From: Chryseosolibacter histidinae
Lineage (GTDB): Bacteria; Bacteroidota; Bacteroidia; Cytophagales; Cyclobacteriaceae
DNA length: 64,000 bases
Reading direction: 5' to 3'
Assembly (NCBI RefSeq): GCF_018598225.1
Contig: NZ_JAHESF010000001.1
Coordinates: forward strand, 310,001-374,000
Shown here: in pieces, positions 1 through 64,000 of the stretch
Numbering within the stretch: the stretch's first letter is position 1
How the letters are laid out: each line of letters begins with the position of its first letter
Translations under genes and position numbers: made by a program
Notes under the pieces: generated by a model
The model's database searches: none
What the model saw: the letters and a program-made list of their open reading frames with translations, nothing else
Told to the model about the DNA's origin: nothing

Positions 1-3000
1 CAGCTTGTTAATCGCCATGAAACCTTACATGCTTCTTTCAGGATCGTCAATGACAAACCGGCCCAATTTATCCATAAGGACTTTACGCTCCCGATAGAAG
101 AATTTCAGTGTACAGAAGACGGGCTCGACTCCATCATCCATCAATTTATCCGGCCTTTTGATCTGAGCCAGGCGCCGTTGTTCAGGGTAGGGCTCGTGCA
201 AACGGCTCAGCAGGTGCATTACCTGATGGTTGATATGCATCACATCATCTCAGACGGTGCGTCTATCGGGTTGCTGATCAACGATTTTATGCTGTTGTAT
301 AACGATGTGCCATTGCTTCCGCTGGAGCTCGACTACAAAGATTATGCGATGTGGCAGCAGAGTGCAGGGTACCAGAATAAGATCGCCCGCCAGAAGGATT
401 TTTGGGTAAAACAGTTTTCGGAGGCCATTGTGCCGCTCGATCTTCCGATAGACTTTGCGAGACCCACTACTACGGAAGGTGGCACGTTTGCATTTGCGCT
501 CAGCGCAGACGAGACAAGGCAGCTGCGGGCCATCGCTGAGAAGGAGGTGGCAACCATTTCGATGATCATACTGTCCGTGCTCAATATCCTGCTGGGAAAG
601 ATGGCCAACCAGGAAGATGTGGTGGTAGGTATGGCGGTGGCCGGACGGGAACAGTTTGAGCTGGAAGGTATGATCGGCATGTTTCCAGTAGTGCTGCCGT
701 TGCGTACCTATCCTAAGGCCGAGCTAAGCTTCCGGGAATTTTTGACCTCGTTGAAAGCTACGTTCCTATCTTCATTCGATAATCAAAGCTATCAGTACGA
801 AGAGCTTGCGAAGGAGCTGAACCTGGAGCGCACCACCGCGAGAAACCCCTGGTTCGATGTGATGTACCTGTATCAGAATTTCGAGAGGTCGTCGCTGGCG
901 ATTCCCGGCGTGGTGGTGACACCTTATAAGGAACAGAACACCGTAGCCTATGAAAAGCTCAACCTGACGGTGATCGAGAACAGGGACCAGTTATGTTTCA
1001 GGCTGGTGTATGCTACAGCCCTCTTCAAAAAAGAAACCATGGAGCGGCTGGCGAAATACTTCCGGCATATCGTCAACGTGGTGATCAGAGACACCGGCGT
1101 CCGCATCGCAGACATTGAAATGACGGAAGGAGATAACAGGGCGTATGTCGCGCATGCCGGCAACAACAGGAAAAGCATCGCACGGGACAAAGGATTTTCA
1201 GCGCTGTTCAGGGACCAGGTCAGCAGAACACCACTGAATATCGCCGTCAGGCATAACGATTCCGCGCTGACCTATGAAGCGTTGAGCCGTGAATCGGTAC
1301 ACCTCGCATCCCGGCTGAAGGCGAGGGGAGTAGCACCTGACAGGAATGTTGCCTTGCTGTTGCCGAGGGGAATTGGCATGCTTACCAGTATTCTCGCGGT
1401 CTTTCATGCGGGCGGCGCCTATGTGCCCGTGGATGTTGACTTTCCCCTTCAACGTATCCAGGAGATCCTCTCGGGCTGCCGGCCACAGGTTGTTATCGTG
1501 TCGGCGGAGACCTTGCACCTCATCGACGGGATCAAAGGCATCCACGAAATGATGGAAGTTATTTGTATCGACCCCCCGGATGAGGCAAACAAAAAGTTAA
1601 TTGAACCCGTGCAGCAACAAGGCGATGACCTCGCTTACATCATTTATACTTCGGGCACCACCGGAAAGCCCAAAGGTGTGATGATCCACCAGCTCGGCAT
1701 GATCAACCACCTGCACGCCATGATCGACATTTTAAAAGTGGACGAAAAGGACGTTATCGCCCAAACCGCTTCACCTTGTTTCGATATATCCGTGTGGCAG
1801 TTCCTGACGGCGTTGGTCACAGGCGCCACCACGTGTATCATTGATAAGGAAAAGATCATGGAGCCGGCCGTGCTGGTGGAAACCCTGCAACGAGAGGGCG
1901 TCACGATATTCCAGGCTGTTCCGTCGTTGCTGGCCACCTTCCTGGATGAGGTCCCCGAAGGCAGCCGTAAGCTGGAAAAACTGCGCTGGATGATTCCAAC
2001 AGGCGAATCGCTGACAGCGCCACTAGCCAAAAAGTGGTATTCATACTATCCGCATATTCCGTTGCTGAACGCCTATGGGCCGGCGGAAGCATCAGACGAT
2101 GTTACCACGTATGTTGTGGCGCCTCCTGAGGAAGGCCAGCTCGCGGTGCCCATCGGAACACCCATTCAGAATATGCAGGTGTACATTGTGAATGACTCGA
2201 TGAAGATCTGCCCGGTGGGTGTGAAAGGAGAAATATGTGTGGCGGGCATCGGTGTTGGCAAGGGATACTGGCGTGATGAAGAAAAAACCAGGAGCGCGTT
2301 TGTATCCAATCCCTTTGTGCAGACCGAAAACGATCCGGACTACGCTACGCTGTATAAGACCGGCGATATCGGCTACTATCTTCCGGATGGAAGCATCATG
2401 TGCTGCGGCCGGAGAGATGATCAGGTCAAGATCAGGGGATACAGGATCGAGCTGAATGAGGTAGAGGGACAGTTGTTGCAGCATGACATGATCCAGGAAG
2501 TGACTGTTCAGGCGAAAGAGTCCGACGGCATCCGGTACCTTGTTGCCTATTACGCGGCGCCGGAAGAGATCGCGCCCGCTGATATTGAAAAATTCCTGGC
2601 AGACCGGCTGCCACAATACATGATCCCGTCTTATTATGTGAGGCTGGCGAAGCTGCCATTGACCCCTAACGGAAAGCTCGACAGGCGGGCGCTACCCGAG
2701 CCCGACATAAAAACCGAGATGCAGTATGTTGCACCTGCCAACGAAATGGAAGAGCGACTGGCCGTTGTATGGTCGTCAGTTTTAAAACTCGATGCCGACA
2801 GGATCGGCGTAGAATCCAGCTTCTTTACCATGGGCGGTCATTCTTTGAGCGCGATCATATTGCTCAACCGGGTTTATAAAGAATTTCAGGTAAAAGTGCT
2901 GCTGAAAGAGTTCTTCATGAAGCCAACCATCCGGTTTACGGCAGAGTACATCGAAACGCATAGGTGGCTGCAAGCGGCGCCTTCTGTGGAAGCTGTGGAT

Positions 3001-3021
3001 GCGACAGAAGTGATCATTTAA
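1..3021 (+). CDS. Nonribosomal peptide synthetase, C-A-T module (5'-partial)
   Basis: The reading frame is open to the left edge, so the N-terminus is missing. The visible part is one complete extension module. The condensation domain begins inside its RHETL motif (about base 13) and carries an intact catalytic HHIISDG (bases 238-258). The adenylation domain runs from about 1190 to 2700, with YTSGTTGKPKG (A3), NAYGPAE (A5), YKTGDIG (A7) and NGKLD (A10 lysine). A carrier domain follows, with the phosphopantetheine serine in GGHSL (Ser codon 2842-2844). Aligning by eye to the PheA pocket gives approximately D-I-W-Q-I-T-A-D-D-K; Asp235 implies an ordinary alpha-amino acid, but I cannot name the substrate. 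No thioesterase follows. It ends 10 bases before the next NRPS gene, so the two are surely co-transcribed. Confidence 0.95.
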   Translation, partial: QLVNRHETLHASFRIVNDKPAQFIHKDFTLPIEEFQCTEDGLDSIIHQFIRPFDLSQAPLFRVGLVQTAQQVHYLMVDMHHIISDGASIGLLINDFMLLYNDVPLLPLELDYKDYAMWQQSAGYQNKIARQKDFWVKQFSEAIVPLDLPIDFARPTTTEGGTFAFALSADETRQLRAIAEKEVATISMIILSVLNILLGKMANQEDVVVGMAVAGREQFELEGMIGMFPVVLPLRTYPKAELSFREFLTSLKATFLSSFDNQSYQYEELAKELNLERTTARNPWFDVMYLYQNFERSSLAIPGVVVTPYKEQNTVAYEKLNLTVIENRDQLCFRLVYATALFKKETMERLAKYFRHIVNVVIRDTGVRIADIEMTEGDNRAYVAHAGNNRKSIARDKGFSALFRDQVSRTPLNIAVRHNDSALTYEALSRESVHLASRLKARGVAPDRNVALLLPRGIGMLTSILAVFHAGGAYVPVDVDFPLQRIQEILSGCRPQVVIVSAETLHLIDGIKGIHEMMEVICIDPPDEANKKLIEPVQQQGDDLAYIIYTSGTTGKPKGVMIHQLGMINHLHAMIDILKVDEKDVIAQTASPCFDISVWQFLTALVTGATTCIIDKEKIMEPAVLVETLQREGVTIFQAVPSLLATFLDEVPEGSRKLEKLRWMIPTGESLTAPLAKKWYSYYPHIPLLNAYGPAEASDDVTTYVVAPPEEGQLAVPIGTPIQNMQVYIVNDSMKICPVGVKGEICVAGIGVGKGYWRDEEKTRSAFVSNPFVQTENDPDYATLYKTGDIGYYLPDGSIMCCGRRDDQVKIRGYRIELNEVEGQLLQHDMIQEVTVQAKESDGIRYLVAYYAAPEEIAPADIEKFLADRLPQYMIPSYYVRLAKLPLTPNGKLDRRALPEPDIKTEMQYVAPANEMEERLAVVWSSVLKLDADRIGVESSFFTMGGHSLSAIILLNRVYKEFQVKVLLKEFFMKPTIRFTAEYIETHRWLQAAPSVEAVDATEVII

Positions 3022-3031
3022 CCGCCCGGCG

Positions 3032-6000
3032 ATGGGTAGCGTAATGCAAGCCAGACCAGAAAAAGAACCGCCGATCAGGCCACGGGAAATATCCGGCAAC
3101 ATGGCAGATGCCAGGGTGATGCGTCCCGTACAATTGCCCAGAGACGTGGTCGGTGCTTCGGTAGGCCAGGGCAGATCGGCACAGGTTTGCACAGTGCTGG
3201 ATGCCGTTGAAACAAACAAGCTGAAGGTCATGGTGCAACAACAGGAAGCGTCTCTGTTCGCAGTGATGTTGGCCTGCTACTCCGTTTTATTAAGCAAGCT
3301 CAGCGGACAGGAAGACATCGTCATGAACATTGCTGCTCCGGGCGATGTGTGCTCCGGTCTTGAAGACACACGTGAATACACCATTCCCCTGGTCAGCGTT
3401 CCGGGCGGAGATCGGCAGTTCAGCGATCTGGTTGCCGAAGTGATGCAGAGCTCCAATGCGTTCCCCGGAGGCCATGATGTGTTTGCGCCACAAGCCAGCG
3501 GAACTACGGCAGGAGGTGAGCAGTTTTCTTCCAATGTCTTTTTTGCAGTGCTGTCCCCGGGATGTTTCAACGCCAACACTTTCCCTGAGCGTTTTCCCCT
3601 CCTGAGCCATACGCATTTTGATCTCGCGCTGGAAGCTGGAGAAAAGTCTGGCGAAATGCACCTGTGCCTGACATACGCTGTTCGCAGCTTCTCACGCGAT
3701 ACGGTAGAGCGATTTGCGGGCTACCTGAAAAGGATCATCTCAGTTGTTACAGCCATTCCGGATATCAGGATCTCGGATATCCGCATCATCGGTGAACAGG
3801 AGATCAACCAGGTTCTGGTCCAGTTCAACGATACTGCACATGACTTTCCCGATGAGTGTGTGATTGCTCTGTTCGAAAAGCAGGTTACAAAAACGCCGGA
3901 TACAGTAGCCATCCTATTTGAAACGCAGCAGATCACCTATGCTGAGCTTAACAGGGAAGCGTGTAAGCTTGCGGCATATCTCCGGCACAAAGGCATGCAA
4001 CCGGACCAGGTAGTGGGTGTGCTGCTGGAGCGATCGGTGGCATACATTGTGGCTGTACTGGCCGTGCTGAAAAACGGTGGCCTCTATCTGCCTTTGGATC
4101 CGGGGCATCCCGAATGGCGGCTTGATTTTATGCTGCGCGATAGCCTTGCCGATTTTCTCATCACTAAGAAAAATATTCTGCAGAACAAGCATGTGGAATG
4201 TTCGGCTACACTGATATGCCTCGACCAGGAGGCGCAGATGATAACAGCTTGCGCCGGTCACATAGAGTTCGCCCCGCATGCGCGCGACATTTATGTTATC
4301 TATACTTCCGGTTCAACGGGGAAACCAAAAGGAGTTCTGGGAAGCCAGAAAGCATTGGTCAACAGGTTGCACTGGGGATGGGATCACTATCCTTACACTC
4401 CGGAAGAAGTATGCTGTCATAAAACCGGTTTTTGCTTTGTAGACCATGTGGTGGAGTTGTTTTCACCCCTGCTCAGCGGTGTGCGCCTGGTAGTGCTCAA
4501 CGATCAGCAGATGACAGACCCGGGAGCGATGCTGGCGCTGCTGGCCCAACATCGTATTGGCAGGATCACACTGGTGCCTTCGCTGCTGCAGTCGCTTATC
4601 AAGGCGAAACGTCACAACAATGTTCAGATGGACTCACTGCGGTATGTTTTCTGCAGTGGCGAGGTTCTTACGTTTTACCTCGCGCAGCAGTTCTACCGGG
4701 AGTTTGGCCGTTCACGCCTGGTGAATATTTACGGCTCAACCGAAGTAGGTGCCGATGTATCATATTGTAACGTTGACCGTTATAATGTAGACGATGTTTT
4801 AAAATACTTCAGGAACACTTCCGGTATCGCCTCCGGGCAGGCCCAGGATGGTGGCATGCGTGGCTTTACCTCGGGGCAGGTAGACGTGGCACGGCTGGCA
4901 AAAAAGTTTCTCAATAGCGAGATCGCCGATTACCCCGTTCCGCTCTCGGAATATTATGCGAAGCTTGACCGTGACGTCATTCCTTATACCATCGATACCT
5001 CATCTCCTGCGTTCATAGGACACATGACCTCCGTTCTCCCGGATTATGTGCATGATCTCAGCAAGCTCATTTCGCGGTTGAACCAAAACCTGGTGAAGAT
5101 CGAGACGTCAAAATCCGTCACCTTCCTCGAAAGAGAAGCCATCGCTATACTGCACCGCGTTTTCTACGCGTTCCCGACTCAGTTCTATGACGAGAATGTT
5201 CAAAAGCTGAACACCAACCTGGGGATCATCACCAGCGGCGGCAGTACGGCAAATATCTCCGCGTTGTTAACCGCGCGAAACAGGGCATTGTATGGGGCAC
5301 GCGCCAGTGAGAACGGGAAACACGGCGCAAGCATCTACACACTGCTGCGTGCGCAGGGATATGAAGACATGGTATTGATCGGATCGGAGCTCATGCATTA
5401 TTCGTTCAGGAAGGCGGTGTCGGTATTGGGATTGGGTACCGACAACATCGTTTATGTGAAGAATGATATATACGGACGGATGAGCATCGCGGATCTTGAA
5501 GAAAAAATTGCTGCTTGCAAGCAACAAAAGCGTTTGATCCTGGCCATCGTTGGCATTGCGGGCTCGACGGAACGTGGGAGCATAGATCCGTTGCCCGAGA
5601 TAGGACGGATCGCAGCGGCCCATCACATCCATTTTCACGTAGACGCGGCATGGGGTGGGGCGCTGATCTTTTCAGAGGTACACCGGCACCTGATCCGGGG
5701 CATTGAGAACGCCGATTCCATCACCTTCTGCGGCCACAAACAATTGTTCCTTCCCCAGGGCATCAGCATCTGCCTGTTCAGGGATCCCTCACAATTGAGC
5801 TACAATTCAACGGTGGCCAATTACCAGGCGAAGCAGGACTCGTATGATACGGGCAGGTTCACCATAGAAGGCTCGAGGCCCGCGTTGTCAATGTGCCTGC
5901 ATGCATCGCTGAGCGTGATCGGAAAAAAAGGATACGCGCTGCTGATCGACAACGGCATTGAACGCGCTGCATCTTTTGCACACCTCATCGGGGCGCAGGA

Positions 6001-6970
6001 TGCTTTTGAGCTGGTGAGCTGCCAGATCAATATTGTGAACTACCGGTATATTCCCTCTGCCATGAGGGATACGCTGCGCAAAGGTGCGTTGACCCCGGCG
6101 ATGAATGCAACGATCAATAAGCTCAACAACGACATACAGGAGAATCAATTCTATCAGGGCAGAACATTCGTCTCCAAGACCATCATCCGGCACGTGGCAC
6201 ATGGCGAAATTGTTGTCTTCCGCGCCGTACTTTCCAATCCGCTGACAACACAGGATGACCTGATCAATGTTTTGAAAGACCAGTTCAGCATCATTGAAGC
6301 GCTTAGCGGTGACCGAAACGAATTCCGTGCGGTGCCTGAGCCGTTCAGGATGGATGACCTGCCGGAGCACGAAAATGCAGGACGAAGGAGCGAGCACCGG
6401 AAAGTATCAATAGGCCGGCCGTTGTACAATACGAAGATCGTGATCGTGGATAGATATGACCGTGTGCAGCCCATCGGTGTTCCCGGTGAAATATGTGTTT
6501 CCGGAGCGGGGCTCGCCAGTGGTTATGCCGGCGATGCTTCCCAGCGCACACACCGGTCGTTTGTGCCCAATCCTTACGATAGCAAGGCGCTGATGTACAG
6601 GACCGGCGACCTCGGCAAATGGATGCCCGACGGAACCATTGAATTTGTCGGGAGAATTGACCGGCAGGTGAAGGTCAACGGCTGCCGCATAGATCCCGAA
6701 GAGATCGAGGATGCACTCTATGCGCATGGCGGTATCGACCACGTTGCCGTCATCGAAAAAGAGAAGGGCACACGCCGGTTCCTGGTGGCATGTTATGTTT
6801 CCGAGGAGCCGATAGACCCTGCCGCGTTGCGTAGCTTCCTCTTGCTACGGCTCCCGGCCTATATGGTGCCCGCTTATTATGTAAGCATGCAAAAACTGCC
6901 CCTGACCTCCAACGGAAAAATAGACAACCAAACCTTACAGGAAGCCAGTGCCGGGCATTCCTTCACTTAA
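3032..6970 (+). CDS. NRPS protein: half C domain plus adenylation domain interrupted by a PanP-like aspartate decarboxylase
   Basis: 1312 residues. Residues about 20-260 match only the C-terminal lobe of a condensation domain; the N-lobe with HHxxxDG is absent. The adenylation domain starts near 268, with IYTSGSTGKPKG (A3, about 423) and NIYGSTE (A5, about 566). It is then broken by about 535 residues of a group II PLP-dependent decarboxylase, and resumes at about 1125 with SIGRP, YRTGDLG (A7), the A8 region and NGKID (A10). Pocket residues by eye are V-D-V-T-F-S-I-A-D-K. Position 235 is Val and 236 is Asp, the pattern I recall for beta-alanine-activating domains (VDxVISxGDK type). The protein stops right after A10 with no carrier domain, so beta-alanine would have to be loaded onto a carrier in trans. 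Domain calls are strong; substrate and cis-supply are inference. Confidence 0.93.
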   Translation: MGSVMQARPEKEPPIRPREISGNMADARVMRPVQLPRDVVGASVGQGRSAQVCTVLDAVETNKLKVMVQQQEASLFAVMLACYSVLLSKLSGQEDIVMNIAAPGDVCSGLEDTREYTIPLVSVPGGDRQFSDLVAEVMQSSNAFPGGHDVFAPQASGTTAGGEQFSSNVFFAVLSPGCFNANTFPERFPLLSHTHFDLALEAGEKSGEMHLCLTYAVRSFSRDTVERFAGYLKRIISVVTAIPDIRISDIRIIGEQEINQVLVQFNDTAHDFPDECVIALFEKQVTKTPDTVAILFETQQITYAELNREACKLAAYLRHKGMQPDQVVGVLLERSVAYIVAVLAVLKNGGLYLPLDPGHPEWRLDFMLRDSLADFLITKKNILQNKHVECSATLICLDQEAQMITACAGHIEFAPHARDIYVIYTSGSTGKPKGVLGSQKALVNRLHWGWDHYPYTPEEVCCHKTGFCFVDHVVELFSPLLSGVRLVVLNDQQMTDPGAMLALLAQHRIGRITLVPSLLQSLIKAKRHNNVQMDSLRYVFCSGEVLTFYLAQQFYREFGRSRLVNIYGSTEVGADVSYCNVDRYNVDDVLKYFRNTSGIASGQAQDGGMRGFTSGQVDVARLAKKFLNSEIADYPVPLSEYYAKLDRDVIPYTIDTSSPAFIGHMTSVLPDYVHDLSKLISRLNQNLVKIETSKSVTFLEREAIAILHRVFYAFPTQFYDENVQKLNTNLGIITSGGSTANISALLTARNRALYGARASENGKHGASIYTLLRAQGYEDMVLIGSELMHYSFRKAVSVLGLGTDNIVYVKNDIYGRMSIADLEEKIAACKQQKRLILAIVGIAGSTERGSIDPLPEIGRIAAAHHIHFHVDAAWGGALIFSEVHRHLIRGIENADSITFCGHKQLFLPQGISICLFRDPSQLSYNSTVANYQAKQDSYDTGRFTIEGSRPALSMCLHASLSVIGKKGYALLIDNGIERAASFAHLIGAQDAFELVSCQINIVNYRYIPSAMRDTLRKGALTPAMNATINKLNNDIQENQFYQGRTFVSKTIIRHVAHGEIVVFRAVLSNPLTTQDDLINVLKDQFSIIEALSGDRNEFRAVPEPFRMDDLPEHENAGRRSEHRKVSIGRPLYNTKIVIVDRYDRVQPIGVPGEICVSGAGLASGYAGDASQRTHRSFVPNPYDSKALMYRTGDLGKWMPDGTIEFVGRIDRQVKVNGCRIDPEEIEDALYAHGGIDHVAVIEKEKGTRRFLVACYVSEEPIDPAALRSFLLLRLPAYMVPAYYVSMQKLPLTSNGKIDNQTLQEASAGHSFT
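4781..6391 (+). other. Embedded PLP decarboxylase domain (PanP-like) inside the adenylation domain
   Basis: This segment is residues about 584-1120 of the preceding protein. It follows the family order from N- to C-terminus: a PAFIGHMTS motif, NQNLVKIETSK, ERE, TSGGSTANISAL (phosphate-binding region), HVDAAWGGA with Asp871 (pyridine-nitrogen contact) and GHKQLFLPQG with Lys903, the expected Schiff-base lysine, then a C-terminal small domain ending near SNPLTTQDDL. These blocks resemble the Vibrio-type PanP aspartate 1-decarboxylase (the TIGR03799-type family, from memory) more than GadB. All catalytic positions are present and the length fits a whole enzyme, so the domain is probably active. 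The borders are by eye, about 10 residues either way. Confidence 0.88.
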
Positions 6971-6980
6971 TACAACTTTT

Positions 6981-8900
6981 ATGAAAAACACATCCATCAT
7001 CATGGGACGATCATTCCCGAACAAAGCGCTCATGCGCACGATCTTGATGCTGCCAGTATGCTGGAGCATGATGCTTCAGGCACAGGAACGTTTCACCGTT
7101 GCAGGCCGGAATATTACCGTCAGCACCTTCAACCGGGAAATTGAAAAGATGCTGGATGAGACCGGCATACCGGCGGTTTCATTGGCAGTGATCGATAACA
7201 ACAAGATCGTTTTTTCCAATGCCTATGGATACAAGAACCTGCCCGAGAAACAGCGTGTCGATAAGAACACAATTTTTGAGGCCGCTTCACTATCTAAGAG
7301 TTTCCTGGTGTACGCCGTGTTCAAACTGGTAGATGAAGGAAAGTTTGATCTTGACAAGCCCATGCACGAGTATATGGACCCGGGGCCGCCCCTGAAGTAT
7401 GATCCACGTCACAAGGCGATCACTCCGAGGATGATCCTCAGCCATACCTCCGGCATCGAGAACTGGCGATGGGAGAACAACAGGGACTCACTCGAGATCT
7501 TGAGCAACCCCGGTGAAAAATTTGTTTATTCCGGTACGGGTTATAACTACATGGCCGAGGCGATCGGGTTGATGCTGGGAGAACCGTATGAGAAATACAT
7601 CGAAAGGATGGTGATCAAACCCTTGAAGCTGCGGCGTTCTTATGTGATGTTCGAAACGCGGGACGGCAAGGAAACACCGTCAAATTTTGCACTCGGCCAC
7701 GATGCGTTTGGTAATCCCCATGACAAATGGAAAAATACGGAAGCAGTGCCTTCCAGCGCAAACATCGTTACCGCTGAGGACTATGCCAGGCTTATCATTG
7801 CCACTTTTGACGGCAAACACCTGTCGGCGAAAAGTATTCGTGACATTCTTCAGCCCATCAGCAAAATGGATAAGGACATGCCTTATTACTACGGTGCCGG
7901 CTTCGAGGTTTTTTATCTGGGGAAGGATACCCTCATCGCGCATAGCGGAAGCAATCCGGGATTCAAGGGACACGTGTTTTATTCCGTTGTCAACAAAAGA
8001 GGTTTTGTGTTTCTGACCAACAGCGAGCGTGGAAAACTGATCACTACCAGGCTGAGCAGGATGACGGCGGGCTTTGACATCGATCACTACTACATACCAT
8101 TTTATCCAGACCAGTATCCGAGCAAAGCCATAGACGTGCTGAAGATCTACCGCGACCAGGGCGCCACCGCGATGTTTCAGACGATAACACAGTGGAAGCA
8201 GGAGGGCAAGCTTGATATAAAAACCCTCAATGAGGTAGCGCGCGTTTTTATCGACCATGACCGGGCCATCTCCTCTAAATTGCTGTACATGGCCGTCAGG
8301 TTGTTTCCGCCATCTGCCGAAACCCATTACCGGTTGGGTGATCTGTACAAGAATGAAACACAGTATGACTCCGCCTTTAAGAATTATACAAAAGCCCGTG
8401 CGCTTGATCCGGCACTGCCCGACATAGACCAGGCGCTGAAGCATTGCAGTGAAATGATGGCGGATGCCAGGCGGCGGGAGGCCCTCATCGTTAGCGTTGT
8501 TCCGAATGAAAGCGCCACCATACAAGCCGAAGACTACAATACAATGAAAGGTATTGCCATGGAGAAAACTGCAGATGCGGGCGGCGGCCAGAACGTAGGT
8601 TTTATAGAAACCGGAGACTGGATGGACTACCGCATCAACGTGCGGGCTGCTGGAACATACGCAGTCTCGTTCCGGGTTGCCAGCTTTAATGGAGGCAGCC
8701 AGATCCAGTTGCGCTCGGCTGATGACATACTGGCCACTGTTGATGTTCCCGCTACCGCCGGATGGCAGACCTGGACAACCCTCACGGCCGATGTTACGTT
8801 GCCCGCCGGAGAGCAGACGTTACGGCTTTTTACCACTAACGGCGGTTTTAATATCAACTGGCTCCGGCTCACCGCATCCGAAGGGGCGAAACCAAAATAG
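6981..8900 (+). CDS. Secreted serine hydrolase (beta-lactamase/PBP family) with TPR and CBM6-like domains
   Basis: 639 residues from the ATG at 6981. An upstream in-frame start at 6948 would overlap the NRPS gene and precede the signal peptide, so it is not preferred. The N-terminus has a hydrophobic signal segment ending in LQAQ, implying export. The class C beta-lactamase-like domain (about 30-370) has S-L-S-K (SxxK), Y-S-G-T-G-Y-N-Y in the YxN region and A-H-S-G in place of KTG. A short TPR-like stretch follows (about 400-500). The C-terminus (about 515-635) looks like a CBM6 carbohydrate-binding module, beginning IQAEDYN and rich in GDW and aromatic residues. It sits within the NRPS operon; a role in trimming or hydrolysing the peptide, or in cell-wall work, is inference. 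Confidence 0.85.
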   Translation: MKNTSIIMGRSFPNKALMRTILMLPVCWSMMLQAQERFTVAGRNITVSTFNREIEKMLDETGIPAVSLAVIDNNKIVFSNAYGYKNLPEKQRVDKNTIFEAASLSKSFLVYAVFKLVDEGKFDLDKPMHEYMDPGPPLKYDPRHKAITPRMILSHTSGIENWRWENNRDSLEILSNPGEKFVYSGTGYNYMAEAIGLMLGEPYEKYIERMVIKPLKLRRSYVMFETRDGKETPSNFALGHDAFGNPHDKWKNTEAVPSSANIVTAEDYARLIIATFDGKHLSAKSIRDILQPISKMDKDMPYYYGAGFEVFYLGKDTLIAHSGSNPGFKGHVFYSVVNKRGFVFLTNSERGKLITTRLSRMTAGFDIDHYYIPFYPDQYPSKAIDVLKIYRDQGATAMFQTITQWKQEGKLDIKTLNEVARVFIDHDRAISSKLLYMAVRLFPPSAETHYRLGDLYKNETQYDSAFKNYTKARALDPALPDIDQALKHCSEMMADARRREALIVSVVPNESATIQAEDYNTMKGIAMEKTADAGGGQNVGFIETGDWMDYRINVRAAGTYAVSFRVASFNGGSQIQLRSADDILATVDVPATAGWQTWTTLTADVTLPAGEQTLRLFTTNGGFNINWLRLTASEGAKPK

Positions 8901-8938
8901 CGCGGCACGATTACTCACCTTGTAAACCACATAAACCT

Positions 8939-9892
8939 ATGAACGAAACAAAAACGATCGAGGCGATCGGGCTGCCGCTGGTGGTGCAGCTCGACGACAT
9001 GGATAAGGACGCATTCATTGCTTACTATCGGAAAAATGAAAACGAGATCACGCGAAAGCTGTCGAAGAGCGGCGCATTGAAGTTTACGGGTGTTACGATA
9101 AACTCCTTGCAGGATTTCCAGCACATCGTTGATTCCATATCCAGCAAGTTTCTGAACTACATCGATGGCAACTCTCCGCGTACGAAGCTGTCGGGCAATG
9201 TATACACCTCTACGGAGTACGATAAAACACAAAAGATAACGATGCACAATGAGCTGTCATACTCGGCGAAGTGGCCCAACAAACTGTTCTTTAGCTGCCT
9301 TCAGCCGGCCGAGAGCGGTGGGGAAACGCTGATCGCAGACAGCCGCGAGATCTACCGGAAGATGAGCCGGTCTATCGTGTCGGAGATCGAGAAGCGGGGA
9401 ATTACCTACATCCGGAACCTGCACGGAGGTATGGGAATGGGGCCTTCCTGGCAGGATACGTTTGAAACCCGCGACAAAGCACAGCTCGAGCAATACTGCA
9501 CATCATACGGAATAGACTTCGAGTGGCGCGACAACGATATGCTTAGACTCAAACAATTCAGCAAGGGTGTGATCGAGCACCGGCAGAGCGGGGAGAAGCT
9601 GTGGTTCAACCAGATCGATCAGTTCCATCCTTGCCACCTGGGAGAAGAGATGTTTGAAACGATCATGATCATGTACGGCGACGAGCAGAACTTTCCCATG
9701 TACGTGACCTACGGCGACGGCAAGGCGATAGACAAGAAGATGGTACAGGAAATACTCGACACCATTGATCAGGTCACCATCTATCCGCCATGGCAGAAGC
9801 ATGAATTGATGATCGTAGACAACGAGCTGGTGTGTCACGGGAGGAACTCATACACCGGAGACCGCCGGGTGCTGGTGGCGATGTCAGAATGA
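8939..9892 (+). CDS. TauD/SyrP-like Fe(II)/2-oxoglutarate-dependent oxygenase
   Basis: 317 residues. The iron-binding motif reads H103-N-E105 in the context MHNELSYS, the HxE variant seen in NRPS-associated amino-acid hydroxylases (SyrP, AsnO and VioC groups) rather than the HxD of TauD. The distal ligand is His300 in CHGRNSYTGDRR, with the downstream arginines that bind 2-oxoglutarate. The motif GGETLIADSR is also family-typical. The family hydroxylates the beta-carbon of free or carrier-bound amino acids, often aspartate or asparagine. Given its neighbours, aspartate beta-hydroxylation is a reasonable guess but not shown by sequence. Its stop overlaps the start of the racemase gene (ATGA), so the two are translationally coupled. 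Confidence 0.88.
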   Translation: MNETKTIEAIGLPLVVQLDDMDKDAFIAYYRKNENEITRKLSKSGALKFTGVTINSLQDFQHIVDSISSKFLNYIDGNSPRTKLSGNVYTSTEYDKTQKITMHNELSYSAKWPNKLFFSCLQPAESGGETLIADSREIYRKMSRSIVSEIEKRGITYIRNLHGGMGMGPSWQDTFETRDKAQLEQYCTSYGIDFEWRDNDMLRLKQFSKGVIEHRQSGEKLWFNQIDQFHPCHLGEEMFETIMIMYGDEQNFPMYVTYGDGKAIDKKMVQEILDTIDQVTIYPPWQKHELMIVDNELVCHGRNSYTGDRRVLVAMSE

Positions 9893-10686
9893 TCTTTAAC
9901 CACCGTGCGATGGACGTTGCCAACGATAACGTGATCGGCATCGTAGGCGGTATGGGGCCTGAAGCGGGAATGGCTTTGTTCAATTCCATACTCACCCATA
10001 CACGCGCTGCCACAGATCAGGAGCACTTGTCGGTGTTGTTGATGTCTTTTCCCCGGCATATCACAGACCGCACATTGTTCCTGCAAGGTGACGAAGAGAT
10101 CAATCCGGCCTATAACGTGAGCGACATGATCTGCAGGCTTGAGTATGCGGGTGCCAGGGTGGTCGGTCTGGCGTGTAATACCGTGCATGTGCCGGAGATC
10201 TTTGATGTTATTGCAGCAGAGCTTCGTAAAAAGAACAGCCAGGTGCGGTTGCTCAATATGCCGGCGGAGACTTGCCGTTATATCAGGCGCCACCATGCGC
10301 AGGTGCACCGTGTAGGACTGATGACAACGAACGGAACGTATCGTTCAGCACTGTATGAAAATCTGCTGCTGGATTTTGGTTTTCATGCCATCGTACCGGA
10401 TGCGATGTTTCAGAACGACGTTGTTCACAGGATGATCTATGACAAGCACTTCGGTATCAAAGCCAACCCGGGACGCATTACGCCTGAAGTAAAATTACGC
10501 GCGGCCGAAGCGATTGAATTTTTCCGGCAGCACCAGGCGGAAGCCATTATCCTCGGATGCACGGAGCTGTCGCTGCTGAAACAGGAATTGAGCCGCGACT
10601 TCGTTATCATCGATTCTACCGAAGCCCTGGCCCTTGCCCTGATCAGGGAAGCTACCGTTGCGCTTGCCCAGGCCCCACAGCTTTGA
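9889..10686 (+). CDS. Aspartate/glutamate racemase family protein
   Basis: 265 residues from the ATG at 9889, which shares ATGA with the upstream stop; a longer in-frame start at 9832 lies wholly inside the oxygenase gene and is rejected. The N-terminus IGIVGGMGPEAG is the family's substrate-binding loop. The two catalytic cysteines are visible in LACNTVH and LGCTELSLL, so both half-reactions should be possible. The family interconverts L- and D-aspartate or glutamate without a cofactor. Beside an NRPS with no visible epimerisation domain, it may supply a D-acidic residue. Substrate choice between Asp, Glu and a broader range is not resolved. Confidence 0.88.
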   Translation: MIFNHRAMDVANDNVIGIVGGMGPEAGMALFNSILTHTRAATDQEHLSVLLMSFPRHITDRTLFLQGDEEINPAYNVSDMICRLEYAGARVVGLACNTVHVPEIFDVIAAELRKKNSQVRLLNMPAETCRYIRRHHAQVHRVGLMTTNGTYRSALYENLLLDFGFHAIVPDAMFQNDVVHRMIYDKHFGIKANPGRITPEVKLRAAEAIEFFRQHQAEAIILGCTELSLLKQELSRDFVIIDSTEALALALIREATVALAQAPQL

Positions 10687-10729
10687 TGTGCGCTATCATT
10701 ATGCTTATTACAACATTTAACTCATCATT

Positions 10730-11695
10730 ATGGATAACTTATCTGTGCTTGTTAAGGAAGAAGTGAATGAGATGGAAAAGACGATCAATGATTTCTTTTC
10801 CATTATTCCGGGAATAGAAAATGCTGCGCCGGCGCCTGCTGTGGATGCGCAGACCCTGAAGGAAGATGTTTTTATCAGGGAGTGGGTTTCCAGGAACAGG
10901 CCATGCCTGATCAAAGGTGCCGTTAAGCACTGGCCCGCCGTGGAAAAATGGCGACATAAGGAATACTGGCTGAGCAAATGCGAGAACTTTGAAGTGAGCG
11001 TTTATCCGCACCAGAATTATATCAACCAGACACTTCACAACAATGGGCATGAGCGCATGCAGTATCACGATGCGATCGAGCGCCTGTTTTCCAACAAAGA
11101 CCATGTGTTCAGCATGCCGGGAGAACAGATCACTGAAAACAACCGGTTCGCCGCGATCCTGAATGACCTCGGCACCTTTACGTTCATGCCTTCTCCAGAC
11201 CCGCCAAGGTGGTACGAAAAAAGACGGTTCTTCTCGTACCGGCGTGCCCACACCGCCTGGCATTACCACGGTGTGGATGAAACCCTCATGTGTCAGGTGA
11301 ACGGAGCCAAACGTGTGGCCTTGTTCTCGCCGTCCATTCCACAAGCGAAGCACGTTACCAATTTTCTGCTCAAAGAAAAGTACCTCGAAGGACAGACCTT
11401 GGACAAAGACCTGGACCTGAAACCCATCATCGCAGACGTGGAAGAAGGTGACGCTTTGTACATTCCTCCATACTGGCATCACGGTGTTGTTCCTAAAGAC
11501 GGAGAGATCGGGTTTACCCTTGCCTTTTGCTGGCCGAGTCCCATTCACATCCTGGGCGATTTTTCCAACTTCTTCGTGCGCGATCTGTACCGCGGAGCCA
11601 TGTGGCCTTTGGGTGTAAAAACATTCCTGCTTCCCTTGCTGGGATGTTACGCAGGGTTCATGCATTATAAAAGAAAGCTGCTCGGTGCGCAATAA
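10730..11695 (+). CDS. Cupin/JmjC-like (Cupin_8) protein
   Basis: 321 residues. It resembles the Cupin_8/FIH-like group: the first strand LIKGAVKHWPA, a metal-site stretch AWHYHGVDETL (His178, His180, Asp183) and a distal site YIPPYWHHGV. In most family members the first motif is HxD; here the acid position is His180, with Asp183-Glu184 three residues on, so the metal ligands may be rearranged. The family contains 2-oxoglutarate oxygenases and hydroxylases, and this copy could oxidise the peptide or a precursor. It lies between the racemase and the exporter in the same operon. Enzymatic activity is therefore possible but not certain. Confidence 0.75.
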   Translation: MDNLSVLVKEEVNEMEKTINDFFSIIPGIENAAPAPAVDAQTLKEDVFIREWVSRNRPCLIKGAVKHWPAVEKWRHKEYWLSKCENFEVSVYPHQNYINQTLHNNGHERMQYHDAIERLFSNKDHVFSMPGEQITENNRFAAILNDLGTFTFMPSPDPPRWYEKRRFFSYRRAHTAWHYHGVDETLMCQVNGAKRVALFSPSIPQAKHVTNFLLKEKYLEGQTLDKDLDLKPIIADVEEGDALYIPPYWHHGVVPKDGEIGFTLAFCWPSPIHILGDFSNFFVRDLYRGAMWPLGVKTFLLPLLGCYAGFMHYKRKLLGAQ

Positions 11696-11738
11696 CAATC
11701 CCTTTCACTCATTGCAGATAAAACATACCCACTCCGTT

Positions 11739-14700
11739 GTGAAGACCCGACGCATTTACGCTTTTATATTTTTGATCCTTGGCATTTTCTGTGTGATGCC
11801 GTGTTCCGTTGCCCAGCAGGTCACGGACGAGGTATTGATGCGCCAGATAGAGAAAGAAGTCAGTCGCCTGATGGAGAAAGGTGACATCCCCGGGCTGAGC
11901 CTTGTGATGATCCGCGACGGCAGGCAGACCATCCGGAACTTTGGTTATGCTGACCTGAGATCGCAGCGAAGGGTGACGGACACCACCTTGTTCGAGCTGG
12001 GCTCCTGCAGCAAAGCTTTTACGTCACTGGCTGTGATGGTGCTGGTACACCAGGGCAAACTGGCGCTGGATGACGACGTGTCGCTGTACATTCCGTGGTT
12101 CAGGGTGTATCACGAATCGGCTCCCGCAAAAATCACCATCCGCAACCTGTTGCACCACACGAGCGGTATCCCATGGAATACCATCTCAGAAATTCCCGAG
12201 GATGACACAGAAGATGCGCTCGAGCGCACCGTTCGAACATTGGAAGGACAGGAGCTGAGCCACCTGCCGGGAGAAAAATTTGAATATGCCACCATCAATT
12301 ATGATGTGCTGGCGCTCATCGTTCAGCGCATTGCGGGAAAACCTTTTGAGACTTTCCTGCAGGAGAACGTGATCGACCGGCTTGAGCTTCGGCATACCAG
12401 CATCGGTTATCCTGTTGACAGCACATTGAAGGCTACCGGCTACAAGATCGGGTTTCTGCAACCGAGAGAATATGTGGCCCCGGTTTTCAAAGGCAACAAC
12501 GCAGCGGGATACGTTTCCTCCAACGCAGCGGATATCGGCCGGTGGTTACGTTTTCAAATGGGCCTTGCCGATCATGAGCTTTATGAGCTGGCCCAGGCAA
12601 CACACCAGCGCGATGAAACGGTGCCACTACACGATATGTCCTCTTACGCAATGGGCTGGGACGTATCGCTGAATGGCAACCGGGAGATCTTTCACAACGG
12701 ACTGAATCCCAACTATACATCCTTTATGGTATTCAGACGGGAGCAAAAGCTGGGCGTTGCCGTGCTGGCGAATGCAAACAGTAACTTTACGTTGGTGATC
12801 GGCGACAAGGTGATGAAGCTGCTGGCAGGCGAGAAGAGCAGCCTTACCAGCGATCCCGGAGACGGAAACGACAGGTTGTTCTCGGTTGCATCGGTGATGG
12901 CAGGCATCTATCTGTTACTCGTTACAGCCTTTGCTTCGCTCATGATCGTCGACATTGTCAAAGGCAGAAGACGGTATGAGCCGTTCACCCTGCGCAAGCT
13001 GAAGAGCCTGGTGCTGCAGCTGGTGGCGTTTCTTCCTTTTCTTGTTGCGATCTATCTCCTGCCCAGGGCATGGGCGGGTTTTGAATGGCAGGCCATCGTA
13101 GTGTGGACCCCGATAAGTTTTCTCACGTTTGTAACACTTTTGCTGATCGCTTTCGGCGCCAGCTATCTCACCTACGCTGTGAGCCTGTTCTTTCCGGAGC
13201 CGAACAAATTTAAACGCATCATTCCCAGGGTATTGCTCACCAGCATTCTTTCAAGCCTGGCCTACATGACCATCATCATACTCATCACCTCTGCGCTGGG
13301 CAGCAGCACACTGCCCGTGTACCTGGTGTTTTATTACGTGTTGTCAGTATCTGTTTACCTCCTGGGCCGCAGGTTTGTCGAAATAAGCCTGATCAGGTTT
13401 ACCATGGAGCTGGTGTACGAGCTGCGCATCAAGCTCATTGACAAGATCTTTTCCACGTCCTATCAAAAGTTCGAGAAGATGGATCGTGGCCGGGTGTATA
13501 CCGCCATGAACAACGACGTGAGTACGGTAGGTGAATCTACCAGCATGTTCGTTGTGTTGATCACACACTGCCTTACCACAGTGGGCGCGTTGCTGTACCT
13601 GGCGTCCATTGCTTTCTGGGCGGCGCTCACTACGGTGCTGCTGATCTCGATACTGGCTACGTTGTATTTCCTGGCGACGCGGAGCACCAATAAATACTAC
13701 GAGCAGGCCCGTGACACCCAAAATGTGTTCATGCGTCTCATCAATGGTATGATCGATGGATTTAAGGAGATAAGCCTCCATCGTCAGAAAAAGCTGGAGT
13801 ATAAAGATGACGTGGCAGCAACAGCTGAAGAATACAGGAGCAAGATCACGGTGGCCAGCGTCCGGTTTGTCAATGCCTCGCTGGTGGGTGAGATCCTGTT
13901 GATCATTACCCTCGGCGCAGTAGCCTTTGCGTTTCCCCGGATCTTTTCGGGCATCGAGGTGTATACCCTGATGAGTTTTGTCATCGTGCTGCTGTACCTG
14001 ATCGGGCCCATCAATACCATCCTCACATCGGTGCCCGGCCTTGTGCGGCTCAGGATCGCCTGGAACAGGATCCAGCAGTTCCTGAGCGATATTCCGGCAA
14101 ACATGGATATTACAAGGCCGCAGCCCATCGCCATGCCACCGGCGGTAGACAGCATCAAAGCACGGGGTGTAAAATTTCAATATAAGAATGGAAGCGAACA
14201 GGATGTGTTTACCGTCGGTCCCATCGACCTGGAGGTGAGAAAAGGAGAGATCCTCTTTATCATCGGTGGTAACGGAAGCGGAAAGACCACCCTGGCCAAG
14301 CTTATCACAGGTCTGTATGAACCTGATGAAGGAGAATTTCTCATCAACAACAAAACCATCAGGTCCGCCCAGCTCGGTGAGTACTTTTCAACCGTGTTCA
14401 GCCCTGCCTTCCTGTTCGAGAAACTGTACAACATAGACCCCGTACAAAAATCGGCAGCGATAGAGAAGTATTTGCAGGTGCTGAACCTTGACAGCAAGGT
14501 AAGGGTAGTGGGTAACCGGTACAGCACCATCGATCTCTCCGGTGGCCAGCGGAAACGGTTGGCGTTGTTGCAATGTTACCTGGAAGAATCGCCCATTTAT
14601 TTGTTCGACGAGTGGGCGGCCGACCAGGACCCTGATTATCGCAATTTCTTTTACCGCACACTTCTCCCTGAAATGAAGGCCATGGGCAAGATCGTCATTG

Positions 14701-14825
14701 CCATCACCCATGACGATCATTACTTCGATGTGGCCGACAAGATCCTGAAAATGAGTCAGGGACAACCGGAGATCTACACGCGGCAGCATGCCCATGCGTC
14801 TCCCGCGGCGGTCATTTTTCCCTAG
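11739..14825 (+). CDS. Serine hydrolase fused to SyrD-type (cyclic peptide export) ABC transporter
   Basis: About 1028 residues from the GTG at 11739, which puts a signal-like hydrophobic segment ending SVAQQ at the N-terminus; the alternative GTG at 11685 adds 18 residues and overlaps the upstream gene by 11 bases. The first half (about 30-370) is a beta-lactamase/PBP-like domain with S-C-S-K and a YxN (YATINY) region. Several membrane helices follow, then a SyrD-like transmembrane domain and an ATPase with GGNGSGKTT (Walker A), LSGGQRKRL (signature) and YLFDEWAADQDP (Walker B and beyond). DEWAADQDP is characteristic of cyclic peptide exporters of the PvdE/SyrD type. It probably exports, and may hydrolyse outside the membrane, the NRPS product. 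Both modules look intact. Confidence 0.88.
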   Translation: MKTRRIYAFIFLILGIFCVMPCSVAQQVTDEVLMRQIEKEVSRLMEKGDIPGLSLVMIRDGRQTIRNFGYADLRSQRRVTDTTLFELGSCSKAFTSLAVMVLVHQGKLALDDDVSLYIPWFRVYHESAPAKITIRNLLHHTSGIPWNTISEIPEDDTEDALERTVRTLEGQELSHLPGEKFEYATINYDVLALIVQRIAGKPFETFLQENVIDRLELRHTSIGYPVDSTLKATGYKIGFLQPREYVAPVFKGNNAAGYVSSNAADIGRWLRFQMGLADHELYELAQATHQRDETVPLHDMSSYAMGWDVSLNGNREIFHNGLNPNYTSFMVFRREQKLGVAVLANANSNFTLVIGDKVMKLLAGEKSSLTSDPGDGNDRLFSVASVMAGIYLLLVTAFASLMIVDIVKGRRRYEPFTLRKLKSLVLQLVAFLPFLVAIYLLPRAWAGFEWQAIVVWTPISFLTFVTLLLIAFGASYLTYAVSLFFPEPNKFKRIIPRVLLTSILSSLAYMTIIILITSALGSSTLPVYLVFYYVLSVSVYLLGRRFVEISLIRFTMELVYELRIKLIDKIFSTSYQKFEKMDRGRVYTAMNNDVSTVGESTSMFVVLITHCLTTVGALLYLASIAFWAALTTVLLISILATLYFLATRSTNKYYEQARDTQNVFMRLINGMIDGFKEISLHRQKKLEYKDDVAATAEEYRSKITVASVRFVNASLVGEILLIITLGAVAFAFPRIFSGIEVYTLMSFVIVLLYLIGPINTILTSVPGLVRLRIAWNRIQQFLSDIPANMDITRPQPIAMPPAVDSIKARGVKFQYKNGSEQDVFTVGPIDLEVRKGEILFIIGGNGSGKTTLAKLITGLYEPDEGEFLINNKTIRSAQLGEYFSTVFSPAFLFEKLYNIDPVQKSAAIEKYLQVLNLDSKVRVVGNRYSTIDLSGGQRKRLALLQCYLEESPIYLFDEWAADQDPDYRNFFYRTLLPEMKAMGKIVIAITHDDHYFDVADKILKMSQGQPEIYTRQHAHASPAAVIFP

Positions 14826-14841
14826 CATAATTGCATACAGT

Positions 14842-16239
14842 ATGAATAACTTTGAAAGTTTTCACCTGGCGGAAAATGCCAGCGTGGTTTCTCCGGCGCT
14901 TCCCGGAAAAAAATCGAAAGAGATCCTGGCGTTCCAGCAGGAAAGAGAAGGCAGTATTGTCTCTTATCCACGGAACATGCCCATCGCCATCAACCGTGCC
15001 AAAGGTGCCGTTATTGAAGATGCCGACGGGAACCTGTTCCTGGATTTTTTCAGCGGGGCCGGTGTGCTGAATGTTGGCCATTGCAATGCCTTTGTGCTGG
15101 AATACGTGAAGGAGCAGCAGGAGAAGCTGGTTCATGCGCTGGATTTTCCTACCGAGAACCGAACGGACCTCGTCAGGAAAATATTTGAGCAGATCCCTGA
15201 AAAAATCCGGGATGAATTCAAGGTGAGCTTTTGCGGCCCTACCGGGTCAGACGCTGTGGAAGCGGCGATCAAGCTGGCCAAGCACAAGACCGGTAGGGAG
15301 GGAGTGATCGCCTTCCACGGCTCCTATCACGGCATGACCTCCGGCGCGCTGTCGGTAACAAGCAACGTAAAGCTGCGCAGCCGCATCAGCTCGCTCGTTC
15401 CCAACATCAGCTTCATACCCTACAGCTACTGCTACCGTTGCCCGTTCAATAAAGAAGCCGCTTCGTGCAAGCTTGATTGCGCTGATTACCTCAGGTATGT
15501 TCTGGAGAACCCGCACTCAGGTTTTGGAAAACCGGCTGCCATCATACTGGAGCCTATCCAGGGCGAGGGGGGAACCGTGATACCCAGGCCGGGTTTTCTT
15601 GAAAAGATCGTGGCCATTGCGCGGGCACATGATATTGTTGTGATCTTCGACGAGATCCAGTGCGGCTTTTTCAGAACCGGAAACTTCTGGGCGTTTGAAG
15701 ATGCCCATACCTTTCCGGATATCATCACCATGTCTAAAGGGCTTGGCGGTATTGGCTTCCCCATCTCAGCTATTATTTACAACAAGTCTGTTGAATCGTG
15801 GGGGCCGGGAGATCACATCGGCACCTTCAGGGGAAATCAGGTAAGCATCGCCGCGGGAAACGGCGCATTTGAGTTTATCAGGAATTTTGACGTGGCGCAG
15901 CATACCATCGAGATGGGTGCGTACCTCATGAACAGGCTGGAACAGCTCAAGGCAACGTTCCCCTGCATCGGCGAGGTCAGAGGCAAAGGACTGATGATCG
16001 GGATCGAATATGTAACGGACAGAACGTCTAAAACGCCCGCGCCCGAGATGGTGAAGAAGATACGGGAGCTCTGTTTCTCCAGAGGCCTGCTGTTTGAAGT
16101 AGGCGGGCATTACAACAATGTCATTCGCTTTCTGCCACCGCTGATCATCAACAAGGTGATCATCAACAATGCGATGGAGATCTTTGAAAGCGCTAACCGC
16201 GAGGTAATGGCCCAGCCGGCCGAAGTTTACCAGGCCTAG
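14842..16239 (+). CDS. Diaminobutyrate--2-oxoglutarate aminotransferase (EctB/Dat-like)
   Basis: 465 residues from the ATG at 14842; the frame extends upstream into the exporter gene, but the family begins near this ATG. It is a class III aminotransferase: GPTGSDAVEAAIK (phosphate-binding region), FHGSYHG, EPIQGEGG, FDEIQCGF (Asp contacting the pyridine nitrogen) and MSKGLGG with Lys299 as the Schiff-base lysine. The GPTGSDAVEAA block and overall length match enzymes that make L-2,4-diaminobutyrate from aspartate semialdehyde and glutamate. In an NRPS operon this usually means the peptide contains Dab or a derivative, although other omega-aminotransferase substrates cannot be excluded. Confidence 0.87.
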   Translation: MNNFESFHLAENASVVSPALPGKKSKEILAFQQEREGSIVSYPRNMPIAINRAKGAVIEDADGNLFLDFFSGAGVLNVGHCNAFVLEYVKEQQEKLVHALDFPTENRTDLVRKIFEQIPEKIRDEFKVSFCGPTGSDAVEAAIKLAKHKTGREGVIAFHGSYHGMTSGALSVTSNVKLRSRISSLVPNISFIPYSYCYRCPFNKEAASCKLDCADYLRYVLENPHSGFGKPAAIILEPIQGEGGTVIPRPGFLEKIVAIARAHDIVVIFDEIQCGFFRTGNFWAFEDAHTFPDIITMSKGLGGIGFPISAIIYNKSVESWGPGDHIGTFRGNQVSIAAGNGAFEFIRNFDVAQHTIEMGAYLMNRLEQLKATFPCIGEVRGKGLMIGIEYVTDRTSKTPAPEMVKKIRELCFSRGLLFEVGGHYNNVIRFLPPLIINKVIINNAMEIFESANREVMAQPAEVYQA

Positions 16240-16271
16240 GAAAGCGCTTCCACACAAAATCATCCGGATGA

Positions 16272-17867
16272 ATGGAAAACCTCCTGTACAAGCTCAGGCA
16301 ATCGCGCATCAGCATCACCGTGGTGGATGATCAGCTGAGGCTGAACATTCCTCATGATCTTGACGCAACGGAAATTGTGAAGGAGGTGAGAAAGAATAAG
16401 CAGGAGCTCATCTCTTACATCAGGAACGCCAGGGAAGCTTCCGGATTCGAAACACGTAAGCCTGAACCGGTAAAGAGACAGCAATCCTACGACGTTTCTC
16501 ACCAGCAAAAAAAAGAGTATTTGCGCTTTTTGATACTGGGTGATCATGCCTTCAACATGAACTTTATACTTCCGTTTGAGGCGCTGGATAAAAAAGCGCT
16601 GGAGCAAGCGATAAAAACCCTTTTCGACAGGCACGAGAGTCTGCGCACCACTTTTTCACAAACAGATGGGCAGATCCGTCAGCATGTTCATGAGACCGGC
16701 TCCTTTGTCATCAACATCGAATACATCGACCTTGTCAACGAGACGGATAAGCAAAAGATCGCCGAAAGGCTGTTCAACGAGGGCATCAAACGACAATTCA
16801 ACTTCGAGCGTGTGCCGCTGGCAGAGGTGAAGGTGGCCCATTATTTTGAAGGTGCGCATTTTCTGCTGTTTACCATCCACCATGTAAACTGTGATGCCTT
16901 CTCTACGGAAGTGCTGAAACGTGAGATCAGGCAGTTGTATGATGCTTACCGCACCGGGTCCGTAAATCCACTCGAGCCGCTGAAGCTTCAGATCAAAGAT
17001 TACGCCCATTGGGTGAATGATCTTCTTCACAGCGATCGGGGCAGAGCATCAGCTGAATTTTACAAGAGAACGGTGGCCGGCAGCGTCTGTCATGAGTATG
17101 GCGTGCCCGACCGCGATAGCTGGCCACGGTCAGCGATTGGATCCTATAAGAAGGACCTGCAGCAGGAGCTGATCAAAGCAGGCGCTGAACAAAAAAGCAG
17201 TCAGTACACTGCCGTCTATGGCACCCTTGTGAACTTGTTTCCCCCAATGGGCGCCTTTTACAGGACATTTGTGAGCGGTGACCTGCTGGACAGGATCAGG
17301 AAGCTTGCCGTCGACTGCCAATCGAGCCTCTTTAATATTTTAACGGCCGCGCTGGCGGTAACCCTGTACGAAGCCAGCGGAAATCCCTACATCCGCATAT
17401 ACATCCCGTTTTCCACAAGGGTGTTTGAAGAGTTCGAACATATCGTCGGGTGGCTTACGAGTGAGATTGTGCTGTGCATCGAAGTGAGCAGGGGTGCTAC
17501 CGTTAGGAGCTTTATTCAACATGTAGCGGGTGTCGTCCTCGAAACATCAAATCATCGGTTTTATCCACATGAAAAGATCCTGGACGACCTTGATCTGCCG
17601 CTGCAGGTGCTGGCGCCGGCAGTAATGAACCTGGTGAACATGACCGGAAATAAAATAGCCGACTTCAATCCGGTTCACAACAATCGCGGGTCGGGTCATT
17701 TCAATCTTGACTGCCAGGTGGCCGAATATGACAACGGTATGATGCTGGATGTGAACTATAAGCTGAGCAACTATTCATCCGCAACGATAGAGATACTGAT
17801 GAACCGGTACGTCGATGTGCTTGAAAGAATGAGCCGGAATCCAGGGGCAGACCTAATTGAGGAGTAG
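16272..17867 (+). CDS. Free-standing NRPS condensation domain with TubC-like N-terminal docking segment
   Basis: 531 residues. Residues 1-55 resemble the TubC N-terminal docking domain (LLYKLRQSRISITVVDDQLRL followed by a helix ending KQELISYI), used by NRPS/PKS proteins to find partners. The rest is a condensation domain with RHESLRTTF and the active-site motif H203-H-V-N-C-D208-A209: the catalytic second His is present, but the last Gly of HHxxxDG is Ala. No adenylation or carrier domain follows. Stand-alone C domains can release chains onto an amine or alcohol, or supply a missing condensation step. Here it could compensate for the half C domain of the interrupted NRPS protein. It is the last gene of the clear NRPS block. 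Confidence 0.87.
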   Translation: MENLLYKLRQSRISITVVDDQLRLNIPHDLDATEIVKEVRKNKQELISYIRNAREASGFETRKPEPVKRQQSYDVSHQQKKEYLRFLILGDHAFNMNFILPFEALDKKALEQAIKTLFDRHESLRTTFSQTDGQIRQHVHETGSFVINIEYIDLVNETDKQKIAERLFNEGIKRQFNFERVPLAEVKVAHYFEGAHFLLFTIHHVNCDAFSTEVLKREIRQLYDAYRTGSVNPLEPLKLQIKDYAHWVNDLLHSDRGRASAEFYKRTVAGSVCHEYGVPDRDSWPRSAIGSYKKDLQQELIKAGAEQKSSQYTAVYGTLVNLFPPMGAFYRTFVSGDLLDRIRKLAVDCQSSLFNILTAALAVTLYEASGNPYIRIYIPFSTRVFEEFEHIVGWLTSEIVLCIEVSRGATVRSFIQHVAGVVLETSNHRFYPHEKILDDLDLPLQVLAPAVMNLVNMTGNKIADFNPVHNNRGSGHFNLDCQVAEYDNGMMLDVNYKLSNYSSATIEILMNRYVDVLERMSRNPGADLIEE

Positions 17868-17930
17868 CCACACCGTAGTTCTAACTTATCTGTTATCTAA
17901 ACCTGTCAGCATGACCAAACTTCTCCCTGT

Positions 17931-20129
17931 ATGCGCCTGGTGATCATTTCAAACAGGTTGCCCGTGATCGTTCATGGCGAAATGCCCAACGCCGGATTCG
18001 AAAGAAGCATCGGTGGACTGGTTACCGGTATTGATTCGTACGTGAAGATGATCGCAAGTGGAAAAACACGCTTCGATGACTATCTCTGGATAGGATGGCC
18101 GGGGACCGATGTTGATGAAAAAGATCAGAATCGTGTGCGCCGGCACCTGTTGGATGAGCACAAGCTTCTTCCTGTCTACCTGAGTGCCGAGATCATCCAG
18201 GAGTATTATTACGAATTCTGTAACCGCACGATCTGGCCTTTATTTCATTATTTCCCGGACCATGTCAGTCACAATTTCAGGTCATGGCAATATTATGAAG
18301 AGGCGAACGCCATGTTTTATGCCACGTTGCAGCAATGCCTCAGGCCCGATGATGTTGTCTGGATCCACGATTATCACCTGATGCTTTTACCGCAGATGAT
18401 CCGCCGTGGTTTTCCGGAAGTATCTGTCAGTTTTTTCCTGCACATCCCTTTTCCAACAACGGATATTTTCAGGCATCTGTCGAGAGCAGAACAGGTTGGC
18501 ATACTGGAAGGGTTGCTCGGTGCCGATGTCATCGGTTTCCATACCTATGGCTACGCGCACGAATTTTTACAATGCATTTTAAAAGTGCTGAAGCTCAAAA
18601 GCGATCAGCATGAAATTGTGCTGAACGACAGGAAAGTGAAGGTCGATATATTTCCCATGGGCATTGACTATGCGGGGATACGGCGGCTTTCCCTGTCGAA
18701 GCAGTGTGGAAGCATCAGGGAGAGCATCAGGCAGGATTTTTCCGGATACAAGCTGATCCTTTCCGTCGACCGCCTCGATTATACGAAAGGCATTTTGAAC
18801 CGACTGATCGCATTTGAGCAGTTGCTGGAGCAGTTTCCGGAATGGAGAGAAAAAGTTGTGCTGATGATGATCGTCGCTCCTTCACGACGGGAGATCGGGG
18901 CTTATCAGCAGATCAAGAGAAGCATTGACGAGTGGGTGGGCCGCATCAACGGATCATATGGCACCAATAAGTGGGTGCCGGTCATTTATCAATACAAGCA
19001 GTTCAACCTCACGGAGCTTTGCGCGCTCTATGCTGCGAGTGATGTTGCGCTGGTGACGCCTCTCAGGGATGGCATGAACCTGATCGCGAAAGAATTCATT
19101 GCATCGCATACCGATAAAAAGGGTGTGCTGATCCTGAGCGAAATGGCGGGTGCCATCAACGAGCTGGTTGATGCTGTCGCCGTCAACCCTTACAGCACAG
19201 AAGAGATGGTCGCTGCATTGGTCCGGGCCCTGACCATGAGCTGCGAAGAGCAGGCATTTCGCAATGAACGGATGCACCTGAGGCTCAAAAAATATTCCGT
19301 TGTGAAGTGGGCACACGAGATCATGGAGGCAACTATCAACAATAAGAACAACAAGCCCGTGCGATCCACCAGACTGCTGGGGCAGGAAGATGAGGCATGG
19401 ATGGTCTCACATTACAAACAAGCGCGGTCGCGGCTGTTCCTGTTCGATTATGATGGCACGCTCTCTCCGTTTGTCCAGCGCCCGGACGAAGCAAAGCCTA
19501 CCGGCGATCTGCTGGCGCTCTTGCAGAAGATCGCGGGACAACAAGGCAATAAAGTGGTGATTGTCAGTGGACGCGATCGGAGAACGCTGTCAGACTGGTT
19601 TACAGGATGCAACATATCCTTCAGCGCCGACTTCGGAGCCTGGATCAATGGCAATGGAAGCTGGGAGATGCTGCACCGGTTTGACCGCGATTGGAAAAGG
19701 AGCATCAAACCCATTCTTGACAGGTATGTCTGTAAGCTGCCGTTGTCTTTTGTGGAAGAAAAGGAATGTGCCATCGTATGGGACCACCGCATGGCTGACC
19801 CTGAGCTGAGCAGGTTGCGCATCAACGAGCTTGCAGGCGAGCTCCGGCTTGACTCGGAATTTTATTCACACCTGGATGTGCTGAGAGGTGAGAATTCCTT
19901 CATCGTACGCAATGCGGGCAGCGATAAGGGTAATGCGGTGGCCTACTGGCTGGAGAAAGAAAAATATGATTTTATCCTGGCCATCGGTGATGACGATGCC
20001 GATGAAGAGCTCTTTAAAGCACTGCCGGCAGAGGCTTATACACTGAGGGTAGGAGAAGGCAGCACCCGCGCCAAATACTATACGCCGGCGCAGCAGTATA
20101 TAAACCATCTCTTGCACAAATTCGCGTGA
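17931..20129 (+). CDS. Bifunctional trehalose-6-phosphate synthase/phosphatase (OtsA-OtsB fusion)
   Basis: 732 residues. The N-terminal part (about 1-470) is a GT20 synthase: [10 protein letters not shown] at the start, the GGLVTG loop, [20 protein letters not shown] and TPLRDGMNL. It forms trehalose 6-phosphate from UDP- or GDP-glucose and glucose 6-phosphate. The C-terminal part (about 495-732) is a HAD phosphatase with LFDYDGTL (nucleophile Asp), VIVSGRD and AIGDDDADE (Mg-binding). Both halves keep catalytic motifs, so one protein should make trehalose. It begins 63 bases after the condensation gene, on the same strand, and is followed closely by two more carbohydrate genes. Confidence 0.95.
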
Positions 20130-20133
20130 TACC

Positions 20134-21057
20134 ATGAAGATAATTCAGAGCTTCTGGACGATGCCGATGATCAGTGGTATGGAATCCATTACCAATAACC
20201 GTTTTTCCGGAGGCTGGCTCGACTGGAAATATCACCTGATGAGCTGGGCACTCAGTTGCCTGCAGCTACGAACATTTTATAATGAAGTAGAGCTTTTCAC
20301 TGACCTTGCCGGCAAAAGATTGCTGATAGACCGGTTGCAGCTGCCTTATACAAAAGTGCATGTTGTATTGGATGAGCTCAACAGGTACGATCCGGGTTTA
20401 TGGGCCCTTGGCAAGATCCGTACATTCAGCCTTCAAAGAACACCGTTCATCCATGTTGACGGAGATGTTTTTATCTGGCAAAAGTTCCCGGCAAGACTCA
20501 CAGAGGCAGCGCTGGTAGCACAGAACCTCGAGCATAACTTTTCCTTTTATAGCGCGGTGCTCCGTGAGCTGATCGCGGAAAGATGTTATGTGCCCCCGGT
20601 CATGCTGGATAACTATGAGAATGAGATTTTTATCAATGCCTACAATGCAGGCATCATTGGTGGCAACGACGTTTCTTTTTTTCGCGATTATACCACCCAG
20701 GCACTGCAGTTCGTCGATAACAACCTGACGAACCTGGGCAATATATCGCTGGGCATGTTTAACCCGATCTGCGAGCAGCACCTGTACTATTGTATGGCAA
20801 AACAGCGGAATATACCGGTGCAGTGTTACACGGACATAACGGACGAGAAGCTGCTGAATACAATGCTGAAGGGGATCGATCAGTTCATGTGGACGCCCCA
20901 CAGCACGCAATACATCCACCTGTTTGGCGAAGATGCCAAAAAGAATGAGCGCATCTGTGGGGTGCTGGCCGCCAAGTTGAATGGGAGCCACCCGCAGTAC
21001 TATCAAAAGGTGATGGAGATCGTGAGGGAAAACGAAGCTGCAAATATAAAGTTCTGA
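20134..21057 (+). CDS. DUF6734-like protein, putative glycosyltransferase fold
   Basis: 307 residues, beginning KIIQSFW and containing a GGWLDWKYHLMSWALSCLQLR stretch and HVDGDVFIW, a DxD-like motif compatible with a nucleotide-sugar-binding glycosyltransferase. I recognise it as DUF6734-like from the conserved start and overall layout, but the family's function is not established. A paralogue lies at 55541-56428 and shares most motifs. It starts 4 bases after the trehalose gene and ends 7 bases before the GT3 gene, so the three form a tight operon. Confidence 0.72.
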   Translation: MKIIQSFWTMPMISGMESITNNRFSGGWLDWKYHLMSWALSCLQLRTFYNEVELFTDLAGKRLLIDRLQLPYTKVHVVLDELNRYDPGLWALGKIRTFSLQRTPFIHVDGDVFIWQKFPARLTEAALVAQNLEHNFSFYSAVLRELIAERCYVPPVMLDNYENEIFINAYNAGIIGGNDVSFFRDYTTQALQFVDNNLTNLGNISLGMFNPICEQHLYYCMAKQRNIPVQCYTDITDEKLLNTMLKGIDQFMWTPHSTQYIHLFGEDAKKNERICGVLAAKLNGSHPQYYQKVMEIVRENEAANIKF

Positions 21058-21064
21058 TAGGCGT

Positions 21065-22693
21065 ATGGGGCCGTACGAATTGATGTTTGAGATCTCGGCC
21101 GAGGTGTGTTTCCAGATGGGTGGAATACACACGGTGATCCTTTCCAAGATCCAGCACATGCAGCGCCTGTGGGGAGACCGTTACGCGCTCATAGGACCTT
21201 ACATATCGTCCTTCAACTATACGGGTGTATTCGAAGCAGTTCCCGATCATCAGATCCCCAGCCCTCATGTGCAGCAGGGCGTGGTGGCGTTGCGTGAAAT
21301 GGGTGTAAACATCCACGCGGGTATATGGCAGGTGCCCGGTAACCCGTTTGTTATATTGATCGATCCTGTTCCGGTACCTCCCGGTTTTGACAGCTACAGG
21401 TCTGAATTTCTTCATAAGCATCGTATCGAGGCACCCGCAAAAGGCGACCTCATCAACTTATACATCCGGTTCGGTTATTACCTGGAGGCATTTTTCCGGG
21501 AATTGTGTGTGGGCATGCAACGCGACCACTGCAAGGTGATGGCTCATTTCCATGAGTATATGACCACGGTGGCGCTACCCGCGATCCGGCAGTTACCCGT
21601 ACACACGGTTTTTACAACACACGCTACGGTGCTGGGTCGGTTTCTCGCATCGCGTGACAGGTGGTACGGCAAACACACGCCGGAAGATGACTGGCATGAC
21701 AAAGTGCGTCTCATGTCGCGATACCATCGGTTCTGCCTGATGCTCGAGCGCCTTGCCGCCCGTCATTGTCATGTGCTTACATCGGTGAGCGCGGTTACGG
21801 CTGCGGAATGTTCCAGGTTTCTGGGAAGGGCCCCTGAAGTGATCACTCCCAACGGGCTGAACCTTGGGAACATTCAAGGCACTAATGGTGTACACAGCCG
21901 GGAAGCGATCAGGAGTGTAGTGTCAAAACATTTCGCCGGAGACCCGGCGGTGAACGGAAGTACATATTATTTCTTCACTTCCGGCCGTTACGAGTACCGG
22001 AATAAAGGTTACGACGTTGTAGTGCGGGCATTGGCAAAGCTCAACCGGTGGTTTCGGGAATCTTCCACCACAGCCACGGTGGTAATGTTTTTTATCACCG
22101 ACCCACCTTATCCCAAATATTCGCATTGGGTTTATCGCATCAGGCAATGGGCATCCCGGGTGTTCTCTTTTCGGAAGAGCGCATCTCCGGGACTTTTTCT
22201 TTACGAGGTACCTGACCACGTCAGTAACAGCCACCTCGTCAGCGATCTCAAAAAATACAAGCTCAACAACCAGCCTTCAGACCGCGTTAAGGTATTGTAT
22301 CATCCACAGTTTGTAACCGCGCAGGGGCCGGGCCTTCGGATGACGTACCTGGATTTTGTCAAAGGTTGTGATCTCGGGATCTTTCCAAGTCATTATGAAC
22401 CGTGGGGCCTTACACCCGCGGAATGCATCAGTGCCTGCGTGCCAACGGTTACCACCAGCATGACCGGGTTCGCTCGTTATATCTCCACCCATACCCATGC
22501 CGTTAAAGATTCCGGCATCTTTATCCTTGACCGGCACCAGGGCGACCCGACAGACGCGCTTTTCGACGTGATGAAGGATTTTGTGACCGATCGTAAAAAT
22601 TACAGGCCGACGTTGCAGGAATGTTCCCGGCTATTGGATTGGTCTAACATGATCACCTATTACGACGCTGCCTACAAAAAGGCAATGTCATAA
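21065..22693 (+). CDS. GT3-type glycogen synthase homologue
   Basis: 542 residues. The N-terminus FEISAEVCFQMGGIHTVI and the C-terminal FPSHYEPWGLTPAECISA with a following VTTSMTGF are hallmarks of the GT3 (animal/fungal-like) glycogen synthase family rather than bacterial GT5 GlgA. A FTTHATVLGR block is also present. It would transfer glucose from UDP-glucose to an alpha-glucan. It lies in an operon with the trehalose gene and a DUF6734-like gene, which suggests that trehalose, glucan or a related oligosaccharide is the acceptor or product. It is shorter than eukaryotic members, as expected for bacterial ones. Confidence 0.85.
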   Translation: MGPYELMFEISAEVCFQMGGIHTVILSKIQHMQRLWGDRYALIGPYISSFNYTGVFEAVPDHQIPSPHVQQGVVALREMGVNIHAGIWQVPGNPFVILIDPVPVPPGFDSYRSEFLHKHRIEAPAKGDLINLYIRFGYYLEAFFRELCVGMQRDHCKVMAHFHEYMTTVALPAIRQLPVHTVFTTHATVLGRFLASRDRWYGKHTPEDDWHDKVRLMSRYHRFCLMLERLAARHCHVLTSVSAVTAAECSRFLGRAPEVITPNGLNLGNIQGTNGVHSREAIRSVVSKHFAGDPAVNGSTYYFFTSGRYEYRNKGYDVVVRALAKLNRWFRESSTTATVVMFFITDPPYPKYSHWVYRIRQWASRVFSFRKSASPGLFLYEVPDHVSNSHLVSDLKKYKLNNQPSDRVKVLYHPQFVTAQGPGLRMTYLDFVKGCDLGIFPSHYEPWGLTPAECISACVPTVTTSMTGFARYISTHTHAVKDSGIFILDRHQGDPTDALFDVMKDFVTDRKNYRPTLQECSRLLDWSNMITYYDAAYKKAMS

Positions 22694-22730
22694 GAACCGG
22701 TTGCGTCAATTTCGCTTGAGGTTCTTGACA
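22686..22730. terminator. Bidirectional hairpin between convergent genes
   Basis: TGTCA-TA-AGAACC at 22686-22698 pairs with GGTTCTTGACA at 22720-22730, an 11-bp stem with a two-base bulge and a 21-base loop. It spans both stop codons (TAA at 22691 on + and TGA at 22708-22706 on -). No clear U tract is seen on either side, so it is a candidate only. Confidence 0.4.
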
Positions 22731-25150
22731 GGCGCCTGAAGCGATACACGAATGGATTGGTAGCTGATGGTGACTACTGCAATGAGCAGCGCTGCAAGCC
22801 CCGAGACCAGGAAGATGTCCCAGCCGATCCCTGTTCTGTAAGCGAAATCCTCCAGCCATCGGTCCATCATGTACCAGGCAAGGGGTGATGCGATCAACGC
22901 GGCGATCACCACCAGCTTGACAAAATCAAATGTCAGTAGCCTGAAGATGCTGTTCAGCGAGGCGCCCAATACCATTCGTATGCTGATCTCTTTGCTGCGT
23001 TGCTCCGCCATGAAGGCTGAAAGCGCGAACAGCCCCAGGCAGGCGATGATGATGGCGAGGATGGCGAAGCTGCTGAAGATCCTCCCCACGCTTTGAACAT
23101 CATCATACATTCTGGCAAAGCTCTCATCCAGGAACGTGTAACGCATGGGTTGATTCGGAGAGAATTTTTTCCAGGTTGCCGTTACCTTATTCACAAGCCC
23201 GGCCATATCGTCTGCGCTTGCCTTGACCGACAGGGTGGAAGGGCTGCTGCCGAGAACAAGGCAGAGACCACCGATATTTTCTTTCAGGGTCTCGAAATGG
23301 AAGTCCTCCACCACGCCGATCACCTGCCAGCTGCCGCCTGAATTCCGAATGAACTTGCCCAGCGGCTCCTTCAGGTTGAGCTGGCGTGCTAAAGACTGGT
23401 TGATGATCATGGCCTGCGAGTCAGACGCCATTTCTTGCTGGAAATCCCGTCCCTGCACAAGGTTCATACCCATGGTCTTTATATAGTCATGGTCCACGCG
23501 CCATATCTGCCCGTTAACAGACTCTGCCTCTGCACCGCCTTCATTCCAGAAGGCGTTTCTGTTTCGCTCCGTTCCTTTCACAGGCAGGTATCCACTGATG
23601 GTTGCCGATTGTATGCCCGGCAGGTCTAAAAGTTCATTTTTAAAAGTATTGATCTGCTCGCCGAGGATGTTCGTACTTCTGATCAGCAGCACCTGGTTCT
23701 TATCAAATCCCAGTCGTTTGTTGTTGATGAACGCCATCTGACGATAAATGATCAGGGTGCTGATAATGAGCACAACGGATATCGTGAACTGGAAAACTAC
23801 CAGCAGGCTGCGGATGCCGGCGCTCCGGCTGCCCAGGCTGAGGTTGCCCTTTAAAATATTGACCGGTTTGAAGGAAGAGAGGTAGAAGGAGGGATAGAGT
23901 CCCGCCAGGGTTCCGATGGCCACGATCGCCAGGATCAGCACAGGCAGCAGCCACCACGCTATGGGTATGCTCATCGGCTTTCCTACCAGCATGTTGAAAT
24001 AAGGCAGCAGCAGCCACACCAGCACCATCGCGATAACAAATGAAAAGAAACTGAAGAGTATCGACTCCATAAGGAACTGCTTGACGAGGTGAATGCGAAA
24101 GGATCCGACCACTTTACGCAGCCCCACTTCTTTGGCACGATTGGCCGACCTGGCCGTGGTAAGGTTGATGAAGTTAATACAGGCCAACGTGAGAATGAAT
24201 ACGGCGATGGTTCCGAATAACCACAGATACCGCACATCGCCGTGCGAGAGATTATCCCGGATCTCGGCATCCAGGTATATGTCCGTCACAGGCTGCAATT
24301 TGAAACTGATATATTTGGAGGCCTCGATCGCTTCCGTCTCACCCGACTCGATCATGGTAGGCATAAAGTACTTCGTCATCAGTGTGGGTAATTTTTGCTC
24401 CAGTTGCGCGGCATCACTTCCGTCACGCAGCAGTACATAGGTCTGGTAATTGTAGTTACGCCACAAGGTTTGCTCGCCAGGCCAGAATTCCTGACCGGTC
24501 ATCGAGATCAGGAAGTCGAACTGAAGGTGCGATGTGACCGGAAGATCCTCAATGACGCCGGTAACTTTATAAGACCTGGCCTTGTCGTTGTTCAGGATGA
24601 ATATCTTGCCCAGCGGGTCGCCTTCAGGAAAATATTTGTCTGCTTTGCGTTTGGTGATAACGATCGAGTTCGCTTCATCCAGCGCGCGCTCAGGGCTACC
24701 GTGGATAAACGACAGCGTGAAGATGTTCAACAGCGTTTTGTCTGCGAAGATGAAACCTTCTTCATGGGTGTTCTCCGATTGATCCGCCCGCCGGATCTCG
24801 TTGTTCCCCGCTCCGAAAAGTGCCTGCGAATTGATGCGCGCAGTCTGCTCGATCTCGGGATAGTCATCTTTCAGTGCTCCGGCCAGGGGAGCGGGAAAGT
24901 AGACCCGCTTGTTGACTTCACCACCTTTATTGTAAACCTCCACAACCCGGTAGGTTCGTTCATGAAGCGGATAACAAAGATCGTAGCTGAGCTCGTTGTG
25001 AATGTACAGTGCGATCATGAGAAAGGCGGCAAGTCCGATCGCCAGCCCGCCAACATTGATCGACGCGTACAGCTTTTGCTTGTACATGTTTCTCCAGGCT
25101 GCCTTGAGATAATTGAAAAGCATAGAACGATGATTTATAGATGATATCAA
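22706..25150 (-). CDS. FtsX/MacB-type ABC transporter permease
   Basis: 814 residues with the Bacteroidota two-repeat layout: an N-terminal helix (LAIGLAAFLMIALYIHNELSYD), a MacB-like periplasmic domain, an FtsX core with helices near 285-420 and the family signature KEVGLRKVVG, a second periplasmic domain, and a last FtsX core with KEISIRMVLGAS. No ATPase gene is adjacent. The family acts as transenvelope mechanotransmitters or exporters of lipids, peptides or drugs. Its stop lies 12 bases from that of the convergent GT3 gene. Substrate unknown. Confidence 0.9.
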   Translation of the reverse strand: MISSINHRSMLFNYLKAAWRNMYKQKLYASINVGGLAIGLAAFLMIALYIHNELSYDLCYPLHERTYRVVEVYNKGGEVNKRVYFPAPLAGALKDDYPEIEQTARINSQALFGAGNNEIRRADQSENTHEEGFIFADKTLLNIFTLSFIHGSPERALDEANSIVITKRKADKYFPEGDPLGKIFILNNDKARSYKVTGVIEDLPVTSHLQFDFLISMTGQEFWPGEQTLWRNYNYQTYVLLRDGSDAAQLEQKLPTLMTKYFMPTMIESGETEAIEASKYISFKLQPVTDIYLDAEIRDNLSHGDVRYLWLFGTIAVFILTLACINFINLTTARSANRAKEVGLRKVVGSFRIHLVKQFLMESILFSFFSFVIAMVLVWLLLPYFNMLVGKPMSIPIAWWLLPVLILAIVAIGTLAGLYPSFYLSSFKPVNILKGNLSLGSRSAGIRSLLVVFQFTISVVLIISTLIIYRQMAFINNKRLGFDKNQVLLIRSTNILGEQINTFKNELLDLPGIQSATISGYLPVKGTERNRNAFWNEGGAEAESVNGQIWRVDHDYIKTMGMNLVQGRDFQQEMASDSQAMIINQSLARQLNLKEPLGKFIRNSGGSWQVIGVVEDFHFETLKENIGGLCLVLGSSPSTLSVKASADDMAGLVNKVTATWKKFSPNQPMRYTFLDESFARMYDDVQSVGRIFSSFAILAIIIACLGLFALSAFMAEQRSKEISIRMVLGASLNSIFRLLTFDFVKLVVIAALIASPLAWYMMDRWLEDFAYRTGIGWDIFLVSGLAALLIAVVTISYQSIRVSLQAPVKNLKRN

Positions 25151-25284
25151 GATAACGAATACAACGATACCTGCATAGTACTTTCTGATTACCGGCGTAA
25201 TATTTACAGGTTACAAATATCTGCGGGAATTTCAATAGCCGGTTTAAGAAGGTATGTCGCTGCTTCTTGGCACAACGCCACGCG

Positions 25285-25307
25285 TATGAGTTTCATATTT
25301 ACTCATA
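25285..25307. promoter_or_regulatory. Palindrome in the divergent promoter region (TATGAGT-N9-ACTCATA)
   Basis: A perfect 7-base inverted repeat separated by 9 bases lies between two divergent FtsX permease genes. Its size and position fit a dimeric repressor operator. No regulator gene is present in the neighbourhood, so the binder is unknown. Confidence 0.45.
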
Positions 25308-25310
25308 TTG

Positions 25311-25340
25311 TGTATGTATTATATCATAATTATACATACA
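25311..25340. promoter_or_regulatory. AT-rich palindrome just upstream of the plus-strand permease
   Basis: TGTATGTAT (25311-25319) and ATACATACA (25332-25340) form a perfect 9-base inverted repeat with a 12-base AT-rich centre. It lies 3 bases after the first palindrome and ends 12 bases before the ATG at 25353. PadR-type repressors bind ATGT/ACAT-type dyads, and PadR genes often accompany permease-prefix proteins, so such an operator is plausible. If the real start is the ATG at 25395, this is a more typical promoter distance. Confidence 0.5.
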
Positions 25341-25352
25341 TTTACGTACTTA

Positions 25353-28070
25353 ATGGCCGGAATGAACGGATCTCTTCATGGCCCGGCAAAAAACATGAGC
25401 GCGCGGCAACCAGCATCTAATTCCGGTAGGAACCATCAGCCACCCAGGTGGGCGCAACGATTTGTTGAATGGTATTGCAAGCCGCACCTCGCGGAAGACC
25501 TGGTGGGAGACCTCAATGAATATTTCGAGCGGAATGTCAGATCGATGGGCCCGCGCCGTGCCAAGCTCATTTACATCATCGATGCGTTCAAGTTCTTCAG
25601 GACCTACACGGTGCGGACCCCCAAATTTGTAAACGTCTTAATCAACTGGATCATGATCGGAAGCTACGTCAAAACATCGGTGCGCAATGTATCGCGTAAT
25701 AAGCTGTTCTCGACCATCAACATCGTAGGCCTTGCCATCGGGATGTCGGTCGGCCTGTTGCTGATCGCTTTTATGCACGACCTGCTCTCGTATGATAAAT
25801 TCAACGAGAAGGGAAGTCGCATCTACCGCATGACCTCGCATGCCAAGTTCAGGGACGGCTACCGTGAAAAGTTTGCGTCGACGTCTGTCAGGATCGGTAA
25901 GCTGATCCGGGAAAAAGTGCCGGGTGTGGAAGAGGTCGTCATCATGCGGAGCGAGTTCTCCGGAGACGCGCAGGTCAGCGACAATGTTGTTCCTTTGACG
26001 GGCTTTTATGCCGAGCCTTCGATGCTCCGGATCTTCACGTTGCCGATGTTGAAAGGCGATGCGGCCACGGCCCTGGAAGAACCATATTCCATCGTGCTCA
26101 CAGAGACCTCGGCAAAAAAATTGTTCGGCACCAGCGAAGCTTTCGGCAAGACCATTCATATGGATAGCCTTGATTACCAGGTTACCGGCATCCTCAAAGA
26201 CGTTCCATTCTTTTCACACATCCAGTTTGAATCGCTCGTTTCTTTCAGCACGATCGAAAGCCGGATGACGAAAGACCAGGACTTTCTGAAATGGTCAAGC
26301 GTTTGGCACAGGAACTATGTTTATTTGTTGCTCCCGGAGAGTTCAAGCGCCTCCGTCGTCCAGGCGCAGATCGATGCGATCTGTGCGGAAGAGAACAAAA
26401 CGGACGACAAAGCAACCATACACCTCACGCTTCTGCCACTGTACGACATCATGTTGGGAGAAGACCTGCAGCACACGCTTCGGCCCGTGATGCCGGGTAT
26501 TGTGCTGTGGATCATCAGCGGGCTCGCGTTGGTGGTGATCCTGTCCGCATGTTTCAATTACACCAACCTTTCCATTGCAAGGTCGATGCGGCGTTTCAAG
26601 GAAGTGGGATTACGGAAGGTGATCGGCGCGGGAAGGAGCCAGGTGCGCCATCAGTTCCTTGCCGAGGCGGTCGTCATATCGCTGGCCGCGCTTCTTATCT
26701 CCTTTGCAATGTTCCTGGTGCTCCGTCCGCAATTTATGAGCATCGCCCCCGAACTCCTGAAAATGGTAAAGCTTGAGATAACCGTGCCGATGGCGTTGGC
26801 GTTTATTGTTTTCTCCATGGCGGTGGGCATCGTGGCCGGGTTCTTGCCTGCGATCTTCTTCGCGAGAGTCAACATCATCCACGCCTTGAAAGATGTATCG
26901 ACCGTAAGAATGTTTAAAGGACTTAGCTTCAGGCGGGGGCTGGTGGTTGTTCAATATACGCTTACGCTGATCTTCATCACCAGCACCCTCATCGGTTACG
27001 TTCAGTATAAGGATATTCTCGCTTTCGATCTCGGTTTTAATACAGAGAACATTCTCAATATCAGTTTGCAGAAAAATGCGCCCAATGCTTTGATCGATAA
27101 GTTGAAGGCCATGCCCGAAGTGACCGGGGTCTCGCAGTCGCGACTCCTGACCAGCGTCGGCAACGCCTGGGGTGTGCAGATGAAATACAAAAACTTGCGT
27201 GATTCCTCGCTCGTGTTCACCAACATCATCGACGAGAACTATATACCGCTGCATGGTTATAAGCTGATCGCGGGCCAGAATTTTATCACCAGGCCGGTAA
27301 CGCGCGAGGCTACCAGCGAAGTGATCGTGAACGAAAGAACGCTGCGGCAATTTAACATCGCCCATCGCGATCCGGAAAAAGCGATTGGCGAGGAAGTCCT
27401 GCTGGATAATAAAAAGCTCACCATTGTGGGGGTGATCAAGGACTTTCATTATGGCAAGCTCGATGACAACATCAAACCGGTTGTGTTTACATACCTCACA
27501 CCCGATGCATTCCTCACCCGCGATAAGAGAGATGGCCTGGTGAACGTACGCATCAATACCAGCGACCCTGTCGAGACCATGGCAAGGATCCGGGAGGTGT
27601 GGAAAAGCGTTGACCCCGTTCATCCACTCGAGGCACAATTTTACGACGATTCGATCGAGGACGCTTACAGCGAGCTCTCCGCCATGATCAAGGTGATCGG
27701 ATTCCTTTCATTTATCGCTATCTCCATCGCTTCATTGGGCTTGCTTGGCATGGTGGTATTCACTACTGAAACCAGACTCAAGGAGATGAGCATACGCAAG
27801 GTAATGGGCGCAACCTCCGGCAGCCTGGTGTTATTGCTTAGCCGCGGATTCGTTGTTCTGCTTGCCGTTTCCGCGCTGATAGCCCTTCCCATCACTTACC
27901 TCTTCTTCGAACGTGTGGTGCTTACGCATTTCCCTTTCCACAATCCCATCGGTATTGTGGAGCTGTTCGGTGGGCTGCTGGCCGTTTTGACGATCGCCTT
28001 CATCATGATCGGATCGCAGACCCTGAAGACCGCCAGGAGCAACCCGGCTGAGACGCTGAAGTGCGAATAG
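25353..28070 (+). CDS. FtsX/MacB-type ABC transporter permease with N-terminal permease-prefix domain
   Basis: About 905 residues from the ATG at 25353; a further ATG at 25395 (MSARQPAS) is equally plausible, and the longer start at 25308 would run through the palindrome and is unlikely. Residues about 15-90 (PPRWAQRFVEWYCKPHLAEDLVGDLNEYFE) match the permease-prefix segment of Cytophagales transporters. The rest has two MacB-like periplasmic domains and two FtsX cores with KEVGLRKVIGAG and KEMSIRKVMGAT. It is divergent from the preceding permease and of the same family. Substrate unknown; no ATPase nearby. Confidence 0.88.
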   Translation: MAGMNGSLHGPAKNMSARQPASNSGRNHQPPRWAQRFVEWYCKPHLAEDLVGDLNEYFERNVRSMGPRRAKLIYIIDAFKFFRTYTVRTPKFVNVLINWIMIGSYVKTSVRNVSRNKLFSTINIVGLAIGMSVGLLLIAFMHDLLSYDKFNEKGSRIYRMTSHAKFRDGYREKFASTSVRIGKLIREKVPGVEEVVIMRSEFSGDAQVSDNVVPLTGFYAEPSMLRIFTLPMLKGDAATALEEPYSIVLTETSAKKLFGTSEAFGKTIHMDSLDYQVTGILKDVPFFSHIQFESLVSFSTIESRMTKDQDFLKWSSVWHRNYVYLLLPESSSASVVQAQIDAICAEENKTDDKATIHLTLLPLYDIMLGEDLQHTLRPVMPGIVLWIISGLALVVILSACFNYTNLSIARSMRRFKEVGLRKVIGAGRSQVRHQFLAEAVVISLAALLISFAMFLVLRPQFMSIAPELLKMVKLEITVPMALAFIVFSMAVGIVAGFLPAIFFARVNIIHALKDVSTVRMFKGLSFRRGLVVVQYTLTLIFITSTLIGYVQYKDILAFDLGFNTENILNISLQKNAPNALIDKLKAMPEVTGVSQSRLLTSVGNAWGVQMKYKNLRDSSLVFTNIIDENYIPLHGYKLIAGQNFITRPVTREATSEVIVNERTLRQFNIAHRDPEKAIGEEVLLDNKKLTIVGVIKDFHYGKLDDNIKPVVFTYLTPDAFLTRDKRDGLVNVRINTSDPVETMARIREVWKSVDPVHPLEAQFYDDSIEDAYSELSAMIKVIGFLSFIAISIASLGLLGMVVFTTETRLKEMSIRKVMGATSGSLVLLLSRGFVVLLAVSALIALPITYLFFERVVLTHFPFHNPIGIVELFGGLLAVLTIAFIMIGSQTLKTARSNPAETLKCE

Positions 28071-28075
28071 GCAAA

Positions 28076-28097
28076 AGCCCGATTTGTGGATTGGGCT
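28076..28097 (+). terminator. Hairpin after permease gene
   Basis: AGCCCGAT at 28076-28083 pairs with ATTGGGCT at 28090-28097 (8-bp stem with one G-U pair, 6-base loop), beginning 6 bases after the stop codon. No U tract follows, so factor-independent termination is uncertain. Confidence 0.4.
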
Positions 28098-28141
28098 AAC
28101 AATTCCTACATTTGAGTATATTGGTGAAAGCGAGAAGGAAA

Positions 28142-28166
28142 TCGGAATGCCAAAATGAACTTTCGA
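28142..28166 (+). repeat. Dispersed palindrome-like repeat, copy 1
   Basis: A 25-base element with TCGGAATGCC, then CAAAATGAAC and TTTCGA. It aligns over its whole length with copies at 33330, 43896 and 59749. It is 170 bases upstream of the sulfotransferase start and the least symmetric copy along with that at 33330. Confidence 0.5.
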
Positions 28167-28336
28167 TCCGGATGGGCAGATCATGAGCATTCGACACAAT
28201 CGGCGGGTGACGAACGGATTTTGAAAAACCAGGATATTTTCGTGGCTGCGGACTGATTTGCCGTTATCATCGTTTTCGAGATTCGATTTCCTGTACTGAT
28301 TGGCAGCGTACTTCCCGGATGTAATTAAAAAACACG

Positions 28337-29143
28337 ATGCGTGATTTTTTATATATTTTCTTTCACATCTATAAGTGTGCGGGGTCTTCCGTGATCCGCA
28401 AGATCAAGGGCGAGAAGCTGAAACGACAGTGCCTGCATGTGCATTTTACGGATCCTGCCGGAAAAAACAACGCAGATACAGTTCCCCTGATCACAGGCCA
28501 GACGGTTCTGGAAGATTACCTCGCAAACCTGTCTCCCGCGGAGAAGAACCGGATGAAGTTCATTGTAGGACATAGTACCTACATGGGCGTTCATGAACAT
28601 TTCCCAGGCAGGCCCTTCCGTTACTTTACCTTTATCAGGAACCCGGTCTCCCGCATGAGATCCCTGTATAACTACGCGCGCTTCAACATGGAAAACGGGT
28701 CAACCGACTCCTGGCTCGGGTTTTATAAAAATGCACAGGGCATTCCCATCTCATTCACCGAATGGGTCAACAAGCTGCCGGAACAACATAACCCGATCAT
28801 CGACCTTCTTTTTCAATTCGACAATGCCAACGGTGTACCTGTTGTAAATAGTCACTATTCAGAACAGGAAGTGGCGAGAGCACAGTCTATTTTACGCAAG
28901 TTCCATTTCATCGGTATAACGGAGCATAAGGACGATTACCTGGGATTGATGAAGCTTTTGAACATGAGAGCCGAAGTTCAGTATGTGAACGTGACCCCAA
29001 AAAATTATATCCTCGAAAAGGAGCTGCCGCCGGCTACGGAAATACTGCGTGCAAAGATGCAGCACGATCTCAGGTTATACAATGAATGCCTGTCTGGTAA
29101 TTTCGACAACGTTGGCATTCGCGACCTGGCTGAAAATCATTAA
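28337..29143 (+). CDS. Sulfotransferase family 2-like protein
   Basis: 268 residues. FFHIYKCAGSS near the N-terminus is the 5'-phosphosulfate-binding loop of PAPS-dependent sulfotransferases of the carbohydrate (2-OST/Sulfotransfer_2) type, and RNPVSRMRSLYNYAR (about 106-120) is the 3'-phosphate-binding block. It would move sulfate from PAPS to a hydroxyl of a sugar or other acceptor. A PAPS synthesis gene is not in the window. It precedes a glycosyltransferase gene by 15 bases, so the acceptor is probably a surface glycan. Confidence 0.85.
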   Translation: MRDFLYIFFHIYKCAGSSVIRKIKGEKLKRQCLHVHFTDPAGKNNADTVPLITGQTVLEDYLANLSPAEKNRMKFIVGHSTYMGVHEHFPGRPFRYFTFIRNPVSRMRSLYNYARFNMENGSTDSWLGFYKNAQGIPISFTEWVNKLPEQHNPIIDLLFQFDNANGVPVVNSHYSEQEVARAQSILRKFHFIGITEHKDDYLGLMKLLNMRAEVQYVNVTPKNYILEKELPPATEILRAKMQHDLRLYNECLSGNFDNVGIRDLAENH

Positions 29144-29158
29144 CGCAAAACACTGACC

Positions 29159-30604
29159 ATGGTAGTGGCCCACCAAACACATTCCGGAAGGGAAAAGATC
29201 AGCTTGAGCAATCTGTCGATCATCTTTTCCGTAAAGATCGACTCCCCAGACCGGCTCAATAATTTCAGGTTCAATGTCGAATACCTGCATGCGTATTTTA
29301 GCGACCTGGAGCTGGTGGTTGTCGAACAGGATGGGAGAGGACAGGTGAGGGAATGCCTTGATGCTTACAGCCACTCCGTTAGGTCCATTTACCATTCCAT
29401 TGACCACGATGGCGTGCACTACAAGACCAGGAACCTGAACCTGGCTACCAACCTGGCCAGCAGGGAGATCATTATGATGTGTGACTGTGACGTGCTGTGT
29501 CCGCCCGAAGCCCTGCATAAAGCGGTACAGATCCTGGAGCAGGAGTCGGCCCTGATCTCGCCGCACAATGGCATCATGACCGAGATCGCCAAAGAACATT
29601 TCATGCATACACCTCCCGCTGCCGTGCTCGGCCAGCGGACTTTTTTTACAAGAGATTTCAACAAGAATGGCAAGGATCCGGATTATTCAAAAATGTATCC
29701 CCTGTATGGCAATGAAAACTATTTTAACATGGGCGGATGTATTCTGTACCGGAAGCGGGATTTTTACCTGGCAGGGGGGTGGAATACGAACATGATCTCG
29801 TATGGTTTTGAGGACGACGAATTTGTTTACCGTTTTAAAAAGCTCGGATACAGGCACCGTAAGTTCAGAACGAACAACATTTATCATTTGCAGCACGAAA
29901 GGGGGAAGGAGAGTATTTACAATAACTTCTACCGCTCCAACGAACAGGAATACGAGCACGTTCTAAGCATGACGGAAGAAGAGCTGAGACACTATGCCCT
30001 GAACGGGTTCAAAAGAATAAAGTACGATGTGGCGAAGGAGCTGGAGGTGATCAATACAGGCACCCGGTTTTCCATAGCAATGAATGATGCCGATAAGGTT
30101 GACCTGCAACACACCTCTATCATTGTGCCGGTGCGCATTCCGGACAAATGGTGGCTTCCGCCCCTGAATCATTTTGTTGGATACCTCGAAAGGAAGTTTA
30201 AGAACTATGAGGTTATCATAGCGGAAGGCGATTCGAAGAACTGCAAATATTTGCCCAACCGGAAAAACGCCAAGTATATCCGAAGCAGGGAGAAATATGA
30301 CGTAGGCAGGTACATCGGCATAGCGCTGAATGCCGCGTTGTATGATACCGTTGCCGTGTGGGACTTTTTTACCATGGTCAATCCTGCCGATGTTGGAGCA
30401 GCGGTGCAAAAGGTACATCACACCGGCGATGTGGTCTTCTGCCAGGACAACGGATGGTATACTGAGGGCATCTTTAAACGGAAACGTGGCAACGGAGCTG
30501 TTTTCTTCTCCCGGAAGCAAATGTCAGACGAGCAGTTGGTAAACGAAAGCCTGTCTTTCTTTAAAGTAGATCATGAACTTACGGAAGCCACGCGGCTTTG
30601 GTAA
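29159..30604 (+). CDS. Two-domain glycosyltransferase (GT2/galactosyltransferase-like)
   Basis: 481 residues. The first domain (about 20-260) has MCDCDVL (a DxD metal/nucleotide-sugar site) and GWNTNMISYGFEDDEF, the acceptor/donor signature of Glyco_transf_7C-type enzymes. The second part (about 310-460) starts again like a GT2 Rossmann domain (IIVPVRIPD) but has no clear DxD, so it may be degenerate. Relatives at 40528 and 54704 share the G-W-x-x-E-D-x-D/E block. It is likely co-transcribed with the sulfotransferase. Confidence 0.8.
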   Translation: MVVAHQTHSGREKISLSNLSIIFSVKIDSPDRLNNFRFNVEYLHAYFSDLELVVVEQDGRGQVRECLDAYSHSVRSIYHSIDHDGVHYKTRNLNLATNLASREIIMMCDCDVLCPPEALHKAVQILEQESALISPHNGIMTEIAKEHFMHTPPAAVLGQRTFFTRDFNKNGKDPDYSKMYPLYGNENYFNMGGCILYRKRDFYLAGGWNTNMISYGFEDDEFVYRFKKLGYRHRKFRTNNIYHLQHERGKESIYNNFYRSNEQEYEHVLSMTEEELRHYALNGFKRIKYDVAKELEVINTGTRFSIAMNDADKVDLQHTSIIVPVRIPDKWWLPPLNHFVGYLERKFKNYEVIIAEGDSKNCKYLPNRKNAKYIRSREKYDVGRYIGIALNAALYDTVAVWDFFTMVNPADVGAAVQKVHHTGDVVFCQDNGWYTEGIFKRKRGNGAVFFSRKQMSDEQLVNESLSFFKVDHELTEATRLW

Positions 30605-30624
30605 GTCCATGATCCATTTTTATG

Positions 30625-33015
30625 TTATTCTTCCTTCAAGGTTTTTGTCGGGTTGGCCAGCGAGGCGCGAACCGTCTGGTAGGCCGTTGTGAGTATCGAT
30701 ACGATCACCAGGAATAAACAAGGAACGAGGAACGAGACTGCATTGATCGAGGTCTTGAAGCTGAAACTTTCCAGCCACGCCTTCATGATAAAATAGGCTA
30801 TCGGAGCCCCCAGTACAATGGAAATGAGCATTTGCTTCAGGTAGTCCCTGGTAAACAACACGAGGATGGTGAGCGAAGAAGCGCCAAAAACTTTTCGAAC
30901 GCCAACTTCTTTTTTCCTTTTCAGGGATATGAAAAGTGAGAGGCCAAAAAGTCCGAGACACGCTATCACCAGCGATAACCCTGTGAACCACGCGAACAAT
31001 TTTCTGAAGCTGAACTCTGCGTGATACTGGTCATTGAATCTTGAATCGAGGAAGTGATACTCGAACGACTGATCCGGATAGATCCTGGCCCATAATTTTT
31101 TTAACGAGGCGATGCAATCCTGCAGGTCATCGAAGGACGCGTAGTTCTGGGCGTGTATTTTAACGGAGATGTCTCCGCGGTTTCTGTTGAAGCGGAATGC
31201 CTGCGGTTTGATCTGATATTTCAGCGAGATCTGATGATAGTCATCCACCACACCGATGATCTCGTAGGTGTTGTTGTTTTCGGTCTCCGTCACCGTCTGT
31301 CCTATAGCATCTTCCATATTGACCAGGCCGAGGGCGTTCACGGCAGCCTTGTTCAGGATGATGCCGCCCCTGTTTTTGCCGGGCTTGTCTACCTTGTAAT
31401 TTTCACCGGCAAGGAACTGGATCCCGTAAAGCGGTAAAAAATTCGCATCCACATCGTTCAGATAGAACAAGTGGCGGTCCTGGCTGGTGGTCAGGCCGAA
31501 ATTCACTTCGTGCCTGTAATCCTCTCCGGGGGTGGTTGTGCACGAGGCTACGTCTTCAACCATCGCCAGGTCCATGGCCTCGCTTTTGAACGAGTTCAGC
31601 CGCTCCATTTTCCCTTCCGAAAGATCTTTAGGAGCCTTGATGGCAACGATGTGGTTGAGCTTGATCTTCAGGTCGTGACGCAGAAAAAAATCGAGCTGGT
31701 CGGATACGATAAAGACGCCGATCGCGGCAACAATGGAAATGGTGAACTGGGCGATCACCAGCGCTTTCCGGAAGGTCATGCTGTAACGACCCTGTGTCAA
31801 TTTTCCTTTCAACGAATTGATCGGGTTTAAAGAAGACATCACCAGTGCGGGGTAGGCTGAGGATGCGAGGGCTCCCGCAATAAAAACGGCAGCGAATATC
31901 CCGTTAACCGGAGTAGGGTCGTTGAAAAGCGGAAGCACTTTATTGTTGCTGAAATCCAGCAGCAGGGGCCGAGCCAGGGCAAAGAGCAGCACCGCAAAAA
32001 GCAACGCAAACCCGTTGATCAGAACGCACTCAAACACGAACTGGGTGATAACCTGTTTTCGTGTTGCACCGATCACTTTTCTGACACCGGTCTCTTTCGA
32101 CCGCGCCTGTGCACTGCCAATGGATAAGTTTATAAAATTGATCCAGGAAATGATCAATATAAAGATGCCGGTCATGGCCAGCATATTGTCATTCGGTGAG
32201 AGGCTCGTGTCACTTAGCTGCTTCAGGGAAAAATCGATCTTCTTTCCGTCTGACGTTACGACCTGGTTCGTGCCGATATCTTTTGACATTTTCCGAGACA
32301 AGGCATCCGCACTGGCGGTTTCATTCAGCAAAAGATAAGTGGCGTAGGAGGGATCGCTCCAGTAAGCTTCCGTGGGAGGGCCTGCGCCGGCGCAGATCAG
32401 AAAATCGAACTGCAGGGTCGAATTGATGGGAGGATCGGGTATCACGCACGTTACCTTATGGGTGGATTGCGCACCCCACGAAACACGGGTCGTCAGTATT
32501 TGCCCGATGGGATCGCTGTCTCCAAAGTATTTTTTGGCTACCGAGCTTGTCAGAACCATGGCATCGGGTGTTGCCAACGCGGTCTCTATGCTTCCGGCAA
32601 CGGCAGAAAAGGAAAAGATCGAAAAGAAGGAAGTGTCAACGGTGCAGATCCGGTTTTCATTGAAGCTTATGGGCTCACCTTCTTTGGAGGTTGCCATCAC
32701 CAGCATCTCGACGTTGGGCGTAAAGTGAGTAGCCATGCTGACTTCCGGATACAGGTCTGCCGCCATTTTCGCCACACCCCAGTAAGTGTTAGATTGCTCC
32801 GACCCCTGCAATCCACCCTTGGATTCCTTCTGCTGAACCAAAAAGATGCGGTCTTTATGCTGGTGAAAGTTGTCGAAGGTCAGGTTGAAGCCCACATATT
32901 TGGCCAGCAGCAACGTGGCGGCTATCCCTACGGCAAGGCCAAGGATGTTGATGGAAGAATAGAGCTTGGTCCTGTAGAGGTTTCTGAGAACGGTTTTTAG
33001 ATAGTGTATGAGCAT
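30625..33015 (-). CDS. FtsX/MacB-type ABC transporter permease
   Basis: 796 residues, with an N-terminal helix (LGLAVGIAATLLLAKYVG), MacB-like periplasmic domain, FtsX core containing KETGVRKVIGAT, second periplasmic domain, and a C-terminal core with KEVGVRKVFGAS. It is the third such permease in 10 kb and, like the others, has no ATPase partner here. Its stop is convergent with the preceding glycosyltransferase (20-base gap). The N-terminus is well placed at the ATG at 33015. Function of the transported or sensed substrate unknown. Confidence 0.9.
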   Translation of the reverse strand: MLIHYLKTVLRNLYRTKLYSSINILGLAVGIAATLLLAKYVGFNLTFDNFHQHKDRIFLVQQKESKGGLQGSEQSNTYWGVAKMAADLYPEVSMATHFTPNVEMLVMATSKEGEPISFNENRICTVDTSFFSIFSFSAVAGSIETALATPDAMVLTSSVAKKYFGDSDPIGQILTTRVSWGAQSTHKVTCVIPDPPINSTLQFDFLICAGAGPPTEAYWSDPSYATYLLLNETASADALSRKMSKDIGTNQVVTSDGKKIDFSLKQLSDTSLSPNDNMLAMTGIFILIISWINFINLSIGSAQARSKETGVRKVIGATRKQVITQFVFECVLINGFALLFAVLLFALARPLLLDFSNNKVLPLFNDPTPVNGIFAAVFIAGALASSAYPALVMSSLNPINSLKGKLTQGRYSMTFRKALVIAQFTISIVAAIGVFIVSDQLDFFLRHDLKIKLNHIVAIKAPKDLSEGKMERLNSFKSEAMDLAMVEDVASCTTTPGEDYRHEVNFGLTTSQDRHLFYLNDVDANFLPLYGIQFLAGENYKVDKPGKNRGGIILNKAAVNALGLVNMEDAIGQTVTETENNNTYEIIGVVDDYHQISLKYQIKPQAFRFNRNRGDISVKIHAQNYASFDDLQDCIASLKKLWARIYPDQSFEYHFLDSRFNDQYHAEFSFRKLFAWFTGLSLVIACLGLFGLSLFISLKRKKEVGVRKVFGASSLTILVLFTRDYLKQMLISIVLGAPIAYFIMKAWLESFSFKTSINAVSFLVPCLFLVIVSILTTAYQTVRASLANPTKTLKEE

Positions 33016-33136
33016 GCTTGATGTTATATTGTGTTGAAAAATGGCTAATTCATGTTTTATACAGTCAAATCCGGCATTAATATAACCAACCTGACCCGTA
33101 AAATCTTCCTGTGTTCCGTAATTTGTGTGTCACCGA

Positions 33137-33144
33137 CAAATTTA
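33137..33144 (-). promoter_or_regulatory. Possible -7 promoter box for the permease at 30625-33015
   Basis: On the minus strand the sequence reads TAAATTTG, an exact match to the Bacteroidota -7 consensus TAnnTTTG, about 120 bases before the ATG. No good -33 TTG was found at the expected spacing, so the call is weak. Confidence 0.3.
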
Positions 33145-33329
33145 ATGCCTTGTGATGGCCGGTCCAGCGAAATTCGTTGAACTCACCTGCGGAGAGATGT
33201 TTACACACGGTCTGTGACGAATGGGGAGTTTGGTGGATGTTTGTAATATGAGTTTAAACAAAAATTGGTTTCTTTAAAGAAAATATCCATTTTAGTACAA
33301 CATTATTGCAGAGTCAGAGGCGCCCCGGA

Positions 33330-33354
33330 TCAAAAGGGCAAAATGAACGTTCGA
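33330..33354 (+). repeat. Dispersed palindrome-like repeat, copy 2
   Basis: A 25-base element with CCCCGGATC just upstream, then AAAAGGGC, AAAATGAACG and TTCGA. Including the CCCGGATC flank it matches the copy at 59749 in about three quarters of 31 positions. It lies 206 bases upstream of the AsmA/GT51 gene. Confidence 0.55.
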
Positions 33355-33560
33355 CTTGAAGCGAAATAAATAAGATCAGCGTAATTCAATAATACGGAAA
33401 GGCTATTTGCTGTGAGGCGGCATTGGCTTGTTTAAAACGTCCGCTGCCGGAAGGATATTGCTCATGGTTTTATGACTCGTGTCTCGCCGGCCCGGATGTG
33501 GCACCATAGTGTCTGGAAGCTCGCGCGTGGATAGCAAGGATCGCTGAAAATAGGGATCAT

Positions 33561-35714
33561 ATGAAAAAGGAACTGCTTTTATTGCTTGTGAGCGCCTGCA
33601 TCATAAAATTACCGCTGGCTTCACGATGGCACCGAAACGTTCAGGAGCGGCTCCGGGTTAAATATGGCCGGCATATTTCTTTGGATGTGGTAACCATAAA
33701 CTTTAAAGGCCTGACTGTATCCGGACTGTTTTTCTCCGACGAGCGAAAAGATTGCACCGTTCGGATCAAGACCTTTCGCCTTCGCCCGGTGATCCATCTT
33801 CGCGGGTGGGCCATCCGGGGAATTGCCATCAAAGGTATGACAGTGGAATATAACCCACGGGCAGTTAAAACTCCCAGTGCATCGTCGTCCGCTTCCGGCG
33901 CTCCCAGCCTTGACAAACTTCACGCGATTTATCCCGTGTTGCACAAGGCGCTCCGGTTATTTTTAAAGCGTACCCCGGAGGTGCTGCGGCTCAGTGACAT
34001 GTCATTCTCTATCCGCACCAGCGAAAACCGGAAGGGCAGCTTGCACGTCGGTAATTTGACGGTGTTGAAAAATCCATGTGATCCTGGGGCGATCAGCGTG
34101 GATTCACAGGGTGGACTCAGCCTGGCGTTGGGTGCCCACAGCATGACGTTGGCCTCTTTCCAGGTTAAGCTTGACTACAACGTGGAAAGCCCTGACAAGA
34201 TTAGATTCGGGATATCCACCACGACGAGTGCCATTCGTTTTCTGAGTCCGTTCGTCATTACTGACCAGGAGCTTGTTATTGATCCCGTCACGGTGCACAT
34301 GGCGGGCACATCAGGCGCCAACGGATTGTCGATCGGAAAAGACTCATACCTGAATTTTAACAAGATGCGCTTTGCATTTTCGTACGATCACTGGATTGAT
34401 CGCAGCGAGCATGTAGCGCTCAATGTAAAATTGCATTATGGCACGGTCAACGACTTCTTATACTCTTTTCCTGCTTTCGTGAATACAGCTATTTACACGG
34501 CTTCATTTACAGGAGGATTTGGATTTGAAGCCGCGTTTAAATTAAAGGCCACTCAGCCATTTCCGCACCAGATTGATTTTACCCCTGCACACGACCTCTC
34601 GGTTATCGATTGGGGCGATTTGGATCTTCGGAGCCTTCAGGGACCGTTTACCCATTCCATATCTGTTAACGGCAAGCCGGTCAGAGCGATGGAGCTCAGT
34701 CCTGAGAGTCCCGGATTTACGGTTGTTGAAGACATTTCACCGTATTTCAAAAAAGCGGTTGTATTTGCCGAAGATTCTGAGTTTTATGAACACCACGGGG
34801 TCAGCATCGATTCGCTGGGAGCTGCGCTGCGGCAAAATATGATCACCGGCAAATTTTCCAGCGGCGGGAGCACCATCACCATGCAATTGGTGAAGAACCT
34901 ATTCCTGAGTCAGCAGAAAAACCTGTACCGGAAAGTTGAGGAGTATTTTCTGTCCTGGCTGGTGACAGACTTTGTGAAAGTAGACAAAAGCCGGCAGTTG
35001 GAGATATACCTGAATATAATTGAGTTTGGTCCCGGCATCTATGGCATCACGGAGGCCTCTGAATATTACTTTTCGAAGAAGCCTGCGGACCTCACGTTGA
35101 GTGAGACCCTGGTGATGACCTACATTATACCACGCCCGAAGTTCTTTCATGCTGCGTTGCTCGAAAAAACACCGCAGCTTATAAGAAACCTGGGTGTACA
35201 TTTCGAGGGTGCTTCCAGGCGGTTGCTGAACAACAGGTTAATTAGTCTTGAGGACTTCAGCAGCATGCAGTTTGAGGTACGGTTCGCCAACGGCCTGGGT
35301 ACACTTTTCCTGCGCCGGGAGATGGATCATCTGCACGTTACACTGAAAGAAACTTATTTAAAAGCGTTAAACCTGTGGTTACGGCGCCACAGAGGTAAGC
35401 CGTGCCCGTTTGTGTCGTGTACGGCCCCACGTCGGCCAGAGGGGAGCTTTGCCCGTAAAGATTACGAACGAGACAACGGTATCAATGGCAATGAAAAACC
35501 GGTCAGTTATCCAAGTCTTGCCTTCGACGTTGTATTTAAAGACGTCTACGGCCAGCCCAGGGCAGTTGATAATTTATTTGTCTGGTTTGCCGCACTGGTC
35601 AGGGAAGTAGACACCGGTGAAAAAGTACAGTGGGGAGGGGATTCCGGCGGGGTGAAGGACCTGCGTCACTTTGAGCTGCTCGATTGGCAACACTTGAACA
35701 CTGCAGAAATATAA
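33561..35714 (+). CDS. AsmA-like/peptidoglycan glycosyltransferase (GT51) protein without transpeptidase
   Basis: 717 residues. An N-terminal membrane segment is followed by about 350 residues resembling AsmA-type repeats (VRIKTFRLRPV, IKGMTVEY). The GT51 domain (about 390-560) has all main motifs: EDSEFYEHHG (catalytic Glu), GGSTITMQLVKN, RKVEEYFLSW and KSRQLEIYLNIIEFG. No penicillin-binding transpeptidase SxxK follows; the remaining residues look featureless. It would polymerise lipid II in the periplasm. The AsmA-like front is unusual for a GT51 protein and hints at a link to envelope lipid transport, which is inference. Confidence 0.85.
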   Translation: MKKELLLLLVSACIIKLPLASRWHRNVQERLRVKYGRHISLDVVTINFKGLTVSGLFFSDERKDCTVRIKTFRLRPVIHLRGWAIRGIAIKGMTVEYNPRAVKTPSASSSASGAPSLDKLHAIYPVLHKALRLFLKRTPEVLRLSDMSFSIRTSENRKGSLHVGNLTVLKNPCDPGAISVDSQGGLSLALGAHSMTLASFQVKLDYNVESPDKIRFGISTTTSAIRFLSPFVITDQELVIDPVTVHMAGTSGANGLSIGKDSYLNFNKMRFAFSYDHWIDRSEHVALNVKLHYGTVNDFLYSFPAFVNTAIYTASFTGGFGFEAAFKLKATQPFPHQIDFTPAHDLSVIDWGDLDLRSLQGPFTHSISVNGKPVRAMELSPESPGFTVVEDISPYFKKAVVFAEDSEFYEHHGVSIDSLGAALRQNMITGKFSSGGSTITMQLVKNLFLSQQKNLYRKVEEYFLSWLVTDFVKVDKSRQLEIYLNIIEFGPGIYGITEASEYYFSKKPADLTLSETLVMTYIIPRPKFFHAALLEKTPQLIRNLGVHFEGASRRLLNNRLISLEDFSSMQFEVRFANGLGTLFLRREMDHLHVTLKETYLKALNLWLRRHRGKPCPFVSCTAPRRPEGSFARKDYERDNGINGNEKPVSYPSLAFDVVFKDVYGQPRAVDNLFVWFAALVREVDTGEKVQWGGDSGGVKDLRHFELLDWQHLNTAEI

Positions 35715-35727
35715 AAACCAAAATACC

Positions 35728-36261
35728 ATGAACGTAAAAGTCTTAAGCTCGCAGGATCTTTCGTTTGCCGATTTGTACTTTGAAGAATTCGGAGAGTCAC
35801 AAAAATCGTGGGCGGCAAGCCCGAAATCATTGATTTATTGTGGTGACCTTATTCAGTCTCAGAAAATTTCTTCCGTACTGGATGCGGGCAGCGGACTGAG
35901 CTCGTATTATTTTCATTCAAATTTTGAGAACGTGTCCACCATCGATGATGATCCATACTGGGCTTCCAGGACACAGGCTTTTGTAGAAAAGAACCTTGAA
36001 AAAAAAATAGCGATCACCGACCTCGCATCGGTCAGGGATAAAAAATTCGATCTTGTCTTTTACGATTATGGGAACATGGAAACGAGGATCTACAATTTCC
36101 TGCCAGCCCTCAACACGTGCCGCAGGTTCTTTTATGTGGATGATGTGCACGTTCCTTTTTACAGGGAGTATGTGCACGCCAGGTGCAAGGAGTATAACAT
36201 ACAGTTTCTGCCGGGAACACGTGACCAGTATGGCCGGTATGGTGCTTTGATACGGATCTAG
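35728..36261 (+). CDS. Methyltransferase-like Rossmann-fold protein
   Basis: 177 residues. SSVLDAGSGLSSYYF resembles SAM-binding motif I, followed by an acidic IDDDPYW at the second strand and DLVFYDYGN at motif IV. It looks like a short class I SAM-dependent methyltransferase, but the post-I acidic pattern is unusual and there is no clear substrate domain. It starts 13 bases after the GT51 gene, so is probably in the same transcript. Function unknown beyond the fold. Confidence 0.65.
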   Translation: MNVKVLSSQDLSFADLYFEEFGESQKSWAASPKSLIYCGDLIQSQKISSVLDAGSGLSSYYFHSNFENVSTIDDDPYWASRTQAFVEKNLEKKIAITDLASVRDKKFDLVFYDYGNMETRIYNFLPALNTCRRFFYVDDVHVPFYREYVHARCKEYNIQFLPGTRDQYGRYGALIRI

Positions 36262-36308
36262 CTTGAGATTCGGGACTTATTTAAAAAACATTTTAAACAA
36301 GCAATGGA

Positions 36309-37115
36309 ATGGTGAGAACCAGATACAGAACCTGGGAAGAAAAACCGATGCAGTTCGAAGAGACCGCTGATGTCTACAGCAAGTACTGTTCAGATTATCC
36401 GCTGGCCCTGATCGAAACGCTGATCGCTCAAACCGGGGTTAAGCCAGGCGATCACATCCTGGAGGTAGGCGCGGGAAGTGGCAAGGCTACCGGTATGTTT
36501 GCCGATAGGGGATTTCACCTTACCTGCGTCGAGCCGGGACAGCAGCTTGTCGCGATCGCCCGGAAGACATTGCACGACAAAGCCGGAATCGATTTTATCG
36601 TCTCTTCGTTCGAGGACTGGCCTTTGCAGGAAGCGTGTTTCGACCTTGCCTTCTCCGCCCAGGCATTCCACTGGGTGAAAAAAACAGTGAAATACGAAAA
36701 GTGTGCGCGCGCACTGAAGAACAACGGGTGCCTCGCACTCTTTTGGAACATCTATGTTAATGACGAGACGGCTCCCGTAAGCGAACTGTCAGCGGTTTGC
36801 AAGGCGTACGGAGTGCTGAGCTTTCTCACAGCCCCTGAAATGGAACATGAGATCCAATACAATGTGCGTGAAATTGAAGACAGCAAACTTTTTCACTCAC
36901 CCATGGTCTACACGTTTTCACGCGTGGTGAGGAGCACTGCCAGCGATCTTATTAATTTTTTAAGCACGGGAGCGGGGTACCAGGACCTTACGCCGGAGTC
37001 CAGAAAAGAACTGGATGGAAAGATAACGGCCATTTTTGATAACCACTGCGGTGTCATCGATCGGCCGATCATTAGCGCACTATACCTGTCTGAGAAGATC
37101 ACATCGGATCACTAG
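36309..37115 (+). CDS. Class I SAM-dependent methyltransferase
   Basis: 268 residues; the ATG at 36348 (MQFEETADVYSKYC) is an equally credible start and fits the family better. Motif I is HILEVGAGSGKATGMF, followed by the acidic end of the second strand (TCVEPG) and FDLAFSAQAFHWV at motif IV, a block typical of small-molecule methyltransferases of the UbiE/TAM type. The substrate cannot be read from sequence. It stands 47 bases after the previous gene. Confidence 0.85.
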   Translation: MVRTRYRTWEEKPMQFEETADVYSKYCSDYPLALIETLIAQTGVKPGDHILEVGAGSGKATGMFADRGFHLTCVEPGQQLVAIARKTLHDKAGIDFIVSSFEDWPLQEACFDLAFSAQAFHWVKKTVKYEKCARALKNNGCLALFWNIYVNDETAPVSELSAVCKAYGVLSFLTAPEMEHEIQYNVREIEDSKLFHSPMVYTFSRVVRSTASDLINFLSTGAGYQDLTPESRKELDGKITAIFDNHCGVIDRPIISALYLSEKITSDH

Positions 37116-37282
37116 CATGCGAATTCCGGTGTGCAACAACTTGCCTTGATTCACACTCGACCTCTGTGTGATAGTCTATCCTCACGGTTACCCGTACGCT
37201 GATTTTTTTATGCTAACAAAATTGGCTCACTATTTTTTAAGTTGGAAAAACTTCATACATTACCCCTATAGTACGTGTATGT

Positions 37283-37313
37283 CTTGTTCTTAACACTTTT
37301 GCAACTAAATTTG
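37283..37313 (+). promoter_or_regulatory. Bacteroidota-type promoter for the ParB-like gene
   Basis: A -33-like CTTG at 37283-37286 and an exact -7 match TAAATTTG at 37306-37313 are separated by 19 bases, the spacing expected for the primary sigma factor in Bacteroidota. The -7 box ends 23 bases before the ATG at 37337. Confidence 0.55.
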
Positions 37314-37336
37314 TGCGATAATTGCAGATCATAGTG

Positions 37337-38215
37337 ATGGCTACTACGGAAAAGAAACTGGTTATTTCAAAGGAATTGCAGGATTACATCATTCCATTAA
37401 ATACCGAAGAATTTAAACAGCTTGAAAACAACATCATCAAGGAAGGGTGCCGTGATCCCCTGGTCGTTTGGCCAAAGGATAATGGCTCACTCGTCCTGGT
37501 GGATGGCCACAATCGATACAAGATCTGCCAGAAGCATGACATCCCATTCAACATAAAAAAAATTCCTTTTGCCAATGTTGATGAGGTGAAGTTATGGATG
37601 GTGAATAACCAGATGGGCAGAAGAAATTTGACGCCCGATCAGCTGAGCTATTATCGCGGCCTGAAATACATCGCACTGCGTAAACCTTTGGGAGGTTATA
37701 CCAACGTGAAGGCGAAGGGCGCCGCCGAGATCTCTACATCGGAGGCACTCGGCGAACAATTTAACGTCAGCGAATCAACCGTGCGGCGTGATGCGAAATT
37801 CGCCGAAGGAATGAACATCATCCAGCGAAGCAACCCGGAACTGAAAACAAAGATCCTCTCGGGTGCTGTCAAAGTCAAAAAGGCCGATGTCCAGGTGCTG
37901 GCAGAAGCTAAGAACGCAGACACCATCAGCATCCGCAATGAAGCCGATCTTCATAACAAAGCGAAAAATATCAGGGAATCCCTTTTGAATGACATCGAGT
38001 CAAAGGTGAAGAAGATCGAGCAGGAACGGATCACCAGAGCTCAAAAGACCCTGCAGGATGCGGAGCCGATCTTTTTGAAAAAAGAAGACCGTGTGAAAAA
38101 AATAAAAGGTATGATCATCAGCTCCATCAACAAGGCCATTAATAAAAAGGACACCAAGGCGATCAAGGAGCTGAAGAAATTGATCGATGATCTTGCCCAG
38201 GTGATCTTTGACTAA
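37337..38215 (+). CDS. ParB/Srx-like N-terminal domain protein with HTH
   Basis: 292 residues from the ATG at 37337; a TTG five codons earlier is less likely. The N-terminal half is a ParB/sulfiredoxin-like domain (KEGCRDPLVVW, then VDGHNRYKIC in place of the usual GERR/GHRR box). A helix-turn-helix-like stretch follows (SEALGEQFNVSESTVRRD), and the lysine-rich C-terminus is predicted to be helical. There is no ParA partner or visible parS site, so it is more likely an accessory or phage/plasmid-like regulator than a chromosome partition protein. It is monocistronic with its own promoter. Confidence 0.8.
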   Translation: MATTEKKLVISKELQDYIIPLNTEEFKQLENNIIKEGCRDPLVVWPKDNGSLVLVDGHNRYKICQKHDIPFNIKKIPFANVDEVKLWMVNNQMGRRNLTPDQLSYYRGLKYIALRKPLGGYTNVKAKGAAEISTSEALGEQFNVSESTVRRDAKFAEGMNIIQRSNPELKTKILSGAVKVKKADVQVLAEAKNADTISIRNEADLHNKAKNIRESLLNDIESKVKKIEQERITRAQKTLQDAEPIFLKKEDRVKKIKGMIISSINKAINKKDTKAIKELKKLIDDLAQVIFD

Positions 38216-38248
38216 TTTCCGGTAGCGCGTAGCTTCCCCGTTACGGGA

Positions 38249-39295
38249 TCAACCTTTTTTAGCCTTCTTTCTCAATGCAGCACCTTTGCGCATCTCAATT
38301 GTAAGCGCGGCACGGTAGCGGGCTGCGTTACGACCATGCTCATAAATGTCTGATGCAAAATTATGATAACCCGAAAAATCCTCGCGGGCACACATATACA
38401 GGTAGTCTTTGGGTGCCGGATTCAGCACGGCATCGAGATTTGATATGGTAGGCATGTTGATCGGTCCTGGCGGAAGCCCTGCAAACTTATAGGTGTTATA
38501 GGGCGAGTCGATCTCCTTGTGAACATTCAACACCCGTTTAAGCCCGAAATCACCGGAAGCAAAAACCAACGTAGGGTCTGCCTGTAATGGCATGCCGGTT
38601 TTCAACCTGTTCAGATAAAGACAGGCGATCAGGGGCGCTTCTTCAGGCTTGATGGACTCTGCCTGAACAATAGACGCAAGAATGGACACCTCGATGGGCG
38701 TCATCCCCAGCTTCGCGGCCTTGGCCTTTCTATCGTCTGTCCAGAAACGAACATATTCCTTGTGCATTCTTTCAACCAGACCAGCAGGCGACACGTTGGC
38801 ATACACCTGGTAGGTATTGGGAATGAACATGCAAAGAATGTTCTCTTTGGTAAAGCCTTCCTGGTTGGTAGCAATGAACTGGTTCAGTGCCTCTTCAAAC
38901 TCTTTGGGCGTTACATCGGTGCCCCGCGTTATTTTCTCATACAACTCCGGCAGCAGGCGCACATTGTTGAATGTGATATTGACGGGCTCCTGGCTTTCCA
39001 TCAGCGCGCTCATCGCCGCCAGGTTTGTCATGTTCCGCCGCAGCTTATAACGGCCCGGCTGGATCTTTTTATCGAAGCCTTTCAGCCTCGCCAATAGTTG
39101 GAATGAGAGCCGGTCCTGAACTATGTTCTGCCCGGTTAATTCGCCAAGCACTGTCTGATAGGATGCGCCAGCGTTGATAACAAAAAGACTGTCTTCTTTA
39201 TCAACCAATATATTGGCGCTGTAAAATGCCCTGTACGCGTAAAAGGAGACGGCTATCAAAAGGAACAATGCCGTTAAAAACACAACCCGTTTCAT
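38249..39295 (-). CDS. mltG: Endolytic transglycosylase MltG
   Basis: 348 residues with one N-terminal membrane helix (VVFLTALFLLIAVSFYAY), a LysM-like region, and the YceG/MltG catalytic domain with SILASIVQAESIKPEEAP (catalytic Glu), LNRLKTGMPLQADPT, YNTYKFAGLPPGPI and PDYLY-type ending. It cleaves nascent peptidoglycan strands and sets their length. This is an ordinary housekeeping gene and marks the boundary between the ParB-like gene and the second biosynthetic cluster. Its stop is convergent with the ParB-like gene. Confidence 0.95.
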   Translation of the reverse strand: MKRVVFLTALFLLIAVSFYAYRAFYSANILVDKEDSLFVINAGASYQTVLGELTGQNIVQDRLSFQLLARLKGFDKKIQPGRYKLRRNMTNLAAMSALMESQEPVNITFNNVRLLPELYEKITRGTDVTPKEFEEALNQFIATNQEGFTKENILCMFIPNTYQVYANVSPAGLVERMHKEYVRFWTDDRKAKAAKLGMTPIEVSILASIVQAESIKPEEAPLIACLYLNRLKTGMPLQADPTLVFASGDFGLKRVLNVHKEIDSPYNTYKFAGLPPGPINMPTISNLDAVLNPAPKDYLYMCAREDFSGYHNFASDIYEHGRNAARYRAALTIEMRKGAALRKKAKKG

Positions 39296-39320
39296 TTTAT
39301 CATGGTTTCGTTGCCCGAAG

Positions 39321-39328
39321 CAAATTTA
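39321..39328 (-). promoter_or_regulatory. Possible -7 promoter box for mltG
   Basis: Minus-strand TAAATTTG, matching TAnnTTTG exactly, 25 bases before the mltG ATG. No TTG is present at the usual -33 distance, so support rests on the -7 box and position. Confidence 0.4.
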
Positions 39329-39384
39329 ACGAAAATACTTCGTCGTTGTTGGTTAATTTTCAGAACGCCAGACGGCCTATGCCG

Positions 39385-40428
39385 CTATTGACGGTATAAA
39401 AAGGCCTTGACATTTCCATATACTTTGTGAATGGGGATCAAATGGTCTGAGTAGTCTTGTACAAAACGCCGCAGACTGGTGGCGAAAAAGTTTCCATACT
39501 CGCCGTACACGAGAATTGTTTTTCCATCGACAAAAAAAGGAGAATACAATTTCCAGATGTATTCGTTGAACTCGTAATCAGGTGCGATGTCCTGAATGAG
39601 ATATTCGATGGGGTTGCTTGAGTTTGTAACGGCCTGTCTGGCGCTATCCTGGGTCAATGCTTCGTCGCACACGAACATATGCCGGTGCGGAATGATGTGC
39701 TCCCGGTACAGGTTTGTGTACGCATTAAAGTCGTCCAGGAAATCATCACCGGTTCTTTTATTTTTTAACGACTTGTGGTCTCCGTATAATGCAAGATCAT
39801 CATCCCACCGGAATGTATCGATCACATGGATCTTTTTTTTCGGGTTGAGATTGTTTTCTGAAAGACCGTCGGCTAATTGAAAAGTAGTGGCGCCCATCCA
39901 GCATCCGATCTCAACGATGTCTCCGAAACCGGAGCTCATCCTGCCGAGCCATTTGTAATACTGGAACGACTCGCCATGCAGCATGTGCGGGATCATGTGA
40001 GCTTCCGGCCGGACTTGCTCGCCGCGCCACGATGACCGGTCGACACCCGCCTGATATCCCCTGGCCAGCACAAAGGATACGTTTTCAAAGAATTCCTTTA
40101 ATCCTGGTGTGCTGTCAATTTCGCGGGCATACTTCTTTCGAAAGTCCGCCGACAATTCAGCAACCCGTGTGAAGGCCGAAGGTTGCTCGTCATTCAGCAG
40201 CAGATGCATTTCTTTGGCAAGGATCGTCAGCTCGCCCAGAAACGGATCATTTTTTGACCGCTCTTTTAAGTCTTTTATATCGGTGCCCGTATTATGGCTG
40301 GCTTCCCTCCACGCAAAGTTTTCACCCAACATGGCTCGTACAAAGTGTAGTCCCATTCGCTCAAGTGTTTGACTATTTAAATGAACTTCTTTTATATTGG
40401 ACTCATGAATGGTATAGCGATATACCAC
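39385..40428 (-). CDS. TylF/MycF-like class I methyltransferase
   Basis: 347 residues; the ATG at 40356 (MGLHFVRAM) is a possible later start. GDIVEIGCWMGATTFQLADGL is a SAM-binding motif I, followed by HVIDTFRWDDDLALYGDH, the acidic strand region found in TylF/MycF-type O-methyltransferases and related small-molecule methyltransferases. The N-terminal 130 residues look helical and are not typical of TylF. The substrate is unknown; the neighbourhood suggests a sugar or amino-acid derivative. It lies divergent from the next glycosyltransferase. Confidence 0.75.
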   Translation of the reverse strand: MVYRYTIHESNIKEVHLNSQTLERMGLHFVRAMLGENFAWREASHNTGTDIKDLKERSKNDPFLGELTILAKEMHLLLNDEQPSAFTRVAELSADFRKKYAREIDSTPGLKEFFENVSFVLARGYQAGVDRSSWRGEQVRPEAHMIPHMLHGESFQYYKWLGRMSSGFGDIVEIGCWMGATTFQLADGLSENNLNPKKKIHVIDTFRWDDDLALYGDHKSLKNKRTGDDFLDDFNAYTNLYREHIIPHRHMFVCDEALTQDSARQAVTNSSNPIEYLIQDIAPDYEFNEYIWKLYSPFFVDGKTILVYGEYGNFFATSLRRFVQDYSDHLIPIHKVYGNVKAFLYRQ

Positions 40429-40527
40429 GAAGTATTTTCTTTGTCATCTATTGATTATCCTTCCTCCTAAAATAAGCGATAATCCAGAGAACTATAAACA
40501 ATTGATAACTTATTTCCACATCGCACT

Positions 40528-41265
40528 ATGGACCTGAGCCTCATCGTTGCCTATCGTAATCGCCCCGAGCAATTGCGTTCTTTGCTCAACTGGTTTCCCG
40601 AAGCTGTAAGGAGGTCTGCCGCCGCCCTGGAGCTGATCGTCGTGGAATCAAGCACGGCACCCAGCCTTGACAACGCATCACTTCCGCCCGGCGTCAAATA
40701 TCATTATGAGTGTGAAGACGGCCCGTTCAATAAATCACGACTCTTGAACCGTGGGCTTGCACGGGCAACCGGCGAGTTTGTTACTTCATTCGATGTCGAC
40801 TTGTTTCCCTATGATCTGTCATTCAAAAGCCATTTGGCGCTGGCACGGGAATCGGAGAAAATACTGGTCGCGGGATACCGGATGACCACCACGTGGCGGT
40901 CTTTTTCAATAGAAGACCTCGCGAACGTTCAGGCCACGGCCGGGGTAGCGCGGGAAAACCTTCATGAAGGCTTTCTGCGGGACCAATTGCTGAACAAACA
41001 CCGGTTCGGCCATACGCCGCTGTTTCGGAAAAAATATGTCGACGTGTTAAATGGATGGGACGAGCATTACGTAGGGTGGGGCGCGGAAGACCAGGACATG
41101 ATCCACCGTTACCTCGGCACCGATCGTTTTCTGCTGACCTCTCCCGACATCGTTTATCTGCACCTCGAGCACGGCCACGTTGCAGACTGGAACGATGGCG
41201 AGCTTACCCGGAAGAATCGTGAGTACCTGTACAAAAAGCTCAACCTTGCTCCGAATATCCAGTGA
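40528..41265 (+). CDS. Glycosyltransferase, galactosyltransferase-like
   Basis: 245 residues. DLSLIVAYRNRPEQLRSLL is a GT2-type opening, SFDVDLF is the DxD metal site, and NGWDEHYVGWGAEDQDMIHRY is the Glyco_transf_7C signature. It is compact, with no membrane anchor. It resembles the glycosyltransferases at 29159 and 54704. It is the only plus-strand gene between two minus-strand groups and its stop converges with the deacetylase gene. Confidence 0.83.
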   Translation: MDLSLIVAYRNRPEQLRSLLNWFPEAVRRSAAALELIVVESSTAPSLDNASLPPGVKYHYECEDGPFNKSRLLNRGLARATGEFVTSFDVDLFPYDLSFKSHLALARESEKILVAGYRMTTTWRSFSIEDLANVQATAGVARENLHEGFLRDQLLNKHRFGHTPLFRKKYVDVLNGWDEHYVGWGAEDQDMIHRYLGTDRFLLTSPDIVYLHLEHGHVADWNDGELTRKNREYLYKKLNLAPNIQ

Positions 41266-41276
41266 TGAAAAAATGC

Positions 41277-41966
41277 CTATCCGTACTCCTGAACCACCCA
41301 TAACCTTTCGCCCCGCAGGCGGTTCAGCTGGTGAAGTATTTTTTCAAGATACCAGTCTTTCAGCTGAGACGGGTAGAGGCTGCAAAGTTGTTCCTTCCGG
41401 TGTGTGTAGTTTGTTCCCGCAATGAGGGGCATGAGTCGCAATCGGCTGTTATTTTGAATGTATTCCACACGTTCAAGGATCTCTGCTTCGGGTATCCGGC
41501 CCGCGTAGGGAAGGTCTTCGTAAAAAGCGAAGATCCTGTTTCGCACGGCTTCTGCAGCCCGGTGACAAATGATGTGATCCACATGGTTTCCTAACCCGAG
41601 TGGAGCGATGACAGGCGAATCTTTACTTTTCAAATACGCCTGGAGTGACCTTATTTGCTGTTGATCGGCTTCCGAAAAACAGTCCTGAAATCCGCATTTT
41701 TGGTAACCGCGCAAGGGTGCATCATCCAGATCGAGATAATTGAACTTCACAGAGGGGTTCAGCTGACGGCTAAAATCATGATCTTCTGCCTTTCGGATCC
41801 TGACCACTTCTTCCAGAACATTTGATCCGTTGCCGTTTGCCAGGTAATCGGAAATGCTAAAGCAGGTTGTGATTTCGATCGGGACGTTTTCGTCAGATTT
41901 CTGAAGTATAAAACAAGCCAGGGAAAATGCAGCATCATCAATGTGCGGTGACAGGATTTCAATCAT
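41277..41966 (-). CDS. PIG-L (LmbE-like) deacetylase
   Basis: 229 residues. SPHIDDA at residues 6-12 (zinc-binding PHxDD) and GNHVDHIICHRA (HxxH) are the metal and catalytic motifs of the PIG-L family. These zinc hydrolases remove N-acetyl groups from GlcNAc-containing intermediates or amino-sugar antibiotics. The gene overlaps the stop of the carbamoyltransferase gene by 8 bases, so the two are co-translated. In this setting an N-acetylated sugar is a reasonable substrate. Confidence 0.85.
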   Translation of the reverse strand: MIEILSPHIDDAAFSLACFILQKSDENVPIEITTCFSISDYLANGNGSNVLEEVVRIRKAEDHDFSRQLNPSVKFNYLDLDDAPLRGYQKCGFQDCFSEADQQQIRSLQAYLKSKDSPVIAPLGLGNHVDHIICHRAAEAVRNRIFAFYEDLPYAGRIPEAEILERVEYIQNNSRLRLMPLIAGTNYTHRKEQLCSLYPSQLKDWYLEKILHQLNRLRGERLWVVQEYG

Positions 41967-43644
41967 AGTATATGTCGCTTATCTGCAGAATGTTTTCGGG
42001 AGGGTTTTTCTTGGTGATCAAATAAGGCGGAACGATCAGGCAATGAAAAGGTTTTTTAGAAAAAGAATCAATGGCTTCTTCCACGGTCTCAACGATCGTG
42101 TCGCCTTTCAGATTAAAGGAAGTATTTAAGACGATGCCGATCGAGGAAAGCACTTTGAAGTTTTTAATGACACGATACAAAAATGGATTCATCTGCTCAT
42201 TGACGGTTTGCACACGGGCGGAGTTATCGTTGTGCCGTATCGCTTCCAGCTCCCGTTCATATTTTCTTTTGATCTGCGCTGTATAGAGCATAAACGGCGA
42301 TGGATCATGCAAGTCGAAATACGTGGCGGCATCTTCCTCCAATACAACCGGGGCAATAGGCCGGTACCACTCCCGGCCCTTGATAAATTGGTTTATCCAG
42401 AACTTGGTGACGCCATATCGTGGATCTGCAATGATGCTGCGGTTCCCTAAAGCACGCGGCCCGAATTCACTTCGCTCCTGAAATAACGCGGCAACCTGTC
42501 CTTCATGGAGCAGGTGCGCGCAACGTTCCTCCAGGTTGGAAGGACGTTCGATCGTTAAGGAAGGATAACGGCTGACGGTATCTTCGATGTGCCCGATCGG
42601 TTGAGCAGGCCCGAGATAGTCATTGGCCCAAACAAAATTGGATGGTTTCTTGATGATGTGTTGCAGCCCATAGAGCGCGCATCCGATGGAGGTTCCGCCG
42701 TCACCTGGCGCCGGAGGAATGAAGACACTATTGAAGCCGGAATTTTGCCGGATAAATGAGTTGCCGATCACGTTCAAGGCACAGCCCCCTGAATAGCACA
42801 GATTCTTTTCTTGCGTTGTTTGCTGAAGCCATTGGGTTATTTTTAACAATGCCTGCTGAAATTTCATTTGGCCCGTGGCGGCGAGGTCGGCCTTTTCCTG
42901 AAAGGTTTTCTTGTTCGCTGAAAAATCGTACAGCGCAGTTTGTTTAAAAATGTCGATCCATTCCCGTCCGATATATACGTTACCGCCCTCGACGTCGAGA
43001 TCGGGGAGGTCCATCATTTTGCCATGACTTGCAAGCCCCATTACCTTTCCCTCTTTACCGTCGCCCGTGTAGAAACATTTGCTGAGGAAATTGTAAAACA
43101 TACCCAATCCTTCCGGGTGGTTGCGGTCACCATTCCAGATATGTTTGTGGATGCAGGTGATGTTGGATCCCAGAAAGGAATAGAACGAAGCAACTTCAAG
43201 TCCGTCCGCAGGCGAGGTTGGCGGGTAGGCCTCTGTGATGTCTTTGGTATAGCTCCCCTGAAAGTCGATGACAAGCCCTGCGCCACGGTCATACCGAGAT
43301 GCTGAAAGCGTGCTGTATAAATGAGCCAGGTGGTGAGACATGTGGATCCGCTGATAGCCGTCGGCAAGCTTGAATGTATTTTCGATTTCTTCGATATACA
43401 GTTTTTCGTTTTTGATTTCTACATCGGAAGAAAAGCATTCAACGATCAGGTCGACCGGGTGATGAAGGATAGGGAAGACTTTTTTATAAAGCGATAAGTC
43501 GTTCACTTTTCCCCAATCGTGCTTGATGTGTGTAAGCCTTTCTTTTTGAATGGATCCATGATGTTCGTTGCCGTGAAAAATAGTAATGCTGGCGTCTTGT
43601 GAGCGGTTCAGGCCCACGACGATGGGAAGTTTTTTAGCGATCAT
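41959..43644 (-). CDS. NodU/CmcH-type carbamoyltransferase
   Basis: 561 residues. The N-terminal Kae1-like part has the metal-site HHLAH and the stretch CYSGGCALNVIGNS; the C-terminal YrdC-like part has EFGPRALGNRSIIADP, a signature of NodU/TobZ enzymes. They form carbamoyl adenylate from carbamoyl phosphate and ATP and transfer the carbamoyl group to a hydroxyl. The opening GLNRSQDASI replaces the usual GxxxDAS sequence but keeps the DASI core. With the deacetylase and glycosyltransferases it points to an O-carbamoylated sugar. Confidence 0.9.
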   Translation of the reverse strand: MIAKKLPIVVGLNRSQDASITIFHGNEHHGSIQKERLTHIKHDWGKVNDLSLYKKVFPILHHPVDLIVECFSSDVEIKNEKLYIEEIENTFKLADGYQRIHMSHHLAHLYSTLSASRYDRGAGLVIDFQGSYTKDITEAYPPTSPADGLEVASFYSFLGSNITCIHKHIWNGDRNHPEGLGMFYNFLSKCFYTGDGKEGKVMGLASHGKMMDLPDLDVEGGNVYIGREWIDIFKQTALYDFSANKKTFQEKADLAATGQMKFQQALLKITQWLQQTTQEKNLCYSGGCALNVIGNSFIRQNSGFNSVFIPPAPGDGGTSIGCALYGLQHIIKKPSNFVWANDYLGPAQPIGHIEDTVSRYPSLTIERPSNLEERCAHLLHEGQVAALFQERSEFGPRALGNRSIIADPRYGVTKFWINQFIKGREWYRPIAPVVLEEDAATYFDLHDPSPFMLYTAQIKRKYERELEAIRHNDNSARVQTVNEQMNPFLYRVIKNFKVLSSIGIVLNTSFNLKGDTIVETVEEAIDSFSKKPFHCLIVPPYLITKKNPPENILQISDIYYD

Positions 43645-44042
43645 AAAAATATTTTATCTGACGATAATGCAATTCAAAAACGAGTCGTTGTTGAATCACA
43701 TTACGCGTTTGTAACTGTTTATTTGGCTTAGCTTATTCTATGTTAAAAATTAAAAGTAACCGATTATCCGGACTTAGTCAAACCCCGGTCCCGGGTATCT
43801 TCGAATGTGCGCTTTATTTCTCGTTGAGATGAGGTGACGGTTCTCAATAATATATAAGTGAGTGATCGAATAATTGCAATCCGGATCCGTTTGAATCGAA
43901 CGGTCAAATTGACCAATCGATGCGAACGTGATTTTGAAAAACGGAATTAAGTATTAAATTGAACAAAAATCTTAGTCTTCAGCGGTTTCATCGATCGTGT
44001 AATAGCAAAGCAACGATGCGCTTGAGCGCTTAAGTTTTATTT
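43645..44042. other. 398-base region between divergent operons
   Basis: No coding region is supported. It contains the best-conserved copy of the dispersed palindrome-like repeat (43896-43920) and a short GATTTTGAAAAAC block (43930-43942) that recurs near copy 1 at 28211-28223. I did not find a clear -7/-33 pair for either gene. Confidence 0.55.
43896..43920 (+). repeat. Dispersed palindrome-like repeat, copy 3 (best palindrome)
   Basis: TCGAACGG, TCAAATTGACC and AATCGA in a row form a near-perfect 25-base palindrome around a single central A: 10 of 12 base pairs match, including the perfect core GGTCAA-A-TTGACC. It lies 122 bases upstream of the PLP enzyme gene at 44043. Confidence 0.6.
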
Positions 44043-45443
44043 ATGGTGATGATTGCTCATGAAAGCCGGCCCCAGGCCATGGCTCATTATTTATTGCAGC
44101 AGAAGTTATATGCAATCGATACGGTTGGATATCGTACCAGTGATTTTTGTTATCACTGGGCCGGTGAAATGCGCGATTTGCTGATGGGGCAGGCCCTGCG
44201 TTATAATTTTTCATCGGCCGCGGGCATCCTTCAATACCCGTTGCTGCCGTTAAAAAATGTTCCTGCGAACGGACTGGGTATTGGTCTCACGCCCCTGGTT
44301 CCACTTTCTACCCTAGGTGAACAGTTGAATATAAATTTACTGGTGAAATGCGAGCATCAGAACCCGAGCGGATCTTTTAAAGACCGTGAGACGCTCATCG
44401 CGCACCTGGGCTCCGTTGAGCGAGGCTACCACACAACCATCGGCTTTTCTTCGGGCAACGCCTGCTGTTCAGCCGCCCATGTCGCCTCACGGTCGGGCCA
44501 GCGTTTTATTGCCGTCGTTTCAGGTGATATCTATCACGAGAAGCTGACCTACATGACCGATCGTGGCATCGACGTCATTATCATTGGCGGTCCGTCATGC
44601 TATTTTGAGAAGGCCTACCAGGTTTTTTTGCGCGCCAAGCGACACATCGAGTTTGAGCTGAATGGCATTGACGATTGGTCTGTCAATAACCCATACCGTG
44701 TGGAAGGTGACAAATCGATCGCACTGGAGATCATTCATCAGTCCGGACACATGCAAGGCACTTTCCAGGTTCCCGACTTTGTTGTGTTGCCGACCGCTAA
44801 TGGAAGTTGCCTGAGTGGTATCTGGAAAGGTTTTAAAGAGCTTTTCGATCTGGGCCTGATCTCTAAAATGCCCAAGATGGTTTCCATTGGCATCGAAAAT
44901 GCCTCGCCGATCTTTGAACTCAGGCAGCACGACATTCTGACGGAAAACACAAAATGTGATTTGAGGTTCCTGGACAATAAAAATTCATCCATAGGAAGTA
45001 CACTGATCGCGGAGGAAAGTTTTGATCTTTTTAACGGACACCGTGCGATCAAAGAATCGAATGGTTTCGCCTACGAAGGTAACGCACGCGATATCCGTCA
45101 TGAATACCGCCAGTTGTTTGCGTTGGAGATGGAGACCCTGCTGGCGCATGACCTGATGCCCGAACCCTGTTCGGTGCTTTCGTTAACGGCCGTGCGGAAG
45201 ATGAAGCAGGAACGATTGCTCAGGCCTGGCGATTCAGTGGTGGTGGTCTTCACGGGGCACGCCAGAAAATCCATCCGGCTGCTGGAGGAATTCAGCAATC
45301 ACGTACCGCAGTATAACTATTGGCTTTACAATCAAAAGACCCGGGATGTGCGTGATGAATCGTGCTCCGCAGAGAAAGGTGAGGTGCTGTCGGCGTCGGA
45401 GCACCCCGGTGATCTTGAGAAAATACTTTTATCGCTCCTTTAA
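44043..45443 (+). CDS. Threonine-synthase-like fold-type II PLP enzyme
   Basis: 466 residues. NPSGSFKDRET contains Lys113, the expected PLP lysine, with the GSFKDR block of threonine synthases rather than the GSVKDR of cysteine synthases. SSGNACCSAA replaces the usual SGNAxxA phosphate/substrate loop, and LPTANGSCLSG is a glycine-rich phosphate cup. It could carry out beta- or gamma-replacement on an amino acid. It is not next to hom or thrB, so a biosynthetic role in the cluster is more likely than threonine synthesis. It starts the plus-strand operon. Confidence 0.82.
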   Translation: MVMIAHESRPQAMAHYLLQQKLYAIDTVGYRTSDFCYHWAGEMRDLLMGQALRYNFSSAAGILQYPLLPLKNVPANGLGIGLTPLVPLSTLGEQLNINLLVKCEHQNPSGSFKDRETLIAHLGSVERGYHTTIGFSSGNACCSAAHVASRSGQRFIAVVSGDIYHEKLTYMTDRGIDVIIIGGPSCYFEKAYQVFLRAKRHIEFELNGIDDWSVNNPYRVEGDKSIALEIIHQSGHMQGTFQVPDFVVLPTANGSCLSGIWKGFKELFDLGLISKMPKMVSIGIENASPIFELRQHDILTENTKCDLRFLDNKNSSIGSTLIAEESFDLFNGHRAIKESNGFAYEGNARDIRHEYRQLFALEMETLLAHDLMPEPCSVLSLTAVRKMKQERLLRPGDSVVVVFTGHARKSIRLLEEFSNHVPQYNYWLYNQKTRDVRDESCSAEKGEVLSASEHPGDLEKILLSLL

Positions 45444-45447
45444 GAAA

Positions 45448-46341
45448 ATGACGGCCACTGAATTTTGTTGTCACAATGAGTCGGATGTCCTGCGCAGGGT
45501 CATTATCGGATCGTGGGAGGGATACCGGCAATCTGAATTCTATATTGAAAAGGTCAATGCTGTTCAGGAACAAATGGCAGCGCCGGCCAGGGACTTATTG
45601 AAAGATGAGCTGGAGGGATTTAAAAGTGTGCTTGAATCGATGGGCGTAGAGGTGCTTGTACCCAGGCCTGTTGGAAAGATCGTTTATGATCAGCTGACGC
45701 CCCGTGATATCGGTGTGGTGATCGGCGACCGGTTTGTGCTTTGCAACATGAGAAAACAAAGCAGGCGCTACGAATGTGTGGGGATCTTCGACCTGATCAT
45801 GCATTATGATCTATCGGAGCCCAATATTCTCATCCCGCCGGCGGATTGTTTTATCGAGGGAGGCGATGTGATCGTTGATAAGCAGACGATCTATATTGGC
45901 ATCTCCGAACGCACCAATCGTCAGGCGGTGGAGTTTATCCGGAAAAACTTTGGCGACCGGTTTCGTGTAGTGCCCATTACCCTTGCGGCGAGCACGGAAG
46001 AGAATCTTTACCTTCACCTCGACTGCGTCTTTAACCCGGTGGGCAAACGTCACGCGTTGATCCATGCGCCCGGCATTCAGGAGGTGCCCGCGCAACTGTC
46101 AGGCGACTATGAGCTCATCGAGATATCGGCTGCGGAACAGGCAGCGTTGTGTACGAATGTGCTGAGCCTGTCACATGAAGTTGTGATCAGCAGGGACCAT
46201 GACGAGTGTGCCCGGGTCAATGCCGAGCTCCGGAAAATATGTTCTGTGATCGAACTGCCCTTTAACGCTGTGCCACTGACGGGTGGCTCGTTGCGTTGTT
46301 CGTCATTGCCCTTGCAGCGAAAAAAAATATTGACGGCTTGA
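45448..46341 (+). CDS. Guanidino-group modifying enzyme (arginine deiminase/DDAH/amidinotransferase family)
   Basis: 297 residues from the ATG at 45448; a longer frame from 45346 lies inside the previous gene. The pentein-fold motifs are TPRDIGVVIG, CFIEGGDVI, His190 in LHLDCVF and Cys284 in GGSLRCSSLPL, a full Cys-His-acid set. Family members hydrolyse arginine or methylarginine, or transfer amidino groups. Whether this one deiminates, transfers or hydrolyses cannot be read off. It begins 4 bases after the PLP gene, so the two are clearly coupled. Confidence 0.83.
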   Translation: MTATEFCCHNESDVLRRVIIGSWEGYRQSEFYIEKVNAVQEQMAAPARDLLKDELEGFKSVLESMGVEVLVPRPVGKIVYDQLTPRDIGVVIGDRFVLCNMRKQSRRYECVGIFDLIMHYDLSEPNILIPPADCFIEGGDVIVDKQTIYIGISERTNRQAVEFIRKNFGDRFRVVPITLAASTEENLYLHLDCVFNPVGKRHALIHAPGIQEVPAQLSGDYELIEISAAEQAALCTNVLSLSHEVVISRDHDECARVNAELRKICSVIELPFNAVPLTGGSLRCSSLPLQRKKILTA

Positions 46342-47678
46342 AAGCGCGGATTATTATATTGATATTTCCCGAGCGGGGTGCCCTGAATGCCAGTTTTATG
46401 CTGGCAAGACAGCTGGCCATCGAAGGATTTGACATTACTTATTTAACCAATTCCTTTTTTGTGGAGCATGTCCGGGCGCAGGGCTTTCATTGTGAGCTGT
46501 TTGATCTGACTCCTTTTTATGACGGGCTTCGCATGCGGGTTCGCAATGGCGCAGGGAAAACTTCCCGCGTCTTCAGGATGCTGGCGATGCTGCGCATATT
46601 TTTAAAAAGGAATGACTTGTTGGAAGAATACCTTGAAAAGAACCTGCAGGTTTTTTTCACAAAGCCGGTGGACCTGGTTTTGCTGGATCCGATCCTGATG
46701 AACTGTTGTATTCCGTTCATCAAACGTCAGATCCCGGTCATACACCTGAACACCACTTTTGCGTACCGGATGAACAGCGTGTGCTATCCGGTTTTTTCGA
46801 AGCGGGTTTCGCCGGGAAACAAAAGCTTGCGTGCCTGGTTCACCATTGTCACGACGTGGGTTTTGCTGTGGATCAGGATCGTTGTCAAAGATCTGAACTG
46901 GCATCGGCAGCACGGCCTGGTTCCTACAAGAACGGTGAATACGGCGCGCCGAAAGATCAGGCGGTATGGGCACCGTTACGTTTGGGGAGAATATGGATAT
47001 CGCCTGGCTTGTCCGGAACTTATTCTGGCGCCGCGGCAGATCGATTTCAGGATCGTTGCAGACGAAGACCGTCGTTGCTATGCAGGAGCCAGCATCTTAA
47101 AAAACAGAAGTGACGGCGATTGTTCGTTGAGTTTTTCGGGGCTGCCTTTGTTGTACTGCTCGCTGGGTACGTACGGACATTTTTGTAAAGCGCAGGTGCG
47201 TTTGGTGCTTGCTGTTGTTGATATGATGCGGCGCTTGCCGGAATGGGAAGCAGTGATACATATGAAGGAGGGTCTTATCGGGTCTGATTTCAAAGCACCG
47301 TCAAATGTCAGGGTGCTTTCGCATGTTCCGCAGCTGGAAGTGCTGAAGCGGGCAAGCGCTGCCATCACGCATGCAGGTTGCAGCTCGTTGAAAGAGTGCA
47401 TTATCACAGGCACGCCCATGATCGTGGTGCCCTGGAATAACGACGGCTTTGGCAACAGTGCGCGGGTGTTGTATCACTCATTGGGTGTTCGGCTGGATAT
47501 TGAAACCGTTTCGCCAGACGTGCTGCGTCAGGCATTGCTGCACGTTACAACGGATACCGGCATTCAATCGGCGGTCAGGGCGATGCAACAGGTCTTTCTG
47601 GATCAGGAAGACTGCAGGCATGGGGTTGATTTTATCAGTAATTTTTTTGAAAAGCGCATACTGAAGCAAACGGGATGA
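46338..47678 (+). CDS. UGT/MGT-like glycosyltransferase (GT1 type)
   Basis: 446 residues from the TTG at 46338, which overlaps the upstream stop as TTGA; an earlier TTG at 46296 is possible. The N-terminal RIIILIFPERGALNASFMLARQL and C-terminal ITHAGCSSLKECIITGTPMIVVPWNNDGFGNSARV match the donor-binding region of macrolide/UDP-glycosyltransferases, with the HAGxxS core present. It would attach a sugar to a small molecule. The operon overlap suggests that it glycosylates the cluster product or an intermediate. Confidence 0.85.
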   Translation: MKARIIILIFPERGALNASFMLARQLAIEGFDITYLTNSFFVEHVRAQGFHCELFDLTPFYDGLRMRVRNGAGKTSRVFRMLAMLRIFLKRNDLLEEYLEKNLQVFFTKPVDLVLLDPILMNCCIPFIKRQIPVIHLNTTFAYRMNSVCYPVFSKRVSPGNKSLRAWFTIVTTWVLLWIRIVVKDLNWHRQHGLVPTRTVNTARRKIRRYGHRYVWGEYGYRLACPELILAPRQIDFRIVADEDRRCYAGASILKNRSDGDCSLSFSGLPLLYCSLGTYGHFCKAQVRLVLAVVDMMRRLPEWEAVIHMKEGLIGSDFKAPSNVRVLSHVPQLEVLKRASAAITHAGCSSLKECIITGTPMIVVPWNNDGFGNSARVLYHSLGVRLDIETVSPDVLRQALLHVTTDTGIQSAVRAMQQVFLDQEDCRHGVDFISNFFEKRILKQTG

Positions 47679-49144
47679 AAGAAGTCGAGTATACACGCAC
47701 CCTGGGGCAGCCTACTGTTTTTTGGCGTGACACCCCTTCGAATGGGCTCCGGCTGAGTAGTCTGGACATGGCTATGTATTTCAGGCGCGGAACGCCACGG
47801 TTCAGCTATTCGTTCTTCGATGGTGTCCGCGTATTGCCGCCGGGCCATCGGCTTACAATAAATGATCGGTTGCAAAGTTTCGATCGCGTATGGACCCCCG
47901 TGGACGGCCAGCGCTGGTCAGGAGTGAAGCAGGAAGAAATTGCCAGGCAGATCAGAGAGACGTTGACCGCGTCAGTAACGGGTTTGGCGGCAGGGCATAA
48001 ACGGATCGGCTTGTTCCTTTCCGGAGGGCTAGATTCGACCATTTTGGCTTCGTTGCTGAAACAGACCGGAGCGGAGATCATCTGTTATGTGTGCCAATTC
48101 CCTGACTTTCCGGTGACGGACGAAACACACTATGCACGAATGGCTGCCGACAGGTATGGCCTTCAGTTGAAAGTAGTGAAGATCAACCGGGAGACTTTTG
48201 CAGCATTGCTAAAAAAGATCCTGTCGGTAAAAGACAGGCCGTTGACATGCTGGAGCGCCATTCCGCAGCTGGCGGTCTCGCAGCAGGCAGCAGAAGATCA
48301 ATGTGATATTCTGTTCTCAGGCGTAGGAAGTGACGAGCTGTTTACCGGTTATTCGCTGATGGGGCACAAGTACAAGGCCTTTCTGGAATATGAGCGCCAC
48401 AACGGCGAGGGCAGTGCATGGGAAGTATTGCTCGGGCCCGCTTCTCCGGCGCGCAGTGAGATCCTGTTCATGGGAAATGCAACACCGTTTTCCTATGAGC
48501 TGATCCAGGAGCTGATGGAGAGTCCTCCGGAGCGATCATTTTTTGAAGAAGATGTCGTGGAATTTTACCGGTCCCTTCATCAGCGTCACCCGGAGGCAGA
48601 CATAGCCTCGCTGATGTCGGCGTGGGAGGCAGAGCTCCGGACGTCGGAGATGTTGTATCCCGACTACCTTACGGCCGAACGTATTACGGGAATGAGAGTG
48701 GTGTACCCGTTTTATACAACGAAGATGGTGAGCGCTTTTAATAATATTCCGCTCGATCTCAGGTTTAAATTTTCACATGAAGGGATGCTGCGTCATTTTC
48801 CGAAGGTTTACCAGGGCATCGATAAATACATCCTTCGGCTGGCATTTGAAGACGTGCTGCCCGTTGATATTCAGGCGCGTGCGCGGATGGCCTTTTCAGC
48901 ACCGTTTGCGTGGTGGCTTCAGGAGGCGGATTACCGGGGGGGTATCGAGCACGAAGTGGTACATCATCCGGTTTGGAAGCAGATCGGCGTGCGGCAGGAG
49001 ACATTAAAGAAACTTTTCTCCGGGGTCGACCAACCAACCCTGCTGAACCAGTGGCAGCGCCCGTTCCAGTTGTGGTTGTTGTATATGGTTTGCCAATGGG
49101 CTGATAAGAAAGAATTTCCAATGATAAAGATTTATGGCACATAA
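47675..49144 (+). CDS. Asparagine-synthetase-like amide/cyclisation enzyme lacking the glutaminase cysteine
   Basis: 489 residues. The synthetase domain has SGGLDS (116-121), the PP-loop, so it should adenylate a carboxylate. The N-terminal part keeps a piece of the Ntn fold (RVLPPGHRLTINDR) but lacks the catalytic Cys2: the protein starts MKEVEYTRT. It therefore cannot take ammonia from glutamine itself. Such degenerate proteins include beta-lactam synthetases and lasso-peptide cyclases, which use an internal or other amine. It overlaps the upstream gene by 4 bases. Confidence 0.87.
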   Translation: MKEVEYTRTLGQPTVFWRDTPSNGLRLSSLDMAMYFRRGTPRFSYSFFDGVRVLPPGHRLTINDRLQSFDRVWTPVDGQRWSGVKQEEIARQIRETLTASVTGLAAGHKRIGLFLSGGLDSTILASLLKQTGAEIICYVCQFPDFPVTDETHYARMAADRYGLQLKVVKINRETFAALLKKILSVKDRPLTCWSAIPQLAVSQQAAEDQCDILFSGVGSDELFTGYSLMGHKYKAFLEYERHNGEGSAWEVLLGPASPARSEILFMGNATPFSYELIQELMESPPERSFFEEDVVEFYRSLHQRHPEADIASLMSAWEAELRTSEMLYPDYLTAERITGMRVVYPFYTTKMVSAFNNIPLDLRFKFSHEGMLRHFPKVYQGIDKYILRLAFEDVLPVDIQARARMAFSAPFAWWLQEADYRGGIEHEVVHHPVWKQIGVRQETLKKLFSGVDQPTLLNQWQRPFQLWLLYMVCQWADKKEFPMIKIYGT

Positions 49145-50216
49145 GCTTTGTATCATTTATGGCGGACAATCGTCTGAGCATAAAGACTCCGTAGAGTCAT
49201 TTGATAACCTTTACAATGTGATCCGGGAGAACCATGCCACGCTTGACTACACGCTGGCACATGTTATATACATCGGTCTTAACAACACCGCTTACCTTCA
49301 TGAGGTCGATTTTCGGCGGGAGTCAACCGCGTATAGGGAGGGTGTAATAAAAGCTGATCTGTTCGATACGTTGGTGGAACTGAAGCAGGAGGGATGTTTT
49401 CTCTTCTCTACCCTTTTCAGTCAGAACGGGGAAGATGGCCGCATGCAGGGTGCAGTAAAGCTTATCGGCTTGCAAAGTAATCTCGGCGAGCCGCTGCCAT
49501 CGAGCCTGTGTCTCAGCAAATATCACCTGAACCGGTATCTGATGGGTACCGCCCGGGATTTCTACATTCCCAAAACCTTGCGTATAGCATCCCGCACAGA
49601 CTTCGATGCCGCCTTGCCAGTGTTTATGAACGATGTGGTTGTGGTTAAGCCAAACGCATTGGGAAGCAGCATCCTCACGGAGAAGCTCACATTAAAGGGC
49701 AACGAGGATACGGCCTGGACGATCATCGAAAAAATTCTTGTCCACGACTCCCATGCCCTCATGCAGGAGTATATTGAAGGAGAGGAGTATACCTGTGGCG
49801 TGCTCGAGCAGCAAGGCAAGGTTTCGGTGCTGGCGATCGGCAAAGTAAATACAACCCGGAAGTTTTTCGGATTCCCGGAAAAAAATGATGCTGCATTGAA
49901 TTGGAAGGAGATCATTCCACACCCTTATGAGCCTGTTTTGCAACAACTGGCCACAGGCGTGGTGCAATTATTCCTTGATCTGAATTTAACCAATATTGCC
50001 CGTTTCGATTTTATCGTACGGAATGGCAGGATCTATTTCCTGGAGTGCAACCAGTTCCCTTCGTTGCATCGCTACAGCTTCTTCATGCTGATGTTGAAGG
50101 AATGGAAACTAACTATTGCGGACGTTGTTGGGATCATTATGAAAAACGAAGCGTATAGAAAAGTAGTTGATCCGGTGTTCCGGGGATATGATGTTCTCAG
50201 GGCTCCGGAGGCATAG
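49134..50216 (+). CDS. D-Ala-D-Ala-ligase-like ATP-grasp enzyme
   Basis: 360 residues. The start LCIIYGGQSSEHKDSV is the ligase opening, VVVVKPNALGSS and LMQEYIEGEEYTCGVL are ATP-grasp core elements, and ARFDFIV..YFLECNQFPSL supplies the metal/phosphate residues (D, E, N). It joins two amino acids or an amino acid and an amine. Sequence does not say that D-alanine is used, and divergent members in clusters make other pseudo-dipeptides. It overlaps the upstream gene by 11 bases. Confidence 0.88.
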   Translation: MAHKLCIIYGGQSSEHKDSVESFDNLYNVIRENHATLDYTLAHVIYIGLNNTAYLHEVDFRRESTAYREGVIKADLFDTLVELKQEGCFLFSTLFSQNGEDGRMQGAVKLIGLQSNLGEPLPSSLCLSKYHLNRYLMGTARDFYIPKTLRIASRTDFDAALPVFMNDVVVVKPNALGSSILTEKLTLKGNEDTAWTIIEKILVHDSHALMQEYIEGEEYTCGVLEQQGKVSVLAIGKVNTTRKFFGFPEKNDAALNWKEIIPHPYEPVLQQLATGVVQLFLDLNLTNIARFDFIVRNGRIYFLECNQFPSLHRYSFFMLMLKEWKLTIADVVGIIMKNEAYRKVVDPVFRGYDVLRAPEA

Positions 50217-50246
50217 AAATTTATCGGCTCGTTAAGCGCAATGTGA

Positions 50247-51185
50247 ATGGACATGACAGATAAAGAAATATCGAAAATCGTTCTAACGCGGTTTGGCAGC
50301 AGAAGCAACGTCAGGGGATTTCTCGCCATCGCCACCGACTATAGTGTTATCGCGATAACGATCGTGGCCAGCGAATGGATCAGGGTATCGTGTCCCTCAT
50401 GGCTATTCTATAGCGCTTATAGCGCAGCCTGTTTAATACTTGCTTCGCGGTACAGGGGCCTTGAAATTCTGGTTCATGAAGCCTCGCACAATAACGTATT
50501 CGGTACACGTAGCTTAAATCGCAAACTACAATTCCTGTTTGCCTATCCCGTTTTTTTGCATGTGCAAAGTTATGTTGGTATTCACATGGCACACCATCAG
50601 CAGATCGGTGATTTCGACAATGACCCGGATATTCTTATCTATAAAAAATGGGGCCTTGACAAGCTGCCGGAGAATAAGATCTGGGTGCTTTACGTGAGGC
50701 CGCTGATCCTGTTCTTTACCCTGGACTACTTCAGAAGCACGTTTGCAAACTACTGGCGAATAAAGGCTGACCGGCTGTCGAAAGTGATCTATTGGGCGGC
50801 AGTGCTTGCTGTTCTTTATTATCTCGACGCCTGGAGCATTGTCTTCGTATACTATGTAATTCCTTTTTTCATTTTGTTGCCTATACTGCGGTTCCACGCA
50901 CGCGCCAATGAGCACACTGCCGTGGATTTCAATTTCGCCCATAAAAGCGCCCGCAACAACCTGGGTTTTTTTCAAACCTATATTCTTCACCCGCACGGCG
51001 ATGGCTATCATCAGATCCATCACCTGTATCCGTCTGTGCCGTTTTACAACCTGCCGAAAGTTCATCGGTTCCTCCTGGACAACAACCGGGAGTACATCGA
51101 TTCATATAATTTTATTCACTCCCTCCGGTTGATGGAGGCGGGATGTAAAGAACCTTTGATAAAGCAACCCAAAACAAGCTGGTGA
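50247..51185 (+). CDS. Membrane fatty-acid desaturase/hydroxylase-family protein
   Basis: 312 residues with several hydrophobic helices and the three histidine boxes of the integral-membrane di-iron family: HEASH (HxxxH), HMAHHQ and HQIHHLYP. The spacing is as in fatty-acid desaturases and carotenoid/sphingolipid hydroxylases. It would insert a double bond or hydroxyl. In this cluster the substrate may be an amino-acid or acyl intermediate and not a phospholipid, but that is inference. It stands 30 bases after the ATP-grasp gene. Confidence 0.86.
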   Translation: MDMTDKEISKIVLTRFGSRSNVRGFLAIATDYSVIAITIVASEWIRVSCPSWLFYSAYSAACLILASRYRGLEILVHEASHNNVFGTRSLNRKLQFLFAYPVFLHVQSYVGIHMAHHQQIGDFDNDPDILIYKKWGLDKLPENKIWVLYVRPLILFFTLDYFRSTFANYWRIKADRLSKVIYWAAVLAVLYYLDAWSIVFVYYVIPFFILLPILRFHARANEHTAVDFNFAHKSARNNLGFFQTYILHPHGDGYHQIHHLYPSVPFYNLPKVHRFLLDNNREYIDSYNFIHSLRLMEAGCKEPLIKQPKTSW

Positions 51186-51910
51186 TGGAATACCCGATCG
51201 TTAACGGCCTTGATTTTAATGTATTCAATTCTCCGGAAGAGTCTATTTACTATTCTCATTGCCTTCGGTATCTCGTGTTCGACCGGTTGAATGCAGCGCA
51301 AAATGTGGTGGAATTCGGATCGGGCGATGGTGTCCCCGTTGTGAGCGCTATAAAAAAATCGAATTTCCAGGGGCTCGTCACGGGCTTTGAAGTGAACCCG
51401 GTGGCGAGTGAAAAAGCGCGGGACCTGATCGCCGCCTGCGGGCTACAGGACCGGTATGAGGTCATCCACGGATCTTTTTTTGATGAAGCCAGCTTTCGCA
51501 GCGAAGATATTTTGATCTCCGATCCTCCATTCCTTCCCGCAAAGACCAATCGTATCATGGACCCTCTGCTCTGGGGCGGTAACGACGGAAGCGATATTTA
51601 TTTAAGGCTTATTGAACGGGGATATGATACGTTGATGCTCATGATCGCCAGCTATTCCAATCCGCTGAAGATTCTGTCGGCAGCATTTGACTCGGAATAC
51701 GTGGTGCAGGATTTCCTGGTGTCGCCTATGACGATAGGGGAATATAGCAGAGAGAAACCTGTTTGGGAACGGCTGATGGAAATGAAGCATGCAGGTGAAG
51801 CATTTTATTCATCAACGCATTTCCTGCTGGCGGGTGTTGTGCTGGGCAGGAACCCTGCGCGTGCTTCCATGGCAGAAGCGCTGACGAATGTATTAACCGC
51901 TATACGCTGA
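51185..51910 (+). CDS. Class I SAM-dependent methyltransferase (HemK/RsmC-like)
   Basis: 241 residues from the ATG at 51185, overlapping the upstream stop; a GTG one codon earlier is equally possible. NVVEFGSGDGVPVVSA is motif I and ISDPPFLPA is an NPPY-like motif IV, typical of N-methyltransferases acting on planar or amide nitrogen. Because the family includes ribosomal and release-factor methyltransferases, the substrate could be macromolecular; position in the operon favours a small molecule. It abuts the next gene with 1 base between. Confidence 0.82.
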   Translation: MEYPIVNGLDFNVFNSPEESIYYSHCLRYLVFDRLNAAQNVVEFGSGDGVPVVSAIKKSNFQGLVTGFEVNPVASEKARDLIAACGLQDRYEVIHGSFFDEASFRSEDILISDPPFLPAKTNRIMDPLLWGGNDGSDIYLRLIERGYDTLMLMIASYSNPLKILSAAFDSEYVVQDFLVSPMTIGEYSREKPVWERLMEMKHAGEAFYSSTHFLLAGVVLGRNPARASMAEALTNVLTAIR

Positions 51911-51911
51911 T

Positions 51912-52943
51912 ATGACAAAAGCATGCGACATATTGATCCTGGGAACAGGAAGCCTTGCGCAGGAACTGGTGGAAGCACTTTCCATGACAACCCATTGTCG
52001 TTTTGGAATATGCGTTGCGGGCAGGGATGGTGAGAAGGCTTCGATGCTGGCGCTCATTGGAAACAGCCGGGCCAGAATGGCGGGCTCAGAAACTGTCTTC
52101 AGTGCTTCGTCGGTGAAATGGAATGATGAGGGGCTTGCTGCATTGCTTCTACAGCAGACGCCGAAGATCATCGTTCACCTGTCATCGCTGCAGTCGCCCT
52201 GGCAGTTGTCGGTAAAATCGGAGTGGTCGTTGTTGGTGAAGAAATTTGGTTTTGGAATTACGGCACCGCTTCAAATGCACTTGCTACTGAAGCTGGCCCG
52301 GGTTGTTAAGAAGGAATTTCCAAAAACCGTTATTCTCAATGGCTGTTATCCCGACGTCTGCAATGCCCTGTTAGCAATGACTGGTTTCGAGGTATTGAGC
52401 GGCGTGGGCAACGTGGCGATACTGGAGGCCGTGTTGCGACAGTGTTACCAACTGAATGGCGATGATTCAATAGACATTATCGGGCACCATTATCACGTTG
52501 GCCAGCTCATCTCGCGGCGCGTAAGCGATCCGTTGGCATACCCACAGGTGTTGATCAACGGGAAAAAAGTTGACGGGCTTCCTGAAAAGTTGTCCCACGT
52601 TCGGCTTCCCTCCGATGCTTCGCTCAACAGCATTACAGCCCTGACCATGGTCCCGCTGCTGCATTGCCTGGCAACCAATAAAGAAGGCAATTTCAATTTG
52701 CCAGGCCCGCTTGGCTTGCCAGGTGGGTACCCGGTGCTGATCAGGGGGGGACGCGCAGAGCTGTTGTTACCGGATGGCTGGACGTTTCAGAAAGCGCTCC
52801 GTCGCAATATTGCGCTGAGCTCGCGGGAGGGGATAGCGTGGACCAACAATTCGATTTTCCTGGATGCCCGCGTAATACGGTACCTGAAAAAAAATCACTC
52901 CAGGCTCGAGGTTTTTAATACACTGGATTTTCTGGCAGCATGA
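51912..52943 (+). CDS. Putative NAD(P)-binding dehydrogenase-like protein (saccharopine-dehydrogenase type)
   Basis: 343 residues. ILILGTGSLAQELVEAL is a GxGxxA-like dinucleotide-binding loop at the N-terminus. The middle (IIVHLSSLQSPW) resembles saccharopine-dehydrogenase/lysine-dehydrogenase Rossmann proteins, but the C-terminal catalytic region is not recognisable to me. It may be an oxidoreductase acting on an amino-acid intermediate. It begins 1 base after the methyltransferase, so translation is coupled. Confidence 0.65.
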   Translation: MTKACDILILGTGSLAQELVEALSMTTHCRFGICVAGRDGEKASMLALIGNSRARMAGSETVFSASSVKWNDEGLAALLLQQTPKIIVHLSSLQSPWQLSVKSEWSLLVKKFGFGITAPLQMHLLLKLARVVKKEFPKTVILNGCYPDVCNALLAMTGFEVLSGVGNVAILEAVLRQCYQLNGDDSIDIIGHHYHVGQLISRRVSDPLAYPQVLINGKKVDGLPEKLSHVRLPSDASLNSITALTMVPLLHCLATNKEGNFNLPGPLGLPGGYPVLIRGGRAELLLPDGWTFQKALRRNIALSSREGIAWTNNSIFLDARVIRYLKKNHSRLEVFNTLDFLAA

Positions 52944-52966
52944 TCAACAAATAAATTTTTTAGCCT

Positions 52967-53785
52967 ATGACGACAAATGCAGAAGAAGTAGCAGAGATCC
53001 GCGATATAATTGTCGACTCCCTCGTCCGGTGCGGTGGCGGTCATTTTGGAGGCGCGCTGAGCGTGACGGATATTCTCTGGGTTTTGTATAAACGGATCCT
53101 TCGTCTTGACCGGTCAGCCTTTGATCGACATGACCGTATTATACTATCAAAGGGCCACGCATGCATCGCGCAATATGCCATTCTTGCCAAGCTGGGATAT
53201 TTTGACCTGGAGGAGCTGGAACGGTACGCGCAATTCAACTCGCTGCTTGAAGGACATCCTGACATGCTGAAAACGCCGGGCATTGACTTCTCTTCCGGAT
53301 CACTAGGGCAGGGGTTGTCAATCGGCCTCGGCATGGCGATGGGGTTGGCAAAAGCCAGGCGTGATGTGTGGGTGATCATGGGCGACGGAGAATGCCAGGA
53401 GGGCCAGGTGTGGGAGGCGGTGCAGCTGGCAGAACGATACAAGCGGGGAAACTTAAAAGCCGTTGTTGACTACAATAAATACCAGGAGTACGGATGGTTT
53501 TTTGATCCCGAGTGCAACAAAGAGCCCGTTGAAAAGCTGGGGCGGAAATTCGAGTCCTTTGGCTGGAAGGTATGGGATGTAGACGGTCATGATCACCTGC
53601 AGCTGCAAGATACTTTTAAGATGGTTGCCGAATATCAGGAAGGCCCGTGTGTTGTACTGGCCCACACCATCAAAGGAAAAGGATACGCATTGATAGAACG
53701 TGACCCGATCCGGTTTCATTGCGGCGAGCTGTCGGAAGAAGAACAACGTGGGATCACAGCGCAGAAAATACCGGTTAAATTATAA
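52967..53785 (+). CDS. Transketolase, N-terminal (TPP-binding) subunit
   Basis: 272 residues. SKGHACIAQYAIL, DFSSGSLGQGLSIGLGMA and GDGECQEGQVWEA (the GDG-motif for TPP diphosphate/Mg) define the first half of transketolase. The second half is a separate gene immediately downstream. Split transketolases are common in archaea and some antibiotic clusters, where they move two-carbon ketol units to unusual acceptors. It is likely to give a deoxy- or amino-sugar precursor here. Confidence 0.92.
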   Translation: MTTNAEEVAEIRDIIVDSLVRCGGGHFGGALSVTDILWVLYKRILRLDRSAFDRHDRIILSKGHACIAQYAILAKLGYFDLEELERYAQFNSLLEGHPDMLKTPGIDFSSGSLGQGLSIGLGMAMGLAKARRDVWVIMGDGECQEGQVWEAVQLAERYKRGNLKAVVDYNKYQEYGWFFDPECNKEPVEKLGRKFESFGWKVWDVDGHDHLQLQDTFKMVAEYQEGPCVVLAHTIKGKGYALIERDPIRFHCGELSEEEQRGITAQKIPVKL

Positions 53786-53787
53786 AC

Positions 53788-54696
53788 ATGGTTACGATGG
53801 AAAAAATGGGAATGCATTGCGGCCGAATGCTTGCCGCGCACATGAAGAACGATGAGAAGATCTATGTACTGGATGGCGACCTCGCAGACTCCAACGGTGC
53901 CATTTGTGTTCATCAACAACATCCCGAACGGTTCATCATGGCCGGTATTGCCGAACAGTCAATGGTTTCTGTGGCCGCCGGTATGGCATCGGTGCAATTG
54001 AAGCCATGGGTCTTTTCATTCGCGGCTTTTTTGTGCTACCGGGCTTACGACCAGATCAGGATCGGCCTGTCGCAGGCAAAGATGAATGTAAAACTGGTGG
54101 GCTCTCATGCAGGCGGTTTTACAGGACGCAACGGCCAGACACATGCTGCCATCAATGACATTGCCGTGATGGCGTCATTGCCCAATATTCATATCTGGTC
54201 GCCGGCTTGTAAAGGGGACCTGGCCTACGCCATGGATCGAATGCTGAAAGATGAGCATCCCACATATTTGCGACTGCCGCGGGAGCCTTTGGGTGACTTG
54301 CCTTCTGAGCCTAAGGAGTGGTATTGGTTGAAACCGGCCCGGCGCGTTACACTGGTAGCCACGGGGTTATCTGTTCACATTGCACTGCAGGTGCACAAGC
54401 TTCTTTCAAAAATGAATATGGAAGTAGGCGTGATCAATGTCAACAAGATCGTGCCCCTGCCTGAAAGTTTGCTTCATTCCATCAACGCCTTGTGCACGGA
54501 GATAATCGTGATCGAAGACCATTACCAGGTAGGAGGGCTGGCCAGCATGTTATCGATCCACCGTTTATCCTGCAGAATTCATGCAAAAGGATGGGGTATG
54601 AATTTTACAGGGCAATCGGGCGATTATGAGGAGATCCTCCATCACTATGATCTCAACCCACACCGCATTTGTCAGGAAGTATTAACGCTCAATTAA
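53788..54696 (+). CDS. Transketolase, C-terminal (pyrimidine-binding) subunit
   Basis: 302 residues. IYVLDGDLADSNG and GIAEQSMVSVAAGMA (the Glu that activates the TPP aminopyrimidine) are clear, followed by the transketolase C-terminal fold with VIVIEDHYQVGG. It begins 2 bases after the N-terminal subunit, so both chains will be made in equal amounts. The pair makes one functional heteromeric enzyme. Confidence 0.92.
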   Translation: MVTMEKMGMHCGRMLAAHMKNDEKIYVLDGDLADSNGAICVHQQHPERFIMAGIAEQSMVSVAAGMASVQLKPWVFSFAAFLCYRAYDQIRIGLSQAKMNVKLVGSHAGGFTGRNGQTHAAINDIAVMASLPNIHIWSPACKGDLAYAMDRMLKDEHPTYLRLPREPLGDLPSEPKEWYWLKPARRVTLVATGLSVHIALQVHKLLSKMNMEVGVINVNKIVPLPESLLHSINALCTEIIVIEDHYQVGGLASMLSIHRLSCRIHAKGWGMNFTGQSGDYEEILHHYDLNPHRICQEVLTLN

Positions 54697-54703
54697 GAAT
54701 ACT

Positions 54704-55522
54704 ATGCTATCGATTATCGTCACTTGGAAAAACAGAAAGGAGTTGCGTCATGCCATGGACTCATTTGAAAAAACCGCTCGATTTTTTAACGGAGAGCTGA
54801 TCCTGGTCAATTTCGACGGAGATGAGGAACTGCTGGATGAGCAGATCGAAAACCATCAGGACTTTTACCGGGTCGTTAAAGTTTCGGGGCAGACCCATTT
54901 TCATAAAACCCTGGCCGCCAACCTGGGGGCGTCATTTGCAAAGAACGATATGCTCTTCTTTTGTGACTGCGATATTATTCTGAACCCCGCTGAATTGCAG
55001 GTGTTGTATGACTCGATCCGGAATAACGACAATGCGTTCGGCACATTGTCTGGTGTTACTGAAACGCAGATAAATTCGCTGGGCGGCAAGCATGTTGTTA
55101 ATTTTGGATATGAGTTACGGATCCGTACCGCGAATGGAAGAATTTTGAAGATCGTAGATCAGGAAGAAGATGCGAACAACGGTTACCGGAATGCACCAGG
55201 TCTGTTGATGGTCAGGAAAGAACATTTTTATGCCGTGAATGGCTACAACTCAGAGCTGATCGGTTGGGGATGGGAAGACCAGGATATGATCGGGCGTTTG
55301 ACACTCGGCGCCGGCCTTACCCGCATTACCCTGGGGCATGCCCAGCACATTTCACACGACGACGTTTCGCGCACCGGTCAGTACCCGGAAAAGAACCGCT
55401 GGCTGAGCCGTGATAAGATGTTCAGGCAGGCCTTGAGCAATTATGATGAGGGCAGGTTCGAAGGCTCGTACACAGCCGATATTCAGCGAATGAAATATTC
55501 CCTTGTATACGCGGGAGATTAA
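54704..55522 (+). CDS. Glycosyltransferase, galactosyltransferase-like
   Basis: 272 residues. LSIIVTWKNRKELRHAM opens a GT2 fold, FFCDCDIILNP is the DxD site, and LIGWGWEDQDMIGRL is the Glyco_transf_7C signature. It begins 7 bases after the transketolase gene. It is followed at 18 bases by a DUF6734-like gene; a DUF6734-like gene also occurs at 20134, near another glycosyltransferase. The acceptor is unknown. Confidence 0.83.
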   Translation: MLSIIVTWKNRKELRHAMDSFEKTARFFNGELILVNFDGDEELLDEQIENHQDFYRVVKVSGQTHFHKTLAANLGASFAKNDMLFFCDCDIILNPAELQVLYDSIRNNDNAFGTLSGVTETQINSLGGKHVVNFGYELRIRTANGRILKIVDQEEDANNGYRNAPGLLMVRKEHFYAVNGYNSELIGWGWEDQDMIGRLTLGAGLTRITLGHAQHISHDDVSRTGQYPEKNRWLSRDKMFRQALSNYDEGRFEGSYTADIQRMKYSLVYAGD

Positions 55523-55540
55523 AAAAGGCTAACAGTAACG

Positions 55541-56428
55541 TTGATGAAGATCGTACAAAGTTTTTGGTCTAAACCTGCCCTGAAGCCTGATCATGATTGG
55601 GATGGCGCGTTGAAGCGTGGTGAGACCGGTGGTTGGCTGGATAAAAAAGCTTACTACAGGAGTTGGGCATTCAGCTGCCTGCGATTGCGGCAATATTATG
55701 ACAACGTCGAGCTGGTGACAGACGCGGCAGGGAAGGAGATCTTGATTGACCGGATGGGATTGCCCTACACATCGGTCAGGATGGACCTTGACTGCCTCGC
55801 AGAGGCGCCCAATGATCTGTGGGCCCTGGGAAAGGTGTATGCATATAGCTTGCAGGATAAACCTTTCATTCATGTAGACAGCGATGTTTATATCTGGGAC
55901 CGGTTGACACAGCTGGACGGGGCGCCACTGATGGTGCAGAATTTCGAGAAGCACTCGTACTTTAACGACATCCTGCGCAACTACCGGGCTGTGTTCCCGT
56001 ATTTCCCTCCGTGTGTGGAAGCGTGTGTCGACTCGAAGGAGATCGTATGGTCTGTCAACGCGGGCATATTTGGCGGAAATGACTGTGCTTTTATAAAAGA
56101 ATACGCGCAGATGGCCATCCGTTTCGTTCGCGAAAACCAGCGATTCTTCGCCGGGGTTGCACTGGCCGAGTTCAATATGATATTTGAGCAGATCCTGTTT
56201 TTTTACATGGCGCAGCAAAACTCCCACGCCATTACACGGTTATTTGACGAAACAATTTCCCGTTACGATCCCTGGATCGTGAATTTTCAGGATGTGCCGC
56301 ACGCAACGAAGTACATACATGCCATCGGGCCGTATAAGCGCGACCCGGTGATCAACGACCTGGTGGCGCACCATCTCCGCACGGATTTTCCTGAATATTA
56401 TGATCGGATTGAAGAGAACCTTACGTGA
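55541..56428 (+). CDS. DUF6734-like protein, putative glycosyltransferase fold
   Basis: 295 residues and a clear paralogue of the protein at 20134: both begin KI(I/V)QSFW, share GGWLD, a W(A)SCLxLR block, LWALGK and a HVD(G/S)DV(F/Y)IW DxD-like motif. The family has no proven function; the DxD and sugar context suggest nucleotide-sugar transfer. It lies between a glycosyltransferase gene and a methyltransferase gene in the same operon. Confidence 0.72.
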   Translation: MMKIVQSFWSKPALKPDHDWDGALKRGETGGWLDKKAYYRSWAFSCLRLRQYYDNVELVTDAAGKEILIDRMGLPYTSVRMDLDCLAEAPNDLWALGKVYAYSLQDKPFIHVDSDVYIWDRLTQLDGAPLMVQNFEKHSYFNDILRNYRAVFPYFPPCVEACVDSKEIVWSVNAGIFGGNDCAFIKEYAQMAIRFVRENQRFFAGVALAEFNMIFEQILFFYMAQQNSHAITRLFDETISRYDPWIVNFQDVPHATKYIHAIGPYKRDPVINDLVAHHLRTDFPEYYDRIEENLT

Positions 56429-56441
56429 TAGTGTTTAATTT

Positions 56442-57233
56442 ATGGAGCATACAACATTCATATTAAAATACCTGAGAAAAAGAGAGCTGACCCGGGCACA
56501 ACGGTTTTTTCATCCGTTGATTAAAAAGTTCAATGACCTCGATCTGAACATTCGCATCTATTACAAGAATGACGAGCTGAACCGGAAATTGTCCATCAGA
56601 AAACCTCAGTATGAAAATCTTTTGATCGGTGATTGCACCAGTATCGAAAAGATGATGAATATTTATTTCCTGCTACAGCAGACGTTGCGTTTGAATATTG
56701 AAGGAGATGTTGTCGAGTTGGGATGCTACCGGGGTACCTCTGCTGCCGTTATCCGGGAAATGCTCAATCAATTTTCCTCCAATAAACGTTTCCATGTATA
56801 CGATTCCTTTCAGGGACTACCTGATGAGAGCAGCTTCGACGGGCCGTCCAGGTTATTGAAAAAGGGACAGCTCAAAACCAGTAAGGACAATTTGATCGGG
56901 TTATTCAGATCCAGGGGGCTTGAGCTTCCGGAGATCCATGAGGGCTGGTTCAACGAAACACTTCCCACGCAGCTGCCGGAAAAAATAGCGTTCGCTCACC
57001 TGGATGGTGATTTTTACGACTCCATCATGGACAGCCTGGTAAACGTCTATCCGAGGTTGTCTCCCGGCGCGGTGGCGGTGATCGATGATTTTTGCGACCC
57101 TTCGGTGCTCGATATTCACAATATTTTACCCGGTGTAAAAAAAGCCTGCGATGATTTTTTTGCGGATAAACCGGAAAAGGTCCAGGTGCTCTTATGCGGC
57201 GGACAAAGCCAGGCCTATTTTATCAAGAAGTGA
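56442..57233 (+). CDS. TylF/MycF-type O-methyltransferase
   Basis: 263 residues. VVELGCYRGTSAAVI is motif I, HVYDSFQGLPDES is the acidic-strand block characteristic of the TylF/MycF family, and HLDGDFYDS with IDDFCDP supplies the metal/catalytic acid residues. These enzymes methylate hydroxyls of sugars in macrolides or glycans. It begins 13 bases after the DUF6734-like gene. Confidence 0.9.
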   Translation: MEHTTFILKYLRKRELTRAQRFFHPLIKKFNDLDLNIRIYYKNDELNRKLSIRKPQYENLLIGDCTSIEKMMNIYFLLQQTLRLNIEGDVVELGCYRGTSAAVIREMLNQFSSNKRFHVYDSFQGLPDESSFDGPSRLLKKGQLKTSKDNLIGLFRSRGLELPEIHEGWFNETLPTQLPEKIAFAHLDGDFYDSIMDSLVNVYPRLSPGAVAVIDDFCDPSVLDIHNILPGVKKACDDFFADKPEKVQVLLCGGQSQAYFIKK

Positions 57234-57283
57234 AAGCAACGTAAGATCAGCAGCAAACCATTCACCAGTCAACAGTATAAATT

Positions 57284-57640
57284 ATGGCGTTCATAGAAAT
57301 CCTCAAATCTAAAATTCACCGCGCCACGGTCACACAGGCTGAATTGAATTATGTCGGCAGCATTACCATCGATGCTGACTTGCTTGAAAAAAGCAATATC
57401 ATTGAACATGAAAAGGTTCACGTGGTCAACATCAATAACGGTGAACGATTTGAGACGTACACCATCAGGGGCGAACGCGGCTCGGGAGTGATTTGCCTGA
57501 ATGGTGCGGCTGCCCGGAAATGTATGGTTGGCGATCTTATTATCATCATCAGTTATATCCATATGGAGCCTGAACAGGCAAAGTCATTTGTGCCCAGGGT
57601 AGTTCACGTCAATGCAAATAATGCGGCAGTAGCATTATAG
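57284..57640 (+). CDS. panD: Aspartate 1-decarboxylase, pyruvoyl type (PanD)
   Basis: 118 residues, the normal size. The proenzyme cleavage site is Gly25-Ser26 in YVGSITID, where Ser becomes the pyruvoyl group; [14 protein letters not shown] before it and [16 protein letters not shown] after it are family signatures. It converts L-aspartate into beta-alanine. No other pantothenate genes are nearby, and it follows the TylF-like gene by 50 bases, so it looks like part of the biosynthetic operon. It is unrelated in fold to the PanP-like decarboxylase in the NRPS. Confidence 0.93.
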
Positions 57641-57676
57641 ACAACGATAGGCACAGTTAGCGCTGCAGGAAACAGA

Positions 57677-59431
57677 TCAAACGATTTCCTTATAGTGCTC
57701 GTTCTCCAGCAGGTCTGAATGCGAGCCATGCATGGCCACAGTGCCGTTTTTGATCATCAGCAGCTCGTCGCATTTTTTTATCAGCGATGTATCGTGAGAG
57801 ACAACAATGAGTGATTTACCCAGCCCTGTCTGGTGAAGATTGTCCGCTATAAATTTAACTGAATCAACATCCATAGACGTTGTTGGCTCGTCCAGGATCG
57901 TCAGGTAGGCGTCGCGGTAAATGGTTTTGGCAAGTGACAATTTTTGTCTTTGGCCTTTGGAAGGAGCTTGCCCATCGAAGACAAGGCCCAGCTGGGTCTC
58001 ATATTTCTTTTCCCATTTTTCGATGAATTCGCTGGCCCTGCTTAAATAAGCCGATGTTGTAACTTTTGCTTTGTCCATCGGTTTTCGGATGTTGCCAACA
58101 GCGATGGCCTGGTTGGTGGGGAAGTAATAGTCGATGGAATCCTGGAACAGCGTAGCAACGTTCGACCACCAATCGTCGGTGTCTATCTCGCTGAGGTCGC
58201 GTCCGTTGATATAGATCTTGCCTTTTGTCGGCTCATAGATCTTGCATAACAATTTTATGATGGTCGACTTCCCCGAACCATTGGCTCCGACCAACGCCGT
58301 TTTCCTGTTTTTCTCAAGCTTAAATGAAACGCCTTTTAGTATCCACCTGTCTGACGACTGGTATTTGAACCAGACATTTTCAAAAACAATTTCTGGCGCG
58401 CTTTCCAGGGCGAAGCTGTCGGATCCCTGTTTCTTCGAGGCCGGGGTGGGTATATTCAGAAATTGAAGGATATCTCTCACACTAAGATGTTCTTCGTAGC
58501 TCCGGTTCATGACCCTGAAAATGTCCCTGATGGAAGCCCCGGCCGCTGTAAACGTGCCGATCGCAAACACGAGGTCGCCCAGTTTCCAGCCCTGTCCGAC
58601 AAACAGTTTCAACAACAGGTAAAGGCATATCGAGCTGCCCGCAAAGAAGACCAGTTCGGCGCCGATGGCCAGCGCAACCCTTTTCCGTTCGAAGCGCGAG
58701 TGTTTCCGGTGAAATTTTTTCAGGATGTCCTGCAGCCACTCGATCAGTTTAGGGCCTGTCTGATATAGTTTGGTCTCGATAATAACATCGGCCGTTGTAA
58801 AATACCTTTTCAGGTCCAAAAACCTCCGTTGCTCCGGGGAGTCTTCGGCCCGGATGCTCCAGATGCCGTTCCCATATTTATATTGAACGATGATCTGGGG
58901 GATACAACAGACGATCAGTATAATGAACGCAACGGGGCTGACACTGCACGCCAGCGCTGCGCCAACAGCAAAGGCAACGCCCGACTGGATCATGGTGAAG
59001 TGATGCCGGGTAAGATCGATCAGCGGATGAATTCCCCGGTGAAATGCCCGTTGCATTAAATTTTGAAAGTCAGAGCTTTCGTGAAGCACAATTTCAATCT
59101 CGATCTTTTTTTGCAGGATCATGGCCTCGATCTTTTCAGATATCCGGAACAGCCAGAGCTTGTTGACGAGCTCGAAGATCACTTTTATAACTTCGGGAGT
59201 GGTTACGAGCAGTGAAAACAAGATAATGATCGGTATGGTCCGGACGGAGAACAGCTCTTCTTGTGACAGGCCCTCCAATGAATTCAGCAGCACCTTGAGG
59301 CCGTAAGAATTGAGATAGGATGTAGAGGAAAGAACGATCGACAATACGATCATGGCGATGCTGAGTCCTCCTGCATAGCGGGTAGAATAACGCAAGGATG
59401 CAATGGTGCTTGTAAAGTATTCCTTAAGCAT
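57677..59431 (-). CDS. ABC transporter, permease-ATPase fusion (half transporter)
   Basis: 584 residues: six hydrophobic helices in about 1-320, then an ATPase with GANGSGKSTIIKLL (Walker A), ILDEPTTSMD (Walker B) and VVSHDTSL (H-loop). The signature reads PSKGQRQKLSLA, so the usual LSGGQ is replaced by PSKGQ, an unusual change. It is a homodimer-type exporter, likely for the cluster product, and lies convergent with panD. Confidence 0.88.
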   Translation of the reverse strand: MLKEYFTSTIASLRYSTRYAGGLSIAMIVLSIVLSSTSYLNSYGLKVLLNSLEGLSQEELFSVRTIPIIILFSLLVTTPEVIKVIFELVNKLWLFRISEKIEAMILQKKIEIEIVLHESSDFQNLMQRAFHRGIHPLIDLTRHHFTMIQSGVAFAVGAALACSVSPVAFIILIVCCIPQIIVQYKYGNGIWSIRAEDSPEQRRFLDLKRYFTTADVIIETKLYQTGPKLIEWLQDILKKFHRKHSRFERKRVALAIGAELVFFAGSSICLYLLLKLFVGQGWKLGDLVFAIGTFTAAGASIRDIFRVMNRSYEEHLSVRDILQFLNIPTPASKKQGSDSFALESAPEIVFENVWFKYQSSDRWILKGVSFKLEKNRKTALVGANGSGKSTIIKLLCKIYEPTKGKIYINGRDLSEIDTDDWWSNVATLFQDSIDYYFPTNQAIAVGNIRKPMDKAKVTTSAYLSRASEFIEKWEKKYETQLGLVFDGQAPSKGQRQKLSLAKTIYRDAYLTILDEPTTSMDVDSVKFIADNLHQTGLGKSLIVVSHDTSLIKKCDELLMIKNGTVAMHGSHSDLLENEHYKEIV

Positions 59432-60251
59432 TGTCAGATAGTTTCAGGCAAATGATATAAAGGACAAATTCAATGTTTGAAAAACATTCAGGTGCCGGGC
59501 AAAGGTATCATATCAGAAAATGGTCATAACTGAAATCAATGTGAAATTGCCATTGCGGCGAACATTTGTACGAATATAAAAAAAATCCAGGTCGGAATGG
59601 ATATCAGGAGAGTAATCTCATCGGAATAACGGTCTTCAGTATTGTTTTTTCGATGGGCTGTTCATCTGCGTATTTTTCAAAACTTTCAGATGCCAGCGGC
59701 GAATCAATTATTATAGATAGCAACGGACTGCACCAATCGCCACCCGGATCGAAAGATCAAATTGACCATCCGATGATCGGTAGACGGCAGAAAGCAGGGG
59801 TGGAATCCGTTGCCTCGGAGGTAACGCATATCCTATCCGATAACCTGATGAAATTTCTGCTGAATAGATGGTGTTAAATAGGCGGGAACCTGTTATCTTC
59901 GATTCAGTGGAATCCAGCAAAGGGACGCGGGACTCAATACAGCTAAATTGGAAACAAAATTCAAATGAGTTGATAAAACTTCATTTTGATTTGCAAAGTT
60001 GATCGGTAGCCCTGTTATCTTTAACGGAAACATCACGGTGAAACTGAACCTGTAAACGGTGAGGTGTGTCACACGCAGGATCTTCTTTGTAGTTTAAACA
60101 TCGATATCCGCAGCCAGTTGTTGGTATTAAAAGGAGCGTTGGTCTTGGCGCAGCAGGAGCTGTTTGTTAGCCTTTGCAGCCGGTAGGCTGAAGGATATCT
60201 GATGATGGATCGTTCGAAAATGTTCACAACGACTCAATACCAATACGGAGT
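59432..60251. other. 820-base intergenic region between divergent genes
   Basis: No gene is well supported. An open frame of 103 codons from a TTG at 59566 has a short hydrophobic stretch but overlaps a dispersed repeat copy (59749-59773) and is probably non-coding. CCTGTTATCTT occurs twice (about 59888 and 60012). No -7/-33 promoter was identified. Confidence 0.55.
59749..59773 (+). repeat. Dispersed palindrome-like repeat, copy 4
   Basis: TCGAAAGATC, AAATTGACC and ATCCGA form a 25-base element with 9 of 12 palindromic pairs. It matches copy 3 in about 23 of 28 positions when one more base on each flank is included, and copy 2 over a 31-base stretch including the CCCGGATC flank. It lies 478 bases upstream of the next gene. 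Confidence 0.55.
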
Positions 60252-62822
60252 ATGGAAACGCTCAGATTTAAGAAATTCAGAATTGATAAACCAGTTTCAT
60301 GGAATACGCACCGGGGCGGCTGGCGTTATGTAGTGGATATTTTACAATCCGAATTTCATACGCCGGATGGAACCCTTCTCCTGACGGCTGTCGAGGATGC
60401 GATCAAGGGAGGAAGGCCGATCACCGAACCCTGGACGGGATTTATCCATCAGGTGCCCCGGAATAATCTGCCCAATTTTCCGGACCTTGAACGCCTGCTG
60501 AAAGACAAAACGTGGCTCGCGAGCCTGAAGCATTGCCAGGGGCTTTTTACGATCTCCAATTACTTAAAGGAGTACCTGGACCGGCAATCGTTTCCGTTCC
60601 CGGTCAATTGTGTTCCATACGCCGTTGATTTTCAATTCAAGGAATTCGACTATGATGCTTTTCTGAACAGCCCGCGGAACCTGTTATTTGTTGGCGAGTT
60701 TATGAGAAACTTTCAGGCATTTTCTGACCTGGATGCAAAGGGCTACCGGAAATTATTATTGGTCTCCGAGACGTTCATCAGGAACAATATCAGCTTATCG
60801 CCATCGGTGACCATTATGGACCGGGTCAGTGATGAAGAATACGATGCGATGCTGGCCAGGAACATTGTATTCCTGAATTTGCTGGATGCACCTGCTAACA
60901 CCACCGTTGTGGAATGCCTGGCCAGGAATACACCTATATTGATCAACAAACTTCCAGGCGTCGTCGATTATCTAGGTGAAGACTACCCGTTTTACTACAG
61001 TTCGCTCGAGGAAGCCGCCATGAAGCTGAGCGACGATCAGTTGATCGGGCAAACCGTTGCGTACCTGCGGGATTCGCCCAACAAACAAAAACTGCGAAAG
61101 GAGTATTTTATCAACGCCATTCATACGGGCTCAGTTTATCGGAGCCTTCCAATTCCCCGGAATCAGAAGCCCAGCGGATTTGAGCCATTCGATGTAACGG
61201 TTGTGATCACCTCTTATAAGCGCCTTTATAATATAGACGGATTGCTGGATGCCCTCTGCCGGCAGGAGTTCGAAGGAAGTTTTGAGGTCATCCTCTGGAA
61301 TAATAACATTGACAACGCGGCGGAGCTGGACAACCTCTATCAGAAATACCGTGAGCGGCTCACCATTCGTTTGATTCATTCCACGGAGAACTACTATTGT
61401 GCCATGCGACTTGCCATGGCCCACCTGATGCAGGGCGAACATCTCCTGATCTGCGATGATGACGTTGTACCAGGCCCCAACTATATAACAACTTTTTGGA
61501 ATAAATTTCACCAGTACGGACAGGATGTGGTGCTCTGCGCCCGCGGGCATCTTTTCGAGCCGCATGAGCTGGATGAGCAGCACCCTGAAAAAGTCTGGGA
61601 GACGTTGAAAGGCATCCGCTTCTATGACGAATCAGTGGCCGATACCTACCTTCATTTCTTTCATGCCGACAACTGTTTCATTCCCAAGTCCGTGTTGTTG
61701 AAGCTCAACGCATTTGAGCTGGATAATCCTGACTTTATTTTGGTGGACGATTACTGGATGTCCTACATTATATCGCACGAGCTGAGGATCCCTATCCTTA
61801 AAATTCAATTAGACGCGGAAATGGCCTTTACGCCCTGTGCGGATGATAAGGGAATTGCCCTGTTTCACAATCCGAAGGTGCGGAAGGAGCGCGTCAACTT
61901 TTACGTGTACCACATGAAGAAGGGATGGCCCAATTCCATCATGCAAACTTCCCTTCAGCAGAACGGATCCGCTGGAAGGAAAAATAACCTGTCAGATAAT
62001 TTGCTGCCGGCGGCCCACCAGCCGTGGGGTGGCAAAAGTATCCATTTCAAGAGTTATGACCTGTCGGTGGTTATTTGTTCGTATTCAAGAATACATCACC
62101 TGGCCGGCCTGATCGAGCGGTTTCAGAAACAGGATTTCTCTGGAACCTTTGAGCTCATCATTTGGAATAACAACGTTGACAACGTTAAAGAGATCGACCG
62201 TTTGTATGCGGCATACAAGGATTTGATGGAGATCAAGGTAATTCACTCTGTTAAAAATTATTTCTGCATGCCCCGCATCGCGCTCACCGGCCTGTTGCGT
62301 GGAAATTGCGTGGTTTGGTGCGATGACGATATTATCATCAAGCCCAACTATTTGAGTCACTTGTATGAGAAGCACCTGCAATTCGGTCCCAATGCCCTGG
62401 TTTGTATCAGCGGTCACACTTTCTTATCGCCGGATATCGATGAAAACCTTCCGCACCTGGTGTGGGAGGGTGACGGCGTGGCATTGCATACCGTTGATCA
62501 GGACGAAATGCTGGTCAGTATATTCCATGGCAATTCATGCATTCTCAGCAAGGAGCTCATGAGAAAAGCAGCCACCTTCAGAATGCCGACACTGGAGACC
62601 GGGCTGGTGGATGATTACTGGTTGTCGTATGTCCTTTCACAGGAGCTGGGCGCCAGGCTTGTCAAGATCAAAGGCGATGCGATCATGAGCTTCGCTGACG
62701 ATGCCAATGGGCAAGTAGCGATGTGGCGGAACAGGCATGTGAGATACCAGAAGATCGTATTTCATCTCTATCATCGACGAAAGAACTGGATCCCCGTGCC
62801 CGACAGCACTTTGGTATCCTAA
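60252..62822 (+). CDS. Three-domain glycosyltransferase with two tandem GT2-like domains
   Basis: 856 residues. The first 300 resemble a GT4-like Rossmann domain (ITNP-free; has LLFVGEF and NTTVVECLARNTPILINKLPG, the donor-side EX-like site). Two GT2-like domains follow (about 310-560 and 600-850) that repeat the same order: an opening TVVITSYKR / SVVICSYSR, WNNNIDN / WNNNVDN, CDDDVV / CDDDII (DxD) and VDDYWMSY / VDDYWLSY. The repeated order shows an internal duplication. Such multi-domain enzymes can build one chain with several linkages. Acceptor unknown. Confidence 0.85.
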   Translation: METLRFKKFRIDKPVSWNTHRGGWRYVVDILQSEFHTPDGTLLLTAVEDAIKGGRPITEPWTGFIHQVPRNNLPNFPDLERLLKDKTWLASLKHCQGLFTISNYLKEYLDRQSFPFPVNCVPYAVDFQFKEFDYDAFLNSPRNLLFVGEFMRNFQAFSDLDAKGYRKLLLVSETFIRNNISLSPSVTIMDRVSDEEYDAMLARNIVFLNLLDAPANTTVVECLARNTPILINKLPGVVDYLGEDYPFYYSSLEEAAMKLSDDQLIGQTVAYLRDSPNKQKLRKEYFINAIHTGSVYRSLPIPRNQKPSGFEPFDVTVVITSYKRLYNIDGLLDALCRQEFEGSFEVILWNNNIDNAAELDNLYQKYRERLTIRLIHSTENYYCAMRLAMAHLMQGEHLLICDDDVVPGPNYITTFWNKFHQYGQDVVLCARGHLFEPHELDEQHPEKVWETLKGIRFYDESVADTYLHFFHADNCFIPKSVLLKLNAFELDNPDFILVDDYWMSYIISHELRIPILKIQLDAEMAFTPCADDKGIALFHNPKVRKERVNFYVYHMKKGWPNSIMQTSLQQNGSAGRKNNLSDNLLPAAHQPWGGKSIHFKSYDLSVVICSYSRIHHLAGLIERFQKQDFSGTFELIIWNNNVDNVKEIDRLYAAYKDLMEIKVIHSVKNYFCMPRIALTGLLRGNCVVWCDDDIIIKPNYLSHLYEKHLQFGPNALVCISGHTFLSPDIDENLPHLVWEGDGVALHTVDQDEMLVSIFHGNSCILSKELMRKAATFRMPTLETGLVDDYWLSYVLSQELGARLVKIKGDAIMSFADDANGQVAMWRNRHVRYQKIVFHLYHRRKNWIPVPDSTLVS

Positions 62823-62914
62823 ATGGTATTGATTTTCCTTACTAAATTAAGTAACTATGGAATCGCTGAGATCTTAATTAATATTTAAAAAATTCCACTA
62901 AAAACAGACCTACA

Positions 62915-63322
62915 ATGGAAAAAACCTTCTATTCGAGTGACCACGTACTTTTTTTGCATTTTGAAATCTCAGGTGTTCTGAACGGATATATGCAACGAAA
63001 CAACAGCCCCATCAGACAGGCCCTAAAGGGAGTTTACATCGAGCAGGAATCCGGATTCAGACTGTCCTTTTTTATTGAAAAGAATTTCGGAGAAAGACTG
63101 AATATCCTGATGGCATTTTGCGGTGAGATAGCAAGTTCGAATAATAAAGAAACGATGCGTGTAAGTTTCCTGACACTCAACGAGAACTTCTCGCAAATTG
63201 AAGACCCCGTCCAGGGAGAAATGGCATTTACAACCGAAAAGCAGGAAACGTGGACTCGCGCTTATCAAAAACGGATTGTTTTACCCGACATAAAACTCTC
63301 CTTTAATTTAAAGGACGCGTAA
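62915..63322 (+). CDS. Hypothetical protein
   Basis: 135 residues with no family that I recognise. It has no signal peptide, no membrane helix and no Cys-rich or repeated element. Charged and hydrophobic residues are evenly mixed (for example SFFIEKNFGERLNILMAF). It lies 92 bases after the large glycosyltransferase on the same strand and converges with the last gene. Confidence 0.6.
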   Translation: MEKTFYSSDHVLFLHFEISGVLNGYMQRNNSPIRQALKGVYIEQESGFRLSFFIEKNFGERLNILMAFCGEIASSNNKETMRVSFLTLNENFSQIEDPVQGEMAFTTEKQETWTRAYQKRIVLPDIKLSFNLKDA

Positions 63323-63334
63323 CCTTTACGTTGG

Positions 63335-63404
63335 ATTTCAGATTTACAGTTTCAGATTTTTGTGCGTTTTTTAGATTCAAAAATTGAGATCTTAGATCTG
63401 AAAT
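63335..63404. terminator. Possible bidirectional terminator between convergent genes
   Basis: ATTTCAGAT (63335-63343) and ATCTGAAAT (63396-63404) are a perfect 9-base inverted pair around AT-rich sequence, with another TTTCAGATTT at 63350-63359. The region separates two convergent genes. The spacing (52 bases) is long, so a hairpin would depend on inner pairing. Confidence 0.35.
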
Positions 63405-63428
63405 TCCTCTATTCTATTTGACCCGTGT

Positions 63429-64000
63429 TTAATTTGGTTCAACCAGCCTGAGGTTATCTTCCAGCGTTTTTACCGGAATGAAGATATCACCCTTTTCCTT
63501 TTCTGTGGGTGTCAGCGCATCCAGGGAAGTAGTCAGGCAATGATGTTCCAGCTTCAGCTGATCACTTAAGAACCAATAGGCTTGATCCAGTAGCTCGGGA
63601 TGAAAAAATTCGAACACCTTGGTTCCCGGACGGCAGAACACCAAATTGGCGAGTCCGGCTCCGTGAGGTCCGAGCACAATCTCGGCGGCGTTAAAGAGTT
63701 TTACTTGCGCATCAAGTGGTAAGTCCTCCAGAACAACTTTGTCAAAGCCTTTCGATTGCAGGTAAGACCATACCTCCCCGGCATTGGTAATGTAGCGCCT
63801 CGCCCAATCGGTAGTGACATCTTTACGGGAGATATAGAGTCTTTTATTTTGCGGAAGGCCATTGCTGTCTCCAGGTAAAAAAACGTCGCGTAGAAACTGG
63901 ATGGCCCATGGCGGGTTGGTTGCGCACTTATAATTTACCAGCGAGGGTGCAACAACACGCGCGGCCTGTATATACAATCCCTGGTAGCCTAAGATCAGAT
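63429..64000 (-). CDS. Glycosyltransferase family 61-like (DUF563) protein, 5'-partial
   Basis: The reading frame continues past the right edge, so the N-terminus is missing. GPHGAGLANLVFCRPGTKVFEF is the GT61/DUF563 hallmark motif, as in plant xylosyltransferases and bacterial homologues; YISRKDVT is a second family block. It would add xylose or a similar sugar. It ends in LRLVEPN. Transcribed away from the cluster centre. Confidence 0.85.
   Translation of the reverse strand, partial: LILGYQGLYIQAARVVAPSLVNYKCATNPPWAIQFLRDVFLPGDSNGLPQNKRLYISRKDVTTDWARRYITNAGEVWSYLQSKGFDKVVLEDLPLDAQVKLFNAAEIVLGPHGAGLANLVFCRPGTKVFEFFHPELLDQAYWFLSDQLKLEHHCLTTSLDALTPTEKEKGDIFIPVKTLEDNLRLVEPN

Follow-up and report, generated by a model that had tools for sequence, protein, structure and literature searches.

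An adenylation (A) domain encoded in Chryseosolibacter histidinae carries a whole PLP decarboxylase within it. The protein, P0001, is derived from an NRPS, and its gene lies in the 64,000-nucleotide stretch of DNA analysed here (the window). This interrupted A domain probably supplies its own substrate: the insert would be a working L-aspartate 1-decarboxylase, making beta-alanine for the host A domain to adenylate. We favour this reading with some reserve, on the strength of sequence comparisons.

The P0001 frame runs uninterrupted over 1312 residues (Table), along which four Pfam families match: Condensation (residues 33-260), AMP-binding (281-582), Pyridoxal_deC (648-1001), and AMP-binding_C (1224-1296). 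The insert lies between motif A5 (NIYGSTE, 565) and IGRP (1127), at the A5-A6 site. Two parts of one A domain, in a single frame, flank a whole foreign catalytic domain, as in other interrupted A domains. The earlier note had proposed a whole PanP-like decarboxylase at this place, with Asp871 and Lys903 in its active site; the domain search that it recommended, here with Pfam and NCBIfam, puts the Pyridoxal_deC/PanP match between the two A-domain parts, and both residues are as claimed. P0001 falls short of a complete NRPS module, which would have an HHxxxDG-bearing C domain, an A domain, and a T domain. Its Condensation match spans positions 209-454 of the 456-position profile, the C-terminal half only, and Pfam gives no PP-binding match in the protein. 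(The earlier note was silent on the half C domain, the missing carrier, and the large NRPS cluster around P0001.)

Table. Features of the window, with positions counted from its first nucleotide
Feature	Position	Strand	Remark
Upstream NRPS gene, 1925 aa (C34:307244-313021)	1..3021	+	In-window part is a C-A(DIWQITADD)-T module
NRPS-derived protein P0001, 1312 aa	3032..6970	+	Half C - A(N) - PanP-like decarboxylase - A(C), without T domain
Condensation domain, C-terminal half (residues 33-260)	3128..3811	+	HHxxxDG half missing; Pfam profile 209-454/456
Adenylation domain, N-terminal part including motif A5 (residues 278-585)	3863..4786	+	
Nine variable pocket codons (V470 D471 V474 T513 F540 S542 I566 A574 D575)	4439..4756	+	
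Embedded PanP-like PLP decarboxylase (residues 618-1086; His789, Asp871, Lys903, Arg1064)	4883..6289	+	
Adenylation domain, C-terminal part (A6-A10; catalytic Lys1296)	6383..6949	+	
Beta-lactamase-fold / TPR / CBM6 protein, next cluster gene	6948..8900	+	Pedobacter counterpart 48.6%
TauD-type dioxygenase, Asp/Glu racemase family, cupin_8, beta-lactamase-ABC cyclic-peptide exporter, diaminobutyrate-type aminotransferase	8939..16239	+	
Stand-alone condensation domain, 531 aa	16272..17867	+	

The insert groups with PanP-type decarboxylases. The NCBIfam PanP model, TIGR03799, covers 469 residues of P0001 (618-1086) at 479 bits (E 1e-143); this falls short of the equivalog cut-off of 606 bits, so the insert is described as a PanP relative and not filed as PanP. 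The next-best decarboxylase model, among the 25 families listed, scores 153 bits, and the insert is 44.9% identical to a PanP-annotated gene of Gloeocapsopsis. It has the residues of PanP and the group II PLP decarboxylases: the PLP lysine, an aspartate, the stacking histidine, and the carboxylate arginine. His789 and Arg1064 align with the "HYS" His and the "FR.V.SNP" Arg of human GAD1 (phmmer alignment), the catalytic Asp and Lys likewise align with GAD1, and all four residue types are retained in 6/6 embedded copies (see below). From family and catalytic residues, we infer an aspartate decarboxylase of the PanP kind, with predicted L-aspartate 1-decarboxylase activity, which would convert free L-aspartate to beta-alanine.

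Two other roles were considered and rejected. A non-decarboxylating PLP enzyme, which the earlier note had named as a finding that would overturn its proposal, fits poorly: Beta_elim_lyase and Aminotran_5 score 28 and 26 bits, far below the 159 bits of Pyridoxal_deC, and a tree, which contains no characterised reference enzyme, likewise places the insert with PanP-like proteins. Pantothenate supply as the main role is rejected in view of the ordinary panD gene, present in 8/8 genomes searched (two copies in the window's own genome), which makes the insert unnecessary for this purpose.

Five further genomes of Bacteroidota carry this insert at the corresponding site: Fulvivirga, a MAG of Cytophagales, two Aquimarina, and a Pedobacter. 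(At 96% identity, the two Aquimarina copies amount to nearly one independent case.) The insertion site is identical in 6/6 embedded copies. Pfam finds Condensation, AMP-binding, decarboxylase, and PP-binding in 5/5 relatives; these are complete C-A-T modules, each of which would load beta-alanine onto its own carrier. The six inserts form one clade in the decarboxylase tree, from which a Paenibacillus sequence, incomplete in one frame, was left out. The interrupted A domains are not monophyletic in the A-domain tree, for which 20 labels were tried, 8 dropped because the motif cut failed, and 12 kept. There, the domain labelled AqUnc uninterrupted 1 clusters with the two Aquimarina interrupted domains (support 100). 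The window organism's interrupted A domain pairs with that of Pedobacter (98), their uninterrupted domains pair as well (100), and the two pairs join at 91. Because there is no single interrupted clade, it is likely that the insert was lost or that A-domain parts were exchanged.

The adenylation pocket of P0001 reads VDVTFSIAD (residues 470-575), and that of the six embedded copies VD[VA][TL]FS[IV]AD. At the code positions, P0001 has Val235-Asp236, Ser301, Ala330, and Asp331, as in the beta-alanine reference code. The beta-alanine-like pocket pointed out in the earlier note is indeed of this type in the window copy, and it is conserved in all six. We infer from the pocket that the surrounding A domain would adenylate beta-alanine.

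The main rival explanation reverses the order of events: the A domain would adenylate L-aspartate through the beta-carboxylate and load the carrier, and the embedded enzyme would then remove the alpha-carboxylate to yield beta-alanyl-S-T. AfcQ/AfcK/AfcP reportedly work in this order, with direct activation of beta-alanine excluded, and on-carrier aspartate decarboxylation is shown in other pathways (PMC12186527); the order is reported also for VinN/VinL/VinO with 3-methylaspartate, and the FlvN substrate is aspartate (PMC11284099). Embedded methyltransferases, too, probably act on carrier-bound residues (PMC8949500). However, in the model of AfcQ, Arg311 binds the alpha-carboxylate, with Arg331 as the VinN counterpart (PMC12186527), and this arginine, compared by description rather than by direct alignment, has no counterpart at the P0001 code positions. 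Across the six copies, Arg or Lys occurs at 0/9 variable positions, and a second Asp occupies one of the nine. Moreover, the window copy retains its decarboxylase without any carrier, and the pocket is almost unchanged in the five uninterrupted sister A domains, which have no decarboxylase of their own. Activation before decarboxylation appears unlikely.

Independent support for the beta-alanine reading comes from loci in which a PanP-like gene lies beside the A domain. Eight loci with PanP-like plasmid genes were fetched, five of them with scorable A domains, and the pocket [VI]D...S..[AG][DN] is present in 5/5. By comparison, codes beginning [VI]D number 0/47 in eight control NRPS loci without PanP, which were not taxon-matched. 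Across other phyla, a PanP-like gene and a [VI]D-pocket A domain occur together. (In Paenibacillus, tblastn recovers the PanP-like gene as two pieces, and it is possibly not complete.)

P0001 is encoded in a large NRPS cluster, in which the NRPS genes start about 39 kb to the left of the window. In Pedobacter PF22-3, counterparts of the five genes from the TauD-type dioxygenase to the aminotransferase follow one another in the same order. This setting bears on a second rival, in which the substrate is a substituted aspartate (for example beta-hydroxyaspartate, giving isoserine, or 3-methylaspartate). The dioxygenase, the cupin_8 protein, and the Asp/Glu-racemase-family protein would suit such chemistry, as would a cluster A domain with pocket DLTKIGEVG, presumably an Asp/Asn-like code; and the stretch around the stand-alone PanP gene of Gloeocapsopsis includes a gene with an Asp/Asn beta-hydroxylase domain. 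But the nearest profile family of the insert is PanP, an aspartate 1-decarboxylase, and the cluster dioxygenases can modify a residue elsewhere in the line, leaving a substituted substrate improbable.

The N-terminal half of the C domain and the T domain are kept in the Pedobacter orthologue and gone from the window copy. A home-made HMM built from 21 sequences located 11 T domains in C34:252000-374000, all within other NRPS frames, and no separate carrier for P0001 in that region. An assembly artefact is a possible cause of the missing parts; with the insert present in five other genomes, it is moot for the insert itself. Alternatively, the window module could be a decaying remnant, its A-decarboxylase part out of use. 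Besides the parts absent relative to Pedobacter and the want of a free T domain in the searched region, its C remnant is strongly diverged (27-28% identity to the Fulvivirga and Pedobacter C domains, against 44.5% between those two). Decay is nevertheless hard to square with 1312 open codons, with intact catalytic residues in both remaining enzymes, and with branch lengths that are not raised (window copy versus Pedobacter: A domain, 0.50 versus 0.64; decarboxylase, 0.31 versus 0.47). We give it little credence.

The window module has lost its catalytic C half and T domain with the A-decarboxylase part intact, and on the favoured reading P0001 would for this reason most likely act off the assembly line: a cluster-bound source of beta-alanine, perhaps also an activating enzyme in trans. 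The beneficiary may be an uninterrupted module encoded just upstream: in that gene the first A domain, at C34:307955-309559 to the left of the window, has the pocket VDATFSIAD. The earlier note had the protein both make and activate its own substrate in one polypeptide. The PanP-type grouping, the beta-alanine pocket, and the PanP/[VI]D association speak for this; with no carrier and half a C domain in the window copy, making and using its own substrate fits the relatives better.

Structure prediction was also suggested in the earlier note. In the AlphaFold model, the two A halves close into a single A domain around the insert, matching the APNA A1 structures 4d56, 4d4i, and 4d4g at TM 0.90-0.91 (on target; rmsd 6.5) and 1amu at TM 0.73-0.74; as modelled, the A domain folds as a unit. 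The decarboxylase part is modelled too weakly (about half under pLDDT 50 in model 1; mean pLDDT 54 in model 2) to place the two active sites relative to one another. Foldseek lists 4rit, CSAD, GAD, and GADL1 among its first matches, at TM near 0.3 and rmsd 16-24, values that, for so weak a model, are not taken as proof of a decarboxylase fold.

Group II PLP decarboxylases build their active sites between two subunits, so P0001 should be a dimer. A fuller, tentative model, on balance doubtful as a whole, would see here interrupted A domains of a new class: the insert supplies the substrate of its host, beta-alanine passes between active sites inside the decarboxylase-made dimer, and the window module, having left the assembly line, is a carrier-free beta-alanine synthase/activator serving its neighbour in trans. 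With six natural copies, one of them carrier-free, the order of activation and decarboxylation is directly testable. If it works as proposed, the A-decarboxylase unit would give peptide design a ready two-in-one part for introducing beta-alanine; A5-A6 would be a new site at which A domains accommodate an extra domain some 500 residues long; and the link between PanP-like genes and [VI]D pockets would offer a practical rule, to be tested, for predicting beta-alanine units.

Several known systems share parts of this design. Like other interrupted A domains, P0001 holds a second enzyme within one A domain and retains both A parts. The inserts listed in the available parts of PMC8097286 and PMC8949500 are methyltransferases, ketoreductases/reductases, oxidases, and monooxygenases, mostly at A8-A9, also at A2-A3 or A4-A5; a PLP decarboxylase at A5-A6 is absent from those lists, in line with the earlier note's account of known inserts. 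Among the matches listed in a search of the open-licence PMC literature, no earlier description of a decarboxylase inside an A domain was found. PanP itself (TIGR03799) shares the 469-residue profile match and the catalytic residues; the insert differs in being embedded in an A domain, in scoring under the equivalog cut-off, and in forming a clade of its own six copies. A PLP decarboxylase that turns tryptophan into tryptamine likewise makes an NRPS substrate, but as a separate protein (PMC8795117). Related chemistry is reported for AfcQ/AfcP, VinN/VinO, and FlvN, where aspartate or 3-methylaspartate becomes a beta-amino acid bound to a carrier through the action of an adenylating enzyme together with a PLP decarboxylase; these are separate proteins, however, whose A enzyme takes the aspartate and whose decarboxylase works on the carrier. 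Published inserts, as far as those excerpts describe them, tailor a residue by methylation, oxidation, or reduction; making the building block itself would, if confirmed, be a different logic for an insert.

P0001, the product of the frame at the head of the table below, keeps the core adenylation (A) motifs A3, A5, A7 and A8 and the A10 lysine (1296). The earlier note had placed a decarboxylase inside this A domain, after A5, with Asp871 and Lys903 as catalytic residues, and all of this is borne out: Pfam and NCBIfam both return AMP-binding parts around a PanP-like decarboxylase; the insert lies between A5 and the IGRP motif; and alignment to human GAD1 completes the catalytic set with His789 and Arg1064. 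Among the best 25 of 116 NCBIfam families, TIGR03799 (PanP) ranks first at 479 bits (E 1e-143), short of its 606-bit cut-off, and the next decarboxylase model scores 153 bits. Pfam finds no carrier domain in P0001.

Features of P0001 and its surroundings (C34, the contig that holds the window; C23, a Pedobacter sp. PF22-3 contig)
Feature	Location	Remark
P0001 frame (+)	window 3032-6970	stop-free, 1312 residues
Half condensation domain	P0001 33-260	Pfam, profile 209-454 of 456
AMP-binding domain	P0001 281-582	Pfam
A5 motif	P0001 565	
PanP model	P0001 618-1086	NCBIfam TIGR03799
PLP decarboxylase (Pyridoxal_deC)	P0001 648-1001	Pfam
IGRP motif	P0001 1127	
AMP-binding C-terminal domain	P0001 1224-1296	Pfam
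Gene cluster	C34:271107-326239	corresponds to C23:14906-73364
Two related A-T-C genes	C34:292805-295975; 303942-307190	odd pocket DARHLSLMI
Second interrupted A domain	C34:295988-300913 (locus L031:3989-8911)	same cluster, left of the window; the insert is a MupA/Atu3671-type luciferase-like monooxygenase (TIGR04020, 486 bits)
Beta-lactamase-fold domain fused to TPR and CBM6 (+)	window 6948-8900	Pedobacter counterpart
Beta-lactamase-fold domain fused to cyclic-peptide ABC exporter (+)	window 11685-14825	Pedobacter counterpart
Stand-alone condensation domain (+)	window 16272-17867	HHVNCDA replaces HHxxxDG
Second pyruvoyl-type PanD aspartate decarboxylase (+)	window 57284-57640 (C34:367293-367625)	neighbours: transketolase halves, glycosyltransferase, DUF6734, TylF-like methyltransferase; the other panD is on contig 57

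In an AlphaFold model of P0001 residues 270-1312, the two A parts are confident and close into a single A domain. APNA A1 structures match it with TM 0.90-0.91 on the target (rmsd 6.5, about 1020 alignment columns), and further A domains score lower, such as 1amu (TM 0.73-0.74). About half of the decarboxylase part falls below pLDDT 50, and a second model was poor (mean 54), a shortage of related input sequences being the probable cause.

The arrangement is shared by a family. At E 1e-40 or better, matches occur in 5 of 390 genomes from the window's family: the insert lies within an NRPS frame in the window's own genome (1318 aa), G303, a Cytophagales MAG (1610 aa), and G261, Fulvivirga imtechensis AK7 (3115 aa), and the remaining frames, of 527 and 542 aa, are stand-alone. 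Across 395 genomes at the phylum level, only the window's own genome matched past 1e-80. A scan of 84,980 species, whose query was two short A-domain peptides and which copies lacking them escape, gave 14 loci: five with the insert (the Fulvivirga, the MAG, an uncultured Aquimarina, Aquimarina sp. AU474 and Pedobacter sp. PF22-3); three of the same A-domain kind without it; and six distant. All five relatives carry Condensation, AMP-binding, Pyridoxal_deC and PP-binding domains (Pfam). The six inserts share 57.7-68.0% identity (96.1% between the two Aquimarina), and the N-terminal A parts 41.8-55.8% (88.7%). The embedded decarboxylases split, with an ultrafast bootstrap of 100, from ten further sequences, some stand-alone and PanP-like and some less closely related (the Paenibacillus sequence being left out).

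The exact DNA pattern for the peptide FVDHV[AV]E occurs at 11 sites in the six genomes. Each genome contributes one interrupted copy, and the other five sites are uninterrupted sisters: one each in the window's genome, Pedobacter and the MAG, and two in the uncultured Aquimarina. Fulvivirga and AU474 carry this signature in the interrupted module alone. The A tree, built on 12 of the 20 sequences, does not unite the interrupted copies as a clade. A likely history is therefore one insertion event, after which the insert was lost from some copies or A parts were exchanged.

An alignment with P0001 as its anchor supplied nine letters of each pocket code; the tenth (K) was appended by script, its A10 lysine having been located in P0001 alone. 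The pocket positions look right, because the same procedure returns the familiar codes for Thr (DFWNIGMVH), Ser (DVWHFSLVD), Phe (DAWTIAAVC) and Gly (DILQLGMIW). P0001 reads VDVTFSIAD, and on these nine letters the resemblance noted earlier to what we take to be the beta-alanine code holds. Its embedded relatives read VDV[TL]FS[IV]AD, with VDATFSIAD in Pedobacter. The DARHLSLMI pocket also occurs in Fulvivirga, the uncultured Aquimarina and the MAG.

Plasmid PanP-like genes offered an independent test of the pocket (377 records matched, 10 listed, 8 examined with 20 kb on each side). All five loci with scorable A domains contain at least one of the [VI]D, beta-alanine-like type: Gloeocapsopsis, IDWIISLAN; Nostoc, VDWVISLAN; Paenibacillus polymyxa, VDAVSSIAD, its decarboxylase split into two tblastn pieces; and two loci of the single genus Mycetohabitans, one with VDTVVSFGD and VDTVISFGD, the other with VDTVISFGD. 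The other three lack a scorable A domain; in Chroococcidiopsis the stretch edge cuts the A-domain gene. None of 47 codes begins with [VI]D in eight control loci without a PanP-like gene (431 records matched, 12 listed), a set unmatched by taxon in which 7 codes are partial and 2 resemble acyl-CoA ligases. In these five loci (L068, L069, L071, L072 and L073; cyanobacteria, P. polymyxa M1 and Mycetohabitans), the non-embedded PanP-like genes lie in NRPS/PKS surroundings, less than 20 kb from [VI]D-pocket A domains. A PanP-like gene near such a pocket may serve as a predictive rule for beta-alanine units.

A serious rival concerns the order of the two reactions: aspartate might be activated first and decarboxylated on the carrier. 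One report has AfcQ activating L-Asp rather than beta-alanine, by inference on the side-chain carboxylate, and AfcP removing a carboxylate from carrier-bound Asp (PMC12186527); another describes the same order for VinN/VinO with 3-methylaspartate, and Asp as the FlvN substrate (PMC11284099). In AfcQ and VinN, however, an Arg (Arg331 in VinN) is proposed to hold the alpha-carboxylate; compared by code position rather than in a direct alignment with VinN or AfcQ, the embedded copies offer no counterpart among their nine variable letters and carry Asp at 331. Moreover, P0001 retains its decarboxylase though it lacks a carrier, and the uninterrupted sisters have nearly identical pockets without a decarboxylase.

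Collinear counterparts in Pedobacter run from the 1082-aa gene at C34:303942 through an aminotransferase. Farther left, gene order is less well conserved: an extra A-T-C gene (C34:292805) is present in the window's genome; an NRPS gene is shorter there (1641 versus 2943 aa); and two smaller genes, one weakly alike, are swapped. In the 1666-aa frame of the Pedobacter module, HHxxxDG lies near residue 225 and a carrier motif near 1606; P0001 lacks both, and its frame extends at most 6 codons 5' of the ATG. No free T domain was found across 122 kb of the window's contig. The condensation remnant is 27.1% identical to Pedobacter and 28.4% to Fulvivirga, which share 44.5%; the A and decarboxylase branches of P0001 are not long. 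We read P0001, from sequence, as a module that would have left the assembly line with its A-decarboxylase retained. It would make beta-alanine for the uninterrupted VDATFSIAD module of the gene directly upstream, and perhaps activate it for that module too. The stand-alone condensation domain matches the first part of the Pedobacter 1666-aa module at 24.6%. The beta-lactamase-fold fusions are possible release or export steps.

No embedded decarboxylase appeared among the matches listed in the open full-text literature of PMC. Engineered embedded-oxidase constructs are dimers and natural IndC is a monomer, according to PMC8795117. The inserts named in passages of two overviews are methyltransferases, ketoreductases/reductases, oxidases and monooxygenases, mostly at A8-A9 and also at A2-A3 or A4-A5 (PMC8097286, PMC8949500). 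Whereas those are tailoring-type inserts, P0001 carries a PLP decarboxylase at A5-A6, and we file it as an interrupted A domain whose inserted enzyme class and insertion site are both new.
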